The notes beneath the pieces are model-generated. The model saw only the letters and a list, made by a program, of their open reading frames with translations. It was not told where the DNA came from and did no database searches. The translations under genes were made by a program, and so were the position numbers. Positions 1 through 52,460 of a stretch of 52,460 nt of DNA are shown here, piece after piece. Each line of letters starts with the position of its first letter. The first letter of the stretch is position 1. The stretch is from Chitinophagales bacterium. Lineage in GTDB: Bacteria > Bacteroidota > Bacteroidia > Chitinophagales > JABDMM01. The stretch spans positions 1-52,460 of the forward strand of contig JABDMM010000022.1 of NCBI GenBank assembly GCA_013001465.1, given 5' to 3'.

Positions 1-906
1 CAGCAAGATGCGCAGTACAGTATGTACATGTTCAACGGATTGTATATTAATCCTGCATATGCAGGGAGCCAGGAGATACCAACAATGAATGCATTATACA
101 GGAAACAATGGACAGGTTTTGACGGAAGTCCATCTTCCGGTTCCTTTGCATTTCATATGCCATTTAAGAAAGATCCCAATGCTATTGGTTTTATTCTAGG
201 GTATGATAAAATCGGTGTAACTGAAATTTATGGACTGGATGCAATCTATGCTTATCGCATTAAACTAAATGACAGGTATAAGATTTCCATCGGTATTCAA
301 GCCGGTTTTGATCAATATGTAGCCGACCTCACACAAGTCGCACTTCCAGATCCAACACAACCGGATGAAAGCTTCTCAGACAACAGATCGCTATTTCTAC
401 CAAACGTTGGAACCGGTATTTATGCGTATTCTGATAAGTTTTACGCGGGTTTTTCTATTCCACATTTATTAAACAACAGTTTGGAAGAGAGCTTTGAATT
501 AGGACCGGATTCTTCGGCAAGGCAGTTCAGACACTATTTTGCATCTGTGGGATATGTATTTGGTAAGAAGATGGCCAATGTAAAATTCAAACCTTCAATT
601 TTGTTCAAGTATGTCGATAATGCGCCGGTGGATTTTGATTTCAACGCCAGCATTTTGATCATCGATAGATTTTGGATCGGAGCATCCTACAGAACAGGTG
701 GAGATTATCGCAATGGCTGGGGAGAATCGATAATCGGAATGTTTGAATTTATGGCAACCCCTAGATTGAGAGTTGGATATGCATACGATAGAACGATCTC
801 TCAGTTGAGCAAAGTAAACAATGGATCCCATGAGATCATGATCGGATGGGATTTTTATCATGAAGATCAAAGATTTGTTAATCCGAGATACGTTAAATAT
901 TTCTAA
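1..906 (+). CDS. PorP/SprF family T9SS outer-membrane protein (5' partial)
   Basis: The reading frame is open from base 1, so the gene begins upstream of the window. The first visible residues (QQDAQYSMYMFNG, then NPAYAGS) are the hallmark N-terminus of mature PorP/SprF proteins, and only the signal peptide and a few residues appear to be missing. The rest alternates short hydrophobic and aromatic beta-strands (for example GIYAYSDKFYAGFSIPHLL) as expected for an outer-membrane barrel of about 300 residues. Known members bind PorE or OmpA-type partners and help attach T9SS cargo to the cell surface. The next gene, 8 bp downstream on the same strand, is an OmpA-family protein, which supports this role. 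The first in-window ATG (base 22) is not a plausible real start. Which cargo it serves is unknown; a large adhesin gene just upstream is plausible but not visible. Confidence 0.92.
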   Translation, partial: QQDAQYSMYMFNGLYINPAYAGSQEIPTMNALYRKQWTGFDGSPSSGSFAFHMPFKKDPNAIGFILGYDKIGVTEIYGLDAIYAYRIKLNDRYKISIGIQAGFDQYVADLTQVALPDPTQPDESFSDNRSLFLPNVGTGIYAYSDKFYAGFSIPHLLNNSLEESFELGPDSSARQFRHYFASVGYVFGKKMANVKFKPSILFKYVDNAPVDFDFNASILIIDRFWIGASYRTGGDYRNGWGESIIGMFEFMATPRLRVGYAYDRTISQLSKVNNGSHEIMIGWDFYHEDQRFVNPRYVKYF

Positions 907-914
907 TCATAAAG

Positions 915-3095
915 ATGCATAGAATAACTTATTTTTTATCGGTAGTACTCTTGCTTATCTCTACACATTCGGAGGTTCAGGCACAAAAGCTATACCTTAA
1001 GAGAGCGTCGACTTATATGGAGCAGTTTGATTTTCAGAACGCGATCGATATTTATAATATTGTTATAAAGAAACATCCTGAGAATACAGAAGCAATTTCT
1101 GGGTTAGCTAAAGCTTACAGGCTTACCGGAGAACCTAAAAAGGCTGAAATATATTATGCGAAATTACATGAGAGCGGTAATGCGACTCCTGAAGATGTAT
1201 TTTATTATGCACAGGCACTTCAGTCAAATAAAAAGTATGGAATAGCCAAGGAGCAATTCAAATTATACAACGAACTCGTACCTGCAGACAAAAGAGCTCC
1301 TGAGATTATAATGGGTTTAAATAATTTGGATGAGTTAAAGTCTGATAATCCACTTTTCCAGCTTGATAGCTTAACTATCAATTCAAAAGCCAGCGATTTT
1401 GCGCCGACATATTTCAGAGAAGGTATTGTTTTCAGCTCCAATCGGAATTCCAAATTGATCGACAGAACAGATGTTTGGACAGGTTTTTCATTTCTAAACG
1501 TCTATCATGCTTCGATAAACGATGAGGGAAAACTTTCTGAGGAACTACTAAAAGGTAAAGTCAATAACGTATATCATGATGGTCCGGTAGCATTTAGTCC
1601 GGATCACGCTATCATGTATCTTACCAGAAGTAACTATTTGAAGAAGAAGGCGACTTCGAGTTCAGATAATACCGTTAAGCTTAAAATATATCGATTAGAG
1701 TATTCTCCTTCAAAGAATAAGTGGGTTGATATCAAGGATCCGTTTCCTTTCAACAGCAGTGAGTATTCAGTTGGGCATGCCAGCGTCTCCAGTGATGGAA
1801 ATTTCTTGTATTTCATGAGTGATATGCCGGGAGGTTATGGAGAAACTGATCTATACCGATCTGAATGGAATGGCAGTGAATGGGCTGAAGCGGAGAATCT
1901 TGGTCCGCAGATCAATACACCGGGGAGAGAGATGTTCCCTTTTATCGATGAAGCTGGAAATCTTTATTTTTCATCAGATGGTCATATGGGACTTGGTGGA
2001 TTAGACCTATACTATTCCGGAGTATCTAAAGAAGGTTTTAGTCGAGTTGTGCATTTAGGAACACCATTGAATTCGAATAGAGACGACTTCGGTATCACGA
2101 TGGCAAATGACAGTCCGGAAGGATATTTCAGCTCGAACAGAAGCGGTGGAGTTGGGAAAGATGATATTTATGGCTTCACACGAAATAAAGTGATCATCAG
2201 TGGGATCATAGAGGATTTCACTACCGGCGGACCTATTGCAGGTGCAGAGATCAGTTTACTTCGCAAAGGTGAGAGTGAAACTTATGCCCAAGCATTTACA
2301 AATGATGATGGTTCTTATATATTGATCGCTGATCCTGATACCGAGCAACAAATTGAATTCTTTAAAACCGGCTATTTTATAGAGCAGATGGATATTAAGA
2401 CTAAATATGAACCAATTACAATTAACAAGAAGTTAAAAAGACGAGGTCTGATCGATCTCAATATTGGGGTAACAGATAAAGAAACCGGAGAAGCTATACC
2501 AAAAGTCAAGATAGCATTTGCAAATATTACTGACGGTACAAAAGATACGGTGTATACAGACGAAATGGGGAAGTTGAATTACAGGCTATTACCCGATAAA
2601 GAATATGAACTCATGCTTTCTAAAGATACAGATAGTGAGGATGAGCAATATATACAGGTTAGTGGTCAAATTTCAACAGTAGACTACTTTTTTGAGACGA
2701 TAAATAAGGATTTTGAATTAGAATTGCTTAAATTAGAGGTTCCGATAGTTCTAGAAGATATCTTTTACGATTTCGATAAATGGAACATTCGAAAGGATGC
2801 TGAAGAAGAGTTAGGGAGGTTATTAAAGATATTAGAGGATAACCCCAGTATGGAAATTGAGCTTAGCTCTCATGCAGATTCCCGGGGTGAAGATGAATAC
2901 AACTTGTACCTCACAGCAAAAAGAGCTACAGCTGCTGTTAGCTGGCTCACTCAAAGAGGAATTAAACCTTACAGAATGATAGCCGTTGGCTATGGGGAAG
3001 AAAAACTGGTGAATAACTGTTCGAATGGAGTACCATGTACTGCAGAGCAACACCAACAAAATAGAAGAACTGAATTTACTATATTAAAGTTTTAA
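915..3095 (+). CDS. OmpA-family protein with TPR, PD40 propeller and peptidoglycan-binding domain
   Basis: 726 residues. An N-terminal signal peptide (hydrophobic core FLSVVLLLIS, cleavage probably after VQA) is followed by TPR-like helices (about 25-130), WD40-like PD40 beta-propeller repeats (about 155-425, with FSSNR, YFMSD, YFSSDG and FSSNRSGG motifs), a carboxypeptidase-regulatory-like beta-sandwich (about 430-510) and an OmpA C-terminal domain (about 615-726). The OmpA domain has the expected FYDFDKWNI strand, HADSRG loop and NRRTEF end that contact diaminopimelate of peptidoglycan. This order matches the periplasmic proteins paired with PorP/SprF, such as PorE, which anchor T9SS components to the cell wall. 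It lies 8 bp after the PorP/SprF gene and is probably co-transcribed, then closed by a terminator. Naming it porE would overreach because many paralogues exist. Confidence 0.92.
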   Translation: MHRITYFLSVVLLLISTHSEVQAQKLYLKRASTYMEQFDFQNAIDIYNIVIKKHPENTEAISGLAKAYRLTGEPKKAEIYYAKLHESGNATPEDVFYYAQALQSNKKYGIAKEQFKLYNELVPADKRAPEIIMGLNNLDELKSDNPLFQLDSLTINSKASDFAPTYFREGIVFSSNRNSKLIDRTDVWTGFSFLNVYHASINDEGKLSEELLKGKVNNVYHDGPVAFSPDHAIMYLTRSNYLKKKATSSSDNTVKLKIYRLEYSPSKNKWVDIKDPFPFNSSEYSVGHASVSSDGNFLYFMSDMPGGYGETDLYRSEWNGSEWAEAENLGPQINTPGREMFPFIDEAGNLYFSSDGHMGLGGLDLYYSGVSKEGFSRVVHLGTPLNSNRDDFGITMANDSPEGYFSSNRSGGVGKDDIYGFTRNKVIISGIIEDFTTGGPIAGAEISLLRKGESETYAQAFTNDDGSYILIADPDTEQQIEFFKTGYFIEQMDIKTKYEPITINKKLKRRGLIDLNIGVTDKETGEAIPKVKIAFANITDGTKDTVYTDEMGKLNYRLLPDKEYELMLSKDTDSEDEQYIQVSGQISTVDYFFETINKDFELELLKLEVPIVLEDIFYDFDKWNIRKDAEEELGRLLKILEDNPSMEIELSSHADSRGEDEYNLYLTAKRATAAVSWLTQRGIKPYRMIAVGYGEEKLVNNCSNGVPCTAEQHQQNRRTEFTILKF

Positions 3096-3124
3096 AATTT
3101 TACCTACTTGTTTTCATGGCTGAA

Positions 3125-3163
3125 GTCCTTCTCGATTAAATTCGAGAGGGGCTTTTTTTATTT
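3125..3163 (+). terminator. Rho-independent terminator after the PorP/OmpA pair
   Basis: An inverted repeat (GTCCTTCTCGA, loop TTAAAT, TCGAGAGGGGC; one T-G type mismatch) is followed directly by a run of seven T and further T-rich sequence. It begins 30 bp after the OmpA-family stop codon and ends only 5 bp before the rsmE start, so rsmE transcription must start within or upstream of this hairpin, or rely on read-through. Confidence 0.8.
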
Positions 3164-3168
3164 ATAGT

Positions 3169-3873
3169 ATGCATATAGTCTATCATCCAGATGTTTCTCA
3201 AGAATCTCAAATATTTCTCCTGGACGGAGAAGAGGCAAAACACACCGTTCGTGTACTCCGAAAAAAACCCGGCGATCTCGTTTGGGTAGTGAACGGCAAA
3301 GGTGGCTGGATGGAAGGCGAAATAGTTTTTGCTGATAATAAAAAATGTAATATTCAGATCCGGAAAATATTGGAGATGAATCAACCTCCGGCACATTATC
3401 TTCATATCGCTATCGCTCCTACAAAAAGCATGACGCGCTTCGAATGGTTTCTGGAAAAAGCTACCGAGCTGGGTGTTAGTGAGATCAGTTTAATTCTATG
3501 CCGCCGTTCGGAGCGAAAGATCGTTAATATGGACAGAGCTGAGAAAAAATTGATCGCTGCTTTGAAGCAATCTCAAGGTTTGCATCTGCCAAGGATCAAC
3601 GAAGTTGAAAAATTTTCTGATTTTCTGAAGACGGAAAGAAATGGGCAAAATTTTATTGCTACCATAATTGATGAAACAAAGCCGCTTTTGGATGTGTACA
3701 ATAACGGCATGCCAGCAACCGTATTAATAGGACCTGAAGGAGATTTTTCAGAAGACGAGGTATCTTCGGCAATTGAAAAGGGATATCAGGCTGTAAGTCT
3801 TGGAAAAACCCGATTAAGGGTTGAAACTGCAGGAATCGTAGCTTTACATACTTTAATGATCAAGAATCAATGA
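3169..3873 (+). CDS. rsmE: 16S rRNA (uracil-1498-N3)-methyltransferase
   Basis: 234 residues, typical for RsmE. The family methylates N3 of U1498 in 16S rRNA using S-adenosylmethionine and has a SPOUT (trefoil-knot) fold. Visible marks are the N-terminal PUA-like region with HTVRVLRKKPGD, the KSMTRFEWFLEKATELGV segment, and the C-terminal knot with LIGPEGDFSEDEV and LGKTRLRVETA, which form the cofactor pocket. The ATG at 3169 has no strong ribosome-binding site, which is usual in this phylum. Its stop overlaps the next gene by ATGA, suggesting translational coupling to the DUF4159 gene, although no functional link is known. Confidence 0.96.
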   Translation: MHIVYHPDVSQESQIFLLDGEEAKHTVRVLRKKPGDLVWVVNGKGGWMEGEIVFADNKKCNIQIRKILEMNQPPAHYLHIAIAPTKSMTRFEWFLEKATELGVSEISLILCRRSERKIVNMDRAEKKLIAALKQSQGLHLPRINEVEKFSDFLKTERNGQNFIATIIDETKPLLDVYNNGMPATVLIGPEGDFSEDEVSSAIEKGYQAVSLGKTRLRVETAGIVALHTLMIKNQ

Positions 3874-4529
3874 AATACTTTATTACACCACTATTACTAA
3901 TTGTTCTATTGCTCAATTCCGCTTTTGCGCCTGAGTTACCTTTGAAGATCGCTTTGTTAAAATATAATGGTGGTGGTGACTGGTACTCAAACCCTACTTC
4001 ATTGCCAAACCTTATAGAGTTCTGCAATTCAGAACTGGGTACAAATATTCACACCGAACCGCAAACAGTGGAAGTGGGCAGTCAGGAAATATTTAACTAC
4101 CCGTTTCTACATATGACCGGACATGGAAATGTAGTTTTTTCTGATGCTGAAGCTGAGAATTTGCGGACCTATCTCATTTCAGGTGGTTTCCTTCATATCG
4201 ATGATAATTATGGGATGGATAAATACGTGAGACCCGCACTGGCCAAAGTCTTTCCTGAGTTGGAACTTGTAGAACTACCTTTTAGCCACGAAGTGTATCA
4301 TCAGAAGTTTGATTTTGATAAAGGTTTGCCTAAAGTACATGAGCACGACAATAAGCCTCCACAAGGTTTTGGTTTGACGTATGAAGGAAGATTGATCTGC
4401 TTTTATTCTTATGAAAGCGATCTTGGAGATGGTTGGGAAGATCAGGATGTCCATAATGATCCTGAGAATATCAGATTGCTGGCTTTAAGAATGGGTAGTA
4501 ATCTGGTTAGCTATGTTTTCGGGAATTGA
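3870..4529 (+). CDS. DUF4159 domain protein, exported
   Basis: 219 residues with an N-terminal hydrophobic signal segment (YFITPLLLIVLLLNSAFA) and then a single DUF4159 domain. Typical family features are present: KIALLKYNGGGDWYSNP near the start, the FLHMTGHGNVVFS segment, GGFLHIDDNYGMD, and a late SYESDLGDGWED stretch. The family has a class-I glutamine-amidotransferase-like fold as far as is known, with no established reaction. It starts inside the rsmE stop codon (ATGA) and its own TGA abuts the convergent pyrD stop with no gap. The family is common in Bacteroidota next to unrelated housekeeping genes, so the context gives little help. Confidence 0.88.
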   Translation: MKYFITPLLLIVLLLNSAFAPELPLKIALLKYNGGGDWYSNPTSLPNLIEFCNSELGTNIHTEPQTVEVGSQEIFNYPFLHMTGHGNVVFSDAEAENLRTYLISGGFLHIDDNYGMDKYVRPALAKVFPELELVELPFSHEVYHQKFDFDKGLPKVHEHDNKPPQGFGLTYEGRLICFYSYESDLGDGWEDQDVHNDPENIRLLALRMGSNLVSYVFGN

Positions 4530-5543
4530 TCATAATTTAGCAAGCGAGCGCACCAATTTAGGACCACCATAAATGAAACCGGTATAGACCTGGATCAGGT
4601 CAGCTCCTGCATCTAATCTTTCTTTTCCATTTTCTACATTCATGATCCCACCTGCTCCGATCAAATGCATTTCCGGGGGACATTTGGATCTTAGCAATTC
4701 AATAGCATGCTGAGATTTTTCTGTTATAGGTTTTCCGCTTAATCCACCGGCACCTAGATTTTCGATCTCCTTTGTACCCAACGACAAACCTTCCCTGGAA
4801 ACAGTGGTATTTGTAGCTATTATACCATCAATTCCAGCCGTCACCGCTGCTTCGACGATATCGTCCAATTGCTGTTCGCTCACATCAGGCGCAATCTTTA
4901 AAAAGACTGGTTTAGGATTACTTTTACTTCGATTTATTTTTTGAATGGCGTTAAGGATAACTAATAGATTTGATTTTGTTTGCAGGTCTCTGAGGTTTGG
5001 CGTATTAGGTGAGCTCACATTGACAGTGAAGTAGTCGACCAGATCAAACAACCTGTTGAAGCAGGTCACATAGTCATCCACTGCTTTTTCATTTGCGGTT
5101 ACTTTATTCTTACCAATATTTCCTCCGATTATAAAATCTTCCCTTTCGAACTTTTCAAGTCGCTTTGCTACAAGTTCTAGTCCGTCGTTGTTAAATCCCA
5201 TGCGATTGATGATCGCTTTATCTTTCTTTAACCTGAATAATCTAGGTTTAGGATTGCCATCTTGAGGTAAAGGTGTAACTGTGCCTACTTCCATGAATCC
5301 GAAACCCAGTCCCTTCATGATATGCATATATTCTGCATTCTTATCAAAGCCGGCGGCAAGACCTAATTTATTGTAGAAAGTTAATCCGGCAACAACTGTA
5401 GAAGTGTTTCTATTTTTATATTTTCTAAAGAAAATTGAACTGAAACCCGGAATATGGTATATAAAGTTTAAGATATTTAAGGTTACATGATGCGCAGTTT
5501 CCGGGGGAAGTAGAAATAATAGTCTGATAAAGAATTTACTCAA
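4530..5543 (-). CDS. pyrD: Dihydroorotate dehydrogenase, quinone-dependent (class 2)
   Basis: 337 residues. It oxidises dihydroorotate to orotate in pyrimidine synthesis, passing electrons to the quinone pool at the membrane. The amphipathic N-terminal helix pair (FFIRLLFLLPPETAH) marks the class 2 enzyme. The FMN-barrel motifs are present: NKLGLAAGFDKN, FMEVGTVTPLPQDGN, NRMGFNNDG, NVSSPNTPNLRDLQ with the catalytic serine, ATNTT, and GAGGI near the end. No ATG precedes the conserved start; the frame begins at TTG 5541-5543 and an in-frame TGA lies three codons upstream, so TTG is the likely initiator. It is divergent from rarA, with a 41-bp gap that contains a promoter-like box. Confidence 0.95.
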   Translation of the reverse strand: MSKFFIRLLFLLPPETAHHVTLNILNFIYHIPGFSSIFFRKYKNRNTSTVVAGLTFYNKLGLAAGFDKNAEYMHIMKGLGFGFMEVGTVTPLPQDGNPKPRLFRLKKDKAIINRMGFNNDGLELVAKRLEKFEREDFIIGGNIGKNKVTANEKAVDDYVTCFNRLFDLVDYFTVNVSSPNTPNLRDLQTKSNLLVILNAIQKINRSKSNPKPVFLKIAPDVSEQQLDDIVEAAVTAGIDGIIATNTTVSREGLSLGTKEIENLGAGGLSGKPITEKSQHAIELLRSKCPPEMHLIGAGGIMNVENGKERLDAGADLIQVYTGFIYGGPKLVRSLAKL

Positions 5544-5557
5544 GGGTCAATTTTCTC

Positions 5558-5565
5558 CAAATATA
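5558..5565 (-). promoter_or_regulatory. Candidate -7 box for pyrD
   Basis: The plus strand reads CAAATATA, which is TATATTTG on the minus strand and matches the Bacteroidota -7 consensus TAnnTTTG. It lies 14 bp upstream of the pyrD TTG start. I do not see a clear -33 TTTG at the expected distance. Confidence 0.45.
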
Positions 5566-5584
5566 ATCAGTAAATTTTGATCGT

Positions 5585-6853
5585 ATGATAAACAAGAATA
5601 AACCACTGGCGGAAAGAGTTAGACCGGAACGCATTGATGAATTTGTGGGCCAAACACATCTATTAGCTGAGGATAAAGTTCTACACCAATTGATCAAGAG
5701 TAAGAGCTTGCCGTCGATGATCTTCTGGGGTCCCCCTGGAGTTGGGAAAACGACACTTGCAAACATCATTGCCAAAGAGATGGATCTATATTTTTTTACT
5801 CTAAGTGCTGTGGATGCCGGAGTAAAAGAGGTAAGAAAAATAATTGATGCGGCATCCAAAATGGATGGCGCGATACTCTTTATTGATGAGATCCACCGTT
5901 TTAATAAATCTCAACAGGATGCATTGCTTCATGCTGTGGAAAAAGGTGTTATTCATTTGATAGGAGCAACGACTGAGAATCCTTCTTTTGAAGTGATATC
6001 TCCTCTTCTTTCACGTTGCCAGGTTTATATTTTGGAAAATTTAAGTAAAAAGGAGTTGCTACAGGTGTTGGATCAGGCAATGGATAAAGATGAGATATTG
6101 AAAGGTAGAAATATAAAGATCGAAGAAAGTGACCTGTTGCTTAGGTATTCCGGGGGAGATGCGAGGAAACTCCTTAATCTCTTCGAGCTGGTCGTTCAAA
6201 CTTCTTCGAAAGGTCCACTTGTTATCACTGATGAATTGGTTAAAAATACCGCAAGACAACAAATGGCAGTGTTTGACAAGAGTGGAGAAATGCATTATGA
6301 CCTGATTTCAGCATATATTAAATCGATTAGAGGAAGTGACCCAAATGCTGCATTGTATTACCTGGCTAGAATGATCAAAGGTGGAGAGGACCCGAAGTTT
6401 ATTGCCAGACGTTTGCTCATTTTGTCTGCTGAAGATATTGGCTTGGCAAACCCTACTGCATTAGTCATCGCTAACAATTGTTTTCAAGCTGTCAATGTTA
6501 TAGGCTATCCGGAATGTGAGTTGATCCTGTCTGAAGTGACAACGTATCTCGCTGTCTCACCAAAAAGTAATTCCACTTATGTTGCGCTGAAAAATGCTAA
6601 AAAACTGGTGAATCAAACCGGAGATCTATCTGTGCCGTTGGCTATAAGAAATGCACCAACGAAATTGATGAAGGATCTCGATTATGGGAAAGAATATAAA
6701 TATGCTCACGACTTCAGCGATAACTTTACAAGCATGGAATTTATGCCGGAACAGGTTCAGGGACAAACTTTATTCGAACCTGCTAACAATCCAAGGGAGG
6801 GTGAGATCCGAAAAAGACTCAAGGAATTATGGGCCAGTAAATATGGCTACTAA
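5585..6853 (+). CDS. rarA: Replication-associated recombination protein A (AAA+ ATPase)
   Basis: 422 residues, the usual length. RarA/MgsA/WRNIP1 proteins act at stalled replication forks. Domains in order: Walker A GPPGVGKTT (about 51-59), Walker B with LFIDEIHRFNK (about 98-108), sensor 1 IGATTENPSFEV, an arginine-finger region SPLLSRC, the lid helices, and the C-terminal tetramerisation domain with EDPKFIARRLLILSAEDIGLANP. The ATG at 5585 fits the conserved NKPLAERVRPERIDEFVGQ start. It overlaps the convergent sulfatase gene by 4 bp at its stop codon. Confidence 0.96.
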   Translation: MINKNKPLAERVRPERIDEFVGQTHLLAEDKVLHQLIKSKSLPSMIFWGPPGVGKTTLANIIAKEMDLYFFTLSAVDAGVKEVRKIIDAASKMDGAILFIDEIHRFNKSQQDALLHAVEKGVIHLIGATTENPSFEVISPLLSRCQVYILENLSKKELLQVLDQAMDKDEILKGRNIKIEESDLLLRYSGGDARKLLNLFELVVQTSSKGPLVITDELVKNTARQQMAVFDKSGEMHYDLISAYIKSIRGSDPNAALYYLARMIKGGEDPKFIARRLLILSAEDIGLANPTALVIANNCFQAVNVIGYPECELILSEVTTYLAVSPKSNSTYVALKNAKKLVNQTGDLSVPLAIRNAPTKLMKDLDYGKEYKYAHDFSDNFTSMEFMPEQVQGQTLFEPANNPREGEIRKRLKELWASKYGY

Positions 6854-8280
6854 CGATCGGTATACTCCAGCTTGGTACCAAAATAATTATTCAATACTAC
6901 TTTAAATGTATTAACGCTAAGTTTTGCACTATCCAATTGTATTGCATCCAATCCCTCGGTTTTGATCAGATATGCGATAGAATAGCGTTCATTACCGTCA
7001 TGCTCATTATTGAGCTCCCGAAACCCATGATCTCCCTGAATGACAACAATAAAGGGTCTGTTCACTTTTCTAGATCGAAAGATCTTCAATAATCGATCAT
7101 GAATGTAGCGGAATTGTTGGAGATACATGTATTTTTTCAATTCTGTTTCCATCGGAAAAACTGAATCCAGGTCTGCAATCCGATTTCCGTATTGATCTAC
7201 ATAATAGGGATGATGTGGAAGCATCAGATGTGTGTAAACAAATTCCGGATCAACATTATCCGATTCAAATTGTTCTTTGAGATTGATCAATGCATTTTCA
7301 TGATCTTCAGGAAGGTGTTTAAAAATGTTGTTTTTGTGATTTACATTTTTTCTCTTTAAAAAATTGATGATCATTGCTGGAGTATTGTTCCTCAGCATAA
7401 CTTTAAAATAAGTAGAGTAGGCAGATTGAAGGCCATAGTTGTAAAGTGACTTTTTGTTCAGTGCATCAAAGATCGAGTTGTTATGTATCGTATATCCAAG
7501 CTTGTCCAGGGTACGGAATAACTTTGCCTCTTTAATACATGGGATTAGTTTTTTGAGGTATTCAGTTTCAGATGAGATCACAACTTCATGCAGCATACTC
7601 ATGTTTAATGTGCTTGTTAAAGACAATGGAGTTTGATCGTATACACTTTTAGCATCAATAACATTTTGAAACCCTAATGATTTGTATTCCTTAAGGATAG
7701 TTGAATCTTCATAATCCCAGTATTTTTTTAAGCTCTCGAAGGAAGTTTGAGCATCGAGAAGAACAAAATAAATATCGGGCTGCAGAGATGAATCGGATAT
7801 TGCAGGCTCTCCAAGATCCAGGAGTATGCTACCGCATCCATCCTGAATTCGCAATGCTGTTGATTGGTATGCGAAGGCACCAAAAAAGAAAACCAGCATA
7901 GCTATTATCATTTGATAAGTAACTAGAGCTTTCCACTTTTTTAATCTCTTAACGTTGATAAACAGAAGCCAAGCCAGAATTGGAAGAATGAATGAAGCAA
8001 TAGCCAGTTTAAATCCTCCCAGATATAATGCCACTGGAGGAAGTCCAAGAAGTAATATTAAGTTGATATAAAAATTGGATAGTTGGAATTTCTTTGGGAA
8101 AGTTCTTTCACAAAGTTTCCATCCGAAATATACCACGATAGGAAAAATCAACACCCATTTGCTGAAGATCTTATCATTATTGACAGACATCCATTCGGCT
8201 TGGTAAAATAAAGCAACACCGAGGGAGATCAACAACAGGCTGATAGCAGAAACTGTGTCACCTTTTTTTAAAATAGCCAT
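6850..8280 (-). CDS. Membrane sulfatase-like (alkaline-phosphatase superfamily) protein
   Basis: 476 residues. The N-terminal part carries about five membrane segments within residues 10-140 (for example AISLLLISLGVALFY and MIIAMLVFFFGAF). It is followed by an extracytoplasmic sulfatase-fold domain opening with PDIYFVLLDAQTSFESLKKY, continuing with DQTPLSLTSTLNM and THLMLPHHPYY, and ending with VVIQGDHGFREL, which carries metal-binding Asp/His. Related enzymes include phosphoethanolamine and glycerol-phosphate transferases as well as true sulfatases; the substrate cannot be read from sequence. The start ATG lies inside the 3' end of a small upstream ORF, so translation may be coupled to that ORF. 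Expression is probably from the upstream Fe-S/SUI1 transcript. Confidence 0.8.
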   Translation of the reverse strand: MAILKKGDTVSAISLLLISLGVALFYQAEWMSVNNDKIFSKWVLIFPIVVYFGWKLCERTFPKKFQLSNFYINLILLLGLPPVALYLGGFKLAIASFILPILAWLLFINVKRLKKWKALVTYQMIIAMLVFFFGAFAYQSTALRIQDGCGSILLDLGEPAISDSSLQPDIYFVLLDAQTSFESLKKYWDYEDSTILKEYKSLGFQNVIDAKSVYDQTPLSLTSTLNMSMLHEVVISSETEYLKKLIPCIKEAKLFRTLDKLGYTIHNNSIFDALNKKSLYNYGLQSAYSTYFKVMLRNNTPAMIINFLKRKNVNHKNNIFKHLPEDHENALINLKEQFESDNVDPEFVYTHLMLPHHPYYVDQYGNRIADLDSVFPMETELKKYMYLQQFRYIHDRLLKIFRSRKVNRPFIVVIQGDHGFRELNNEHDGNERYSIAYLIKTEGLDAIQLDSAKLSVNTFKVVLNNYFGTKLEYTDR

Positions 8281-8368
8281 TTGGATGGAGAGTCAATTTA
8301 ATATTTTTAGTCTGCAATAACTCGACAATATCATCCTGATCAATATCTGCCCAGCTGATGTTTTTCAT
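8258..8368 (-). CDS. Small ORF, 36 residues, bridging the SUI1-like and sulfatase genes
   Basis: The minus strand reads ATG AAA AAC ATC AGC TGG and continues for 36 codons to TGA. The product begins MKNISWADIDQDDIVELLQ and ends HPNGYFKKR. The ATG directly abuts the stop codon of the SUI1-like gene (TAG-ATG), and a G-rich stretch (GGGGG) lies a few bases before it, unusually Shine-Dalgarno-like here. Its 3' end overlaps the first 23 bp of the sulfatase gene in another frame. I do not recognise the protein; its acidic, amphipathic first half and basic end look protein-like. It could be a real small protein, a leader peptide that couples translation, or chance. Confidence 0.45.
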   Translation of the reverse strand: MKNISWADIDQDDIVELLQTKNIKLTLHPNGYFKKR

Positions 8369-8707
8369 CTATCCCCCTTTCTTCTTTACTTTATAACCTT
8401 TATCAGAGAGTAAGTTGAGGATCTTGTCTCTGAAATCTCCCTGGATCAATACCTCACCATTTTTAACACTTCCACCTGTTCCACATGCAGCCTTCAACTC
8501 TTTTCCAAGTTTTTCAAGATCAATAGGTGCACCTACAAAATTTTCGATGAGCGTTACCTTTTTACCCTTTCTCTGTTTTTTATCCAATGACACATATAGC
8601 GTTTGATCTTCCGGTGCTAATGTTTCTTCAGTTTCTTCCTGTTCGAAACTATACTCAAAATCCGGATCGGTAGAGTATACCGTTCCACTTCTTTTCTTCT
8701 TACTCAT
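8369..8707 (-). CDS. SUI1/eIF1-like translation factor (YciH family)
   Basis: 112 residues. A variable acidic N-terminal tail (about 1-45) precedes a SUI1 domain: KGKKVTLIENFVG, DLEKLGKELKAACGTGGSVKNG and VLIQGDFRDKILNLL, ending in a lysine-rich VKKKGG. This is the bacterial homologue of eukaryotic eIF1, which in bacteria (E. coli YciH) influences start-site fidelity; the physiological role is not settled. It starts one base after the stop of the Fe-S oxidoreductase and abuts the following small ORF, so all are probably co-transcribed. Confidence 0.9.
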   Translation of the reverse strand: MSKKKRSGTVYSTDPDFEYSFEQEETEETLAPEDQTLYVSLDKKQRKGKKVTLIENFVGAPIDLEKLGKELKAACGTGGSVKNGEVLIQGDFRDKILNLLSDKGYKVKKKGG

Positions 8708-8708
8708 G

Positions 8709-10760
8709 CTAAGTACTTTTATCTATCAATTCAGCAATATCATAAACTTTTATGTTCGATTCCTTTGTCTTAACTCCATCGGTCATCATTGTCATACAAA
8801 ATGGGCACGCAGCAGCAACTATTTCCGCTCCTGTTTCAACAGCGTGAGTTGTCCTAAGATGATTCACTCTCATTTTGCCATCTTCTTCTTCTTTGAACAT
8901 CTGTGCTCCTCCCGCACCACAGCACATTCCTTTGCTTCGATTTTGCTTCATCTCTCTGATCTCAGATTTGAGGCTTTTTACAACATTCCGAGGATCATCA
9001 TAAATATCATTCCCTCTACCTAGATAGCATGAGTCATGATAAGTAATTGCAGACTCACTAAATGTCTCATTAGGATTGATCTTTCCTTCCTCTATCAATC
9101 GATTTAAAAAGGTGGTGTGATGCATCACTTCATAGTCGCCACCGAGATCGGGGTATTCATTTTTGAGAATATTGAAACAGTGCGGACATGTGGTCACGAT
9201 CTTTTTAACATTATGCATATTTAAAATCTCGACATTTTGCATTGCTTGCATCTGGTACAGGAACTCATTTCCTGCTCGTTTAGCCGGATCTCCTGTGCAG
9301 GATTCTTCTTTTCCCAGAACGGCAAAATCGACCTTCGCCTTCTTCAGAATACTGGCAAATGCTCTTGTAATACTTTGCACCCTATCATCAAATGCTCCTG
9401 CACAACCAACCCAGAACAAAACTTCGGGTGTGGAATTTTCCGTGATCGTAGGTACGCTTAATCCTTCTGCCCATTTCATTCTGTCTTCAGCTGAAAATGC
9501 CCAGGGAGCACCGTTGTTCTCCATATTGTTAAACATCCCGGTGAGATCACTTGGAACAGCGGATTGTTCTAAAACCAGATTTCTTCTCATCTCTACAATA
9601 AAAGGTACATGGTCTATATCAACAGGACACTCCTGAACACAAGCCATACAGGTGGTACAAGCCCACAGTTCTTCTTCGCTGATGTAATCAGGTACCAAGG
9701 ACACAGTTCCACTACCATTTTCGACCATTCCGGCTATAAATGAAGGCGAAACTTCTGTTGCTCTCTTTCTTAGATCAATATAAAGTTTACGGGGCGATAG
9801 TTTCTTACCTGTATTATTGGCTGGACATACCTCTGTACATCGTCCACATTCTGTGCAAGTGTAAGAGTCCATTATATTTTTCCAATTCACCTGATTTACA
9901 TCCCTGATCCCAAATGAAGGAAGCTCTGCAGGTGCTCCTTCCGGAGGTGGTGCAAATGCCGTATCAGGATTCATCATCATCTTTACCTCATTAGTGACAG
10001 ACTCCATAGAATCTAAATGAGCTTTCGGTGTTAATCTTGAGAAAAATACATTAGGAACTGCCATGATCACATGAAAATGCTTTGAATATGGCAATATATT
10101 TAAGAAGACTAATACGAGTACGATATGTATCCACCAGTTTACACTTTCAAGTGTATGTAAACTATCTGGCGACATAGATGAGAAAGGAAGCGCCAGGATC
10201 TTGCTTACCGGGAACAACCCCACATAATCTGAATTACTAAGCAAATATCCTGTGTTCATCAAAATCAAACTCACCATCAGGAAAAAAATCAGAAATAGTA
10301 TGACCGTGGCATCAATTTTTGACATTGGTTTCATCTCCGGTGCCTTAAACCTTCTAGGTTTAATGATATATCGCCTAGCTAAAAAGAGAATGACCGATAG
10401 AATAATGATAAAAGCAAATACCTCACCCGAAGCAGTAATGAAATTATAAACAGGACCTAGAACAGCGAGTGATCTGTCTGTACCTGCTAAACCATCAATG
10501 ATCATTTCTACTGTTCCTATCGTAATAACCAGGAATCCCCACCAAACCAAAGCGTGAAGAATGCCGGCTATTGGTTTACGCAGAATTTTACTCTGACCAA
10601 AAGCAACTAACAATGTTATCCTTAAACGTTCACCGATATTATCAAAACGATCTATCGGTTTTGCAGCTTTGAGTACTCTCAATATTTTCCAGCTTGTGTA
10701 GGCAAAGAAGCCTAACGTAGCGACTAGAACAATTAAAAAGATGATCTGACTTTGGCTCAT
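8709..10760 (-). CDS. Membrane-bound (Fe-S) oxidoreductase, heterodisulfide reductase-like
   Basis: About 683 residues from the chosen ATG at 10758-10760 (MSQSQIIFLIV); an in-frame start 33 bp further upstream is less likely because it adds residues before the first membrane segment. The N-terminal half has about five membrane helices, resembling the cytochrome-b-like NarI/HdrE domain. Then come two 4Fe-4S motifs (CTECGRCTEVCP and CTTCMACVQECP), followed by two CCG-type cysteine domains (VGCAG, TCPHCFN, then YHDSCYLGRGND, MCCGAGGAQM, CPFCMTMM). This combination moves electrons between the quinone pool and a soluble partner. The partner is not in the window, although an ETF/acyl-CoA dehydrogenase system is often suspected for such proteins. 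The SUI1-like gene follows after one base. Confidence 0.9.
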   Translation of the reverse strand: MSQSQIIFLIVLVATLGFFAYTSWKILRVLKAAKPIDRFDNIGERLRITLLVAFGQSKILRKPIAGILHALVWWGFLVITIGTVEMIIDGLAGTDRSLAVLGPVYNFITASGEVFAFIIILSVILFLARRYIIKPRRFKAPEMKPMSKIDATVILFLIFFLMVSLILMNTGYLLSNSDYVGLFPVSKILALPFSSMSPDSLHTLESVNWWIHIVLVLVFLNILPYSKHFHVIMAVPNVFFSRLTPKAHLDSMESVTNEVKMMMNPDTAFAPPPEGAPAELPSFGIRDVNQVNWKNIMDSYTCTECGRCTEVCPANNTGKKLSPRKLYIDLRKRATEVSPSFIAGMVENGSGTVSLVPDYISEEELWACTTCMACVQECPVDIDHVPFIVEMRRNLVLEQSAVPSDLTGMFNNMENNGAPWAFSAEDRMKWAEGLSVPTITENSTPEVLFWVGCAGAFDDRVQSITRAFASILKKAKVDFAVLGKEESCTGDPAKRAGNEFLYQMQAMQNVEILNMHNVKKIVTTCPHCFNILKNEYPDLGGDYEVMHHTTFLNRLIEEGKINPNETFSESAITYHDSCYLGRGNDIYDDPRNVVKSLKSEIREMKQNRSKGMCCGAGGAQMFKEEEDGKMRVNHLRTTHAVETGAEIVAAACPFCMTMMTDGVKTKESNIKVYDIAELIDKST

Positions 10761-10871
10761 TGGTAATTTTAAATTATGAACTAATATAATCAAATATTCA
10801 GCCCTCTTATTAATCTAAATCCTAAGCATTCTTAAGTAACAGGATGGAAAAGGTTACGTATAATTTTATTG

Positions 10872-13196
10872 ATGAAACGACCCGGAATTACATTTAACTT
10901 GATCATAGTTATCCTGCTGATAGCTAATTCACTATACGGACAACTTGATCCCAGGATTCCTTTGAAGTTACATGAGCAGGTCATGAATAGATCTCAGGAA
11001 ACTGTTCCACTTCTCATCGAAGGAAATATTCAAGATATCAAGTCCTTTTGTTCAAGAACAAATTCGGTTCTGAAATTTTCAAATGGGAACATCGCTTCGA
11101 TCAATGTTCGATATAGCGATATCCCAAAGCTAGCTGAGATGCACTCGCTCACTAAAATTGAAGCACCTGTCACAACTGTCCGTCCATTGATGGATTCTGC
11201 TTTGATCAAAAACAATGTGTTCGGTGTTCATAGTGGATTACCTCCATTAACTCAAAATTACACTGGAAGGGATGTAGTCATAGGAATAATCGATGTTGGT
11301 ATTTATTTTGACCATAAGGATTTTCAGCGGGGTGATAGCAGTACCCGAATTCGATATATTTGGGATCAAAGGGTTAGTAACTCACCGAATGCACCCTTAG
11401 GATATGGATATGGTGAAGAATGGAGCTGGATAGATATCGATGCGGGAAATTGCACTCATGTAGAACCGTCGAATGGTTACGGACACGGGACTAATGTTAC
11501 CGGAATTGCAGCTGGAAATGGAAGTGCAAATGGTAGATTTAAAGGCGTAGCTCCAAATGCAGAACTTGTGATCGTGTCTATCAATGGCAACGACTTTCTA
11601 ACAAATGTTGTCGATGCTATAGATTACATATACAAAAAAGCGGATGCTTTAGGAAAACCATGTGTTATAAATACCAGTGTTGGAATTTATGAAGGCAGTC
11701 ATGATGGTAAGGATTTACACGCAAGGATAATAGAAAACCTGATAGATGATAAGGAAGGAAGAGCATTAGTAGCAGCTGCTGGCAATGCCGGAGGTGTAAA
11801 ATTTCATCTCGGTTATGATGTCGAAGAGGATTCTTCTTTTACCTGGTTTTTCGAGAACAATTCTTCTAAACCCATTTTTTACGAGGTTTATTCAGACACA
11901 CAGGATCTCAAAAATGTTGAATTCTCATTTGCAGCCGATAATCCCAGCCTATATTTTTACTATGGAAGAACAGAATGGCTCAATGTGGTCGATGATTTTG
12001 ATGTAGAGGAGGGTTCTCCAGATCTGGTTGTTCAAAGTATTTATGATCAAGGGACTTTAATTGGTCAGGTTTGGACAAGAGTAGAACTTTCCTTAGGAGT
12101 ATACAAGATAGAGGTACAGATCTTTCCGGCAGTGAATTCTCTCTACTGGAGATTCTCAACGAAGGGAGATGGACGGGTCGATCTCTGGTCAAATAAAACG
12201 TATACCGGTACTTCAAATATGATCCAGGCAGGATTGCCTTCTGTGCAAACTATGCCTGAGATCGCAACTTATAAGTTACCAGATGCCTTGCAAAATATGG
12301 TAAGCAGTTGGCAATGTTCTCCGAAAGTGATCACCGTTGCAAATTACGTGAATCGTACTGTGTATACGGATTATAATTTGGATCTACATGATGTGAATAG
12401 CGAGAATGGTGCTATACCTTCAGTATCGAATGATCTATATCCTACTTCCAGCTACGGTCCAGCAAGAACAGGTATCGTTAAACCTGATATTGCAGCAACT
12501 GGCAGCGCTACTTTATGTACAGGAAATCTGACAAATAACAATGCATTGATCGGTTCCGGACAAGGTTTTAAGGTCGCAGAGGGAGGCTTACACAATAGAA
12601 ATGGTGGAACTTCGATGGCATCGCCTGTAGTTGCCGGAATTGTTGCACTTTACCTTGAGAAGAACCCGAATGCCCGATGGAATGAGATCAAAGAAGCTAT
12701 CATTAGTTCAGCGAAATCAGATCATTACACAGGTATCACTCCGAATTATGGCTGGGGATATGGTAAAGTGGATGCCATGGCAGCGCTTTCGTTTCCGGTT
12801 GCTTATGGTTGCACGGATACTGCTGCATTTAATTTTGATCCTTTCGCTAATGTGGACGATGGAACCTGCGAATCAATAGTCTATGGGTGTACCGATATAT
12901 CTGCTGTTAATTATGATCCTCTCGCAAACACCGATGATGGAAGTTGTGACTATAACAGCGGGATCGATGGTCTGGATCTAACTAAAGCATTTGTATATCC
13001 TGTCCCTGCAAACAAGATATTGTTTGCAAGAGGCTTTAGATCTGGAACAAACTATAAGATCGTTGACAAATTAGGGAGAGCTATTTTAAGTGATAAGTTT
13101 TATCCCGATATGCAAATTGATATAGAGGTACTGAGCCCAGGTATCTATTATCTGCAAACCGATGAGCTTCATAGTAAATTCATCAAGACCAGATAA
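10872..13196 (+). CDS. Secreted subtilisin-like serine protease (S8) with T9SS C-terminus
   Basis: 774 residues from the ATG at 10872; the TTG codon just before it is an alternative. A signal peptide (FNLIIVILLIANSLYGQ) is followed by the S8 catalytic domain: Asp about 141 in GIIDVGIYFD, His about 205 in GYGHGTNV, oxyanion Asn about 305 in AAAGNAGG and Ser about 581 in GGTSMASP. The His-to-Ser distance is much longer than in classical subtilisin, showing an inserted domain (roughly 320-470). After the protease come two tandem cysteine-bearing repeats of the GCTD..A.N.DP.A..DDG.C type (about 646-694), then a roughly 70-residue sorting domain with YPVPA and GIYYL, typical of type A T9SS cargo. 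Likely exported and anchored or released at the surface. It stands alone between divergent and convergent neighbours. Confidence 0.92.
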   Translation: MKRPGITFNLIIVILLIANSLYGQLDPRIPLKLHEQVMNRSQETVPLLIEGNIQDIKSFCSRTNSVLKFSNGNIASINVRYSDIPKLAEMHSLTKIEAPVTTVRPLMDSALIKNNVFGVHSGLPPLTQNYTGRDVVIGIIDVGIYFDHKDFQRGDSSTRIRYIWDQRVSNSPNAPLGYGYGEEWSWIDIDAGNCTHVEPSNGYGHGTNVTGIAAGNGSANGRFKGVAPNAELVIVSINGNDFLTNVVDAIDYIYKKADALGKPCVINTSVGIYEGSHDGKDLHARIIENLIDDKEGRALVAAAGNAGGVKFHLGYDVEEDSSFTWFFENNSSKPIFYEVYSDTQDLKNVEFSFAADNPSLYFYYGRTEWLNVVDDFDVEEGSPDLVVQSIYDQGTLIGQVWTRVELSLGVYKIEVQIFPAVNSLYWRFSTKGDGRVDLWSNKTYTGTSNMIQAGLPSVQTMPEIATYKLPDALQNMVSSWQCSPKVITVANYVNRTVYTDYNLDLHDVNSENGAIPSVSNDLYPTSSYGPARTGIVKPDIAATGSATLCTGNLTNNNALIGSGQGFKVAEGGLHNRNGGTSMASPVVAGIVALYLEKNPNARWNEIKEAIISSAKSDHYTGITPNYGWGYGKVDAMAALSFPVAYGCTDTAAFNFDPFANVDDGTCESIVYGCTDISAVNYDPLANTDDGSCDYNSGIDGLDLTKAFVYPVPANKILFARGFRSGTNYKIVDKLGRAILSDKFYPDMQIDIEVLSPGIYYLQTDELHSKFIKTR

Positions 13197-13211
13197 TAAA
13201 AACATATTTTC

Positions 13212-13219
13212 TAATTTTG
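13212..13219 (+). promoter_or_regulatory. Candidate -7 box for the PyrR-like gene
   Basis: TAATTTTG matches TAnnTTTG and is placed 25 bp before the ATG of the phosphoribosyltransferase gene, in the 48-bp gap after the protease gene. No convincing -33 TTTG is visible. Confidence 0.45.
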
Positions 13220-13244
13220 CGCTTTCCGGTTCAAAATTTTTATA

Positions 13245-13748
13245 ATGTCAAAAGCTAGTTTAATTCTTAACGATTGGGATATCGATCAACGCATTAAGCG
13301 TATTGCATACCAGATTCTTGAAGAGAACTTTGAAGAAAAGGAGCTTTTTATAATCGGTATCAAGGACCAGGGATTTGTTTTTGCTAACTATCTCTCAGAA
13401 GCGATCAGGAGGATAAGCTCAATCAAAATTCATTTACATGAATTGACAATGGACAAATCTGATCCGTTATCCGAAGAAATAAAAATCAATATCGAGAGTC
13501 AAAAATTAAAAGACAAGGTTGTGATCTTTGCAGACGATGTTGCAAGCACAGGAAGGACAGTCTACTATGCGCTGCAGGGTATTAAAGACAGCGCACCAAA
13601 AAAAGTGCAGGTTTCCGTTCTTGTCGATCGCAAACATAAGCTATATCCAATCTGTTCTGACTTTGTTGGTCTTTCACTTACAACAACTATACATGAGCAT
13701 ATTACAGCTAAGCTCAAAGGTAAAACGAAGAGTGTTTACCTGAACTGA
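13245..13748 (+). CDS. PyrR-like phosphoribosyltransferase
   Basis: 167 residues with a type I phosphoribosyltransferase fold. The PRPP-binding loop is VVIFADDVASTGRTVYYAL (about 92-110), and the C-terminal VLVDRKHKLYPICSDFVG resembles the DRGHRELPI..DFVG region of PyrR. PyrR proteins either attenuate pyr operon transcription or act as uracil phosphoribosyltransferases; no attenuator is visible here, so a regulatory role is not supported. Purine-type phosphoribosyltransferase activity is the main alternative. The 3' end overlaps the convergent aroK gene by 13 bp. Confidence 0.8.
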   Translation: MSKASLILNDWDIDQRIKRIAYQILEENFEEKELFIIGIKDQGFVFANYLSEAIRRISSIKIHLHELTMDKSDPLSEEIKINIESQKLKDKVVIFADDVASTGRTVYYALQGIKDSAPKKVQVSVLVDRKHKLYPICSDFVGLSLTTTIHEHITAKLKGKTKSVYLN

Positions 13749-14257
13749 TCGATCTTATCTATCTTATCTATCAGACTGCTGATATTCATTTTCTCTTCAT
13801 CATAAATAATATCAGCTCTATCATAGAAGGATTTTCTTTCTGAAAGCAATTCGCTTATGTATTCTCTTAGCTCGGTTTCATCTTTTTCAGAAAGCAGTGG
13901 TCTGATTTTTCGATGTTTTTTTAATCTTTCATAGAGTTTATCTTCGCTAACTTTTAAAAACACAGAGATACCATTCTCTTTAATAAAATCCATATTGTCG
14001 AAAAAGCATGGAGTTCCTCCACCAAGCGCATAAACTGTATTGTTGAATGTGAGTTCTCTCAGCGTCTTAGCTTCAAGCGCCCGAAAGCTTTTTTCGCTTT
14101 TCTTAAAAAAGTTGTGCAGCTCTTCGTTTGTTTTTTCCTCAATGACCGCATCAAGGTCGATAAAATTCAATTTTAATGCTGCTGACAGTTCTTTTCCTAA
14201 AGAACTTTTTCCTGATCCCATAAAGCCGATCAGGTAGATCCTGGATTCTTTACTCAT
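13736..14257 (-). CDS. aroK: Shikimate kinase
   Basis: 173 residues, standard for the enzyme that phosphorylates shikimate at the 3-hydroxyl in chorismate synthesis. It shows the P-loop GFMGSGKSSLGKELS (about 11-25), the DLDAVIEEKTNEEL substrate/metal segment, the SFRALEAKTLREL helix and the ALGGGTP loop that grips shikimate, followed by the lid arginines (RKIRPLLS). It overlaps the stop of the upstream ABC permease gene by 4 bp (ATGA), so it is the last gene of a minus-strand operon with DUF1599, BT_3928 and the permease. The C-terminus is rich in IDKID repeats that vary among homologues. Confidence 0.95.
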   Translation of the reverse strand: MSKESRIYLIGFMGSGKSSLGKELSAALKLNFIDLDAVIEEKTNEELHNFFKKSEKSFRALEAKTLRELTFNNTVYALGGGTPCFFDNMDFIKENGISVFLKVSEDKLYERLKKHRKIRPLLSEKDETELREYISELLSERKSFYDRADIIYDEEKMNISSLIDKIDKIDQFR

Positions 14258-15333
14258 CCTGTTTTAATTGAAATTCTTGGATCCAGTATTGCATAGAGAA
14301 TATCGACGAAAATATTTACCAGAATGAAAACAGAAGCAATAAATAATACGGATCCCATAACAACGGGGAAATCGAAATTCAGCAATGAAGTTACGGTCTG
14401 ATAACCCAATCCTTTATAGTCAAAGACGATCTCGACGAAAAATGCTCCGGCTAACAATGCACCAAACCATCCTGATATCGATGTTACAACAGGATTGAGT
14501 GCGTTGCGTAAAGCATGTTTGAAGACAACGGTATAGTGACCTAGACCTTTCGATCTTGCTGTTCTGATATAGTCCTGATTCAGCACGTCAAGCATCGAAC
14601 TTCGGGTTAGCTGTGTAATTATTGCAATAGGACGTATCCCAAGCGCAATAGCAGGCAGCACTATGTTTTTCCAGACTACAATTTCTTCCCCCATTAAATT
14701 TGTTTCAAACAATGAACCAACAAAATTCAATCCTGTGTATTCATGCAACGTATAACCGAATATCAGCGAAAGTATAAATCCCGAAAAGTAAGAAGGGACT
14801 GAAATGCCAATAACAGAGGAGACAACTGCTGCATTATCGATATAGGTAAATTGATTGAGTGCTGCTATGATACCAAGAATAATTCCAAAGATCGAAGCAA
14901 AAACGATCGCAACTACCGCCAAATAAATAGTAGGTTCTATCTTTTCTGAAAGAATGGTCGAGACCTTTCTCCTATTTTGAAATGACCTGCCGAGATAAGG
15001 GTTCTTTAAAACCAGGCTATATTTTCCGAGCGCAAAGATTTTATTAAACCTGTAATCTTCAGCATCCAGAAATGTTAGACTATTTTCATTCACCTGATTG
15101 TGGAATGACAATGGTGAAAGATCGTTGACATAAAGTAAAAACCGTTTCCAGCCGGGTTCATTCAGTCTGAATTCTCTTTCTATAACTTCCACGCTTGCAG
15201 CATCTGCCCTTTGTCCCATGGTAAGCCTGGCTGAATTAACAGGAAGAATATTAAATAGGAAGAAAATGATGATGATCACTCCTATAAGTACAAGCACACC
15301 GTTGAGTAGTCTCTGAAGTATAAAATTAAGCAC
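14254..15333 (-). CDS. ABC transporter permease, DppB/OppB (oligopeptide) family
   Basis: 359 residues. The N-terminal helix LNFILQRLLNGVLVLIGVIIIIFFLFNILP is the typical first segment of OppB-type permeases. A periplasmic region of about 100 residues follows, then five more helices with the EAA-type coupling loop (TRSSMLDVLNQDYIRTARSKGLG) and a family-typical end VDILYAILDPRI. It would be one half of the channel of a dipeptide or oligopeptide importer. No OppC, ATPase or binding-protein gene is adjacent, so partners must be encoded elsewhere. The frame begins at GTG (15331-15333) and I see no nearby ATG alternative. It is 8 bp from BT_3928 and overlaps aroK. Confidence 0.9.
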   Translation of the reverse strand: MLNFILQRLLNGVLVLIGVIIIIFFLFNILPVNSARLTMGQRADAASVEVIEREFRLNEPGWKRFLLYVNDLSPLSFHNQVNENSLTFLDAEDYRFNKIFALGKYSLVLKNPYLGRSFQNRRKVSTILSEKIEPTIYLAVVAIVFASIFGIILGIIAALNQFTYIDNAAVVSSVIGISVPSYFSGFILSLIFGYTLHEYTGLNFVGSLFETNLMGEEIVVWKNIVLPAIALGIRPIAIITQLTRSSMLDVLNQDYIRTARSKGLGHYTVVFKHALRNALNPVVTSISGWFGALLAGAFFVEIVFDYKGLGYQTVTSLLNFDFPVVMGSVLFIASVFILVNIFVDILYAILDPRISIKTG

Positions 15334-15341
15334 GTCTAAAG

Positions 15342-16643
15342 TTACTTAAGATATTCAGATTTCAGCTCCTCGTATGTAGGAATATGTTTATGATGCCATT
15401 TATCTATAATGACACCATTCTTCACGAGTACAAGCCCGGGGTTTGACCTCACTATAGTTTTCAGGAATGTTGCATCTGCTGTGTAGAATGGGTATGCCGC
15501 CTGTACATCATGTCTGAAGTCATCATTAGCATCGCTGGCAATTGCGTATACCTGGTAACCATCACTTTGAGCTTTAGTTGCAAGATCGTTGAGCTTGTTC
15601 TCAAAGACTGACTTTTTTGTCTTTTCAAGTGAATAAGCTACGATCCAGAAGTTGTAATTCTCATCTTCCAGTAGGTCCGCGTTGACCTCTTCACCCTCCT
15701 CATTTAACACCAGGAAGTTACTGATCTTAGCTGGGATCCCTGGGTCGATAATGTTAACCTCTCTGTCTTTAAACACCCAACCATCCTCTTTTTTAGGCAG
15801 GTTCTTCATATCAAACGACTTGACTTCCCCTGAATTTGAATTTTCATAGATAAATGTAAACTCCTGCTCAGCTTCTCTTTCAGGCACCATCAGTTGAGGA
15901 ATGTTATTCCCTTTTTTATAAGGTCTGAAATCCACCATTGGCAGATCTGTTACATAATTGCTCAAACAGAAGATGAAAGTTATTGCTGTCGATACCAACA
16001 GAATTATCAATCCTGCTTTACTACCTGCGAAAAGCGGAGTGATCTTGCTTAAACTCATCAGCAGAATAATAATAAGTACCATCAAAAAGATGTCTTTGTA
16101 AAATGATAATCTGGGTTCTATTTTTAGAAAATCACCGAAACAACCACAGTCTGTTACTTTCATATTATTCTCGTCAAACTCTACGATCATAGGCACTTCC
16201 TGATTCTGAGCTTGCATTTCAGCTACATATTCTTTGTCGAAATATTTTGGGTTGACAAATCCATTTAAATAGGTGTAACCTGTAAGAAAAGTAAAGAATA
16301 GAATTAGTAAGCCTGTTGTGATCACTGTGAGTTTTCTGTAGCTACCTATGATAAGCGCAATACCAAGTACAATTTCAAGCACTACCATAAAAATTGCAAG
16401 AGGTAGGGTTAGTGGATCTAGTTTTGGAAAAAATCCTCCGAATGCAATAAAGTAGTCATGCATTTTATAGGCAGTTCCCAATGGATCAATCGCTTTAACT
16501 GCGCCAGAAAAGATCAGGAATGCACCTAAGAAGTTTTTGATAAATGCTATAAATAAATTCTGAGGCTTTCTGTACGCATATGCTGCTCCTGTAATAGCAA
16601 TTGCGGCAATAAAAGTGTAGATAACTACTTTCGTCAATGTCAT
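15342..16643 (-). CDS. BT_3928-family membrane protein (DoxX-like with thioredoxin-like C-terminus)
   Basis: 433 residues. The N-terminal half has several membrane helices of DoxX/MauE character, with FLGAFLIFSGAVKAIDPLGTA, and a loop with CGCFG. The last 130 residues form a soluble thioredoxin/AhpC-like domain without a CxxC active site (NFWIVAYSLEKTKKS, VYAIASDANDDF, LVLVKNGVIIDKWHHKHIPTYEE). This architecture matches the Bacteroidota BT_3928 family, which has no experimentally fixed role; a part in envelope redox balance is a reasonable inference. It follows the DUF1599 gene by 5 bp, an arrangement common in this phylum, and precedes the permease by 8 bp. Confidence 0.85.
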   Translation of the reverse strand: MTLTKVVIYTFIAAIAITGAAYAYRKPQNLFIAFIKNFLGAFLIFSGAVKAIDPLGTAYKMHDYFIAFGGFFPKLDPLTLPLAIFMVVLEIVLGIALIIGSYRKLTVITTGLLILFFTFLTGYTYLNGFVNPKYFDKEYVAEMQAQNQEVPMIVEFDENNMKVTDCGCFGDFLKIEPRLSFYKDIFLMVLIIILLMSLSKITPLFAGSKAGLIILLVSTAITFIFCLSNYVTDLPMVDFRPYKKGNNIPQLMVPEREAEQEFTFIYENSNSGEVKSFDMKNLPKKEDGWVFKDREVNIIDPGIPAKISNFLVLNEEGEEVNADLLEDENYNFWIVAYSLEKTKKSVFENKLNDLATKAQSDGYQVYAIASDANDDFRHDVQAAYPFYTADATFLKTIVRSNPGLVLVKNGVIIDKWHHKHIPTYEELKSEYLK

Positions 16644-16648
16644 ATATT

Positions 16649-17242
16649 TCAGTTGTTTTCTTCCAATAATTTAATCAGGGCAAATACAGAATAATTAATG
16701 ATATCCCTGTAGTGTGAGTCTATTCCTTCCGATATTTTGGTTTTACCTGAATTATCCTCTATTTGTTTTATTCTTTTGATCTTCATCAATATCATGTCAG
16801 TCATAGAACTGATACGCATGTCACGCCAGGCTTCACCATAGTCATGATTTTTAGCGATCATCAGCTCCTTGTTTTCTGTAATATGCTTATTGTAATAATG
16901 AAGAGATGTCTCCAAGTCCAGATCTTCTTCATCTTCAGTACCCATTTCTAATTGGATGAGCCCGATAACGCAGTAGTTAATTAATCCCATGAATTCTTCT
17001 TCCGGACCTTCATCGATCTTACTGTATCCTGCTTCTTCTATAGTACGAACTCGCAATGCTTTTATGAATAATTGATCCGTAATGGAAGAAGGTCTCATGA
17101 TACGCCAGGACGTACCATAATCGCTGATCTTGTTCTGAAATATGTTGCGACACTTTTCTACTACCTCATCATATTGTTCAAGGGTGTTTGAATTCAACTT
17201 ATTAGTTATTTTTGGTGTGCTTACAGTCAATTTATGAGTCAA
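16649..17242 (-). CDS. DUF1599 protein (duplicated domain)
   Basis: About 197 residues made of two copies of the same roughly 80-residue unit: DYGTSWRIMRPSSITDQ at about 40 and DYGEAWRDMRISSMTDM at about 135. DUF1599 is also called a nucleotide-modification-associated domain; its biochemical role is not known. No ATG lies before the first conserved segment. The frame reaches TTG at 17240-17242, with other TTG codons at 17230 and 17197. The 17197 start would leave a 36-bp gap to the divergent folP gene, whereas the 17242 start would overlap it by 9 bp. It leads the operon with BT_3928, permease and aroK. Confidence 0.85.
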   Translation of the reverse strand: MTHKLTVSTPKITNKLNSNTLEQYDEVVEKCRNIFQNKISDYGTSWRIMRPSSITDQLFIKALRVRTIEEAGYSKIDEGPEEEFMGLINYCVIGLIQLEMGTEDEEDLDLETSLHYYNKHITENKELMIAKNHDYGEAWRDMRISSMTDMILMKIKRIKQIEDNSGKTKISEGIDSHYRDIINYSVFALIKLLEENN

Positions 17243-18127
17243 GATCTAATTGCCGCTAAAAATACATTTTTTAGGAAAAACCTCCTTATCAATTGCCGTG
17301 GGAAACTCGTCGATCTCTCAACACCGAAAGTTATGGGGATCTTAAACTTAACCCCTGATTCATTCCACGACGGTGGAAGGTATACCGGAGAAGGGCAAAT
17401 TTTAAGCCATATTGAGAAAATGTTGAATGAAAAAGCAGACATGATCGATATAGGTGCTGTTTCATCCAGACCGGGAGCAAAAGATGTTTCTGAGGACGAA
17501 GAGAAAAGCCGCCTTCTTCCCATACTCGAATCTATAGTGAAAAAGTTTCCAGAGTTGGTGATCTCGATCGATACTTTTCGTCCCGGAATTGCTGACAGCT
17601 GCCTTGGCATTGGTGCTTCTATTATAAATGACATCTATGCGGGAACTTTTGATGAAAAGATTTTCGGTGTTGCGGCAAAACACAATGCTCCTCTGATTAT
17701 CATGCATATGCAGAATACTCCTGCTGATATGCAAGAATCTCCTCAATATGAGGACGTCGTTTTAGATGTTTGTGATTTCTTATCTTCAAGATATCACAAG
17801 GCGATTGAAATGGGAGTAAAAGATGTGATCATAGATCCGGGGTTTGGTTTTGGAAAAACTGTTGAACATAACTATAACTTGCTTCATAGCCTGGACTATA
17901 TTTCAAATCTTTTTGGAATTCCAATTCTTGCCGGTATTTCCAGAAAGTCCATGATCAGCAAACTACTGGAGATTCGCACGGATGATACGCTGAACGGTAC
18001 TTCGGCGCTGAATATGCTTGCGCTGATAAAAGGAGCATGCATTCTAAGAGTGCATGATGTTAAAGAAGCAGTGGAAGTAAGGAATTTATTCATTGTTAGC
18101 GAACACAAGCCTTATGATCGCATTTAA
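17234..18127 (+). CDS. folP: Dihydropteroate synthase
   Basis: 297 residues. It condenses para-aminobenzoate with dihydropterin pyrophosphate in folate synthesis. Conserved TIM-barrel motifs are present: MGILNLTPDSFHDGG (about 34-48), DMIDIGAVSSRPGA (about 74-87), SIDTFRP, INDIYAG, IIMHMQNTPADMQ, IIDPGFGFGKT and AGISRKSMI. The N-terminal KNTFFRKNLLINCRGKL is the form common in Bacteroidota and supports the ATG at 17234. It is divergent from the DUF1599 gene with almost no gap, and its 3' end overlaps the diadenylate cyclase gene by 14 bp. Confidence 0.96.
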   Translation: MSQDLIAAKNTFFRKNLLINCRGKLVDLSTPKVMGILNLTPDSFHDGGRYTGEGQILSHIEKMLNEKADMIDIGAVSSRPGAKDVSEDEEKSRLLPILESIVKKFPELVISIDTFRPGIADSCLGIGASIINDIYAGTFDEKIFGVAAKHNAPLIIMHMQNTPADMQESPQYEDVVLDVCDFLSSRYHKAIEMGVKDVIIDPGFGFGKTVEHNYNLLHSLDYISNLFGIPILAGISRKSMISKLLEIRTDDTLNGTSALNMLALIKGACILRVHDVKEAVEVRNLFIVSEHKPYDRI

Positions 18128-18908
18128 AATTGCATTTCTTGAATTTGGGATCTTTGATCTTCTGGATATCACTTTGGTAGCACTTTTACTATATCAGATA
18201 TATCGGCTCCTTAGCGGCAGTCTTGCAGTAAACATATTTATCGGCGTCTTATCAATTCTGATCTTTTGGTTTATCGTTAGAGCTTTAGAAATGAAACTGA
18301 TGGAGGCAATCCTTGGTCAGTTTATTGGGCTTGGTATCATAGGTTTATTGATCGTTTTTCAGCCTGAGATCCGAAAATTTCTCCTTTACATTGGAAGGAG
18401 CAGCCAATTCAAGAGACATAATTTTTTCGCAAACTTATTAACCCGTGAAACTACTATTCATAACAAAGAGATCGCCGAAATAAGGACAGCTTTAAAGAGT
18501 ATGTCTTTGCAAAGATTGGGTGCTATCATTGTGTTTGCTCGTACATCTGAGTTACAGTTTTTTGCAAACACAGGTACAAGGATAGAAGGAATTATTTCAG
18601 CAAAATTGATAGAAAGTATTTTTGATAAAAACAGTCCGCTTCACGATGGCGCGATGATCATTGTAGATGAAAAGATCAAAGCTGCGGGTTGCACTTTGCC
18701 GGTAACAGAAAATCCAGATCTTCCCAGGAGAGTTGGACTTAGACATAAAGCATCGGTTGGGATCACAGACAATAGTGATGCATGTGCGATCATAGTTTCT
18801 GAAGAAACAGGGGAGATCTCCTTTGCTGATGAAGGGCAACTACAGTTAAATGTGAGCGATGAAGACCTAGATCAAAAACTTCACGAATTGTTTCTTTATG
18901 ACGATTAA
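18114..18908 (+). CDS. cdaA: Diadenylate cyclase (CdaA type)
   Basis: 264 residues from the ATG at 18114; a TTG seven codons earlier is possible but adds residues not typical of the family. Three membrane helices (LLDITLVALLLYQIY, LAVNIFIGVLSILIFWFIV, FIGLGIIGLLIVFQPEIR) precede a cytosolic DAC domain with the catalytic SPLHDGAMII and GLRHKASVGITDNSDA motifs. The product, c-di-AMP, commonly controls potassium and osmolyte transport and cell-wall balance. The folP-cdaA pairing with a 14-bp overlap suggests translational coupling. The 3' end overlaps the convergent TPR lipoprotein gene by 4 bp. Confidence 0.95.
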   Translation: MIAFKIAFLEFGIFDLLDITLVALLLYQIYRLLSGSLAVNIFIGVLSILIFWFIVRALEMKLMEAILGQFIGLGIIGLLIVFQPEIRKFLLYIGRSSQFKRHNFFANLLTRETTIHNKEIAEIRTALKSMSLQRLGAIIVFARTSELQFFANTGTRIEGIISAKLIESIFDKNSPLHDGAMIIVDEKIKAAGCTLPVTENPDLPRRVGLRHKASVGITDNSDACAIIVSEETGEISFADEGQLQLNVSDEDLDQKLHELFLYDD

Positions 18909-19447
18909 ATAGCTTCCTCTTCCTGGCTATCTTCAAACTCCTTAATGATCTCATCCAGTGGTTTACCTAAATTGTCGAGACAGTGTTTTGCATCTTTGGC
19001 AAACGGATCATCCGGATACTTTTCCAGAAATGATTCATATAGAATTCGGGCATTTTCAAGATCACCAAGCTCGTTTTCAAAAATAAAAGCCTGAAGGAAC
19101 AAGCATTGAGGCGTTTTATCGAATTCAGGATAGTTTTCCTGTATATTGGTATACACTTGCAATGCTTCGAAGAATTTTCGCTTATATCGGTAAAGATTTG
19201 CAGCCTTGAATAAATATTCCGGAGACAATTCTTCTTCAGGATATTTTTCGGCATAACTGACATAATGCTCAATAGCCCTTTCTACCATAACATCATTGAG
19301 GTAGGCAAAATTATCCTGGTTGTATAAACTGTCCTCATAAGCAGCGATCTTGTTGGCAAGATCCTGTTTGGAATTGTCTTTGTTGTTACTATTTTGTGAA
19401 CAGGCAAAAAACAGCAAAATACATAATGACCATAAAAAGAATCTCAT
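18905..19447 (-). CDS. TPR lipoprotein
   Basis: 180 residues from the ATG at 19445-19447 (MRFFLWSLCILLFFAC). The lipobox LFFAC with Cys16 marks a lipoprotein. The rest is a TPR-like helical array (AIEHYVSYAEKYPEEELSPE, AANLYRYKRKFFEALQVY, QENYPEFDKTPQ and ILYESFLEKYPDDPFAKDA) resembling the BamD/YbgF-type outer-membrane lipoproteins. It may tether envelope complexes, but no specific partner is indicated. A GTG start 39 bp upstream exists but would place extra residues ahead of the signal peptide. Its ATG overlaps the ATG of the divergent metalloprotease gene within the hexamer TCATGA. Confidence 0.75.
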   Translation of the reverse strand: MRFFLWSLCILLFFACSQNSNNKDNSKQDLANKIAAYEDSLYNQDNFAYLNDVMVERAIEHYVSYAEKYPEEELSPEYLFKAANLYRYKRKFFEALQVYTNIQENYPEFDKTPQCLFLQAFIFENELGDLENARILYESFLEKYPDDPFAKDAKHCLDNLGKPLDEIIKEFEDSQEEEAI

Positions 19448-20768
19448 GAAATTTAATTTGATAGATACTAAGTTAAAAATTTTCACATGTTTAATGGGTT
19501 TATTCTTTTTTGTTTCTTCTTGTGGGGAAGTACAAAAGGTATTTATTACCGATAAAGATATTGTATTTGAGCAGGGAAGTCCGATTCCAGGAAATGGGAA
19601 AATGGATGATTGTGAAGTGAAGCAATATTATATTCCGGATACCAATAACATGGATCATACCCCCATGAGATATGTCAGAGTCAATTTTCACTACTTCATT
19701 CACCCTAAAGATCTGCATCCAATGAATGAAGACCTCGCAATTCAATTTACTAACGAGATCTTAAAAACATCTAATTATAAACTATCTCTGAATGCGAAAA
19801 TGAATCTCCCGGTTGGAAACAAAACCCCTGTGATACCTATCAGATATCGTTATGTTTTAGCGGGTGAAAATGAAAACGATAATGGCATCTATGTTCATTT
19901 AACGGAAGAAGATGAGATGGCATATTATAACAATACAGGAAAGAAAAAAAATATGTTTAGTCAGGATGTTTTCAAGAGATATGGTGTGAGAAAAAATGAA
20001 GTGCTCAATATCTTTTTCTTTTCACATCCACCCGATAGTATAAATGCTAAGAAAAAGTATAACATGAAGAGCCAGGGAGTAGGTTTTAATTATTTTGTAA
20101 AAATGGGGTTACCCATTAAAGAGTTTATTCAAAAGGGATCTGATGGTTTGATCAAAATGCACGCTGCTTCGCAGGCGGGTTTATTGAATCATGAGATCGG
20201 CCATTCATTGGGATTGGCTCATACCTGGAATTCCGAAGATGGCTGTGAAGACACACCGAAACATCCGAATTGCTGGAACCGCACAAAGTCACCACCTTGC
20301 AATATTGCAGCTTCCAACAATATGATGGATTATAATGCGACGAAAGCTGCGCTAACTCCATGTCAGATCTCGAAAGTAATGTATAATATGGCCACAGATC
20401 GCCGAAGCCAAAGAAACTTATTGGATCCCCGCTGGTGCAATTTTGATCCTTCGAAATTTATCAGGATAGCTCCATATGAAGTTGTGGAATGGAAGAGCTC
20501 CAGAGACCTGGAAGGTGATATCATTATCGAAGAAGGGGCGGAATTGCATATAAGTTGCACTGTATCGATGCCAAAAGGTGCTAAGATCGTTGTGAAACCC
20601 GGTGGAATATTGAACATTAAAGGAGGGATGATCACCAATCTATGTGGAGACCGATGGGAAGGTGTTTTGCTCTATAAAAATAAAAAACAAAAGGGAACAG
20701 TCATTGTTTCCAACGACGGTTCCCTTCAGAATATGGTACATAAGGTCGATTATTTACCGACCGAATAA
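19446..20768 (+). CDS. Lipoprotein zinc metalloprotease, pappalysin-like (M43-type)
   Basis: 440 residues from the ATG at 19446. The signal peptide ends in a lipobox (FFFVSSC, Cys26). The zinc-binding signature HEIGHSLGLAH (His249, Glu250, His253, His259) is followed by GCEDTPKHPNC, the cysteine/DTP pattern seen in M43 pappalysin-like enzymes, and by the Met-turn NNMMDYN at about 294. The last 90 residues (EGAELHISCTVSMPKGAKIVV, GGILNIKGGMI) look like a short beta-helix or sorting-like beta domain. It is probably a surface or periplasmic protease; the substrate is unknown. The start codon overlaps that of the divergent TPR lipoprotein gene. It converges on the PPIase gene with a 7-bp gap. Confidence 0.82.
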   Translation: MKFNLIDTKLKIFTCLMGLFFFVSSCGEVQKVFITDKDIVFEQGSPIPGNGKMDDCEVKQYYIPDTNNMDHTPMRYVRVNFHYFIHPKDLHPMNEDLAIQFTNEILKTSNYKLSLNAKMNLPVGNKTPVIPIRYRYVLAGENENDNGIYVHLTEEDEMAYYNNTGKKKNMFSQDVFKRYGVRKNEVLNIFFFSHPPDSINAKKKYNMKSQGVGFNYFVKMGLPIKEFIQKGSDGLIKMHAASQAGLLNHEIGHSLGLAHTWNSEDGCEDTPKHPNCWNRTKSPPCNIAASNNMMDYNATKAALTPCQISKVMYNMATDRRSQRNLLDPRWCNFDPSKFIRIAPYEVVEWKSSRDLEGDIIIEEGAELHISCTVSMPKGAKIVVKPGGILNIKGGMITNLCGDRWEGVLLYKNKKQKGTVIVSNDGSLQNMVHKVDYLPTE

Positions 20769-20775
20769 CTTCAAT

Positions 20776-21906
20776 TTACTCAGCTACAGAAACCAGTTCT
20801 GTATCAAATACCAATGGAGCTTTAGGAGGAATGATATCTCCAAATCCTCTTTCTCCGTATGCTAAAGTGTAAGGAATGATCAGCTTCATTTTACCACCTT
20901 CTTTCATCATAGCGATACCTTCATCCCATCCCGGAATAACACGACCCTGACCTAAAGGAAATCCAATAGGTTGGTTTCTGTCATAAGAAGAATCGAATTT
21001 TTTTCCGGTAATCAGCTTACCTGTATAATGAACTTGCACAGTTTTGCCTGCTTCAGCAGGTTTACCGGTTCCTTCTTTCTCAACTATGTAAAATAGGCCG
21101 CTCTCGGTTTTCTTTGCCTTAGGATAATTCTTTTTTACCCATGCATCCATTTCGGTTAGTTCTAACTGAGCAGCTTTCATAGCTTCTTGTTCAGCTGCTT
21201 TAACTTCGGCCATCTTTTCTGCAGCTCCTGCTTGTAAAGATTTGAAAGCATCATCATCGGCTTTGAATTTTTTTGCATCACTTCCTTTTCTCATGATCTT
21301 TAAACTAACAATATCGTCACCTTGTTCGATCGCGTTAACAACATCCATTCCTTCAACAACTTTTCCAAATACAGAATGCTTGTTGTCTAGGTGAGGAGTA
21401 GCTGTGTGCGTAATGAAAAACTGACTTCCATTTGTAGACGGACCTGAATTCGCCATTGAAAGGATACCCGGTCCGGCATGTTTCAGATCAGGATGGAATT
21501 CATCTCCAAATTTGTAACCTGGGCCTCCTGTTCCGTTACCAAGAGGATCACCACCTTGAATAACAAAATTTGGAACTACCCTATGAAATTTTAATCCATC
21601 ATAGTAGGGGACACCGGCTTCTTTAGCATTGTTACTGATCGTACCTTCTGCAAGACCAACAAAGTTGGCGACTGTCATTGGAGCTCTTTTGTAGAATAAC
21701 TCGATGAAAATTGACCCTTTTGAAGTTGTCATTTCAGCAAAAAGGCCATCTTTCTTTTTCCAATCAGTTTCTTGACTTTCACTGATTAATGTTGCCTGGT
21801 TTTCGTTCTTGTCTGTTTCGCTCACTTGCTCATTATTTTGGTTAGAAGAATTACATGCGGTTATCGCGAGAAAAAGCAATAGCGCAAGATTTTTTAGTAA
21901 TAACAT
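20776..21906 (-). CDS. Lipoprotein cyclophilin-FKBP fusion (dual peptidyl-prolyl isomerase)
   Basis: 376 residues from the ATG at 21904-21906. Signal peptide with lipobox (LFLAITAC, Cys18), then a low-complexity linker. A cyclophilin domain (about 50-225) shows [39 protein letters not shown] and [12 protein letters not shown]. After a charged helical linker rich in Ala and Glu comes an FKBP domain (about 270-376) with [35 protein letters not shown] and [12 protein letters not shown]. Both classes assist prolyl isomerisation; the lipobox places it on the periplasmic side of a membrane. Cyclophilin-FKBP chimeras are known from Flavobacterium. It starts 10 bp after the nrnA stop. Confidence 0.93.
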
Positions 21907-21916
21907 TGTTCGAATT

Positions 21917-22939
21917 TTATTTAAAAGAAAAATTATTAATGATGTTTTCAAATTTCACAGTGGTGTTTTCAAGTGATTCATCGGAATGTCCACCCGAAGC
22001 ATTTTTGTGTCCACCACCATCGAAATATGTTCTGGCGAGCAAATTTACATTATTCTCACCTTTCGACCGAAATGATATTTTAATTTTCTCATTTTGTTCT
22101 TTGAATAAAGCTACGACATCGATATTCTTCATTTTCAAAGGATAGTTTACGAGACCTTCTGTATCACCAACTCCGATGGCGAACCTTTTCATTTCGTCTG
22201 CACTAACAGCGATATAAGCAGTTCTTTTATTGCGGATCACCACCATTTTTTTTGTGAGACAGTACCCAAAGAACCTGAGTCTGTTCAACGAAAATGAATT
22301 ATAAATTTCATTGTGTACAAATGACGGATCAATTCCGTGCCCTACCAATTTTGCAACAATCTCGTGTACTTTACTGCTCGTGTTGGAAAATTGGAATGAA
22401 CCAGTGTCTGTAAGAATTCCGGCATAAAGGTTTACAGCGATATCATAATCGATCAGATGTTCGCCATCCATCGCAAGAATAAATTCATATACCAACTCTG
22501 CCGTCGAACTTGCCGAAGTATTTATAAATGCTGCTGATGCAAATTCTTGTGGATTCAGATGATGATCTATATTGATAAATTTACTTTTGCTTTTTACTGC
22601 ACTGTCGCGCATATCGCCTAAGCGGGCAAGGTCGTTGAAATCCAAACAGAAGATCAGATCGGCTTCTGATATGAGCTTATCGGCTTCATCCTTATGTTTA
22701 TCATATGCAATGACATCTTGTTCCCCGGGCATCCACTTAAGGAAGTTCGGATACACTGAAGGAACGACGACAGTAGTTTTGATTCCAAGTTTAGAGAAAT
22801 AGTTATTCAGTGCAAGGGAAGACCCCAAAGCATCGCCATCCGGTCTTTCATGGCAGGTAATAACTAATTTTTTAGCCTCCTTGAGCAAACTTTTGCTCAC
22901 TTCGATTTCTTCAGTAAAAAAATTTTCGGTTTGGATCAT
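21917..22939 (-). CDS. nrnA: DHH-family phosphoesterase, NrnA-like
   Basis: 340 residues from the ATG at 22937-22939 ([11 protein letters not shown]); the frame extends 48 bp further but without family-like sequence. The DHH domain shows [24 protein letters not shown] and INIDHHLNP, and the DHHA1 domain ends in [11 protein letters not shown]. Such enzymes degrade very short RNA (nanoRNA), and many also remove the 3' phosphate from pAp; some hydrolyse linear products of cyclic dinucleotides, which would be relevant because a diadenylate cyclase gene lies 3 kb away (inference only). The PPIase gene follows on the same strand. Confidence 0.9.
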
Positions 22940-23054
22940 TAAATAGGGCTGTTTGAGGTTGTGTTTGTGATTGTTATGTAACGCCAACCTTCAAGAAAAG
23001 ATTCTGCGATCAAAAAATAAATTGAGTCGAAATATATAGTCCTTGATAAAATTA

Positions 23055-23062
23055 TATTTTTG
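23055..23062 (+). promoter_or_regulatory. Candidate -7 box for ndk
   Basis: TATTTTTG matches TAnnTTTG, 18 bp before the ndk ATG, in the 141-bp divergent gap between nrnA and ndk. No -33 TTTG at the expected spacing was found. The rest of this gap holds nothing I can identify. Confidence 0.45.
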
Positions 23063-23080
23063 CGGCTAAATTAAACGAAA

Positions 23081-23500
23081 ATGTCAAGGAATATAACTCT
23101 CACAATGATAAAACCGGATGCCGTCTCAAAAGGGTATACCGGTAAAATTATCGATCACTTCATTACTAATGGCTTTAAGATCATAGCGATGAAGAAGCTA
23201 AAACTATCAGATACTAAAGCAAGATCATTCTACGCTGTACATAAGGAACGTCCGTTTTTTGAAGATCTTATCAAGTTTATGACGGAAGGCCCTGTTGTTG
23301 CTGCTGTTCTTGAGAAAGAAAACGCTGTCGAAAGTTTCAGGGAAACGATTGGAGCTACAAATCCTGCGGATGCTGCGGAAGGGACTGTTAGGAAATTATA
23401 TGCTGAGAACATCGAGAGAAATGCAGTGCACGGATCAGATTCTGATGAGAATGCAAATATTGAAGCGCATTTCTTTTTCAGCGATATAGAATTCTGTTAA
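23081..23500 (+). CDS. ndk: Nucleoside diphosphate kinase
   Basis: 139 residues, full length. It transfers the gamma-phosphate between nucleoside triphosphates and diphosphates through a phosphohistidine. Motifs visible are [11 protein letters not shown] (about 8-18), the [10 protein letters not shown] segment, GPVVAAVLE, the [18 protein letters not shown] nucleotide-binding stretch and the active-site His in NAVHGSDS, followed by EAHFFFSD. The ATG at 23081 fits. It converges on the LysM gene with a 4-bp overlap. Confidence 0.97.
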
Positions 23501-25461
23501 TCGCAGTACTGCTTAATAGACTTCTTTGCATCCTTATATCCAAGCTCTGATGCTGTCCACAAGTCGAAGCAAGCATCGAAGAGATTATTTGTAAGCACTT
23601 TTGCAAGGCCTCTCTTATAATAGATCGCAGGTTCTCTTGGTGAAAGATCGAGGACGATGTTGAAGTCGTTTATCGCCATCTCGTATTCACCCATTTCCAT
23701 ATAGGCAACACCACGTCCTTTATATGCAGGCAGGAAGTAATTGTTTACTTCAAGGATCTTGCTGTAGTCACTTATGGCAGTTTCGAAGTCATTGACATCG
23801 ATGGCTATGGATGCACGACCGGCGTATGCCAGGATATAGTTTTCTTTTTGCTTTATAGCTTGTGTGAAGTCCATATAAGCGAGTTCATTCTCTTCCATTT
23901 TCAAATAGCAATGCGCCCTGTTATAATAGAGTTTTGCTATCGATGTGTCTAATTGAATGGCATCATCGTATAGTTTAACTGCCTTTTCATGATACCCAAA
24001 AGCTGCGTTTAGATCAGCAAGCATCACTTTGGCATCTAAAAAGTTATCGCTCATCTTGAGACTCTTAGAAATGTACTTACTCGCTTTTTTATACTGTCCC
24101 TTATCGATCTCATTTAATCCTCTTGCCAGATAAAACTTTGCTTTAATCAGGTTCACAGAATCCATTTCTGTCGTTATATCGATGTCCTTTAAGCCTTCAA
24201 AATGTCTGTAACGCTCGTATTCTTTTGATCCTACAACATATTCGTCTTTAACATGAGCGTTTGTCTCTTGCAGAGCGACATCTGATGGTTTTTTCTTTGG
24301 GGTGAAATCAGTAATTTTTTCTCGTTGCACCTCAATTTCATATTTGCGAAGCTTCTGTGCATCTCGGATCATAGAGTTTGTGGAGCTCTCGAGTTTCAGA
24401 TCTTTTTCAAACTTTTGTTTTGCTGGCGGCGGAAGCTGAGCTTGCTCATATTTTACTTCAAGTGATGAAACAGCAACAGGGTTTTTGCTTTCATCAAATT
24501 TTCTGATCTTTTCTTTGGTTGGGATCTCTGCTGGTTCAGTTTTTACATTTGAGGAAGATGCTTCTTCTTCAGGATCTTTGAAATCGAGCTGTTCAGTATC
24601 CTTGATTTCAAAGTTTGAGATCATATCCAAATCGGGATTATTAACAGCCGGAATTTCTTTTTCAGCAAACGATTCCGTAGGCTCTTCATGAGTTTCTTTT
24701 ACAGCAAAGTTAGATGGACCCATATCGCGGATCACTGTTCGTACTTCTTTTTCTTGATCTGAATTTTCTGTATTGGTACCAGACATCATTTGGTTATGAA
24801 GTTCGAAAGCTTTCCTTTCAAGCTTATGTTGCAGATTGGCTATTTTACTTTCAATATCCGTAGATTCTTTTTTGATCGTTAAATATTCTATTTCCGTTTT
24901 CTTTAGCGTCCCGATCAGTGCTTTCTTTTTTCGACCAATTTTTTTAGCGACAGCCATTTGCTGGAGAACCTCTTTCATATTCTCTTCATCGATAGTTTGA
25001 TCTAGCACTTCCTGTTTTTCAAGATTGTTGATCTTCATTTTCAAACTATCCATATAATATTCCAACTTGTCGCTTCTCTTATTGAGATTACTGAAATAGT
25101 TTTCCTGTTTTTGCAATTCATTGTCCTCTTCGTAGAAAACACGGCGTTTTCTGTCTTTAAGGATTGAATTTGTCCTGCCTCTGGTTGGGATCTTGATGAT
25201 CTGACCAATATAGATCGTTGCATTGTTTGCATCGATGCCGTTTGCTCTTATGATGTCTGCCATTGGTACACCAAACTCATCGGCGATCTTACTCAAGTAA
25301 TCTCCGGAGTGAACTTTATATACGATAAAAGCGGAATCAAATGAAACGATGTTGTCATCGGGACCGGTAACATTCTGTGCATTATTGGATGCCGTGATTT
25401 GGAGGCTCGTCAATAGAATGCAAACTAAAGCCAAAGATAGCTTAAGTAGCTTGTTGAACAT
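23497..25461 (-). CDS. LysM-TPR cell-envelope protein
   Basis: 654 residues from the ATG at 25459-25461 ([17 protein letters not shown]); the signal peptide ends near ITA. A LysM domain follows (about 45-92: [19 protein letters not shown] and [10 protein letters not shown]), giving likely peptidoglycan binding. A long, charged, partly coiled-coil and probably disordered middle (about 95-420, rich in Lys and Glu) leads to TPR repeats (about 440-650) with classical [20 protein letters not shown] and YKRGLAKV helices. It is the last gene of the recF-DUF721 operon, which is 38 bp away. Such proteins may link peptidoglycan to outer-membrane complexes; the exact role is unknown. Confidence 0.82.
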
Positions 25462-25499
25462 GAGTTGTGTTGTTAAGTTGATAATCTGAGTCGTGAAAC

Positions 25500-25790
25500 T
25501 CAACAAATGATTACCTCTTTTATTACGGGTTCCTTGAAATTTTGGTTGAGAATGCTGAGGATTTTTTCCTTTGAAAAGGATAATTCCTGTCTTAAAGCTG
25601 CATACTCAATAGAAATGTAGATCTTTTTATCTTTGATCCTGAGGCTCTTAGTATGTCTTGCAATAGTTTTACCCATTAAAGTTTCCCAATTGCTAAGAAT
25701 ATAGTTTTCATCGTATTTATTTCTCAATCTATAATCGTCAAGAAATTTATCAATGGCATCACCAAGATTCAGCTCGTTTTTCCTATTCAT
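25500..25790 (-). CDS. DUF721 protein (DciA-like)
   Basis: 96 residues, short and single-domain. It contains the DUF721 pattern: LGDAIDKFLDDYRLRNKY, a conserved tryptophan in SNWETLMGKTIARHTKSL and a DKKIYISIEYAALRQELSF beta-alpha core. DUF721 includes DciA, a replicative helicase loader in bacteria lacking DnaC. Its position immediately after recF is the classical context of this family. The start overlaps the recF stop by ATGA, giving likely translational coupling. DciA function is plausible but not proven for this short form. Confidence 0.85.
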   Translation of the reverse strand: MNRKNELNLGDAIDKFLDDYRLRNKYDENYILSNWETLMGKTIARHTKSLRIKDKKIYISIEYAALRQELSFSKEKILSILNQNFKEPVIKEVIIC

Positions 25791-26875
25791 TGGGCGGTTA
25801 GTTCAAAGATTTCGATTTCGTCGCTATGTTGAAAAACATTTTCTATCCTGCTTTGACTTGTATCAGATATAAATATCTGAGAAATTTTATCGCTGCGAAG
25901 AATAGAAAGTAGGTTTCGAACTCTTTCTTCATCTAATTTAGCAAAGATATCATCAATAATTATGATGGGGGCAACTTTATTATTCTCAAAAAGCAATTCT
26001 AATTGTGCAATCTTCAAACTCAGTAAAAATGACTTTTGCTGACCCTGCGATCCGAATTTTCTTAAGGCTGTTCCATTCAATAAAAATTCAAGATCATCTT
26101 TATGGATCCCTTTAGTCGTGCGACCGCTATATTTATCTGCATGAAGACTTTGTTCTAGAATGTCCTTATATGTATTGTCTGAAATTTGAGAAACGTAACT
26201 CAATTCTGCTTTTTCCGCATCTCCGCTTATAGTTTTATATAGACTGCAGAGGTGATTATTAATTTGCGTTGAGACTTCTTTCCTTTTCTCATGAATATAT
26301 GTCCCACTTTCTATGATCTCTGCATCGTAGGAGTTTAAAAGTGATTCATCGATCGTACCTCGTTCAACAAACGATTTTAATAGCGCATTTCGCTGCTTCA
26401 GGATACGGTTATACCTATTTAGATTCTCAAAGTAGAGTCTATCCATTTGAGAGATGGTGATATCGATATACTTTCTGCGTTCTTCACTAAACTGAAGCAT
26501 CATTAACTGATCATCGGGAGCGATCATGACGACTGGGATTTTACCAATATGATCGCTGAATTTTTTATATGGCAGATCATCGAATAGAATTTTCTTCTGT
26601 TTTTTTTCAGCATTGTACTGAGCGACAATTTTAACCTCTTCATTATTCGAAGTCCATATAGATGCTAATCTAAAGTAAGATTTCTCGTGCTTTACGTTAT
26701 AGATCTCAATATTATTGAAATAACTTTTTGTAAAACAGAGATAGAATATTGCATCCAGAATGTTTGTTTTTCCGGAGCCGTTTAGCCCGGTAAAGGCAAC
26801 AAACTTTTTCTCAGTTTGGAATTCTCTGGAGGCGTGATTTTTAAAGTTTGATAATTCGAGGTAACGGAGACGCAC
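25787..26875 (-). CDS. recF: DNA replication and repair protein RecF
   Basis: 362 residues. It binds gapped DNA and helps load RecA. Motifs: start RLRYLELSNFKNH, Walker A GLNGSGKTNILDAIFYLC (about 30-47), the KILKQRNALLK helical region, ABC signature FGSQGQQKSFLLSLKIAQ (about 280-297) and Walker B IIIIDDIFAKLDEERV. The frame opens with GTG at 26873-26875 and no ATG precedes the conserved core, so GTG is the likely start. It heads the recF-DUF721-LysM operon and is divergent from pdhA, whose promoter lies partly in the 55-bp gap between them. Confidence 0.96.
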   Translation of the reverse strand: MRLRYLELSNFKNHASREFQTEKKFVAFTGLNGSGKTNILDAIFYLCFTKSYFNNIEIYNVKHEKSYFRLASIWTSNNEEVKIVAQYNAEKKQKKILFDDLPYKKFSDHIGKIPVVMIAPDDQLMMLQFSEERRKYIDITISQMDRLYFENLNRYNRILKQRNALLKSFVERGTIDESLLNSYDAEIIESGTYIHEKRKEVSTQINNHLCSLYKTISGDAEKAELSYVSQISDNTYKDILEQSLHADKYSGRTTKGIHKDDLEFLLNGTALRKFGSQGQQKSFLLSLKIAQLELLFENNKVAPIIIIDDIFAKLDEERVRNLLSILRSDKISQIFISDTSQSRIENVFQHSDEIEIFELTAQ

Positions 26876-26879
26876 AGGT

Positions 26880-26912
26880 TTTGCGATTTGTAATTAATAT
26901 TTAATATTTTTG
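26880..26912 (+). promoter_or_regulatory. Promoter of pdhA (Bacteroidota -33/-7 type)
   Basis: TTTG at 26880-26883 and TATTTTTG at 26905-26912 are separated by 21 bp, matching the Bacteroidota primary sigma consensus (TTTG, 19-21 bp, TAnnTTTG). The ATG of pdhA lies 18 bp after the -7 box. This is the best complete promoter match that I find in the window. Confidence 0.65.
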
Positions 26913-26930
26913 CTCCCAATTTCAAATTCT

Positions 26931-27923
26931 ATGCCGGCAAAAGTAACAAAACAAACATACTTAGAATGGTACGAACTTATGCTTCTTTTAAGAAAGTTTG
27001 AGGAGCGTGCGGGGATGCTTTATGGACAGCAGAAGATTCGTGGATTCTGCCATCTTTATATTGGTCAGGAAGCATTGGCTGCAGGAACGGTCTCAGCCAT
27101 AAGACAAGAAGATCCTGTTATTACAGCTTATCGAGACCATGGTTTAGCTATCGCAAAAGGAGTCAGTTGCAATGAAGCCATGGCTGAGTTGTATGGGAAA
27201 GTTACCGGTTGCTCAATGGGTAAGGGTGGTAGTATGCATTTTTTCTCCAAAGAGAAGAATTTCTACGGAGGTCATGGTATAGTTGGTGGTCAGATCCCAC
27301 TTGGAGCTGGCATTGGTTTCGCAGAAAAGTATAAAGGAACAGACAATGTCTGTATTTGTTTTTTTGGAGACGGCGCTGCACGACAGGGATCACTTCATGA
27401 AACTTTCAATATGGCAATGACCTGGAAGATCCCTACAGTTTTCGTCGTGGAGAATAATGGGTATGCTATGGGTACTTCAGTTGAGCGTACTTCAAATGTT
27501 GTCGATCTGTATACTTTAGGTGAAGCTTATGATATGCCATCCGAACCAGTTGATGGTATGAGCTGTGAAGCAGTACACGAGGCGATGTCTAAAGCAGTTG
27601 AGCATTGCAGAAAAGGTAAAGGACCTTATTTTCTTGAGATGCGTACTTACCGTTATAAAGGACATTCAATGTCGGATCCGCAAAAATACCGAACCAAAGA
27701 TGAGGTAGAAGAGTATAAGAACCTCGACCCTATAAACCAATGTCTCGAAACGATCAAGCAAAAAAAATACGCCAGCAAAAAACAACTTGAAGAAATTGAG
27801 AGCAGAGTTAAAAAAGAGGTCGATGAATGTGTTAAATTTGCAGAAGATTCGGAATTTCCGAGCGATTCTGCTCTATACGAAGATATTTACGTACAAAAAG
27901 ATTATCCTTTTATAATAGAATAA
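26931..27923 (+). CDS. pdhA: Pyruvate dehydrogenase E1 component, alpha subunit
   Basis: 330 residues from the ATG at 26931 (MPAKVTKQTYLEWYELM). It carries out thiamine-diphosphate-dependent decarboxylation of pyruvate. Motifs: the LLLRKFEERAGMLYGQQKIRGF start, HLYIGQEA, RDHG, GGSMHFF, the ThDP-binding GDGAARQGSLHETFNMA, ENNGYAMGTSVERTS and the YRYKGHSMSDPQKYRT loop that carries the regulatory serine in eukaryotes. No E1-beta or E2 gene lies next to it, so the rest of the complex is encoded elsewhere, as is frequent in Bacteroidota. The downstream TPR gene begins after 1 bp. Confidence 0.95.
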   Translation: MPAKVTKQTYLEWYELMLLLRKFEERAGMLYGQQKIRGFCHLYIGQEALAAGTVSAIRQEDPVITAYRDHGLAIAKGVSCNEAMAELYGKVTGCSMGKGGSMHFFSKEKNFYGGHGIVGGQIPLGAGIGFAEKYKGTDNVCICFFGDGAARQGSLHETFNMAMTWKIPTVFVVENNGYAMGTSVERTSNVVDLYTLGEAYDMPSEPVDGMSCEAVHEAMSKAVEHCRKGKGPYFLEMRTYRYKGHSMSDPQKYRTKDEVEEYKNLDPINQCLETIKQKKYASKKQLEEIESRVKKEVDECVKFAEDSEFPSDSALYEDIYVQKDYPFIIE

Positions 27924-27924
27924 T

Positions 27925-28596
27925 ATGGCTAAGACAAAAGATGAAGGCGCAGAATTGCAAGAAGCCTACTCGAAACTCGAGCAATTTTTAGATAGTAATA
28001 AAACATTAGTAACTACGGTGGTTACGATACTCGCTATTGTAATCCTCGGTGCTGTTTTCTTAAAGACTTATTACATACCAAATCAAGAGGCTAAAGCTCA
28101 GGCTGAAATTTATAAAGCCCAGTATTACTTTAGTCAGGATTCTTTTAAGCTTGCTTTATACGGCAGTCCTGAATTAACAGGATTTCAGGATATCATCAAA
28201 TCTTATAAGTTTACCAAAGCTGCTAATTTATCAAAATATTATGCGGGGATTTCTCATCTAAACATGGGTAACTATGACGATGCTATCAAGCTTTTGAAAG
28301 GATATAATGCACATGATGATCTAACGGGAGCATTGGCTGCATCAGCAGCCGGTGATGCTTATATGCAAAAAGGGGAAGTCGAAAAAGGCTTAAGTCAGTA
28401 TTCAAAAGCTGCTTCTATTGCAGACGACGAATTCGTTGCTCCAAAGATACTTTTTAAAGCCGCTCAAGCTCACCAAAAATTTGGAGAGGACAAGCAAGCT
28501 TTAGTCTATTACGAGAAGATCAAGTACAACTATCCAACAAGCTCTGAAGGACCTCAGGTGGATAAATACATAGAAGCAATAAACGGCGTTCTATAA
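27925..28596 (+). CDS. TPR membrane protein (YfgM-like)
   Basis: 223 residues. A cytosolic, acidic N-terminus precedes one membrane helix (about 29-47: LVTTVVTILAIVILGAVFL), and the remaining 170 residues are TPR-like helices (YYAGISHLNMGNYDDAIKLL, AGDAYMQKGEVEKGLSQY, AAQAHQKFGEDKQALVYYEKI). This resembles YfgM/YbgF-type proteins that assist envelope assembly through protein contacts. It is packed between pdhA and ribH with gaps of 1 and 7 bp, so it is co-transcribed with them, but no metabolic link follows from this. Confidence 0.75.
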   Translation: MAKTKDEGAELQEAYSKLEQFLDSNKTLVTTVVTILAIVILGAVFLKTYYIPNQEAKAQAEIYKAQYYFSQDSFKLALYGSPELTGFQDIIKSYKFTKAANLSKYYAGISHLNMGNYDDAIKLLKGYNAHDDLTGALAASAAGDAYMQKGEVEKGLSQYSKAASIADDEFVAPKILFKAAQAHQKFGEDKQALVYYEKIKYNYPTSSEGPQVDKYIEAINGVL

Positions 28597-28603
28597 ATCG
28601 ATT

Positions 28604-29122
28604 ATGGCATCAGACTTAAAAAAACTATCTGATGTTGACTTTGAAACTTTAAATGAAGTTTCAGATTTTTCCGTTGTGATCGTGCGCTCTACTTACTATC
28701 AGGATATCACTTCCAACCTTTACAATGGGGCTGCTTCTGTTCTGGAAGCGAAGGCTATAAAAAAAGAGAATTTACATGTACTCGATGTTCCAGGCAGTTA
28801 TGAATTAGTTGCCGGGGCGGTGATCGCGGCAGAAAAGTTTAATCCGGATTGTGTGATCTGTCTGGGTTGCGTCATCAAGGGCGAAACCAGCCACGATGAT
28901 TACATCAATCAGGCTGTTGCAACCGGTTTGGCGAATCTTACGATCAAGTATAAGTTTCCTTTTATTTTTGGTTTGCTCACTACTAATACATTAAAACAAG
29001 CAGAGGCCAGATCAGGTGGTGACAAGGGAAACAAGGGAACAGAAGCAGCAATTGCTGCTGTACAGATGCTTCACTGTGGACTCCCTCCAAAACGTACCCA
29101 TAAAGCGGGGTTTAATAGATGA
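28604..29122 (+). CDS. ribH: 6,7-dimethyl-8-ribityllumazine synthase
   Basis: 172 residues. The enzyme condenses 5-amino-6-ribitylaminouracil with 3,4-dihydroxybutanone phosphate in riboflavin synthesis. Diagnostic stretches are VIVRSTYYQDIT, VPGSYELVAGA, CLGCVIKGETSHDDYI, GLLTTNTLKQAEAR and GNKGTEAAIAAVQM. The protein starts about 10 residues before the usual first strand. Its TGA overlaps the next start (ATGA). It belongs to the pdhA-TPR-ribH-MBL operon. Confidence 0.96.
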   Translation: MASDLKKLSDVDFETLNEVSDFSVVIVRSTYYQDITSNLYNGAASVLEAKAIKKENLHVLDVPGSYELVAGAVIAAEKFNPDCVICLGCVIKGETSHDDYINQAVATGLANLTIKYKFPFIFGLLTTNTLKQAEARSGGDKGNKGTEAAIAAVQMLHCGLPPKRTHKAGFNR

Positions 29123-29955
29123 AATTACATACAATTGAAACCGGTCTTTTTAAACTAGACGGCGGTGCGATGTTTGGTGTTGTTCCGAAAGCGATTTGGC
29201 AAAACTTCTATCCTGCCGATAGTAACAATCGCTGTACATGGTCGATGAGAAGTTTATTGATCGAAGAAGGAGATCGTCTGATATTGATCGACTGCGGTTT
29301 GGGGAATAAGCAAAGTGAGAAATTTTTCAGCCACTTTGAACCACACGGTGATGATTCTCTCGAAAAATCGCTGCATGCCAACGGTTTCCATAGAAATGAT
29401 ATCACAGATGTCATACTTACTCATCTTCATTTTGATCACTGCGGTGGTGCTGTGATCAAAAACTCAGATGGTAATCCGGAGATCAATTTCCCAAATGCTG
29501 TGTATTGGTCTCATGAAAAACATTGGGATTGGGCTTTAGATCCTAATCCGAGAGAGCGCGCTTCCTTTTTGAAAGAGAATATTTTACCAATTCAGGAGAG
29601 TGGTCAGCTCAAATTTATCGATAAAGATGACTTTTCAATGGATACGATCTCATTTAAGTCTGTCGATGGGCATACTGAAAAGATGGTACTTCCAATGATC
29701 CAATATAAAGAAAGAACTGTTGCTTACATGGCAGATCTGCTGCCATCACCGCACCATATCCCAATCCCCTATGTCATGGCTTATGACATCCGTCCCCTGG
29801 TTTCGATAGATGAGAAGAGCGTATTTCTTAAAGAAGCTTTTGAGAATGAATATGTATTGTTTTTTGAGCATGATCAGCATATCGAATGCTGTGATCTAAG
29901 AAATACTGATAAAGGAATCAGGATGGATAAGTCGTTCACCTTATCAGCTCTATAA
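29119..29955 (+). CDS. Metallo-beta-lactamase-fold hydrolase
   Basis: 278 residues. The metal site THLHFDHCGG (HxHxDH, about 95-104) and the VDGHTEKM histidine mark the MBL fold; DCGLGNK before the motif is usual. Members of this group include lactonases and many uncharacterised metal-dependent hydrolases; the substrate is not determinable here. A conserved acidic/histidine C-terminus (FFEHDQHIECCDL) supplies the third metal ligand. It is last in the pdhA operon and overlaps ribH by 4 bp. Confidence 0.88.
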   Translation: MKLHTIETGLFKLDGGAMFGVVPKAIWQNFYPADSNNRCTWSMRSLLIEEGDRLILIDCGLGNKQSEKFFSHFEPHGDDSLEKSLHANGFHRNDITDVILTHLHFDHCGGAVIKNSDGNPEINFPNAVYWSHEKHWDWALDPNPRERASFLKENILPIQESGQLKFIDKDDFSMDTISFKSVDGHTEKMVLPMIQYKERTVAYMADLLPSPHHIPIPYVMAYDIRPLVSIDEKSVFLKEAFENEYVLFFEHDQHIECCDLRNTDKGIRMDKSFTLSAL

Positions 29956-29983
29956 TCTAAAAAGCACAAGCGTTGCTTGTGCT
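29956..29983 (-). terminator. Rho-independent terminator for tRNA-Met (minus strand)
   Basis: The perfect 9-bp inverted repeat AGCACAAGC / GCTTGTGCT has a 3-base loop (29963-29983). On the minus strand it is followed by TTTTTAGA, so it terminates tRNA transcription. On the plus strand no T run follows, so it is a weak stop for the MBL operon at best. It starts 1 bp after the MBL gene stop codon. Confidence 0.8.
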
Positions 29984-29989
29984 AAAATG

Positions 29990-30063
29990 TAGCGAGGACG
30001 GGATTTGAACCCGTGACCTCGAGGTTATGAATCTCGCGCTCTAACCAACTGAGCTACCTCGCC
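29990..30063 (-). tRNA. tRNA-Met (anticodon CAT)
   Basis: 74 bases read on the minus strand fold as a cloverleaf: acceptor GGCGAGG / CCTCGCT, D arm GCTC...GAGC, anticodon stem-loop CGAGA TTCATAA CCTCG with anticodon CAT, and T arm ACGGG TTCAAAT CCCGT. The 3' CCA is not encoded. The first pair is G-T and position 31-39 is mismatched, as often in this phylum. CAT could also mark a tRNA-Ile with modified C34, which sequence cannot fully exclude; the elongator Met assignment is the more likely one. Confidence 0.92.
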
Positions 30064-30073
30064 AAAAGGAATG

Positions 30074-30081
30074 CAAATATA
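30074..30081 (-). promoter_or_regulatory. Candidate -7 box for tRNA-Met
   Basis: The plus strand CAAATATA is TATATTTG on the minus strand (TAnnTTTG type), 10 bp upstream of the tRNA 5' end, placing the transcription start a few bases before the mature tRNA. No clear -33 box. Confidence 0.5.
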
Positions 30082-30151
30082 TAGAGTTTAGTGTTTAATA
30101 GAATCATAGATTAGGAAAAGTTAGTTTAGAAAAGTAAAAAAGGAGTAGGTC

Positions 30152-30607
30152 TTACTTTACATTCTTAAATTGAGCGACTATTCGGGCAACTGAGGTCTCT
30201 ATCTGCCCGATGTGAGGATTGCCTTCAAGCATTAAAGCAAGCTTGCTGTAAAGGATCATATCACCTTTGCCGGTTATAAACTCTATATGGTCAAATCCCG
30301 ATGCGATGCATGAATCTACTGCCTTTTCAGCAATTTCAAGCTGAACCTGCAGCAGCGGAGTTCCAAAATCGAGCTCATTCTCCGAGATATGCAGATCGAT
30401 CACGTTCGATACAACTTCGATATCATAACTTTCATCTGTCTCATTATTCATCGCAACTATCTCGGCCACGAGATCAGCATCTATTTGTAAGATATCTTCA
30501 TCTTTGAGCTCCTCGAAATTAAAATCATCGCTTTTGATCTTGAAGCCACAGCTTTTACAGAATTTGGCTTTTTTTCGAACTTGTTTTTTGCAGTGTGGAC
30601 AGATCAT
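30152..30607 (-). CDS. Zinc-ribbon plus Smr-like domain protein
   Basis: 151 residues. An N-terminal zinc ribbon (Cys3, Cys6, Cys17, Cys20; MICPHC and FCKSCG) is followed by an acidic linker and a C-terminal Smr-like region: VIDLHISENELDF, LLQVQLEIAEKAVDSCIASGFDHIEF and ITGKGDMILYSKLALML. Smr domains act on nucleic acids in MutS2 and other proteins. The usual HGKG loop reads TGKG here, so nuclease activity is doubtful. The gene starts inside the SGNH gene stop (TAATG), tying it to the MBOAT-SGNH operon, which is unexpected. It may serve as an unrelated neighbour in translational coupling. Confidence 0.65.
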   Translation of the reverse strand: MICPHCKKQVRKKAKFCKSCGFKIKSDDFNFEELKDEDILQIDADLVAEIVAMNNETDESYDIEVVSNVIDLHISENELDFGTPLLQVQLEIAEKAVDSCIASGFDHIEFITGKGDMILYSKLALMLEGNPHIGQIETSVARIVAQFKNVK

Positions 30608-31560
30608 TATTGAAAGCAGTTTCTGATTTTTAATTCTTTTGTTAACTCCCGGCTAAAGCGAGATGCACCGATACGATTCAGGTGATGAATATCCCTGTAT
30701 TCTTCTACAACAAGAAAATCTTCATGGTACTTCCAGTCGATCAGCTCGGTTCCACTTTTTTCAACTTCTTCCTTGATGTATTCTAAGATCCAGTTAGAGC
30801 CATATTTGAATATTTTTGGCGAGATCACAAACACAACTTTAGAACCGCTTTCTTTTGCATTATTGATGAAGCGATGAAATATTTCAACTTTGTATGGATC
30901 TAATTCCAATTCTTGATTTAGTTCATCTCCGAACGAACTCTTGAGAACCTCATCGAGTCTCTCTTGTGTGAGTTTAGTATCAAATGGTTGGTAACCCTTA
31001 TAAAATTTATCTTTTTTACCCCAGTTCAGTAAAAATCCAATGATCATTGAATTATATGGATAGATCCGTGAGATTACTTTAAACCTTTCAAACTTGTTTC
31101 TTTTAAACACAATATCTCCGATATCATAATCTCTAACGAAGGGGAGCAATACGTTGAGGCGGATGTAGTCAGGCCTCGTTTCCCGAAGTACAAGATCTTT
31201 AGGTGATATATCGACTATAAATAACTTGGGCGTGTATCTGCTCAACATACATTCCTGAACCGCTGTGGCATAGATCAAACTCTGTCCTGGTATACCGGCA
31301 TTATAGCATGTTAAGCCACTTTCTTCTTCAATTATTTTACTGTCGTACTGACTATTGGCATAAGACGAGCCAAACACGATAATATCATCGGTTGTTCTCT
31401 CAACAGATTCAATGATCATGGGTTCCCAGCCAATGGTTTGTTGGTAAAACATCCATTTTAAAAGGGATCCAACAGCATAGTCTGCAATGAAAAGCATTAC
31501 AAGAACTATAATGATCTCTTTGACCAGTTTAAAATTGGAAGTAGATGAATTGTCCGCCAT
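30607..31560 (-). CDS. Membrane-anchored SGNH-like hydrolase/acyltransferase partner of MBOAT
   Basis: 317 residues from the ATG at 31558-31560. One N-terminal membrane helix (EIIIVLVMLFIADYAV) precedes an extracytoplasmic domain with SGNH blocks: DIIVFGSSYANSQYDS (block I with the Ser), CYNAGIPGQSLIY (block II with Gly), and a late DIHHLNRIGASRF that supplies the Asp-x-x-His pair. This resembles DltD, AlgX or AlgJ-type proteins that finish O-acyl transfer next to an MBOAT. It overlaps the MBOAT gene by 32 bp, a strong sign of a joint function. The acceptor is unknown; envelope polysaccharide is likely. Confidence 0.75.
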   Translation of the reverse strand: MADNSSTSNFKLVKEIIIVLVMLFIADYAVGSLLKWMFYQQTIGWEPMIIESVERTTDDIIVFGSSYANSQYDSKIIEEESGLTCYNAGIPGQSLIYATAVQECMLSRYTPKLFIVDISPKDLVLRETRPDYIRLNVLLPFVRDYDIGDIVFKRNKFERFKVISRIYPYNSMIIGFLLNWGKKDKFYKGYQPFDTKLTQERLDEVLKSSFGDELNQELELDPYKVEIFHRFINNAKESGSKVVFVISPKIFKYGSNWILEYIKEEVEKSGTELIDWKYHEDFLVVEEYRDIHHLNRIGASRFSRELTKELKIRNCFQ

Positions 31561-32983
31561 CAAAAACGCCTATAGTTAATATTATAATTACGATTGCAAC
31601 ATATGACAAGTATCTCAAAAATGGATACTTACTTTCCCAGAAAATTCCCTTCTTACCAAAAAACTCCTGCCGGATCTCTACAAAGATGAGGATCAATGCC
31701 GGAATTACAGCATAATATAATGGAGGAACTCGTCCTATTTGAGCGCCTCCTCGAGGTCCTAAGGTCTCCTGGATCTTATTAAAGTCAAAAAGATGAGTAA
31801 ACACATAGTATGCATCCTGAAAGTTACTGGTTGCAAACAGTGTATTGGAAAGTGTATTGATATGAAATGTTATAAATATCCCCAGAAAGATCGCCAGACT
31901 TTGGGGCAGCATTCCAAATATTTTCTTTCTTCTGTTTTCTGTTAATTTTTCAAAAGACAAAGCAATTCCATAGAATGCACCCCACGCTATATAGTTTCCG
32001 GATGAGCCATGCCAAAATCCACTGATGATGAACGTGATGAAAATGGCAAAGAGCGCTCCGTATATTTTCCAGGCTCTCCAGCGTATTGCAAGGGGAGTAT
32101 AGATATAATCAGTAAACCATTGGAACAGTGTGATGTGCCATCTTGTAAAGTAGTTCGTGAGGTTTCTCGCGAAGAACGGTCTATCGAAATTCTTGTGCAG
32201 TCTAAAACCCATTAACATTGCTGAACCACGAGCCATATCGATATAACCAGAAAAATCGCAGTATACCTGGAGTCCAAACAAGTAGGTTGCCATGATAAGT
32301 TGGATCCCATTGTATAACTCGGGGTTTGAGTAGATAAGACCAACGTACATACCCACACGATCTGCAATGACCAACTTTTTAAAAAGTCCCCAGGTTATCA
32401 GCTTTATTCCTGCCTTGAAAAGATCAGCATTGAAGGTCTTCTTTTCGCTGAACTGCACCAGTAAATTACGCGCTCTCTCAATCGGTCCGGAGATCAATTG
32501 AGGGAAAAATGCAACGAACAATGAAAATTTACCGGGGTTCTTTTCTGCTCTGTAAACACCGAGATAAACATCGATAGCATATCCAATGATCTGGAATGTG
32601 TAAAACGAAATTCCGATCGGTAATATGATATTGAGCGGACCAGGTGAATACGTGATATTCACCATCGCTAATGCATCACTTAAAACCTGGGTGAAAAATT
32701 CTAAATACTTAAAGTAAAAAAAGACGAATAGATTTCCTGCAAGGCATAAGGCTAAATAAATCGTTTGCCTTCGCTCACTTTCGGTTCTGTCAATACTTAT
32801 TGTTGCAAAATATGTTATTACAGTAGAGAATAGCAGAAGTATAATGTATTCTATCTTGAAGGAGAGATAGAAGAAATAACTTGCTCCCAATAACAGTACC
32901 CATCTGTATTTATGGGGCAGCAAGAAAAATGCTAACACCGTAAATGCAAGGAAAATTAAGTATTCTATAGAATTGAATAACAT
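31529..32983 (-). CDS. MBOAT-family O-acyltransferase (AlgI/DltB-like)
   Basis: 484 residues with about ten membrane segments. The first helices resemble AlgI (MLFNSIEYLIFLAFTVLAF and LLLGASYFFYLSF), LPIGISFYTFQIIGYAIDVY is the conserved middle, and the catalytic histidine is in FIISGFWHGSSGNYIAWG. AlgI passes acetyl groups across the membrane to a periplasmic transferase acting on alginate; DltB does so for teichoic acid alanylation. The gene heads an operon with the SGNH and zinc-ribbon genes. The polymer that is acylated cannot be read from the sequence. Confidence 0.92.
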   Translation of the reverse strand: MLFNSIEYLIFLAFTVLAFFLLPHKYRWVLLLGASYFFYLSFKIEYIILLLFSTVITYFATISIDRTESERRQTIYLALCLAGNLFVFFYFKYLEFFTQVLSDALAMVNITYSPGPLNIILPIGISFYTFQIIGYAIDVYLGVYRAEKNPGKFSLFVAFFPQLISGPIERARNLLVQFSEKKTFNADLFKAGIKLITWGLFKKLVIADRVGMYVGLIYSNPELYNGIQLIMATYLFGLQVYCDFSGYIDMARGSAMLMGFRLHKNFDRPFFARNLTNYFTRWHITLFQWFTDYIYTPLAIRWRAWKIYGALFAIFITFIISGFWHGSSGNYIAWGAFYGIALSFEKLTENRRKKIFGMLPQSLAIFLGIFITFHINTLSNTLFATSNFQDAYYVFTHLFDFNKIQETLGPRGGAQIGRVPPLYYAVIPALILIFVEIRQEFFGKKGIFWESKYPFLRYLSYVAIVIIILTIGVFDGGQFIYFQF

Positions 32984-33012
32984 CTCGCGATCGGGATCAA
33001 ATGATAGTTGTA

Positions 33013-33045
33013 TTAACTGATATTAGTTATGTTAACTGATATCAG
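33013..33045. repeat. Spaced direct repeat and palindrome upstream of the MBOAT gene
   Basis: TTAACTGATAT occurs at 33013-33023 and 33032-33042 (19 bp apart). The second copy runs into the perfect palindrome CTGATATCAG (33036-33045). Two copies about two helical turns apart, roughly 30-60 bp upstream of the MBOAT start, could be an operator. The protein that would bind is unknown. Confidence 0.4.
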
Positions 33046-33084
33046 AAGAAAAAGTTACTCCCTTTACCCCTGGAAATTAATGCG

Positions 33085-33092
33085 CAAATATA
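33085..33092 (-). promoter_or_regulatory. Candidate -7 box for the MBOAT operon
   Basis: The plus strand CAAATATA is TATATTTG on the minus strand, 101 bp upstream of the MBOAT ATG and upstream of the 33013-33045 repeats, which would then lie in the transcribed leader or just downstream of the start. No clear -33 box. Confidence 0.35.
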
Positions 33093-33121
33093 ATGGAAAG
33101 GGTGAAGAAAAACTGAATGCT

Positions 33122-34120
33122 TTACATTTTCTGGAATTCGATCTTTGGGAAACCATTTTCACCCAAACTATTGGTAAAGTCCAGAAATCTTAATTTGTAA
33201 AGTTCGCCAAGATTGTCTTTGATAACAAACACTTTATCGGTGAATATGGTATATGAACCATTGGAGATATCCACTTCCTTCCAATCGTATCCAATGGCAT
33301 CCCACTCTTCTGAATAGTTTAACGCTAATACATCGTTAATGGTCAGTTCTTCAAATGCAATGTTATCTACTTCAGCGACAGCAGTATGATTTGGATTGCT
33401 TAAGACTCCTGTTACCTGATAAGGTGTAAACGCTGGTACATAAAATGCCGTGGAGTATCTGGTAAATACCAGGTCCCAATCTGTTTTTGTTGGTTCGATC
33501 AGAATCTCAGTTTTGCTGTCTAATGATAGGTAAGTAAAATTGTATAATGGATTTCGCTTGATAGAAATTTCAGCTTCGTTGCTTCCGTTGAGGTCAGCGA
33601 TCTTTATTTTATAGTGATCATTTTCGCAAGCAATGATCTTCATTTTCATAAAACCAAGAATATCGTTGTTTTCATCCCTGCCAAGATCGATCACATATAC
33701 ATAACCATAACTTACAGGATTGGAAATGCTGAAATCTGCCCAGTTACCAATAGCGTTTGAGTCTGGGTTGCCACTAGGGATATCTATCGACCATTGTAAA
33801 GTATTGATGTCTGGTTCGATATCAAATTCTTTGTATCCGGTATTCGCGGCAAACATGGATTTTGACGAGTTAAGCCAAACGTAATATGATCCGGCTCTAT
33901 TATCAAAAGCAAGATCCCAATCGGTGATCTTACTGTAGGTTGGCACTGCACCAGTGCTAAGGTCGAAGTAAAACCTGTTACTGTAATCTGAACCCATCTC
34001 AAAAGTAAAAGTCATCGAATTCGTTCCGATCTGCGGTAGTTCTATAGGTTCTTCTTCCTGGAAACAGGATGAAAAAAGCATTATGATGAAAAAGCTATAA
34101 AGGATCCTTGTTGTTTTCAT
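33122..34120 (-). CDS. HmuY-like haem-binding lipoprotein
   Basis: 332 residues from the ATG at 34118-34120 (MKTTRILYSFFIIMLFSSC), with lipobox LFSSC; the longer frame upstream (to 34255) lies within the receptor gene and lacks a signal peptide. The mature part has HmuY-type beta features: NRFYFDLSTGAVPTYS, TDWDLAFDNRAG, TDWDLVFTRYSTAFYVP, VTGVLSNPNHTAVAEV, IGYDWKEV and LYKLRFLDF near the end. HmuY proteins bind haem and pass it to a TonB-dependent receptor. It begins one base after the TonB receptor stop (TAG-G-ATG), so it is translated from the same operon. Haem ligands could not be picked out. Confidence 0.82.
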   Translation of the reverse strand: MKTTRILYSFFIIMLFSSCFQEEEPIELPQIGTNSMTFTFEMGSDYSNRFYFDLSTGAVPTYSKITDWDLAFDNRAGSYYVWLNSSKSMFAANTGYKEFDIEPDINTLQWSIDIPSGNPDSNAIGNWADFSISNPVSYGYVYVIDLGRDENNDILGFMKMKIIACENDHYKIKIADLNGSNEAEISIKRNPLYNFTYLSLDSKTEILIEPTKTDWDLVFTRYSTAFYVPAFTPYQVTGVLSNPNHTAVAEVDNIAFEELTINDVLALNYSEEWDAIGYDWKEVDISNGSYTIFTDKVFVIKDNLGELYKLRFLDFTNSLGENGFPKIEFQKM

Positions 34121-34121
34121 C

Positions 34122-36353
34122 CTAAATGTTGATTTTAAGTTTTGTGAAGATTGAAATTCCTGTTCCAACGGGTGTGTACTCATTGTTTGGGGAATGAATT
34201 CCATTAATAGTCGCATTGCTCTTGACATCTTTAACATTGAAAAGATTCCTCCCACCGATTGTTAATCTTAGCTTTTCCTCAAAAAAAGATTTCCCGGCAG
34301 AAACTTCGAGCCAATGATAATCTTCAATGGTAAAAGAATAAATGTCACCACTTTCGGAGTCAATATAATAAGAGTCACGTTTACCATTATACTTGTAAGA
34401 GGCAGAAACATCAAGTCCAAACCTTGTTATTGTATATGACGCATTGCTGCTGAATTGAAGGAAAGGGTCGAGCTTGCTGGGGTCGTTTCCCATTTGACCA
34501 ACCTGGATCCAAACTGTGTTAACAGAATTCTCTAAGCGTAGACTTTTATTATGATATTGGATACCTGCTCTGCTATTCCAACTTTGAAACGTTTCAAAGT
34601 TCCTGTATGTATATTCCGTAGTATTAGGATCACTCAGAACCAACTCTATCTTGTCATGAATGGTAGAATATGAAGCCGTTAATTCTCCTGAAAGCATTTG
34701 CCTCTTGAAGCCCTTTTTTGCATTTATACTTACGTTTAAATAGTGACCATTTTCCGCTTTCAGATTTTCATTTCCTCTGATGTTGTGATTCACATCCACG
34801 AAGTAGAGATATAGTTCTTTTATTGATGGAGCCCTGAATCCCCTAGAATAAGATGCCCGAAAATCAATCTTATCGAAAGTATACTTGAGATAAAAGGCAG
34901 GAATTACCGGTGCCACATATTTGGAGTTATATATAAATCTAAGCGAAGGCTGAATTTCAAGCTTTTCATTAAAAACACGCCACTTCAATGAAGTATAATA
35001 AGCAAGATCTGTAATGTACTGCGCTTCATCTTGAATTCTTTCACCTTTAAACCGTTCATGCTCGCTTTGTATTCCATTCAATAAAGAAAGATCACCACTA
35101 TTTGTCTCAAAGGAATAAGATGTCGTCCCGAAGTAATTTTGAATTTTATTCGTGTCCTGATCTGAAGATGAAGGAGAGATTGTTTCTTCAAGATTGATCA
35201 AGTTTTTAATATAGGTATTCTTGATCCGCTTATAATATGAATACGAAACCGCTCCACTCAATACATGGCCTGGTTTGAAGGAATTTTTAAACTCTGCCAG
35301 GTACTGTTGCCGTGATGTTTTAAAATGGTCATCAAGTGCAATCGAAGCAAAAGGAGTAGCCGGGTTATAGCGATTTAAGATCTTTTCACGAAAAACCCTT
35401 CCTGAGAGGGTTAACTCTGTTCGTTTAATAATTTTCGAATAGTAGGCATTGCCAAAATACTGTTCCTTCGGATTCCAATCCAGATCCCTTGAGTTATCAT
35501 CGGTTGAAAATCCGCTAAAGAAGTACCTTCCAAAGCTGATTCCCATAGAATGGCCTTTCAAATTTGTAGAATAAGCACCATCAAGATCATACTTTCCTGT
35601 GCTTTCATACAATGCGTTTAGTTCCAATCTGCTTGGAAGTGCAGACTTTGTTTTTGTTATAATATTGATCACTCCAGCCATCGCATTGTTGCCATAGATC
35701 GCAGACTGCGGTCCCTCGATTATTTCGATCCTCTCCACATCACTAAGCAAGATTTGATTGATATCGATCTCGTTATTTAAGCGACCCGAAACAGGTACAC
35801 CATTAATAAGGAACTTAACATTTGCACCACCAAGGCCTCCGATTTGAATGTTTGAACCATATATATCGCTTTCAGAAAAACTGAAATTAGAAGACGAATT
35901 GAGCACATCCTTCAAATTCGATGACCCTTTCGCCGCAATTTCATCCTTCGAAATTATACGTACATCTTGAATGCTGCTTTCTACAAGAGTAGGTTTAAAC
36001 TGACTTGTAACGACAACTTCAGACAGTTCGATCTCATTTTGTTCAAGTATCACATGCAGTTCCTGGCCAGGGTTAACTGATCCTCGTTTTTCCAGAAATC
36101 CAACATAGCTTATAGTATAAGTGCTCGAAGAGTGCAGATCAATTTTAAATTCTCCTAGAAGATCCGTAACACCACCTATTTCTTTTCCATTTTCGACAAC
36201 AATGATCGATGCACCGATCAGCACATCGCCACTAAGGTCTGAAACCTTGAACTTAGTAGTTTTAACATCCTCCTGAGCTAACCCAAATTGTGTAAAGAAA
36301 AGAGTTAGGAGAAGAAAAAAAACTGATGTATTATTTTTTGATAAACCTGACAT
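34122..36353 (-). CDS. TonB-dependent receptor, haem-type
   Basis: 743 residues from the ATG at 36351-36353. Signal peptide ending near GLAQ, then a CarboxypepD_reg-like domain (about 30-110), a plug domain (about 120-230; VVVTSQFKP, VERIEIIEGPQSAIYG, NAMAGVINIITK) and a 22-strand-type barrel. The motif pair GFRAPSIKELY (about 505) and GNENLKAENG flanks a His in FVDVNHNI, the FRAP-His-NPNL arrangement typical of haem receptors. It uptakes its ligand with TonB energy. It overlaps the upstream HmuY-like T9SS gene by 23 bp and precedes the HmuY lipoprotein, strengthening a haem role over siderophore or vitamin B12. Confidence 0.88.
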   Translation of the reverse strand: MSGLSKNNTSVFFLLLTLFFTQFGLAQEDVKTTKFKVSDLSGDVLIGASIIVVENGKEIGGVTDLLGEFKIDLHSSSTYTISYVGFLEKRGSVNPGQELHVILEQNEIELSEVVVTSQFKPTLVESSIQDVRIISKDEIAAKGSSNLKDVLNSSSNFSFSESDIYGSNIQIGGLGGANVKFLINGVPVSGRLNNEIDINQILLSDVERIEIIEGPQSAIYGNNAMAGVINIITKTKSALPSRLELNALYESTGKYDLDGAYSTNLKGHSMGISFGRYFFSGFSTDDNSRDLDWNPKEQYFGNAYYSKIIKRTELTLSGRVFREKILNRYNPATPFASIALDDHFKTSRQQYLAEFKNSFKPGHVLSGAVSYSYYKRIKNTYIKNLINLEETISPSSSDQDTNKIQNYFGTTSYSFETNSGDLSLLNGIQSEHERFKGERIQDEAQYITDLAYYTSLKWRVFNEKLEIQPSLRFIYNSKYVAPVIPAFYLKYTFDKIDFRASYSRGFRAPSIKELYLYFVDVNHNIRGNENLKAENGHYLNVSINAKKGFKRQMLSGELTASYSTIHDKIELVLSDPNTTEYTYRNFETFQSWNSRAGIQYHNKSLRLENSVNTVWIQVGQMGNDPSKLDPFLQFSSNASYTITRFGLDVSASYKYNGKRDSYYIDSESGDIYSFTIEDYHWLEVSAGKSFFEEKLRLTIGGRNLFNVKDVKSNATINGIHSPNNEYTPVGTGISIFTKLKINI

Positions 36354-37572
36354 ATGATTGATTACCGAGCTCATCGTTCACAGATATTATGTATGAACCC
36401 AGAGCAAATTCTTCCACCGGTATTCTGTAATTGTTTAATCCTTTTTTAGCCAAAATAGGATTAGAGATGAGTTCCTTTCCAGACATATCGATGACTGATA
36501 AATTGTATTCGCTTTCATTCTTAACATCAAAAATAAAATTGACGACATGATCTGCTGGGTTTGGATAACAGCTTAGAGATGCAACATTCCGATCCTGAAT
36601 TTCAGAAATACCTACAGAGTTAAGTTTAGTTAAAGAGAATCGGATCTTTCCGGTAGCAGAACCACCATAATCGTCAAAAGCGATGTGATAGACATCTTCA
36701 TCTTTATCTTTAACGAAATAAGAAAGTGAATCCGGAACATCATACGTGAAGGTAGTATTGTTAAATATTTTCCAATCCCATCCTATGATGCTGATCTCAT
36801 TTGAGTAAGAATAATTTGCCGGATCAGCCTCGGCCAGATCGACTCCTCTGGCTTCGATAGTCTGAACATCAATATTTGTAAGTGCTCCAACAACCGGATA
36901 ATAAGTAAATGGCGCTACTTCACCGAGATAAGAACGGAAAACAATATCCCAGTCTGATGCCATAGGTTCTATGTCAAGAACCGCATTATTTACAATAGAA
37001 TAGTATACAAAAGATTTATTGGGGTAGTCAGATTTACTGAGAGTGAATGTTGATTCGACGGAATTATCAAGATTTGCAACCTTAATATTGTAAACAATAC
37101 CATTGTTAAGCTTTTCTATCCATATTTTTTTATAAGATCCATCATGTATTTTAATAACGAAGATCTTAATACCAATGAGAGTGCCCAGACTTTGGTATTG
37201 CCCCCAACCATAGTTTGGGTGGCCTGTTGCAAACTGGTTGAAAGAACCGTTATCCCAGGAAGTGTCTGAATTGTAAAGTTCGGTCATGTTTGTCGTATCC
37301 ACGCTGTTCCACTGAGTAGTATCATTGGAAGCCAAATCAAACAATTTCACTCCCGCGCCACCATTTGTTCTTACAGAAGCAGAAAATGCATTGAGCCAAA
37401 ACTGAAGGTCCCAATTGCTATTGTCTGTATTTACTTGTTCTCCTTGAGCAAGGCTGTAAAATGATTGATTTGTATTCCCACTTCCCAGCGTTACAGAATC
37501 TTGAACAAACACCTGGGCATGTAGAGATATCGATAGCATGCAGGCAATTGCCGGCATTAGAAAGTATTTCAT
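36331..37572 (-). CDS. HmuY-like protein with T9SS type A sorting domain
   Basis: 413 residues. A signal peptide (FLMPAIACMLSISLHAQ) leads to a HmuY-like region (about 20-330) that aligns by eye to the lipoprotein encoded two genes downstream: NWDLQFWLNAF, LDIEPMASDWDIVFRSY, YPVVGALTNIDVQTIEA, IGWDWKIF and VYHIAFDDYGGSATGKIRF. The last 75 residues (YPNPADHVVNFIFDV, YNLSVIDMSGKEL, ALGSYIISV) are a type A T9SS sorting domain. It is therefore probably exported through T9SS rather than lipid-anchored. First gene of a three-gene operon with the receptor and the lipoprotein. Haem binding is inferred from context. Confidence 0.82.
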   Translation of the reverse strand: MKYFLMPAIACMLSISLHAQVFVQDSVTLGSGNTNQSFYSLAQGEQVNTDNSNWDLQFWLNAFSASVRTNGGAGVKLFDLASNDTTQWNSVDTTNMTELYNSDTSWDNGSFNQFATGHPNYGWGQYQSLGTLIGIKIFVIKIHDGSYKKIWIEKLNNGIVYNIKVANLDNSVESTFTLSKSDYPNKSFVYYSIVNNAVLDIEPMASDWDIVFRSYLGEVAPFTYYPVVGALTNIDVQTIEARGVDLAEADPANYSYSNEISIIGWDWKIFNNTTFTYDVPDSLSYFVKDKDEDVYHIAFDDYGGSATGKIRFSLTKLNSVGISEIQDRNVASLSCYPNPADHVVNFIFDVKNESEYNLSVIDMSGKELISNPILAKKGLNNYRIPVEEFALGSYIISVNDELGNQSYVRFIKK

Positions 37573-37721
37573 AAGTAATATTTATAAAGCGTTTAATGTT
37601 AAAATCAAGTCTTTGCAAAGTTCATTATAAGAACAATTCCATCAAAGAATGTCTCGTTCTGAAATGTCATGAATGTGTAAAATTGGTATGACAATTCAAT
37701 ACTAGTGTTACAGGACTTGAG

Positions 37722-37729
37722 TATTTTTG
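37722..37729 (+). promoter_or_regulatory. Candidate -7 box for the aminotransferase gene
   Basis: TATTTTTG fits TAnnTTTG, 17 bp before the ATG at 37747. It lies in the 174-bp gap between the HmuY operon (minus) and the aminotransferase (plus). No clear -33 box. The rest of the gap must hold the promoter of the HmuY operon, but I cannot point to it. Confidence 0.45.
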
Positions 37730-37746
37730 ACTCATTAAAGAAGAAT

Positions 37747-38955
37747 ATGGAAACCACGACAAAACAATTGTTATCAGATCTGATAATCAATTTAAAAGAA
37801 TCTGAAACGATAAAAATGGCTGCGATGGCACGCCAGTTAAAGTCAGAAGGAAAAGATATCATCAGCCTCAGCCTTGGAGAGCCGGACTTTGACACTCCTG
37901 AGCATATCAAAGCATCTGCAAAGAAGGCTATTGACGATAATTTTTCTCACTATACACCTGTTCCGGGATATCTGGAGTTAAGAGAGGCAATCGTTAACAA
38001 ATTCAAGCGTGACAATGATCTGGATTATAACGCAGATCAGATCGTAGTCTCCACCGGGGCAAAGCAATCGATCGCAAATGTGGTTCTATGTCTTGTCAAC
38101 AAAGGAGATGAAATAATCTTGCCAGCACCATACTGGGTAAGCTATGGTGCAATTGCAGACATGACTGATGGGAAGAAGATCGAAATTCCTACATCTATTG
38201 AAAATGATTTTAAAATAACTGCTGAAGAGCTCGATGCTGTTTGTAACGAGAATAGTAAACTGTTGATCTTTAGCTCTCCTTGTAATCCTACTGGATCGGT
38301 TTACAGCTTTGAAGAATTGAAGTCGTTAGCGGATGTCATCGTGAAGTACCCATCATTGATAGTAGTTTCCGATGAGATCTATGAATATATCAATTTCGAA
38401 GGCAAACATGAAAGTATAGCTCAGTTTGACCACATTAAGGATCAAGTAGTCACAGTGAATGGTATGTCTAAAGGGTTTGCGATGACAGGTTGGCGAGTTG
38501 GTTACCTTGCAGCTCCCGTCTGGCTTGCCAAAGCTTGTTCCAAAATGCAGGGACAGTTTACCTCTGGAACGAACTCCATCGCTCAGCGAGCATCTATTAC
38601 CGCTTTATCCTCTGATCTCACTCCGACTTATAACATGAGAGATGTCTTCCTTAAAAGAAGGGACCTCATGATTGAAAAGTTATCAGAAATAGAAGGGATG
38701 AAAGTCAATAAACCAAAAGGAGCTTTCTATATCTTTCCTGATGTTAGTGACTTTTTCGGAAGATCCTTTGGTTCTACAACGATCAATAATCCATCCGATG
38801 TAGCAGAATATCTTTTAAGTGAAGCGGAAGTAGCAGTTGTATCCGGTGTTGCTTTTGGTGATAGTAACTGCATCAGAATTTCCTTTGCTGCTGCCGAGTC
38901 AGAACTGACCGAAGCGGTGAGAAGGATGACGATCGCTTTGAATAAATTATCCTAA
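37747..38955 (+). CDS. Class I aminotransferase (aspartate aminotransferase type)
   Basis: 402 residues from the ATG at 37747; the longer frame adds residues unlike the family. PLP-dependent fold type I: SLSLGEPDFDTPEHIK near the start, YTPVPGYLELREAI, STGAKQSIANVV, PAPYWVSYGAI, SSPCNPTGSVYS, VSDEIYEYINFEG, the Schiff-base lysine in NGMSKGFAMTGWRVGY, and the arginine of IRISFAAAE. This pattern fits the Bacillus-type aspartate (or aspartate/prephenate) aminotransferase subgroup; the precise amino acid preference is not certain. It overlaps the heptose kinase gene by 1 bp (TAATG). Confidence 0.92.
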   Translation: METTTKQLLSDLIINLKESETIKMAAMARQLKSEGKDIISLSLGEPDFDTPEHIKASAKKAIDDNFSHYTPVPGYLELREAIVNKFKRDNDLDYNADQIVVSTGAKQSIANVVLCLVNKGDEIILPAPYWVSYGAIADMTDGKKIEIPTSIENDFKITAEELDAVCNENSKLLIFSSPCNPTGSVYSFEELKSLADVIVKYPSLIVVSDEIYEYINFEGKHESIAQFDHIKDQVVTVNGMSKGFAMTGWRVGYLAAPVWLAKACSKMQGQFTSGTNSIAQRASITALSSDLTPTYNMRDVFLKRRDLMIEKLSEIEGMKVNKPKGAFYIFPDVSDFFGRSFGSTTINNPSDVAEYLLSEAEVAVVSGVAFGDSNCIRISFAAAESELTEAVRRMTIALNKLS

Positions 38956-39965
38956 TGAAACTTAGTTCGATCATCAATTCGTTTAAGGATCTTAATATTC
39001 TTGTTGTTGGAGATATCATGTTAGATAGTTATCAGTGGGGCAGAAGCAGTCGGATCTCTCCCGAAGCACCTGTCCCGGTTGTTGATATTCAAGGAAGTGA
39101 AGATCGTCTTGGAGGTGCAGCAAATGTCGCTTTAAATCTTGTCCAACTTGGAGCTAGTGTTTCTCTTTATTCTGTGAGCGGGAATGATGAGCTGCGTCCT
39201 GTTTTGCTGGATCTTTTAAAAGATAGTTCTATTCCTTCAGAAAATATCATTCCAGATAATGGAAGGATGACTACCAGAAAAACAAGGATCATAAGTCACG
39301 GAAAACATATCGTTCGTTTCGATCATGAAAGCCGAAAAGATATCACAAGTGAGATCGAAGATATTCTATTAGACAAGATCCAAGAACATTGTAAATCTGT
39401 GAGGCCTGATGCGATCATACTTCAGGATTACAACAAGGGGCTTTTTACTGAAAGAGTGATCAAATCTATTGTGCAACTTGCAAATGAGCAGAAGATCTTT
39501 ATAGCGGTCGATCCAAAAAGAGATCGCTTCTTTAATTTCAAAGGAGTGGATCTGTTCAAACCGAATCTTAAAGAAGTAAAAGATGCATTACAATCAGAGA
39601 TAGATCCCGAAAATGAGGAGTCCTTATCCGCTTCATGTTCTAAACTTATGGATAAGATCCATTGTAAAAATATCCTGCTTACGCTATCAAAGCATGGTAT
39701 GTATTATTTTGATTCGGAAGGAAAGAACGGACAGATCACTGCACATCACAGAAACATTATAGATGTATCAGGTGCCGGAGATACGGTGATCAGTGTTGCA
39801 ACTGCTGCTATGGCTGTCGAACCTGACATCGCCAAAGCCTCACTATTATCAAACCTTGCCGGTGGACTGGTTTGCGAGAAAGTAGGAGTAGTTCCGATCT
39901 CGAATTCAGAACTGATGGATGCCATGAAAAAGGATAACCTGGAAGAGATCAGGATGACCTATTAA
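38955..39965 (+). CDS. hldE1: D-glycero-beta-D-manno-heptose-7-phosphate kinase (RfaE1-type)
   Basis: 336 residues of PfkB (ribokinase) fold. The N-terminal NILVVGDIMLDSYQWGRSSRISPEAPVPV and DRLGGAANVALNLVQLGA are diagnostic of the kinase half of HldE/RfaE, and DVSGAGDTVISVATAAM holds the catalytic aspartate. The cytidylyl/adenylyl-transferase half of the bifunctional enzyme is absent, so the second step (RfaE2) must be encoded elsewhere. The pathway supplies ADP-heptose for LPS core. It ends with a 4-bp overlap to the convergent ABC permease gene. Confidence 0.9.
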   Translation: MKLSSIINSFKDLNILVVGDIMLDSYQWGRSSRISPEAPVPVVDIQGSEDRLGGAANVALNLVQLGASVSLYSVSGNDELRPVLLDLLKDSSIPSENIIPDNGRMTTRKTRIISHGKHIVRFDHESRKDITSEIEDILLDKIQEHCKSVRPDAIILQDYNKGLFTERVIKSIVQLANEQKIFIAVDPKRDRFFNFKGVDLFKPNLKEVKDALQSEIDPENEESLSASCSKLMDKIHCKNILLTLSKHGMYYFDSEGKNGQITAHHRNIIDVSGAGDTVISVATAAMAVEPDIAKASLLSNLAGGLVCEKVGVVPISNSELMDAMKKDNLEEIRMTY

Positions 39966-41227
39966 TTCGATCGTATCGCTTCAACCGGTTTCATGTTTGC
40001 TGCTTGCATTGCAGGTATAAACCCGGCCAATATTCCAATTGAAACCGATAGAATAATTCCAAGATTGATATAAAATGACGACATCACAAAAACAAAAGTG
40101 TTGTCTGATCCTTGTAAGAAATGGTTTATTACGTTGAAGATCAAGTAAATGAGAAGTAACCCTATTAGTCCGCCTATGAAGCATAAGACGATGCTTTCTA
40201 TAAGAAATTCAAGAAGGATATAAATTTTCTTTGCACCCAAAGCCTTTTTGATCCCTATAATAGAGGTTCGTTCCTTTACAGACACGAACATAATATTTGC
40301 AATTCCAAAACCGCCAACAAAAATTGCAAAAATACCGATGAATGAACCAGCTAGTGCTACAATTCTAAAAACATTGTCGATCGCTTCTGTGAAAAGACTT
40401 ACTTCATTGATCGAGAAGTCATTTTTTTCTTTCGGTCTTAATTTTCTGATCGATCTCATTTTACCTTCGATCTCGTATTTCAACTCTTCGACAGGAACAT
40501 TTTCCATAGATTTAACTGCGATTATCGGACCCATTTCCTGGATGTTTCTGTATTCCATAATATATCTTACCGGGATTAAAATATTATTATCCAAAGAAAA
40601 ATCTATCAGGCTTTTGCCTTCCTTTTGATTTACGCCGATAATATAAACTTCTCTACCAGCAACTTTTATTCGCTGACCTATTGCTTGCTCGAAAGATGTA
40701 AAAAGACTTTCCGCGACATTGGCTCCAAGAATCGCAACATCAACGCCACGCTCGGATTCAAGAGAAGAAAAATATCGCCCACTGGCAAATTCCATATCCC
40801 GAATCTGGGTATATTCGTGACTTACCGCCGTCAATGTAACACCGGCTACTTCTTTGTTGTTAAATTTTGCAGATCTTCCAGGGAGGAATGCCATTAAAGC
40901 AGTGCTTTCAGCTAAGTTGAGCTGATCACGAATCGTTTCAAATTCTTTATAGCTAATTTCAGGTCTTTTGAGAAATTGCCACCATGGATAATCATTTGTG
41001 AAGAGTAATGGCCATTTTTGAATGTATAACACATCACTTCCAAGGGTTTCGAAACCTCCTTCAATATTCCGTTTGAGAGAGTCAACAGCTGTGAGAACGA
41101 AGATGATACATAGAATTCCAATAGTAATACCGAGCAAACTGAGGAGAGCCCGCAATTTGTTCTTGTACAACTCAAGGATAGCTATAATAAAACTTTCCTT
41201 TAGAATCTTGCCAAGTATAGGTATCAT
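39962..41227 (-). CDS. MacB/FtsX-type ABC transporter permease
   Basis: 421 residues from the ATG at 41225-41227 (MIPILGKILKESFIIAILEL); a TTG seven codons earlier is possible. One N-terminal helix with the KLRALLSLLGITIGILCIIFVLTAV signature, a large periplasmic MacB-type domain (about 50-270; KPEISYKEFETI region), then three helices with the FtsX pattern (FVGGFGIANIMFVSVKERTSIIGIKKALGAKK) and a VSIGILAGFIPAMQAANMKPVEAIR end. It exports or extracts hydrophobic or lipid-linked substrates with a LolD/MacB-like ATPase. The probable ATPase gene is 2 kb away (43217-43909), separated by other genes. Confidence 0.9.
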   Translation of the reverse strand: MIPILGKILKESFIIAILELYKNKLRALLSLLGITIGILCIIFVLTAVDSLKRNIEGGFETLGSDVLYIQKWPLLFTNDYPWWQFLKRPEISYKEFETIRDQLNLAESTALMAFLPGRSAKFNNKEVAGVTLTAVSHEYTQIRDMEFASGRYFSSLESERGVDVAILGANVAESLFTSFEQAIGQRIKVAGREVYIIGVNQKEGKSLIDFSLDNNILIPVRYIMEYRNIQEMGPIIAVKSMENVPVEELKYEIEGKMRSIRKLRPKEKNDFSINEVSLFTEAIDNVFRIVALAGSFIGIFAIFVGGFGIANIMFVSVKERTSIIGIKKALGAKKIYILLEFLIESIVLCFIGGLIGLLLIYLIFNVINHFLQGSDNTFVFVMSSFYINLGIILSVSIGILAGFIPAMQAANMKPVEAIRSN

Positions 41228-41255
41228 TGCAGCAAAGATAGAATACAAATTTTGT

Positions 41256-41263
41256 TAACTTTG
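41256..41263 (+). promoter_or_regulatory. Candidate -7 box for queA
   Basis: TAACTTTG fits TAnnTTTG, 19 bp before the queA ATG. No clear -33 TTTG at 19-21 bp upstream. Confidence 0.45.
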
Positions 41264-41282
41264 CCTGCTCAAAAAAAATTAG

Positions 41283-42332
41283 ATGAAACTATCCAACTTT
41301 AACTACGAACTACCTAAGAACCTGGTAGCACAATACCCTTCTGACAGACGAGATGAATCGAGATTGATGGTGGTCAACCGTAAAAGTGGAGAGATCGAGC
41401 ATAAGCAGTTTACTGATATCCTCGATTATTTTGGTGACGGTGATGTGCTTGTTATCAATAATACAAAGGTTTTTCCAGCCAGATTGTTTGGTAAAAAAGA
41501 AAAGACCGGAGCTAAGATCGAAGTCTTTCTTCTACGCGAGCTAAATAAGGACATGATGCTCTGGGACGTGTTGGTAGATCCGGCGAGAAAGATTAGAGTT
41601 GGTAATAAGCTATATTTCGGAGAGGATGATCTGTTGATCGCTGAAGTCGTGGATAATACAACTTCTCGGGGAAGAACTATCCGATTTCTTTATGATGGCA
41701 GTTATGATGAGTTTAAGACAACATTGCACAGTTTAGGAGAAACACCTTTACCAAAGTATATTAATCGTGCTGCGGAACAAATTGATATTGAAAGATATCA
41801 GACTGTATTTGCGAAGCATGAAGGGGCAGTAGCTGCACCAACAGCAGGCCTTCATTTTACAAAGGAGATGCTTAAAAGATTAGAGATTAAAGGTGTTGGA
41901 TTTGCAGAGATAACTTTACATACCGGCTTGGGTACATTTAGGTCCATAGACGTCGAAGATCTAAGCAAGCATAAAATGGATGCAGAGTATTTCAAAGTCG
42001 ATGAAAAGGCAGTGAAGATCGTTAATAAAGCAAATGATAGAGAAAAGAGAGTGTGTGGAGTTGGAACTACATCGATGAGAGCAACAGAAACTGCCGTTTC
42101 CGCTCATGGTCATCTAAAGACAATGGAAGGTTGGACCAATCTTTTTATTCATCCACCATATAATTTCCAGATCACGAATTGCATGATCACAAATCTGCAT
42201 TTACCAAAATCGAGTCTCCTGATCATGGTAGCAGCGTTTGGTGGTTATGATCTGATAATGAAAGCTTATAAAGAAGCAATAAAGAAGAAGTACAAATTCT
42301 TTACTTACGGAGATGCAATGCTGATAGTCTAG
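41283..42332 (+). CDS. queA: S-adenosylmethionine:tRNA ribosyltransferase-isomerase
   Basis: 349 residues, standard length. It transfers the ribosyl part of SAM to 7-aminomethyl-deazaguanine in tRNA to make epoxyqueuosine. Motifs: the start [53 protein letters not shown], the catalytic [33 protein letters not shown] and the end [15 protein letters not shown]. Its stop overlaps the convergent DUF2795 gene by 4 bp. Confidence 0.97.
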
Positions 42333-42550
42333 TACTCGTCTTCGTTGAAAAAGAAATCATCCTTGGTTGGATAATCCGGCCATATATCTTCGATCCCTTC
42401 AAATACCTCCCCTTCATCATCAAGTTCCTGGAGATTTTCTATCACTTCGATAGGGGCCCCAGATCGAATCGCATAATCTATTATTTCATCTTTGGTTGAT
42501 GGCCATGGCGCATCTTCCAAATACGACGCTAATTCTAAAGTCCAATACAT
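42329..42550 (-). CDS. DUF2795 protein, small acidic
   Basis: 73 residues, rich in Asp and Glu ([17 protein letters not shown] at the end). The N-terminal half ([28 protein letters not shown]) matches the DUF2795 pattern with the LEDAPWP loop, which is abundant and conserved in Bacteroidota and has no known role. It is probably cytosolic and transcribed from its own promoter in the 124-bp gap. It converges on queA. Confidence 0.85.
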
Positions 42551-42580
42551 TCGATCTATTCGGTTTTATAAAAAGTCGTG

Positions 42581-42588
42581 CAAAAATA
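42581..42588 (-). promoter_or_regulatory. Candidate -7 box for the DUF2795 gene
   Basis: The plus strand CAAAAATA is TATTTTTG on the minus strand, 30 bp upstream of the DUF2795 ATG. No clear -33 box. Confidence 0.45.
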
Positions 42589-42674
42589 AAATAAAATCTA
42601 AAAGAAGCTAATTCAGGACACTTTTTTTACAGACCAGTTTTCCACAAATTTTCAGCCTGATTGGAGATGTCGCT

Positions 42675-43220
42675 TTATTTAGAAGACCATAGGATCTCGT
42701 CGACACCGAGATCTTTACTGAATTTCCGTGCAAGAGTAAAAAGAAAATCTGAAAGTCGGTTGAGATATACGATAATATTTTCTTCTAATTCCTCAGATTC
42801 GGCGAGATTTACGGCGAGTCTTTCAGCTCGCCTGCATACACATCTCGCAATATGGCAGTATGAAACAAGTGGATGACCTCCAGGCAGAATGAAGTTTTTA
42901 AGTGGTTCTAATTCTTCGTTCATGCTATCGATAGCTCCCTCAAGGAATATAATTTGTTCATTATCGATTTCGCTCAAATAATTCGGACTTTTCCCTGCTT
43001 CAGACGCTAATCTCGATCCCACGACAAAAAGCTCATTCTGGATTTTGTGCAGGACTTTATCCATTCCTTCATCGGAATTATGATCTCTGATCATTCCTAT
43101 AAAACTGTTTAGTTCATCTACCGTTCCGTAGACATTTATCCTGTCATGGCCTTTTGATACCCTTTTTCCTCCCACAAGTGAAGTCTTCCCTTTGTCGCCG
43201 GTCTTGGTGTAAATTTTCAT
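42675..43220 (-). CDS. Cob(I)yrinic acid a,c-diamide adenosyltransferase (PduO type)
   Basis: 181 residues. It transfers adenosyl from ATP to reduced corrinoids to form coenzyme B12 derivatives. The PduO-type signature is clear: [24 protein letters not shown] (N-terminal ATP-binding), [28 protein letters not shown], and [17 protein letters not shown] with the conserved arginines. Its presence implies corrinoid use or salvage. It begins within the ABC ATPase gene stop (4-bp overlap), an operon without evident functional link. Confidence 0.94.
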
Positions 43221-43909
43221 TCTTGATTTAAATTATCTGAGTTGATCATGCCATCGATCAAACGAATTTCCCTTTTCGTTCTTTTAGCGATGTCATCTTC
43301 GTGTGTTACAATGATAACTGTATTTCCAGCTTCGTTGATCGATGTGAATATATCCATGATCTCTTCTGAAGTTTTAGAATCGAGATTACCCGTTGGTTCG
43401 TCAGCAAGAATAATAGAAGGTTTGTTAACTAAAGCTCTTGCAATCGCGACACGTTGACGCTGACCTCCTGAAAGCTCGTTCGGCTTATGCTTCATTCTGT
43501 CTGAAAGTCCAACAGACTCTAACATTTCGGTAGCAACTTCATTTCGTGCAGTACTGCCTACACCTGCATATACCAATGGTAGTGCAACATTTTCAATTGC
43601 ATTAAGCCTTGGAAGAAGATTAAAAGTCTGGAAAACAAATCCGATCTCCTTATTTCTGATTTCAGCAAGCTCACTATCTTTCAGATTCCCAACATCCTGA
43701 TCGTTTAGTATATACTGTCCCGATGTTAAAACATCAAGACAACCAATAATATTCATCAGTGTAGATTTACCAGAACCGGAAGGTCCCATTAATGCAACAT
43801 ATTCTTTGCGTTGGATTTCGAGGTCGATCGAGCGAAGCGCAGGAATAATAAGGTTTCCTAGTTTGTAATCTTTACTGATCTGACGCAGGCTGATTATTGA
43901 GCTATTCAT
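43217..43909 (-). CDS. ABC transporter ATP-binding protein (LolD/MacB type)
   Basis: 230 residues from the ATG at 43907-43909 ([18 protein letters not shown]); the longer frame (to 44008) runs through gatC and is not plausible. Walker [16 protein letters not shown] (about 42-56), Q-loop [13 protein letters not shown], signature [15 protein letters not shown], Walker [12 protein letters not shown] and the H-loop VTHEDDIA are all intact. It is the ATPase type that pairs with MacB/LolCE-type permeases, and one lies nearby at 39962-41227. It overlaps gatC by 8 bp and the adenosyltransferase gene by 4 bp. Confidence 0.94.
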
Positions 43910-44198
43910 CGTTCTTGATAACCTTTGGAACAATGAAAAAGTTTTCGTCGGATACAGGCGATCTGCTAAGAACGTCTTCCTTAATATTGAATTTTTCGGA
44001 TAGGTCATCCCTTAGATGATCTGTCTGATATGAAAAGTGTGTGAATGCTGCTACTTCTGACGTGTCCACTTCGTTCAGTTTATCCATCATTTTAAGGATA
44101 CTATTTAAGTCAGACATCATGGAGTCTTCTTCCTCTCGCCGAATTTTTATTCTTACGAGTCCGGCAAGTTTGTGAATAGTATCCCTGTCGATCTTCAT
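43902..44198 (-). CDS. gatC: Asp/Glu-tRNA amidotransferase subunit C
   Basis: 98 residues. GatC stabilises GatA and GatB, which amidate misacylated Glu-tRNA-Gln or Asp-tRNA-Asn. The pattern [16 protein letters not shown], the [19 protein letters not shown] core with the DTSEV motif, and [20 protein letters not shown] match the family, and the C-terminal FFIVPKVI is characteristic. gatA and gatB are not in the window. It is divergent from trpS with a 69-bp gap, and overlaps the ABC ATPase gene downstream. Confidence 0.94.
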
Positions 44199-44267
44199 TG
44201 GTGTTATGGCTTAATATACGCTAATTTCAAGAGAGCGTAAAAATAAGATTTTTTGTAATTTCGACCG

Positions 44268-45263
44268 ATGGAAATTGTAGTGAGCGGCGTTAGGCCTACT
44301 GGTAATCAGCATTTTGGTAATTATATGGGTGCTATCAGGAATTTTGTAAAGTTCCAGGATGAATTCGATATACCATGTTATTTTTTTGTGGCAGACTACC
44401 ACTCGCTTACTACTCATCCGAAACCGGAGGATCTGCAAAACAATGTGAGGCAGATACTTATAGAGTACCTTGCCTGCGGTTTGGATCCAAAGAAATCTAA
44501 CATTTATATACAAAGTCATGTGCCGGAGATCCCTGAGCTGTATCTGATATTTAATATGTTGGCTTATAAGGGTGAATTAGAAAGATCGGTGACCTTTAAA
44601 GATAAAGTAAGAAGCCAGCCCGAAAATATTAATGCCGGTTTACTCACTTATCCGGTGTTGATGGCAGTAGATATTATTGTACATAAAGCGACTCAAGTTC
44701 CTGTTGGAAAAGATCAGGAGCAGCATTTGGAAATGACCAGAACATTCGCAAGGCGTTTTAACAATGCATATAAAGTGGAATATTTCCCGGAACCTCAACC
44801 TGTAAGTTTAGGAGATAAATTAGTCAAAGTTCCCGGACTTGATGGAAAGGGAAAAATGAGTAAATCAGAAAGTGAAAATAGCGCGATTTTCCTTGTAGAT
44901 GATGAGAAGAAATTAAGAAAAAAAGTCATGAGAGCGGTGACTGATGCCGGACCTAAGGAAAAAAACCAGGCAATGCCGGAGGAAATTCAAAATCTCTTCC
45001 AGTTATTAGAACTTGTAGCTGATGGCGAAACGATTCAGCAGTTTAAAAGTGCATATGCAGATTGTACCATAAGGTACGGTGATTTGAAGGGAGCGATCGC
45101 AGAAAACATGGAAAAAACAATAAAGCCTATCCGAGAACGAATTCATGAGCTTGAGGCAGATGATAAACTTTTGAAGGAAATTATGCACGAAGGCGCAACT
45201 AGTGCGAGAAAAAGCGCATCTGCTACATTAAAAGATGTAAAAGAGATCATAGGGTTAAGATAA
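44268..45263 (+). CDS. trpS: Tryptophanyl-tRNA synthetase
   Basis: 331 residues, a bacterial-type class I synthetase. The HIGH-like signature is TGNQHFGNYMG (about 11-21), followed by the conserved FFVADYHSLTT, AYKGELERSVTFKDK, VGKDQEQHLEMTRTFARRFN and the KMSKS loop GKGKMSKSESENSAIFL. The ATG at 44268 places the start at the usual GVRPTGN. No leader regulatory RNA is visible in the 69-bp upstream gap. The 50-bp gap after it separates it from the kinase gene. Confidence 0.97.
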   Translation: MEIVVSGVRPTGNQHFGNYMGAIRNFVKFQDEFDIPCYFFVADYHSLTTHPKPEDLQNNVRQILIEYLACGLDPKKSNIYIQSHVPEIPELYLIFNMLAYKGELERSVTFKDKVRSQPENINAGLLTYPVLMAVDIIVHKATQVPVGKDQEQHLEMTRTFARRFNNAYKVEYFPEPQPVSLGDKLVKVPGLDGKGKMSKSESENSAIFLVDDEKKLRKKVMRAVTDAGPKEKNQAMPEEIQNLFQLLELVADGETIQQFKSAYADCTIRYGDLKGAIAENMEKTIKPIRERIHELEADDKLLKEIMHEGATSARKSASATLKDVKEIIGLR

Positions 45264-45313
45264 TTCGAATTTTATCGTTTATTTTGACTGACCCTTAATT
45301 AAAAGTAAAACCT

Positions 45314-45946
45314 TTGAAAAACAAAAACGTCAAGCATATAGCTGTCGCCGGGAATATCGGTGCTGGAAAAACTACCCTAACAAAACTACTCGCTAAGCAT
45401 TTTCATTGGGAACCTCACTTTGAAGATGTGGAGAATAATCCTTATCTCTATGATTTCTATGAGGATATGCCTAGATGGTCCTTTAACCTTCAAGTTTTCT
45501 TCCTAAACAGCCGCTTCCGTCAGATCATCGAGATTCAAAGAGGGGATGCAACTATTATTCAGGATAGGACAATTTATGAGGATGCCCATATTTTTGCCCC
45601 AAACCTCCATGCGATGGGATTGATGTCGACACGAGATTATGATAACTACCTCAGTCTTTTCAAAACGATCAACTCACAGATCAACCCACCAGATCTTCTA
45701 ATTTATCTTAAGGCATCGATACCAACTCTTGTGGATCAAATACAAAAGCGGGGTCGCGAATATGAAGACAATCTTCGTTTGGATTACCTTAGGAGACTCA
45801 ATGAGTACTATGAAAAATGGATAAGCACTTATGATGAGGGTAAGTTACTTGTTGTCGATGTAGATAAGAACAATTTCGTTGAAGAAGAATCTCACCTAAG
45901 CGAAGTTGTAAATAGTATTCTTGCTGAATTACACGGACTGTTCTAG
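45314..45946 (+). CDS. Deoxynucleoside kinase
   Basis: 210 residues. P-loop AVAGNIGAGKTTLTKLLAKHF (about 9-29), FEDVENNPYLYDFYEDM, the ERS-like QDRTIYEDAHIFA catalytic region and the lid QKRGREYEDNLRLDYLRRLN make a deoxynucleoside kinase of the dGK/dCK/TK2 family, salvaging deoxynucleosides. The nucleoside preference is unclear. There is no ATG before the P-loop: the frame starts at TTG 45314-45316, and a stop codon lies upstream at 45296-45298, so TTG is the probable initiator. Confidence 0.92.
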   Translation: MKNKNVKHIAVAGNIGAGKTTLTKLLAKHFHWEPHFEDVENNPYLYDFYEDMPRWSFNLQVFFLNSRFRQIIEIQRGDATIIQDRTIYEDAHIFAPNLHAMGLMSTRDYDNYLSLFKTINSQINPPDLLIYLKASIPTLVDQIQKRGREYEDNLRLDYLRRLNEYYEKWISTYDEGKLLVVDVDKNNFVEEESHLSEVVNSILAELHGLF

Positions 45947-45977
45947 TTCATTTCTTACACATTTCGTTTAGAATAAT

Positions 45978-46000
45978 TTAACAAAAGCAAATTTTGTTAA
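45978..46000. repeat. Perfect inverted repeat upstream of the giant surface-protein gene
   Basis: TTAACAAAA, 5-base spacer, TTTTGTTAA. The 8-mer TTAACAAA recurs at 46034-46041, and the similar TTGAACAAA at 46054-46062. It contains no G-C and lacks a T run, so it is not a terminator. It may be an operator; the regulator is unknown. The whole gap (45947-46114) is 168 bp and A+T-rich; a TATAAT-like sequence sits at 46008-46013, without a Bacteroidota-type box. Confidence 0.4.
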
Positions 46001-46114
46001 GTGACTGTATAATAGCTTATTATAAAAGCATATTTAACAAATAATAAATATAGTTGAACAAACTAATTGCCATATCGTATAGAATCTCAAACCATAATAG
46101 GAGAAAACTACCTC

Positions 46115-49100
46115 ATGGCAAGAAAATTACTCATATTACTGATTATCTGTGGTTTGCTGACAGACGTTCATGCTCAGATCGCTGCAGATTTCAATAGTTC
46201 CACGCAGACCGGATGCAGTCCTTTGATCGTTAACTTTACTGATATTTCCACAGGAGGTCCTACAAGTTGGCTTTGGAATTTTGGTAATGGAAATACATCA
46301 ACGCAGCAAAACCCTTCTGCAGCGTATTTAAATCCGGGCATATATACAATTTCCCTGATCGCTTCTGGCGGTGGCTCTTCAGATACCATGATAAAAGTGA
46401 ACCATATTCAGGTTTACAATGATCCAACCCCGGACTTCATAGCAGATCAAGTTAACGGGTGTGTGCCGTTGACTGTCAACTTTACCAATCTAACGGTGCC
46501 AGGTGATCATTCCACTATTACATATACCTGGGATTTCGGAGATGGAAGCTTTAGTTCAGCAATAAATCCAACACATACATTTAACTCAACCGGTAACTTT
46601 AATGTGACGCTGATCGCTGTTGATGGGAACTCCTGTCAAGACAATATCAATAAAACAGGATATATCTCTGTTGCTAATAAACCAAACGCTAATTTTTCGA
46701 GCTTAAACAATGTAGGTTGTAATCCACCTCATAATGTCAATTTCTCAAACTCATCTAGTGGTTCGAGTTCATTGACGTATTTATGGGACTTTGGAGATGG
46801 TAATTCATCAGGTGCAACGAACCCGGTGAATACTTACATCGCCTATGGTTCATACGATGTTCAATTGATCGTTACCGATCAGTTTGGATGTCAGGATTCG
46901 ATCACAAGACTGAATGAAGTGAATATCATTGATGTGAATGCAAATTTTACACAAAGCATGACTTCAGGATGTATTGGTGAAACGTTCTCCTTTACGGATC
47001 AAAGTACACCAACTGGAATTTCACCTATTGGCTGGATATGGAATTTTGGAGATGGTAATGTGTCTACATTACAAAATCCAGTTCATCGGTATAATTCAGC
47101 AGGGACGTACTCAGTATCTTTGACTACTACTATGAATGGATGTTCAGACGTTCGAACAAAGAATAATCTGATCACTATTTTTCCCGATCCTGTGGCTTCT
47201 TTTACAAATGATATAAACGCTGTTTGTCAGCCTCCGGTAACGGTTAATTTTACTGATGCTTCTGTAAACGCGGTTTCACATGTATATTATTTTGGGGATG
47301 GAGATACATCACATGCTCAAAGTCCATCACATACTTATACTAATTATGGATCCTATATCGCAACTTTAGTGGTAACCAATGCTGATGGATGCACAGATAC
47401 TTTCAGGACATCACCACCAATTACTGTTCAACCACCTGTTGCAGACTTTTATGCAGATGCAAGCAATGGATGTATACCTATACCGGTTCAATTCTATGAT
47501 AGTAGTCAGGCTAATGAAACTATAGTAGCATGGTACTGGGACTTCGGAGATGGAAATACAGATTCCGTTCAGGATCCTGTTCATATCTATACTACTCAAG
47601 GAGACTATGCAGTGACTCTTGTCATTGAAACAACAAGTGGCTGTCGGGATACCATTATATATCCAAATTTGATCGAAGTAGGGCAGGAGCCTAATGTTGG
47701 TTTTGTCGCTTTACCTACTGTGTCATGTTTATTCACGGCAATATCTTTTAATGACCAAACCGATTTTGCAGACTTGTGGCTTTGGGATTTTGGTGATGGT
47801 GGTACATCAACTAGCCAAAATCCAACATATACCTATAGTGATACTGGGTTCTTTACTGTAAGTCTGGCAGTTTCAAATAATGGCTGTGCTGCTGATACCA
47901 TTATTGACAATTATGTTTATGTGTCTCCGCCAGATGCATTGTTTATACCGACATTCAACTGTACGAATACCATGGAGGTCGATTTTACAAATACTTCTAT
48001 TGGTGGAGATGTCTGGTGGTGGGCTGTAGATACCGGAGGACCAACTTGGGATACGGTCTATACTTATGATTTAAACTACATTTTCCCCGATACCGGTATC
48101 TATAATGTTTCACTATTCATGGAGGATACGGCATCAGGTTGCACAGATATTGAAACTCAATCTGTTACTATTGTTAACCCTGTTGCAAACTTTACAGCAA
48201 CTCCTACTGCAGGGTGCAGACCACTGATCGTCGACTTTACAAGTACCTCTACAGATGCGGTATCTTACATTTGGAACTTCTCAAACGGGCAAAATGCCTC
48301 TTCTCAATCACCAACAATAGTTATTGGTCAGCCCGGATATTATGGTGCACACCTTTACATTACTGATATTCATGGCTGTCAGAGAGATATTAATATCGAC
48401 AGTATAGTAGTTATCGCCGGACCAACAACAGACTTTACAACGGGTACGCCGGTCGGATGCACGCCACTTACAGTCGATTTTACAGATATGACAACTTTGT
48501 TTCTGACGACTAGCATTACTTCATGGAGCTGGGACTTTGGTGATGGAAATACTTCAACACTTCAAAACCCATCTAATGTATATGTAGCGAACGGAACTTA
48601 CAATGTTAGATTAACAACAGTAGATGATTGGGGATGCACACACACAGTAACAAAAACAAATTATATCGATGTTACTTATCCGGTAGCAGAGTTTACGGCA
48701 GATACTTTTTCGTGTCCGGGAAATCCGGTAACCTTTGGAAACCTGTCGAATGGCGTTGGAAACACTTATCAGTGGGACTTCGGAGATGGCAACTCAAGTA
48801 GTATTTCGAATCCTGTTCACAATTATCTTGTGGAAGGTTCTTATGACGTGGAGCTCATCGCTACTGATATAAACACATGTGCTGATACTATGTTGAAGCA
48901 GCTCTATATCAAAGTTCAATTACCTCAAGCGAAGTTTGTGTCGGATACGGCATTTTCAACTTGTCCTCCGCTTTTAGCAAATTTCACCGATTCATCGAGA
49001 GGAGATATCATATATTGGGAGTGGCATTTTGGTGACGGAAGTATGAGTAATCTGGAAAATCCTTCACATATCTATTCTTATGCGGATTCTTTTGATGTGA

Positions 49101-52100
49101 CATTAATTGTCATGAATGCCGATAGTTGCAGGGATACAACCACGGTCGAGGACTTTGCAATTGTGCTCGGTCCGAATGGAATATTTACAATGGTACCAAA
49201 TTCCGGATGTACTGATTTACCTGTTACATTCAATGCAGTCACACAGAATGCGGTTAACAGGACTTGGGATTTTGGAGATGGTTCAGTAATTGTAGCAACC
49301 GATACGATAACATATACTTATACCAATTCAGGATTATACTTTCCAAGTTTGATATTGACCGATGCTTTTGGTTGTGTTTTTACTGTGTCATCAACAGACT
49401 CGATTATAGCAGGTAGCCATAATGTTAATTTTACTGAAAGCCCCAGACACGTCTGTGTTCCGGGAACGGTGAATTTCACAGATCTTTCTACTGCATTTCC
49501 ACCTATTACTGGCTGGAAATGGTACTTTGGAGATGGAGATTCTTCATCGATACAAAGCCCCAGTCATCTGTATTCAACAGTTGGTAGTTATGATATAACT
49601 TTGATTACTGATAACGGGATATGTAAAGATACTCTGGTCAAACCGCAATGGATCGATGCTGATCAAGGTCCTGGAGCTGATTTTGGAATGTCATCTAATA
49701 CTGGATGTGTGCCAGCTACTATAAGCTTCTATGATTCTACAATTTCAGATAGCTCAGTTGGCACCTGGAGTTGGTCATTTGGCGATGGAAATGCAAGTTC
49801 AATGCAGAACCCAAGTCACACATATACTGTAGCAGGAACTTATAATGTACAGCTTATTGTACTTACCGTAGCAGGCTGTCTTGATACTGTTACTTATTCA
49901 GTCAATATTTATAATAATCCCAATGTCACGACATCTCCTGACAGGGTGATCTGTGATGGAGACTCAGTACTTATTTTTGCAACCGGTGGTAGTTTTTATA
50001 ACTGGACTCCGGGAGTGACTTTAACAGACTCTACGAATAATTTCCCGAGAGCTTTTCCAACTGCAAATACACAATATATAGTTCAGGTTTCTAATGGTTT
50101 TGGTTGTGTGACTGTCGATACGGTAAATGTGGCTGTCAACCCGTTACCGGCTGTCTCAGCAGGCCCCGACTTTACTATTTGCAACTTCGATACCGCGCAG
50201 TTAAATGGATCTGGTTCCGGTGTTACCATTGCATGGTCACCAGCTGCAAGTTTGTCTAGCACCTCAGTGTTAAATCCTTTTGCTTATCCTAACACAAGCA
50301 GAACGTACACATTGAGTGTTACGGACACAAATAACTGTACTGCTTCTGATGATATGATGGTAACAATTAATCAACTTCCAAACGTTTCAGCAGGTAACGA
50401 TACCTTTGTTTGTAATGGCACTAGTACTATACTTCAAGGAAGTGGAGCAAGCTTATACTCCTGGTCTCCAGGTACGTACCTTAATAATCCGTTTATAGCA
50501 AATCCTACTTCAACGCCTGCTTCTACGATAACGTATCTTTTGACAGGTGTCGATACAAACTGGTGTTCAAATTCTGCCTCAGTGACCGTACAGTATGTGG
50601 TTAGGCCAAATGCAAATGCTGGACCGAATCAGACCATATGCGAAGGTGATACAGCAATTTTGTCTGCAACCGGTGGTGATGGTTTTTCAGCGATATTATG
50701 GACACCGGGAGCTACCTTGATGGATTCAACTAGTAGAACTACAGGAGCGATTCCAAGTTTAAATACAACATATAACGTTGTAGTCACAGACACTTTCGGG
50801 TGCTCAGATAATGACAATGTTGATATTTATGTAAATCCAAAACCTTCAATGACTGTTTCTGCGGATACATTTATATGCATGAATGATTCAATAGAAGTAT
50901 CTGCAACTGGTGGTTTAACTTATAATTGGACAGATAATAATACCTCTTGCACTAGTTGTCAAACAACTTTTGTTCGACCTATTGCAACCGCTAACTATGC
51001 AGTTACTATTACTGATGTGAATACTTGTACAAATAGAGATACAGTAACCGTAGTTGTTAATCCATTACCAATAGGCGTTTTATCTAATGATACCACTATT
51101 TGTGACGGTGAGTCAACTTATTTGCGTGCCGATTCAGGAGTTTCTTACACATGGGCGCCATCTGCCACACTTTCTTGTTCTGGATGTCAGGTGCCTCTTG
51201 CAAGTCCTCCATCTTCGCAAGCATATGTTGTTGTGATAGATAATGTTTACGGATGTACGACAAGGGATACTGTGCAAGTGGATGTCTCTCCAATTCCCAG
51301 TCCTGTGATCAGTGGAAACAATGTGATCTGCCAGGGCGACACAACGCAACTTGTAGTCTCAGGTGGAGATAATTATTACTGGACACCAAATTTTGCTATA
51401 GACTGCCAAACTTGCGATACGATCAATATCTTTCCTCAGGTTAATGTTAGTTATATAGTTGAGGTGAGCAATATCTGGGGGTGTACTGTTTTCGATAGCA
51501 TGACAATAGAAACACGGCCATTTCCAGTAATCGATGCAGGACCAGACAGAACCATTTGTCTTGGTGAATCGGTACAAATGCAGGCTACAAGTAATGTTCC
51601 AAACAACGTTTGGAGCCCAAGTATATGGCTCAATGATCCTTCCGCTTTGGATGGAATTGCAACACCTATAGATACTACAACATTTATAATAACATCGACT
51701 TCTTTATCTAATTGTACTAGTCATGATACCATGAGAATTCATGTTATTGACAGGGTGAGGATTTCAGTTTCTCCAGATACCATTCTTTGTACGGGAGACT
51801 CTATTCAACTTTCAGCAGGCCCAATAGCAAATTCAGATAACGGAATCTCATACTCATGGAGGCCTGGTTTTTATCTGGATAACCCAACTATTGCCAATCC
51901 AACGTCCGGTACTTTGCAAGATATCACTTATATGGTGGTGGCTTCCAGTGAAACATGTATTCCTGATACGGCATACGTAAGTTTAGATGTGAAAAGTTTA
52001 CCCGCGATCGATGCAGGAGAGGATATTTTATCGGTTTCAGGTTCGCAGGTGCCTTTAAATCCATCTCAAAACTCCCTTTTAACTTATACCTGGACACCGG

Positions 52101-52460
52101 ATCAGGACCTTTCATGTGGTGTATGCCCGAACCCAATATTTATTGCAGATAGTTCTCAAACTTTTACTGTATCGGTAGTTGATCAATATGGTTGTATTGA
52201 ATCGGACTCTGTGAGAGTTAATGTTATAGGCGTCTGTGATCCGGGGATGATCCATGTAGCAAATGCCTTTACTCCCAACGGTGATGGTAAAAACGATATA
52301 GCAAGGGTAAGAACACAAGGAATCCATCAGATCGATTATTTCAGAATATACGATCGATGGGGACAATTAATATTTGAAACGGATAACATCTATGAGGGCT
52401 GGAACGGAACTATATCCGGAAAAATGTCGAATTCAGATGTCTTTGTATACTATGTTAGTG
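46115..52460 (+). CDS. Giant PKD/Ig-like surface protein with gliding-type T9SS C-terminus (3' partial)
   Basis: The frame is open from the ATG at 46115 to the end of the window, 2115 codons without a stop; the true end must lie a little downstream because the sorting domain is almost complete. A signal peptide (ARKLLILLIICGLLTDVHA) is followed by about 15 PKD-type repeats (about 23-1265, mean 83 residues), each with WxFGDG or a variant (the first at about 52, the last at about 1218; the eighth is degenerate, WWAVDTGG). Then about ten Ig-like repeats of 85 residues follow (about 1268-2035), with ICxGDS-type starts and a second Cys before the end. The C-terminus (ANAFTPNGDGKNDI, RIYDRWGQLIFET, YEGWNG) is the gliding-motility-associated type B T9SS domain. 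It is probably an adhesin or surface filament protein. Upstream A/T repeats may regulate it. Confidence 0.93.
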   Translation, partial: MARKLLILLIICGLLTDVHAQIAADFNSSTQTGCSPLIVNFTDISTGGPTSWLWNFGNGNTSTQQNPSAAYLNPGIYTISLIASGGGSSDTMIKVNHIQVYNDPTPDFIADQVNGCVPLTVNFTNLTVPGDHSTITYTWDFGDGSFSSAINPTHTFNSTGNFNVTLIAVDGNSCQDNINKTGYISVANKPNANFSSLNNVGCNPPHNVNFSNSSSGSSSLTYLWDFGDGNSSGATNPVNTYIAYGSYDVQLIVTDQFGCQDSITRLNEVNIIDVNANFTQSMTSGCIGETFSFTDQSTPTGISPIGWIWNFGDGNVSTLQNPVHRYNSAGTYSVSLTTTMNGCSDVRTKNNLITIFPDPVASFTNDINAVCQPPVTVNFTDASVNAVSHVYYFGDGDTSHAQSPSHTYTNYGSYIATLVVTNADGCTDTFRTSPPITVQPPVADFYADASNGCIPIPVQFYDSSQANETIVAWYWDFGDGNTDSVQDPVHIYTTQGDYAVTLVIETTSGCRDTIIYPNLIEVGQEPNVGFVALPTVSCLFTAISFNDQTDFADLWLWDFGDGGTSTSQNPTYTYSDTGFFTVSLAVSNNGCAADTIIDNYVYVSPPDALFIPTFNCTNTMEVDFTNTSIGGDVWWWAVDTGGPTWDTVYTYDLNYIFPDTGIYNVSLFMEDTASGCTDIETQSVTIVNPVANFTATPTAGCRPLIVDFTSTSTDAVSYIWNFSNGQNASSQSPTIVIGQPGYYGAHLYITDIHGCQRDINIDSIVVIAGPTTDFTTGTPVGCTPLTVDFTDMTTLFLTTSITSWSWDFGDGNTSTLQNPSNVYVANGTYNVRLTTVDDWGCTHTVTKTNYIDVTYPVAEFTADTFSCPGNPVTFGNLSNGVGNTYQWDFGDGNSSSISNPVHNYLVEGSYDVELIATDINTCADTMLKQLYIKVQLPQAKFVSDTAFSTCPPLLANFTDSSRGDIIYWEWHFGDGSMSNLENPSHIYSYADSFDVTLIVMNADSCRDTTTVEDFAIVLGPNGIFTMVPNSGCTDLPVTFNAVTQNAVNRTWDFGDGSVIVATDTITYTYTNSGLYFPSLILTDAFGCVFTVSSTDSIIAGSHNVNFTESPRHVCVPGTVNFTDLSTAFPPITGWKWYFGDGDSSSIQSPSHLYSTVGSYDITLITDNGICKDTLVKPQWIDADQGPGADFGMSSNTGCVPATISFYDSTISDSSVGTWSWSFGDGNASSMQNPSHTYTVAGTYNVQLIVLTVAGCLDTVTYSVNIYNNPNVTTSPDRVICDGDSVLIFATGGSFYNWTPGVTLTDSTNNFPRAFPTANTQYIVQVSNGFGCVTVDTVNVAVNPLPAVSAGPDFTICNFDTAQLNGSGSGVTIAWSPAASLSSTSVLNPFAYPNTSRTYTLSVTDTNNCTASDDMMVTINQLPNVSAGNDTFVCNGTSTILQGSGASLYSWSPGTYLNNPFIANPTSTPASTITYLLTGVDTNWCSNSASVTVQYVVRPNANAGPNQTICEGDTAILSATGGDGFSAILWTPGATLMDSTSRTTGAIPSLNTTYNVVVTDTFGCSDNDNVDIYVNPKPSMTVSADTFICMNDSIEVSATGGLTYNWTDNNTSCTSCQTTFVRPIATANYAVTITDVNTCTNRDTVTVVVNPLPIGVLSNDTTICDGESTYLRADSGVSYTWAPSATLSCSGCQVPLASPPSSQAYVVVIDNVYGCTTRDTVQVDVSPIPSPVISGNNVICQGDTTQLVVSGGDNYYWTPNFAIDCQTCDTINIFPQVNVSYIVEVSNIWGCTVFDSMTIETRPFPVIDAGPDRTICLGESVQMQATSNVPNNVWSPSIWLNDPSALDGIATPIDTTTFIITSTSLSNCTSHDTMRIHVIDRVRISVSPDTILCTGDSIQLSAGPIANSDNGISYSWRPGFYLDNPTIANPTSGTLQDITYMVVASSETCIPDTAYVSLDVKSLPAIDAGEDILSVSGSQVPLNPSQNSLLTYTWTPDQDLSCGVCPNPIFIADSSQTFTVSVVDQYGCIESDSVRVNVIGVCDPGMIHVANAFTPNGDGKNDIARVRTQGIHQIDYFRIYDRWGQLIFETDNIYEGWNGTISGKMSNSDVFVYYVS

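Follow-up and report, generated by a model that had tools for sequence, protein, structure and literature searches.

Three adjacent minus-strand genes of a Chitinophagales bacterium encode a TonB-dependent receptor flanked by two HmuY-like proteins with opposite export signals, one bearing a type IX secretion system (T9SS) sorting domain and the other a lipoprotein anchor. The window, i.e., the whole stretch of DNA that was analyzed, comprises 52,460 nucleotides of contig JABDMM010000022.1. We consider it probable that the locus is a Hmu/Hfp-like haem uptake operon with two hemophores, in a bacterium that depends on external haem. This reading draws on the computed gene order and its conservation, the homology and fold of the HmuY-like proteins, their opposite export signals, the haem-related neighbors of relatives, and missing haem synthesis genes.

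Two tandem-HmuY proteins around one receptor

The genes occupy positions 37572 to 33122, in the order T9SS-exported HmuY-like protein, TonB receptor, HmuY-like lipoprotein (open reading frame [ORF] list), with the following features.

36331..37572, minus strand: T9SS-exported tandem-HmuY binder, 413 aa, with signal peptide, two HmuY-type repeats and type A sorting domain (ORF, Pfam HmuY and Por_Secre_tail, TIGR04183, AlphaFold)
37033..37512, minus strand: first HmuY-type repeat of the exported binder, residues 21-180, containing the GHPNYGWGQY segment (hhalign)
36613..37032, minus strand: second HmuY-type repeat of the exported binder, residues 181-320 (profile comparison of halves)
36334..36567, minus strand: T9SS type A C-terminal sorting domain, residues 336-413 (Pfam, TIGR04183, Foldseek)
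34122..36353, minus strand: TonB-dependent receptor with CarbopepD_reg_2, plug and barrel (Pfam)
34752..34838, minus strand: receptor motif FRAPSIKELYLYFVDVNHNIRGNENLKAE, with His530 (750 aa ORF numbering) invariant in 16 homologues (alignment)
33122..34120, minus strand: outer-membrane HmuY-like lipoprotein, tandem HmuY, 332 aa, lipobox LFSSC, lipidated Cys19 expected (ORF, Pfam)
33554..34024, minus strand: first HmuY-type repeat of the lipoprotein, residues 33-189 (Pfam search of genome, profile comparison)
33134..33553, minus strand: second HmuY-type repeat of the lipoprotein, residues 190-329 (Pfam search of genome, profile comparison)

The order, coordinates, and spacing given in a preliminary description of this DNA were confirmed from the ORFs. 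The exported binder and receptor genes overlap by 23 bp if the receptor starts at 36353, an ATG located 8 codons into the longest ORF (which starts at 36374), and a gap of 1 bp separates the receptor stop codon from the lipoprotein ATG at 34120, which sits inside a longer GTG ORF. In nearly all loci compared, the lipoprotein gene comes after the receptor at translational-coupling distance, as expected for a lipoprotein-barrel complex such as HmuY-HmuR, which is among those confirmed experimentally (PMC12578637). Inspection by eye found no convincing promoter upstream of 37572. According to ORFs and Pfam, the flanking genes encode an MBOAT protein, a 318-aa protein without a Pfam match, and an aminotransferase; hmuSTUV, which would complete a classical hmuYRSTUV cluster, were not among the genes adjoining the operon. 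The MBOAT acyltransferase, the downstream 318-aa protein (which by eye resembles an SGNH/AlgX-type partner), and a zinc-ribbon/Smr protein lie at 30152-32983 and are likely a surface polysaccharide O-acetylation set.

Both binders scored above the Pfam gathering cutoff of 27 for HmuY (PF14064; 63.9 and 40.2 bits), in agreement with the family originally assigned to them. They had also been said to align along nearly the whole domain, and their similarity is far beyond chance, with 27% identity over 312 columns by BLASTP (E, 3e-18) and a profile-profile E value of 3e-49 over 281 columns; the motif pairs DWDIVF/DWDLVF, IGWDWK/IGYDWK, and VYHIAF/LYKLRF are present. A feature missed by the preliminary description is the duplicated architecture of the binders, both of which contain a pair of HmuY-type repeats. 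For the lipoprotein, the Pfam search of the genome returned two distinct HmuY matches, each beginning at the start of the model. Comparison of profiles matched the two repeats of the exported binder to each other (hhalign probability, 94.7; E, 5.8e-8) and, more weakly, the two halves of the lipoprotein (probability, 55; E, 1.2e-4). Between the binders, the halves match collinearly (E, 1.8e-24 and 2.4e-35), and the internal duplication therefore predates the split of the pair.

Predicted structures agreed with HmuY, most clearly for the lipoprotein (AlphaFold pLDDT, 92.7); the lack of a HmuY fold, one of the contrary outcomes listed in the preliminary description, was thus not observed. All 10 of its Foldseek matches in the PDB at an E value of ≤0.001 are HmuY-family proteins (PinO, HmuY, Tfo, BF2707, BfrB, and BVU_2192); its two domains keep the TM-scores against single HmuY domains modest (0.36 to 0.52 by target). 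The single lipoprotein sequence had no match in the PDB by phmmer, unlike its profile, for which the best sequence match was 8b6a, a protein that prefers protoporphyrin. For the exported binder (pLDDT, 92.1), the sorting domain dominates the Foldseek list; HmuY entries appear only at E values of 2e-3 to 7e-3 and rank below other beta proteins, so the support for a HmuY fold is weaker.

The export signals of the two proteins differ. The lipoprotein has an LFSSC lipobox, whose Cys19 column is conserved in 51 of 52 aligned lipoproteins, and it is presumably exposed at the cell surface. No lipoprotein anchor is present in the 36331-37572 product, which instead has an ordinary signal peptide and a T9SS sorting domain. 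The latter was matched by Por_Secre_tail and TIGR04183 (40.1 versus a cutoff of 23) and resembles the RemA C-terminal domain bound to the T9SS (Foldseek, 8gl6; TM-score, 0.63 by target). With a sorting domain above the cutoff and a T9SS in the genome (SprA_N E value, 4.8e-157), the protein has the features of a T9SS type A substrate. Type A sorting leads to release or surface anchoring of cargo. The T9SS cargo set is large, with about 150 Por_Secre_tail matches in the 3.0-Mb genome. Elsewhere in the window, an open-ended 2,131-aa PKD-repeat protein at 46067-52459 ends in a CHU_C type IX secretion signal domain, and a Subtilase-family protein at 10869-13196 carries a weak T9SS sorting domain. 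The latter has no link to the haem operon; such a secreted protease could free haem from proteins.

Recurrence and ancestry of the pair

The preliminary description proposed a search for the same three-gene order in other genomes, and this order was found repeatedly. We compared 96 receptor loci, consisting of the window and related loci, some of them near-identical; loci in named genomes were found by a pattern scan based on the receptor alignment, the lipoprotein alignment being too diverged for scanning. The order exported binder-receptor-lipoprotein on one strand occurs in 46 of the 96 loci and spans Chitinophagales, Flavobacteriales, and Bacteroidales metagenome-assembled genomes (MAGs). 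The remaining arrangements include receptor-lipoprotein-exported binder (5/96), a divergently oriented exported copy (6/96; Chryseobacterium and kin), receptor-lipoprotein without an adjacent exported copy (24/96), exported binder-receptor only (7/96, some of the seven cut by contig ends), lipoprotein-receptor (3/96), and the receptor alone (5/96). In 77 of 81 cases, the receptor and lipoprotein genes lie ≤30 bp apart. The exported copy lies ≤60 bp from the receptor in 29 of 46 loci; the others are more widely spaced, and most of these contain inserted genes. Among 150 genomes of the order, 58 carry a lipoprotein-type gene, and about 33 (counted manually from a list) carry both binder types on one contig.

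Several kinds of genes are inserted between exported binder and receptor. A conserved DUF6607 protein, which may be a new factor in haem or iron handling, is encoded there in L093, where the family was confirmed, and by eye in L037, L086, L091, and L097; it is sometimes followed by a membrane protein of ~140 aa without a Pfam match. Other loci have PepSY genes in this place. L104 has a second, different TonB receptor (4368-6605) before the haem receptor, and L096 has a CbiX-like chelatase protein (5355-6320), which by analogy with the proposal for HmuS may perhaps strip iron from haem.

The pair consists of ancient paralogues with fixed opposite export signals. In a tree of 131 sequences, built by a quick method after removal of the sorting domains and with groups set by profile score rather than by signals, one branch (SH-aLRT, 97) divides 64 exported from 66 tethered copies. 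All 64 exported proteins carry a sorting domain, which is absent from all 84 lipoprotein-type proteins; together with the lipobox cysteine, these counts uphold the proposed split of anchoring between the copies. That the binders are paralogues would also suit a redundant duplication with no division of labor, which we regard as highly improbable: identity between them is only 27%, the tree has a single deep split, and opposite export signals are retained in every lineage sampled. A recent duplication is ruled out by the tree.

Haem as the probable ligand

Haem is well supported as the ligand of the operon, by the receptor, by the neighborhoods of related loci, and by the gene content of the genomes. 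The haem receptor motif claimed earlier, of the FRAP/His/NxxL type, was substantiated: the receptors follow the pattern FRAP..KEL..F.D.NH.I.GN..L..E, with FRAP and NxxL boxes and a histidine between them that is kept in 63 of 68 motif-bearing relatives. Motifs of this kind are associated with haem receptors (PMC9331221). TonB-hemin (TIGR01785) is the best NCBIfam model for the window receptor, at 97.3 bits, below the cutoff of 316.85. Across the receptor clade, TonB-hemin and TonB-B12 scores are similar and do not separate it from BtuB-type receptors, so the receptor sequence alone does not decide the ligand.

The neighborhood genes point to haem, and the cobalamin or sugar receptor named in the preliminary description as a contrary outcome was not borne out. 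In three loci (L084, L107, and L163), the exported binder and the receptor are separated by four genes resembling a haem ABC importer plus HemS, namely, those for a periplasmic binding protein, a FecCD-type permease, an ATPase, and a HemS/ChuX-like protein. The L163 insert was checked; its periplasmic binding protein and FecCD permease were confirmed, and it matched HemS/ChuX (1.4e-74) and the haem ABC ATPase model (261.6 bits; cutoff, 261). Neither HemS nor a haem importer of the FecCD type was found in the genome of the window itself, which is 92% complete, and this weighs against the haem reading. A FecCD match in it was rejected as a haem permease, being a metal ABC-3 permease.

Ferrochelatase and ALAD were not found in this 92% complete genome, which encodes two haem-copper oxidases (COX1); external haem is therefore apparently needed. 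Cytochrome bd was not found in the genome, and the haem demand thus rests on the COX1-type oxidases. Among the 150 genomes of the order, ferrochelatase is absent in 50 of 58 that carry the lipoprotein and in 26 of the other 92 (Fisher P, 1.4e-12), a raw test that ignores shared ancestry, with both states occurring within several families.

Both proteins are putative haem binders, for which conservation suggests candidate ligands. Of 47 exported copies, 39 have a histidine near GWGxY, at a position that shifts between GHPxYGWG and TH; of 52 lipoproteins, 41 retain Met89. Each of these residues is a possible haem ligand. No invariant His/His, Met/Met, or His/Met pair was found in the binder alignments. 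The HmuY histidine of WLEFSH aligns with a hydrophobic residue here, and the second histidine of Porphyromonas gingivalis HmuY is not conserved.

These unconserved ligand residues would also suit another tetrapyrrole or a metal chelate (protoporphyrin, cobalamin, or a siderophore), as would the receptors of L163 and L084, which score best against TonB-B12 models, far under the cutoff, and the finding that certain HmuY homologues bind iron-free protoporphyrin and others neither this nor haem (PMC12106395). We judge such a ligand improbable. HemS and haem ABC genes occur within the same cluster in relatives, the receptor carries the FRAP/His/NxxL motif, and the lipoprotein is associated with ferrochelatase loss. 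Protoporphyrin is disfavored because it would be useless without ferrochelatase. Cobalamin and siderophores are disfavored since the 92% complete genome has no BtuC/FecCD permease, normally needed for their import.

Relay or parallel service, and comparison with known systems

Within a haem uptake operon, the T9SS would carry the first tandem-HmuY protein past the outer membrane, where it would pick up haem, either free in the medium or held on the cell surface. The lipoprotein would sit on the receptor as a partner or lid, like HmuY on HmuR, and hand haem into the TonB-driven barrel via the FRAP/His/NxxL loop. Transfer would then run inward, and hand-over from the exported to the tethered copy is plausible as the most economical reading of the conserved pair. 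We therefore put forward, tentatively, a two-stage relay within one family, from an exported to a receptor-bound hemophore after an ancient split, as a possible haem lifeline of Bacteroidota without haem synthesis. The 24 loci with receptor and lipoprotein but without an adjacent exported copy count against this account of the operon.

A serious rival to the relay is a parallel arrangement, in which each binder feeds the receptor directly and the two handle haem of different sources or redox states. The candidate ligands differ between the copies (His versus Met89), and HmuY homologues with Met or His ligands differ in their preferred redox state (PMC12106395). Moreover, each copy also adjoins the receptor alone, in the 24 receptor-lipoprotein loci and the 7 exported binder-receptor loci, some of which end at contig borders. 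A joint path, however, is suited equally well by the shared overall fold of the copies and by their strict co-occurrence in a single operon, seen in half of the loci. We consider parallel service possible but less likely than not.

The preliminary description held that known hmu systems have one HmuY lipoprotein, which is contradicted by published work: Prevotella intermedia, Bacteroides fragilis, and several Porphyromonas species have two or three HmuY homologues (PMC12106395), and a T9SS-secreted HmuY is known (PMC9618737). Like the window operon, the Hmu system of P. gingivalis combines a HmuY-family lipoprotein and a TonB receptor with a FRAP/NxxL type of motif in one operon. Its HmuY has a single domain with His/His ligation, whereas the window operon has tandem HmuY proteins, lacks hmuSTUV, and includes a second, T9SS-exported paralogue. 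The Hfp system of Flavobacterium psychrophilum (HfpR and HfpY) likewise combines a haem receptor with a HmuY-like hemophore that shares little sequence identity with classical HmuY; HfpY binds haem 1:1 and is cotranscribed with HfpR, and iron regulation was shown for the system (PMC9331221). That system has one HmuY-like protein, and no oppositely anchored pair has been described. The gene between hfpR and hfpY was considered as a second binder and rejected, as it encodes a DoxX protein.

A counterpart of the exported binder is C6N29_01035 of Flavobacterium columnare, with a HmuY domain and a Por_Secre_tail, which is secreted by the T9SS according to work of Thunes (2022) as cited in PMC9618737. 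Its deletion caused no growth or virulence defect (PMC9618737); it was studied alone, and a paired lipoprotein or cognate receptor is not reported in that paper. At an orphan locus of P. intermedia, hmuY adjoins a gene with a T9SS sorting domain, and both are strongly iron regulated; the published account does not call the product of the T9SS gene HmuY-like and mentions no receptor at this locus (PMC10434189). In Riemerella anatipestifer, the hypothetical gene B739_1415, next to a FepA-hmuY pair, is as strongly iron regulated as hmuY (PMC5429918). By analogy with related Chryseobacterium loci, where the divergent neighbor is a T9SS HmuY, B739_1415 may be the exported partner.

Outside the HmuY family, the HasA-HasR system provides a precedent for an exported hemophore that feeds a TonB haem receptor, as proposed here; it differs in having an unrelated fold, another secretion route, and a single hemophore. 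In the open-access literature, to which our survey was confined, we found no description of an operon with exported and tethered tandem-HmuY paralogues around one receptor. T9SS-secreted HmuY proteins and multiple HmuY proteins per genome being known already, what seems new is the conserved exported/tethered pair in one operon.

Hemophores of Bacteroidota have been studied mostly in oral and fish pathogens and as single HmuY proteins. The loci described here form a widespread set from environmental lineages, in which the two hemophores are anchored in fixed, opposite ways and which is statistically tied to ferrochelatase loss. With this set, it can be tested whether proteins exported by the T9SS supply a tethered partner of the receptor and from where uncultured Chitinophagales acquire the haem for their respiratory oxidases, possibly as shared goods from neighbors.
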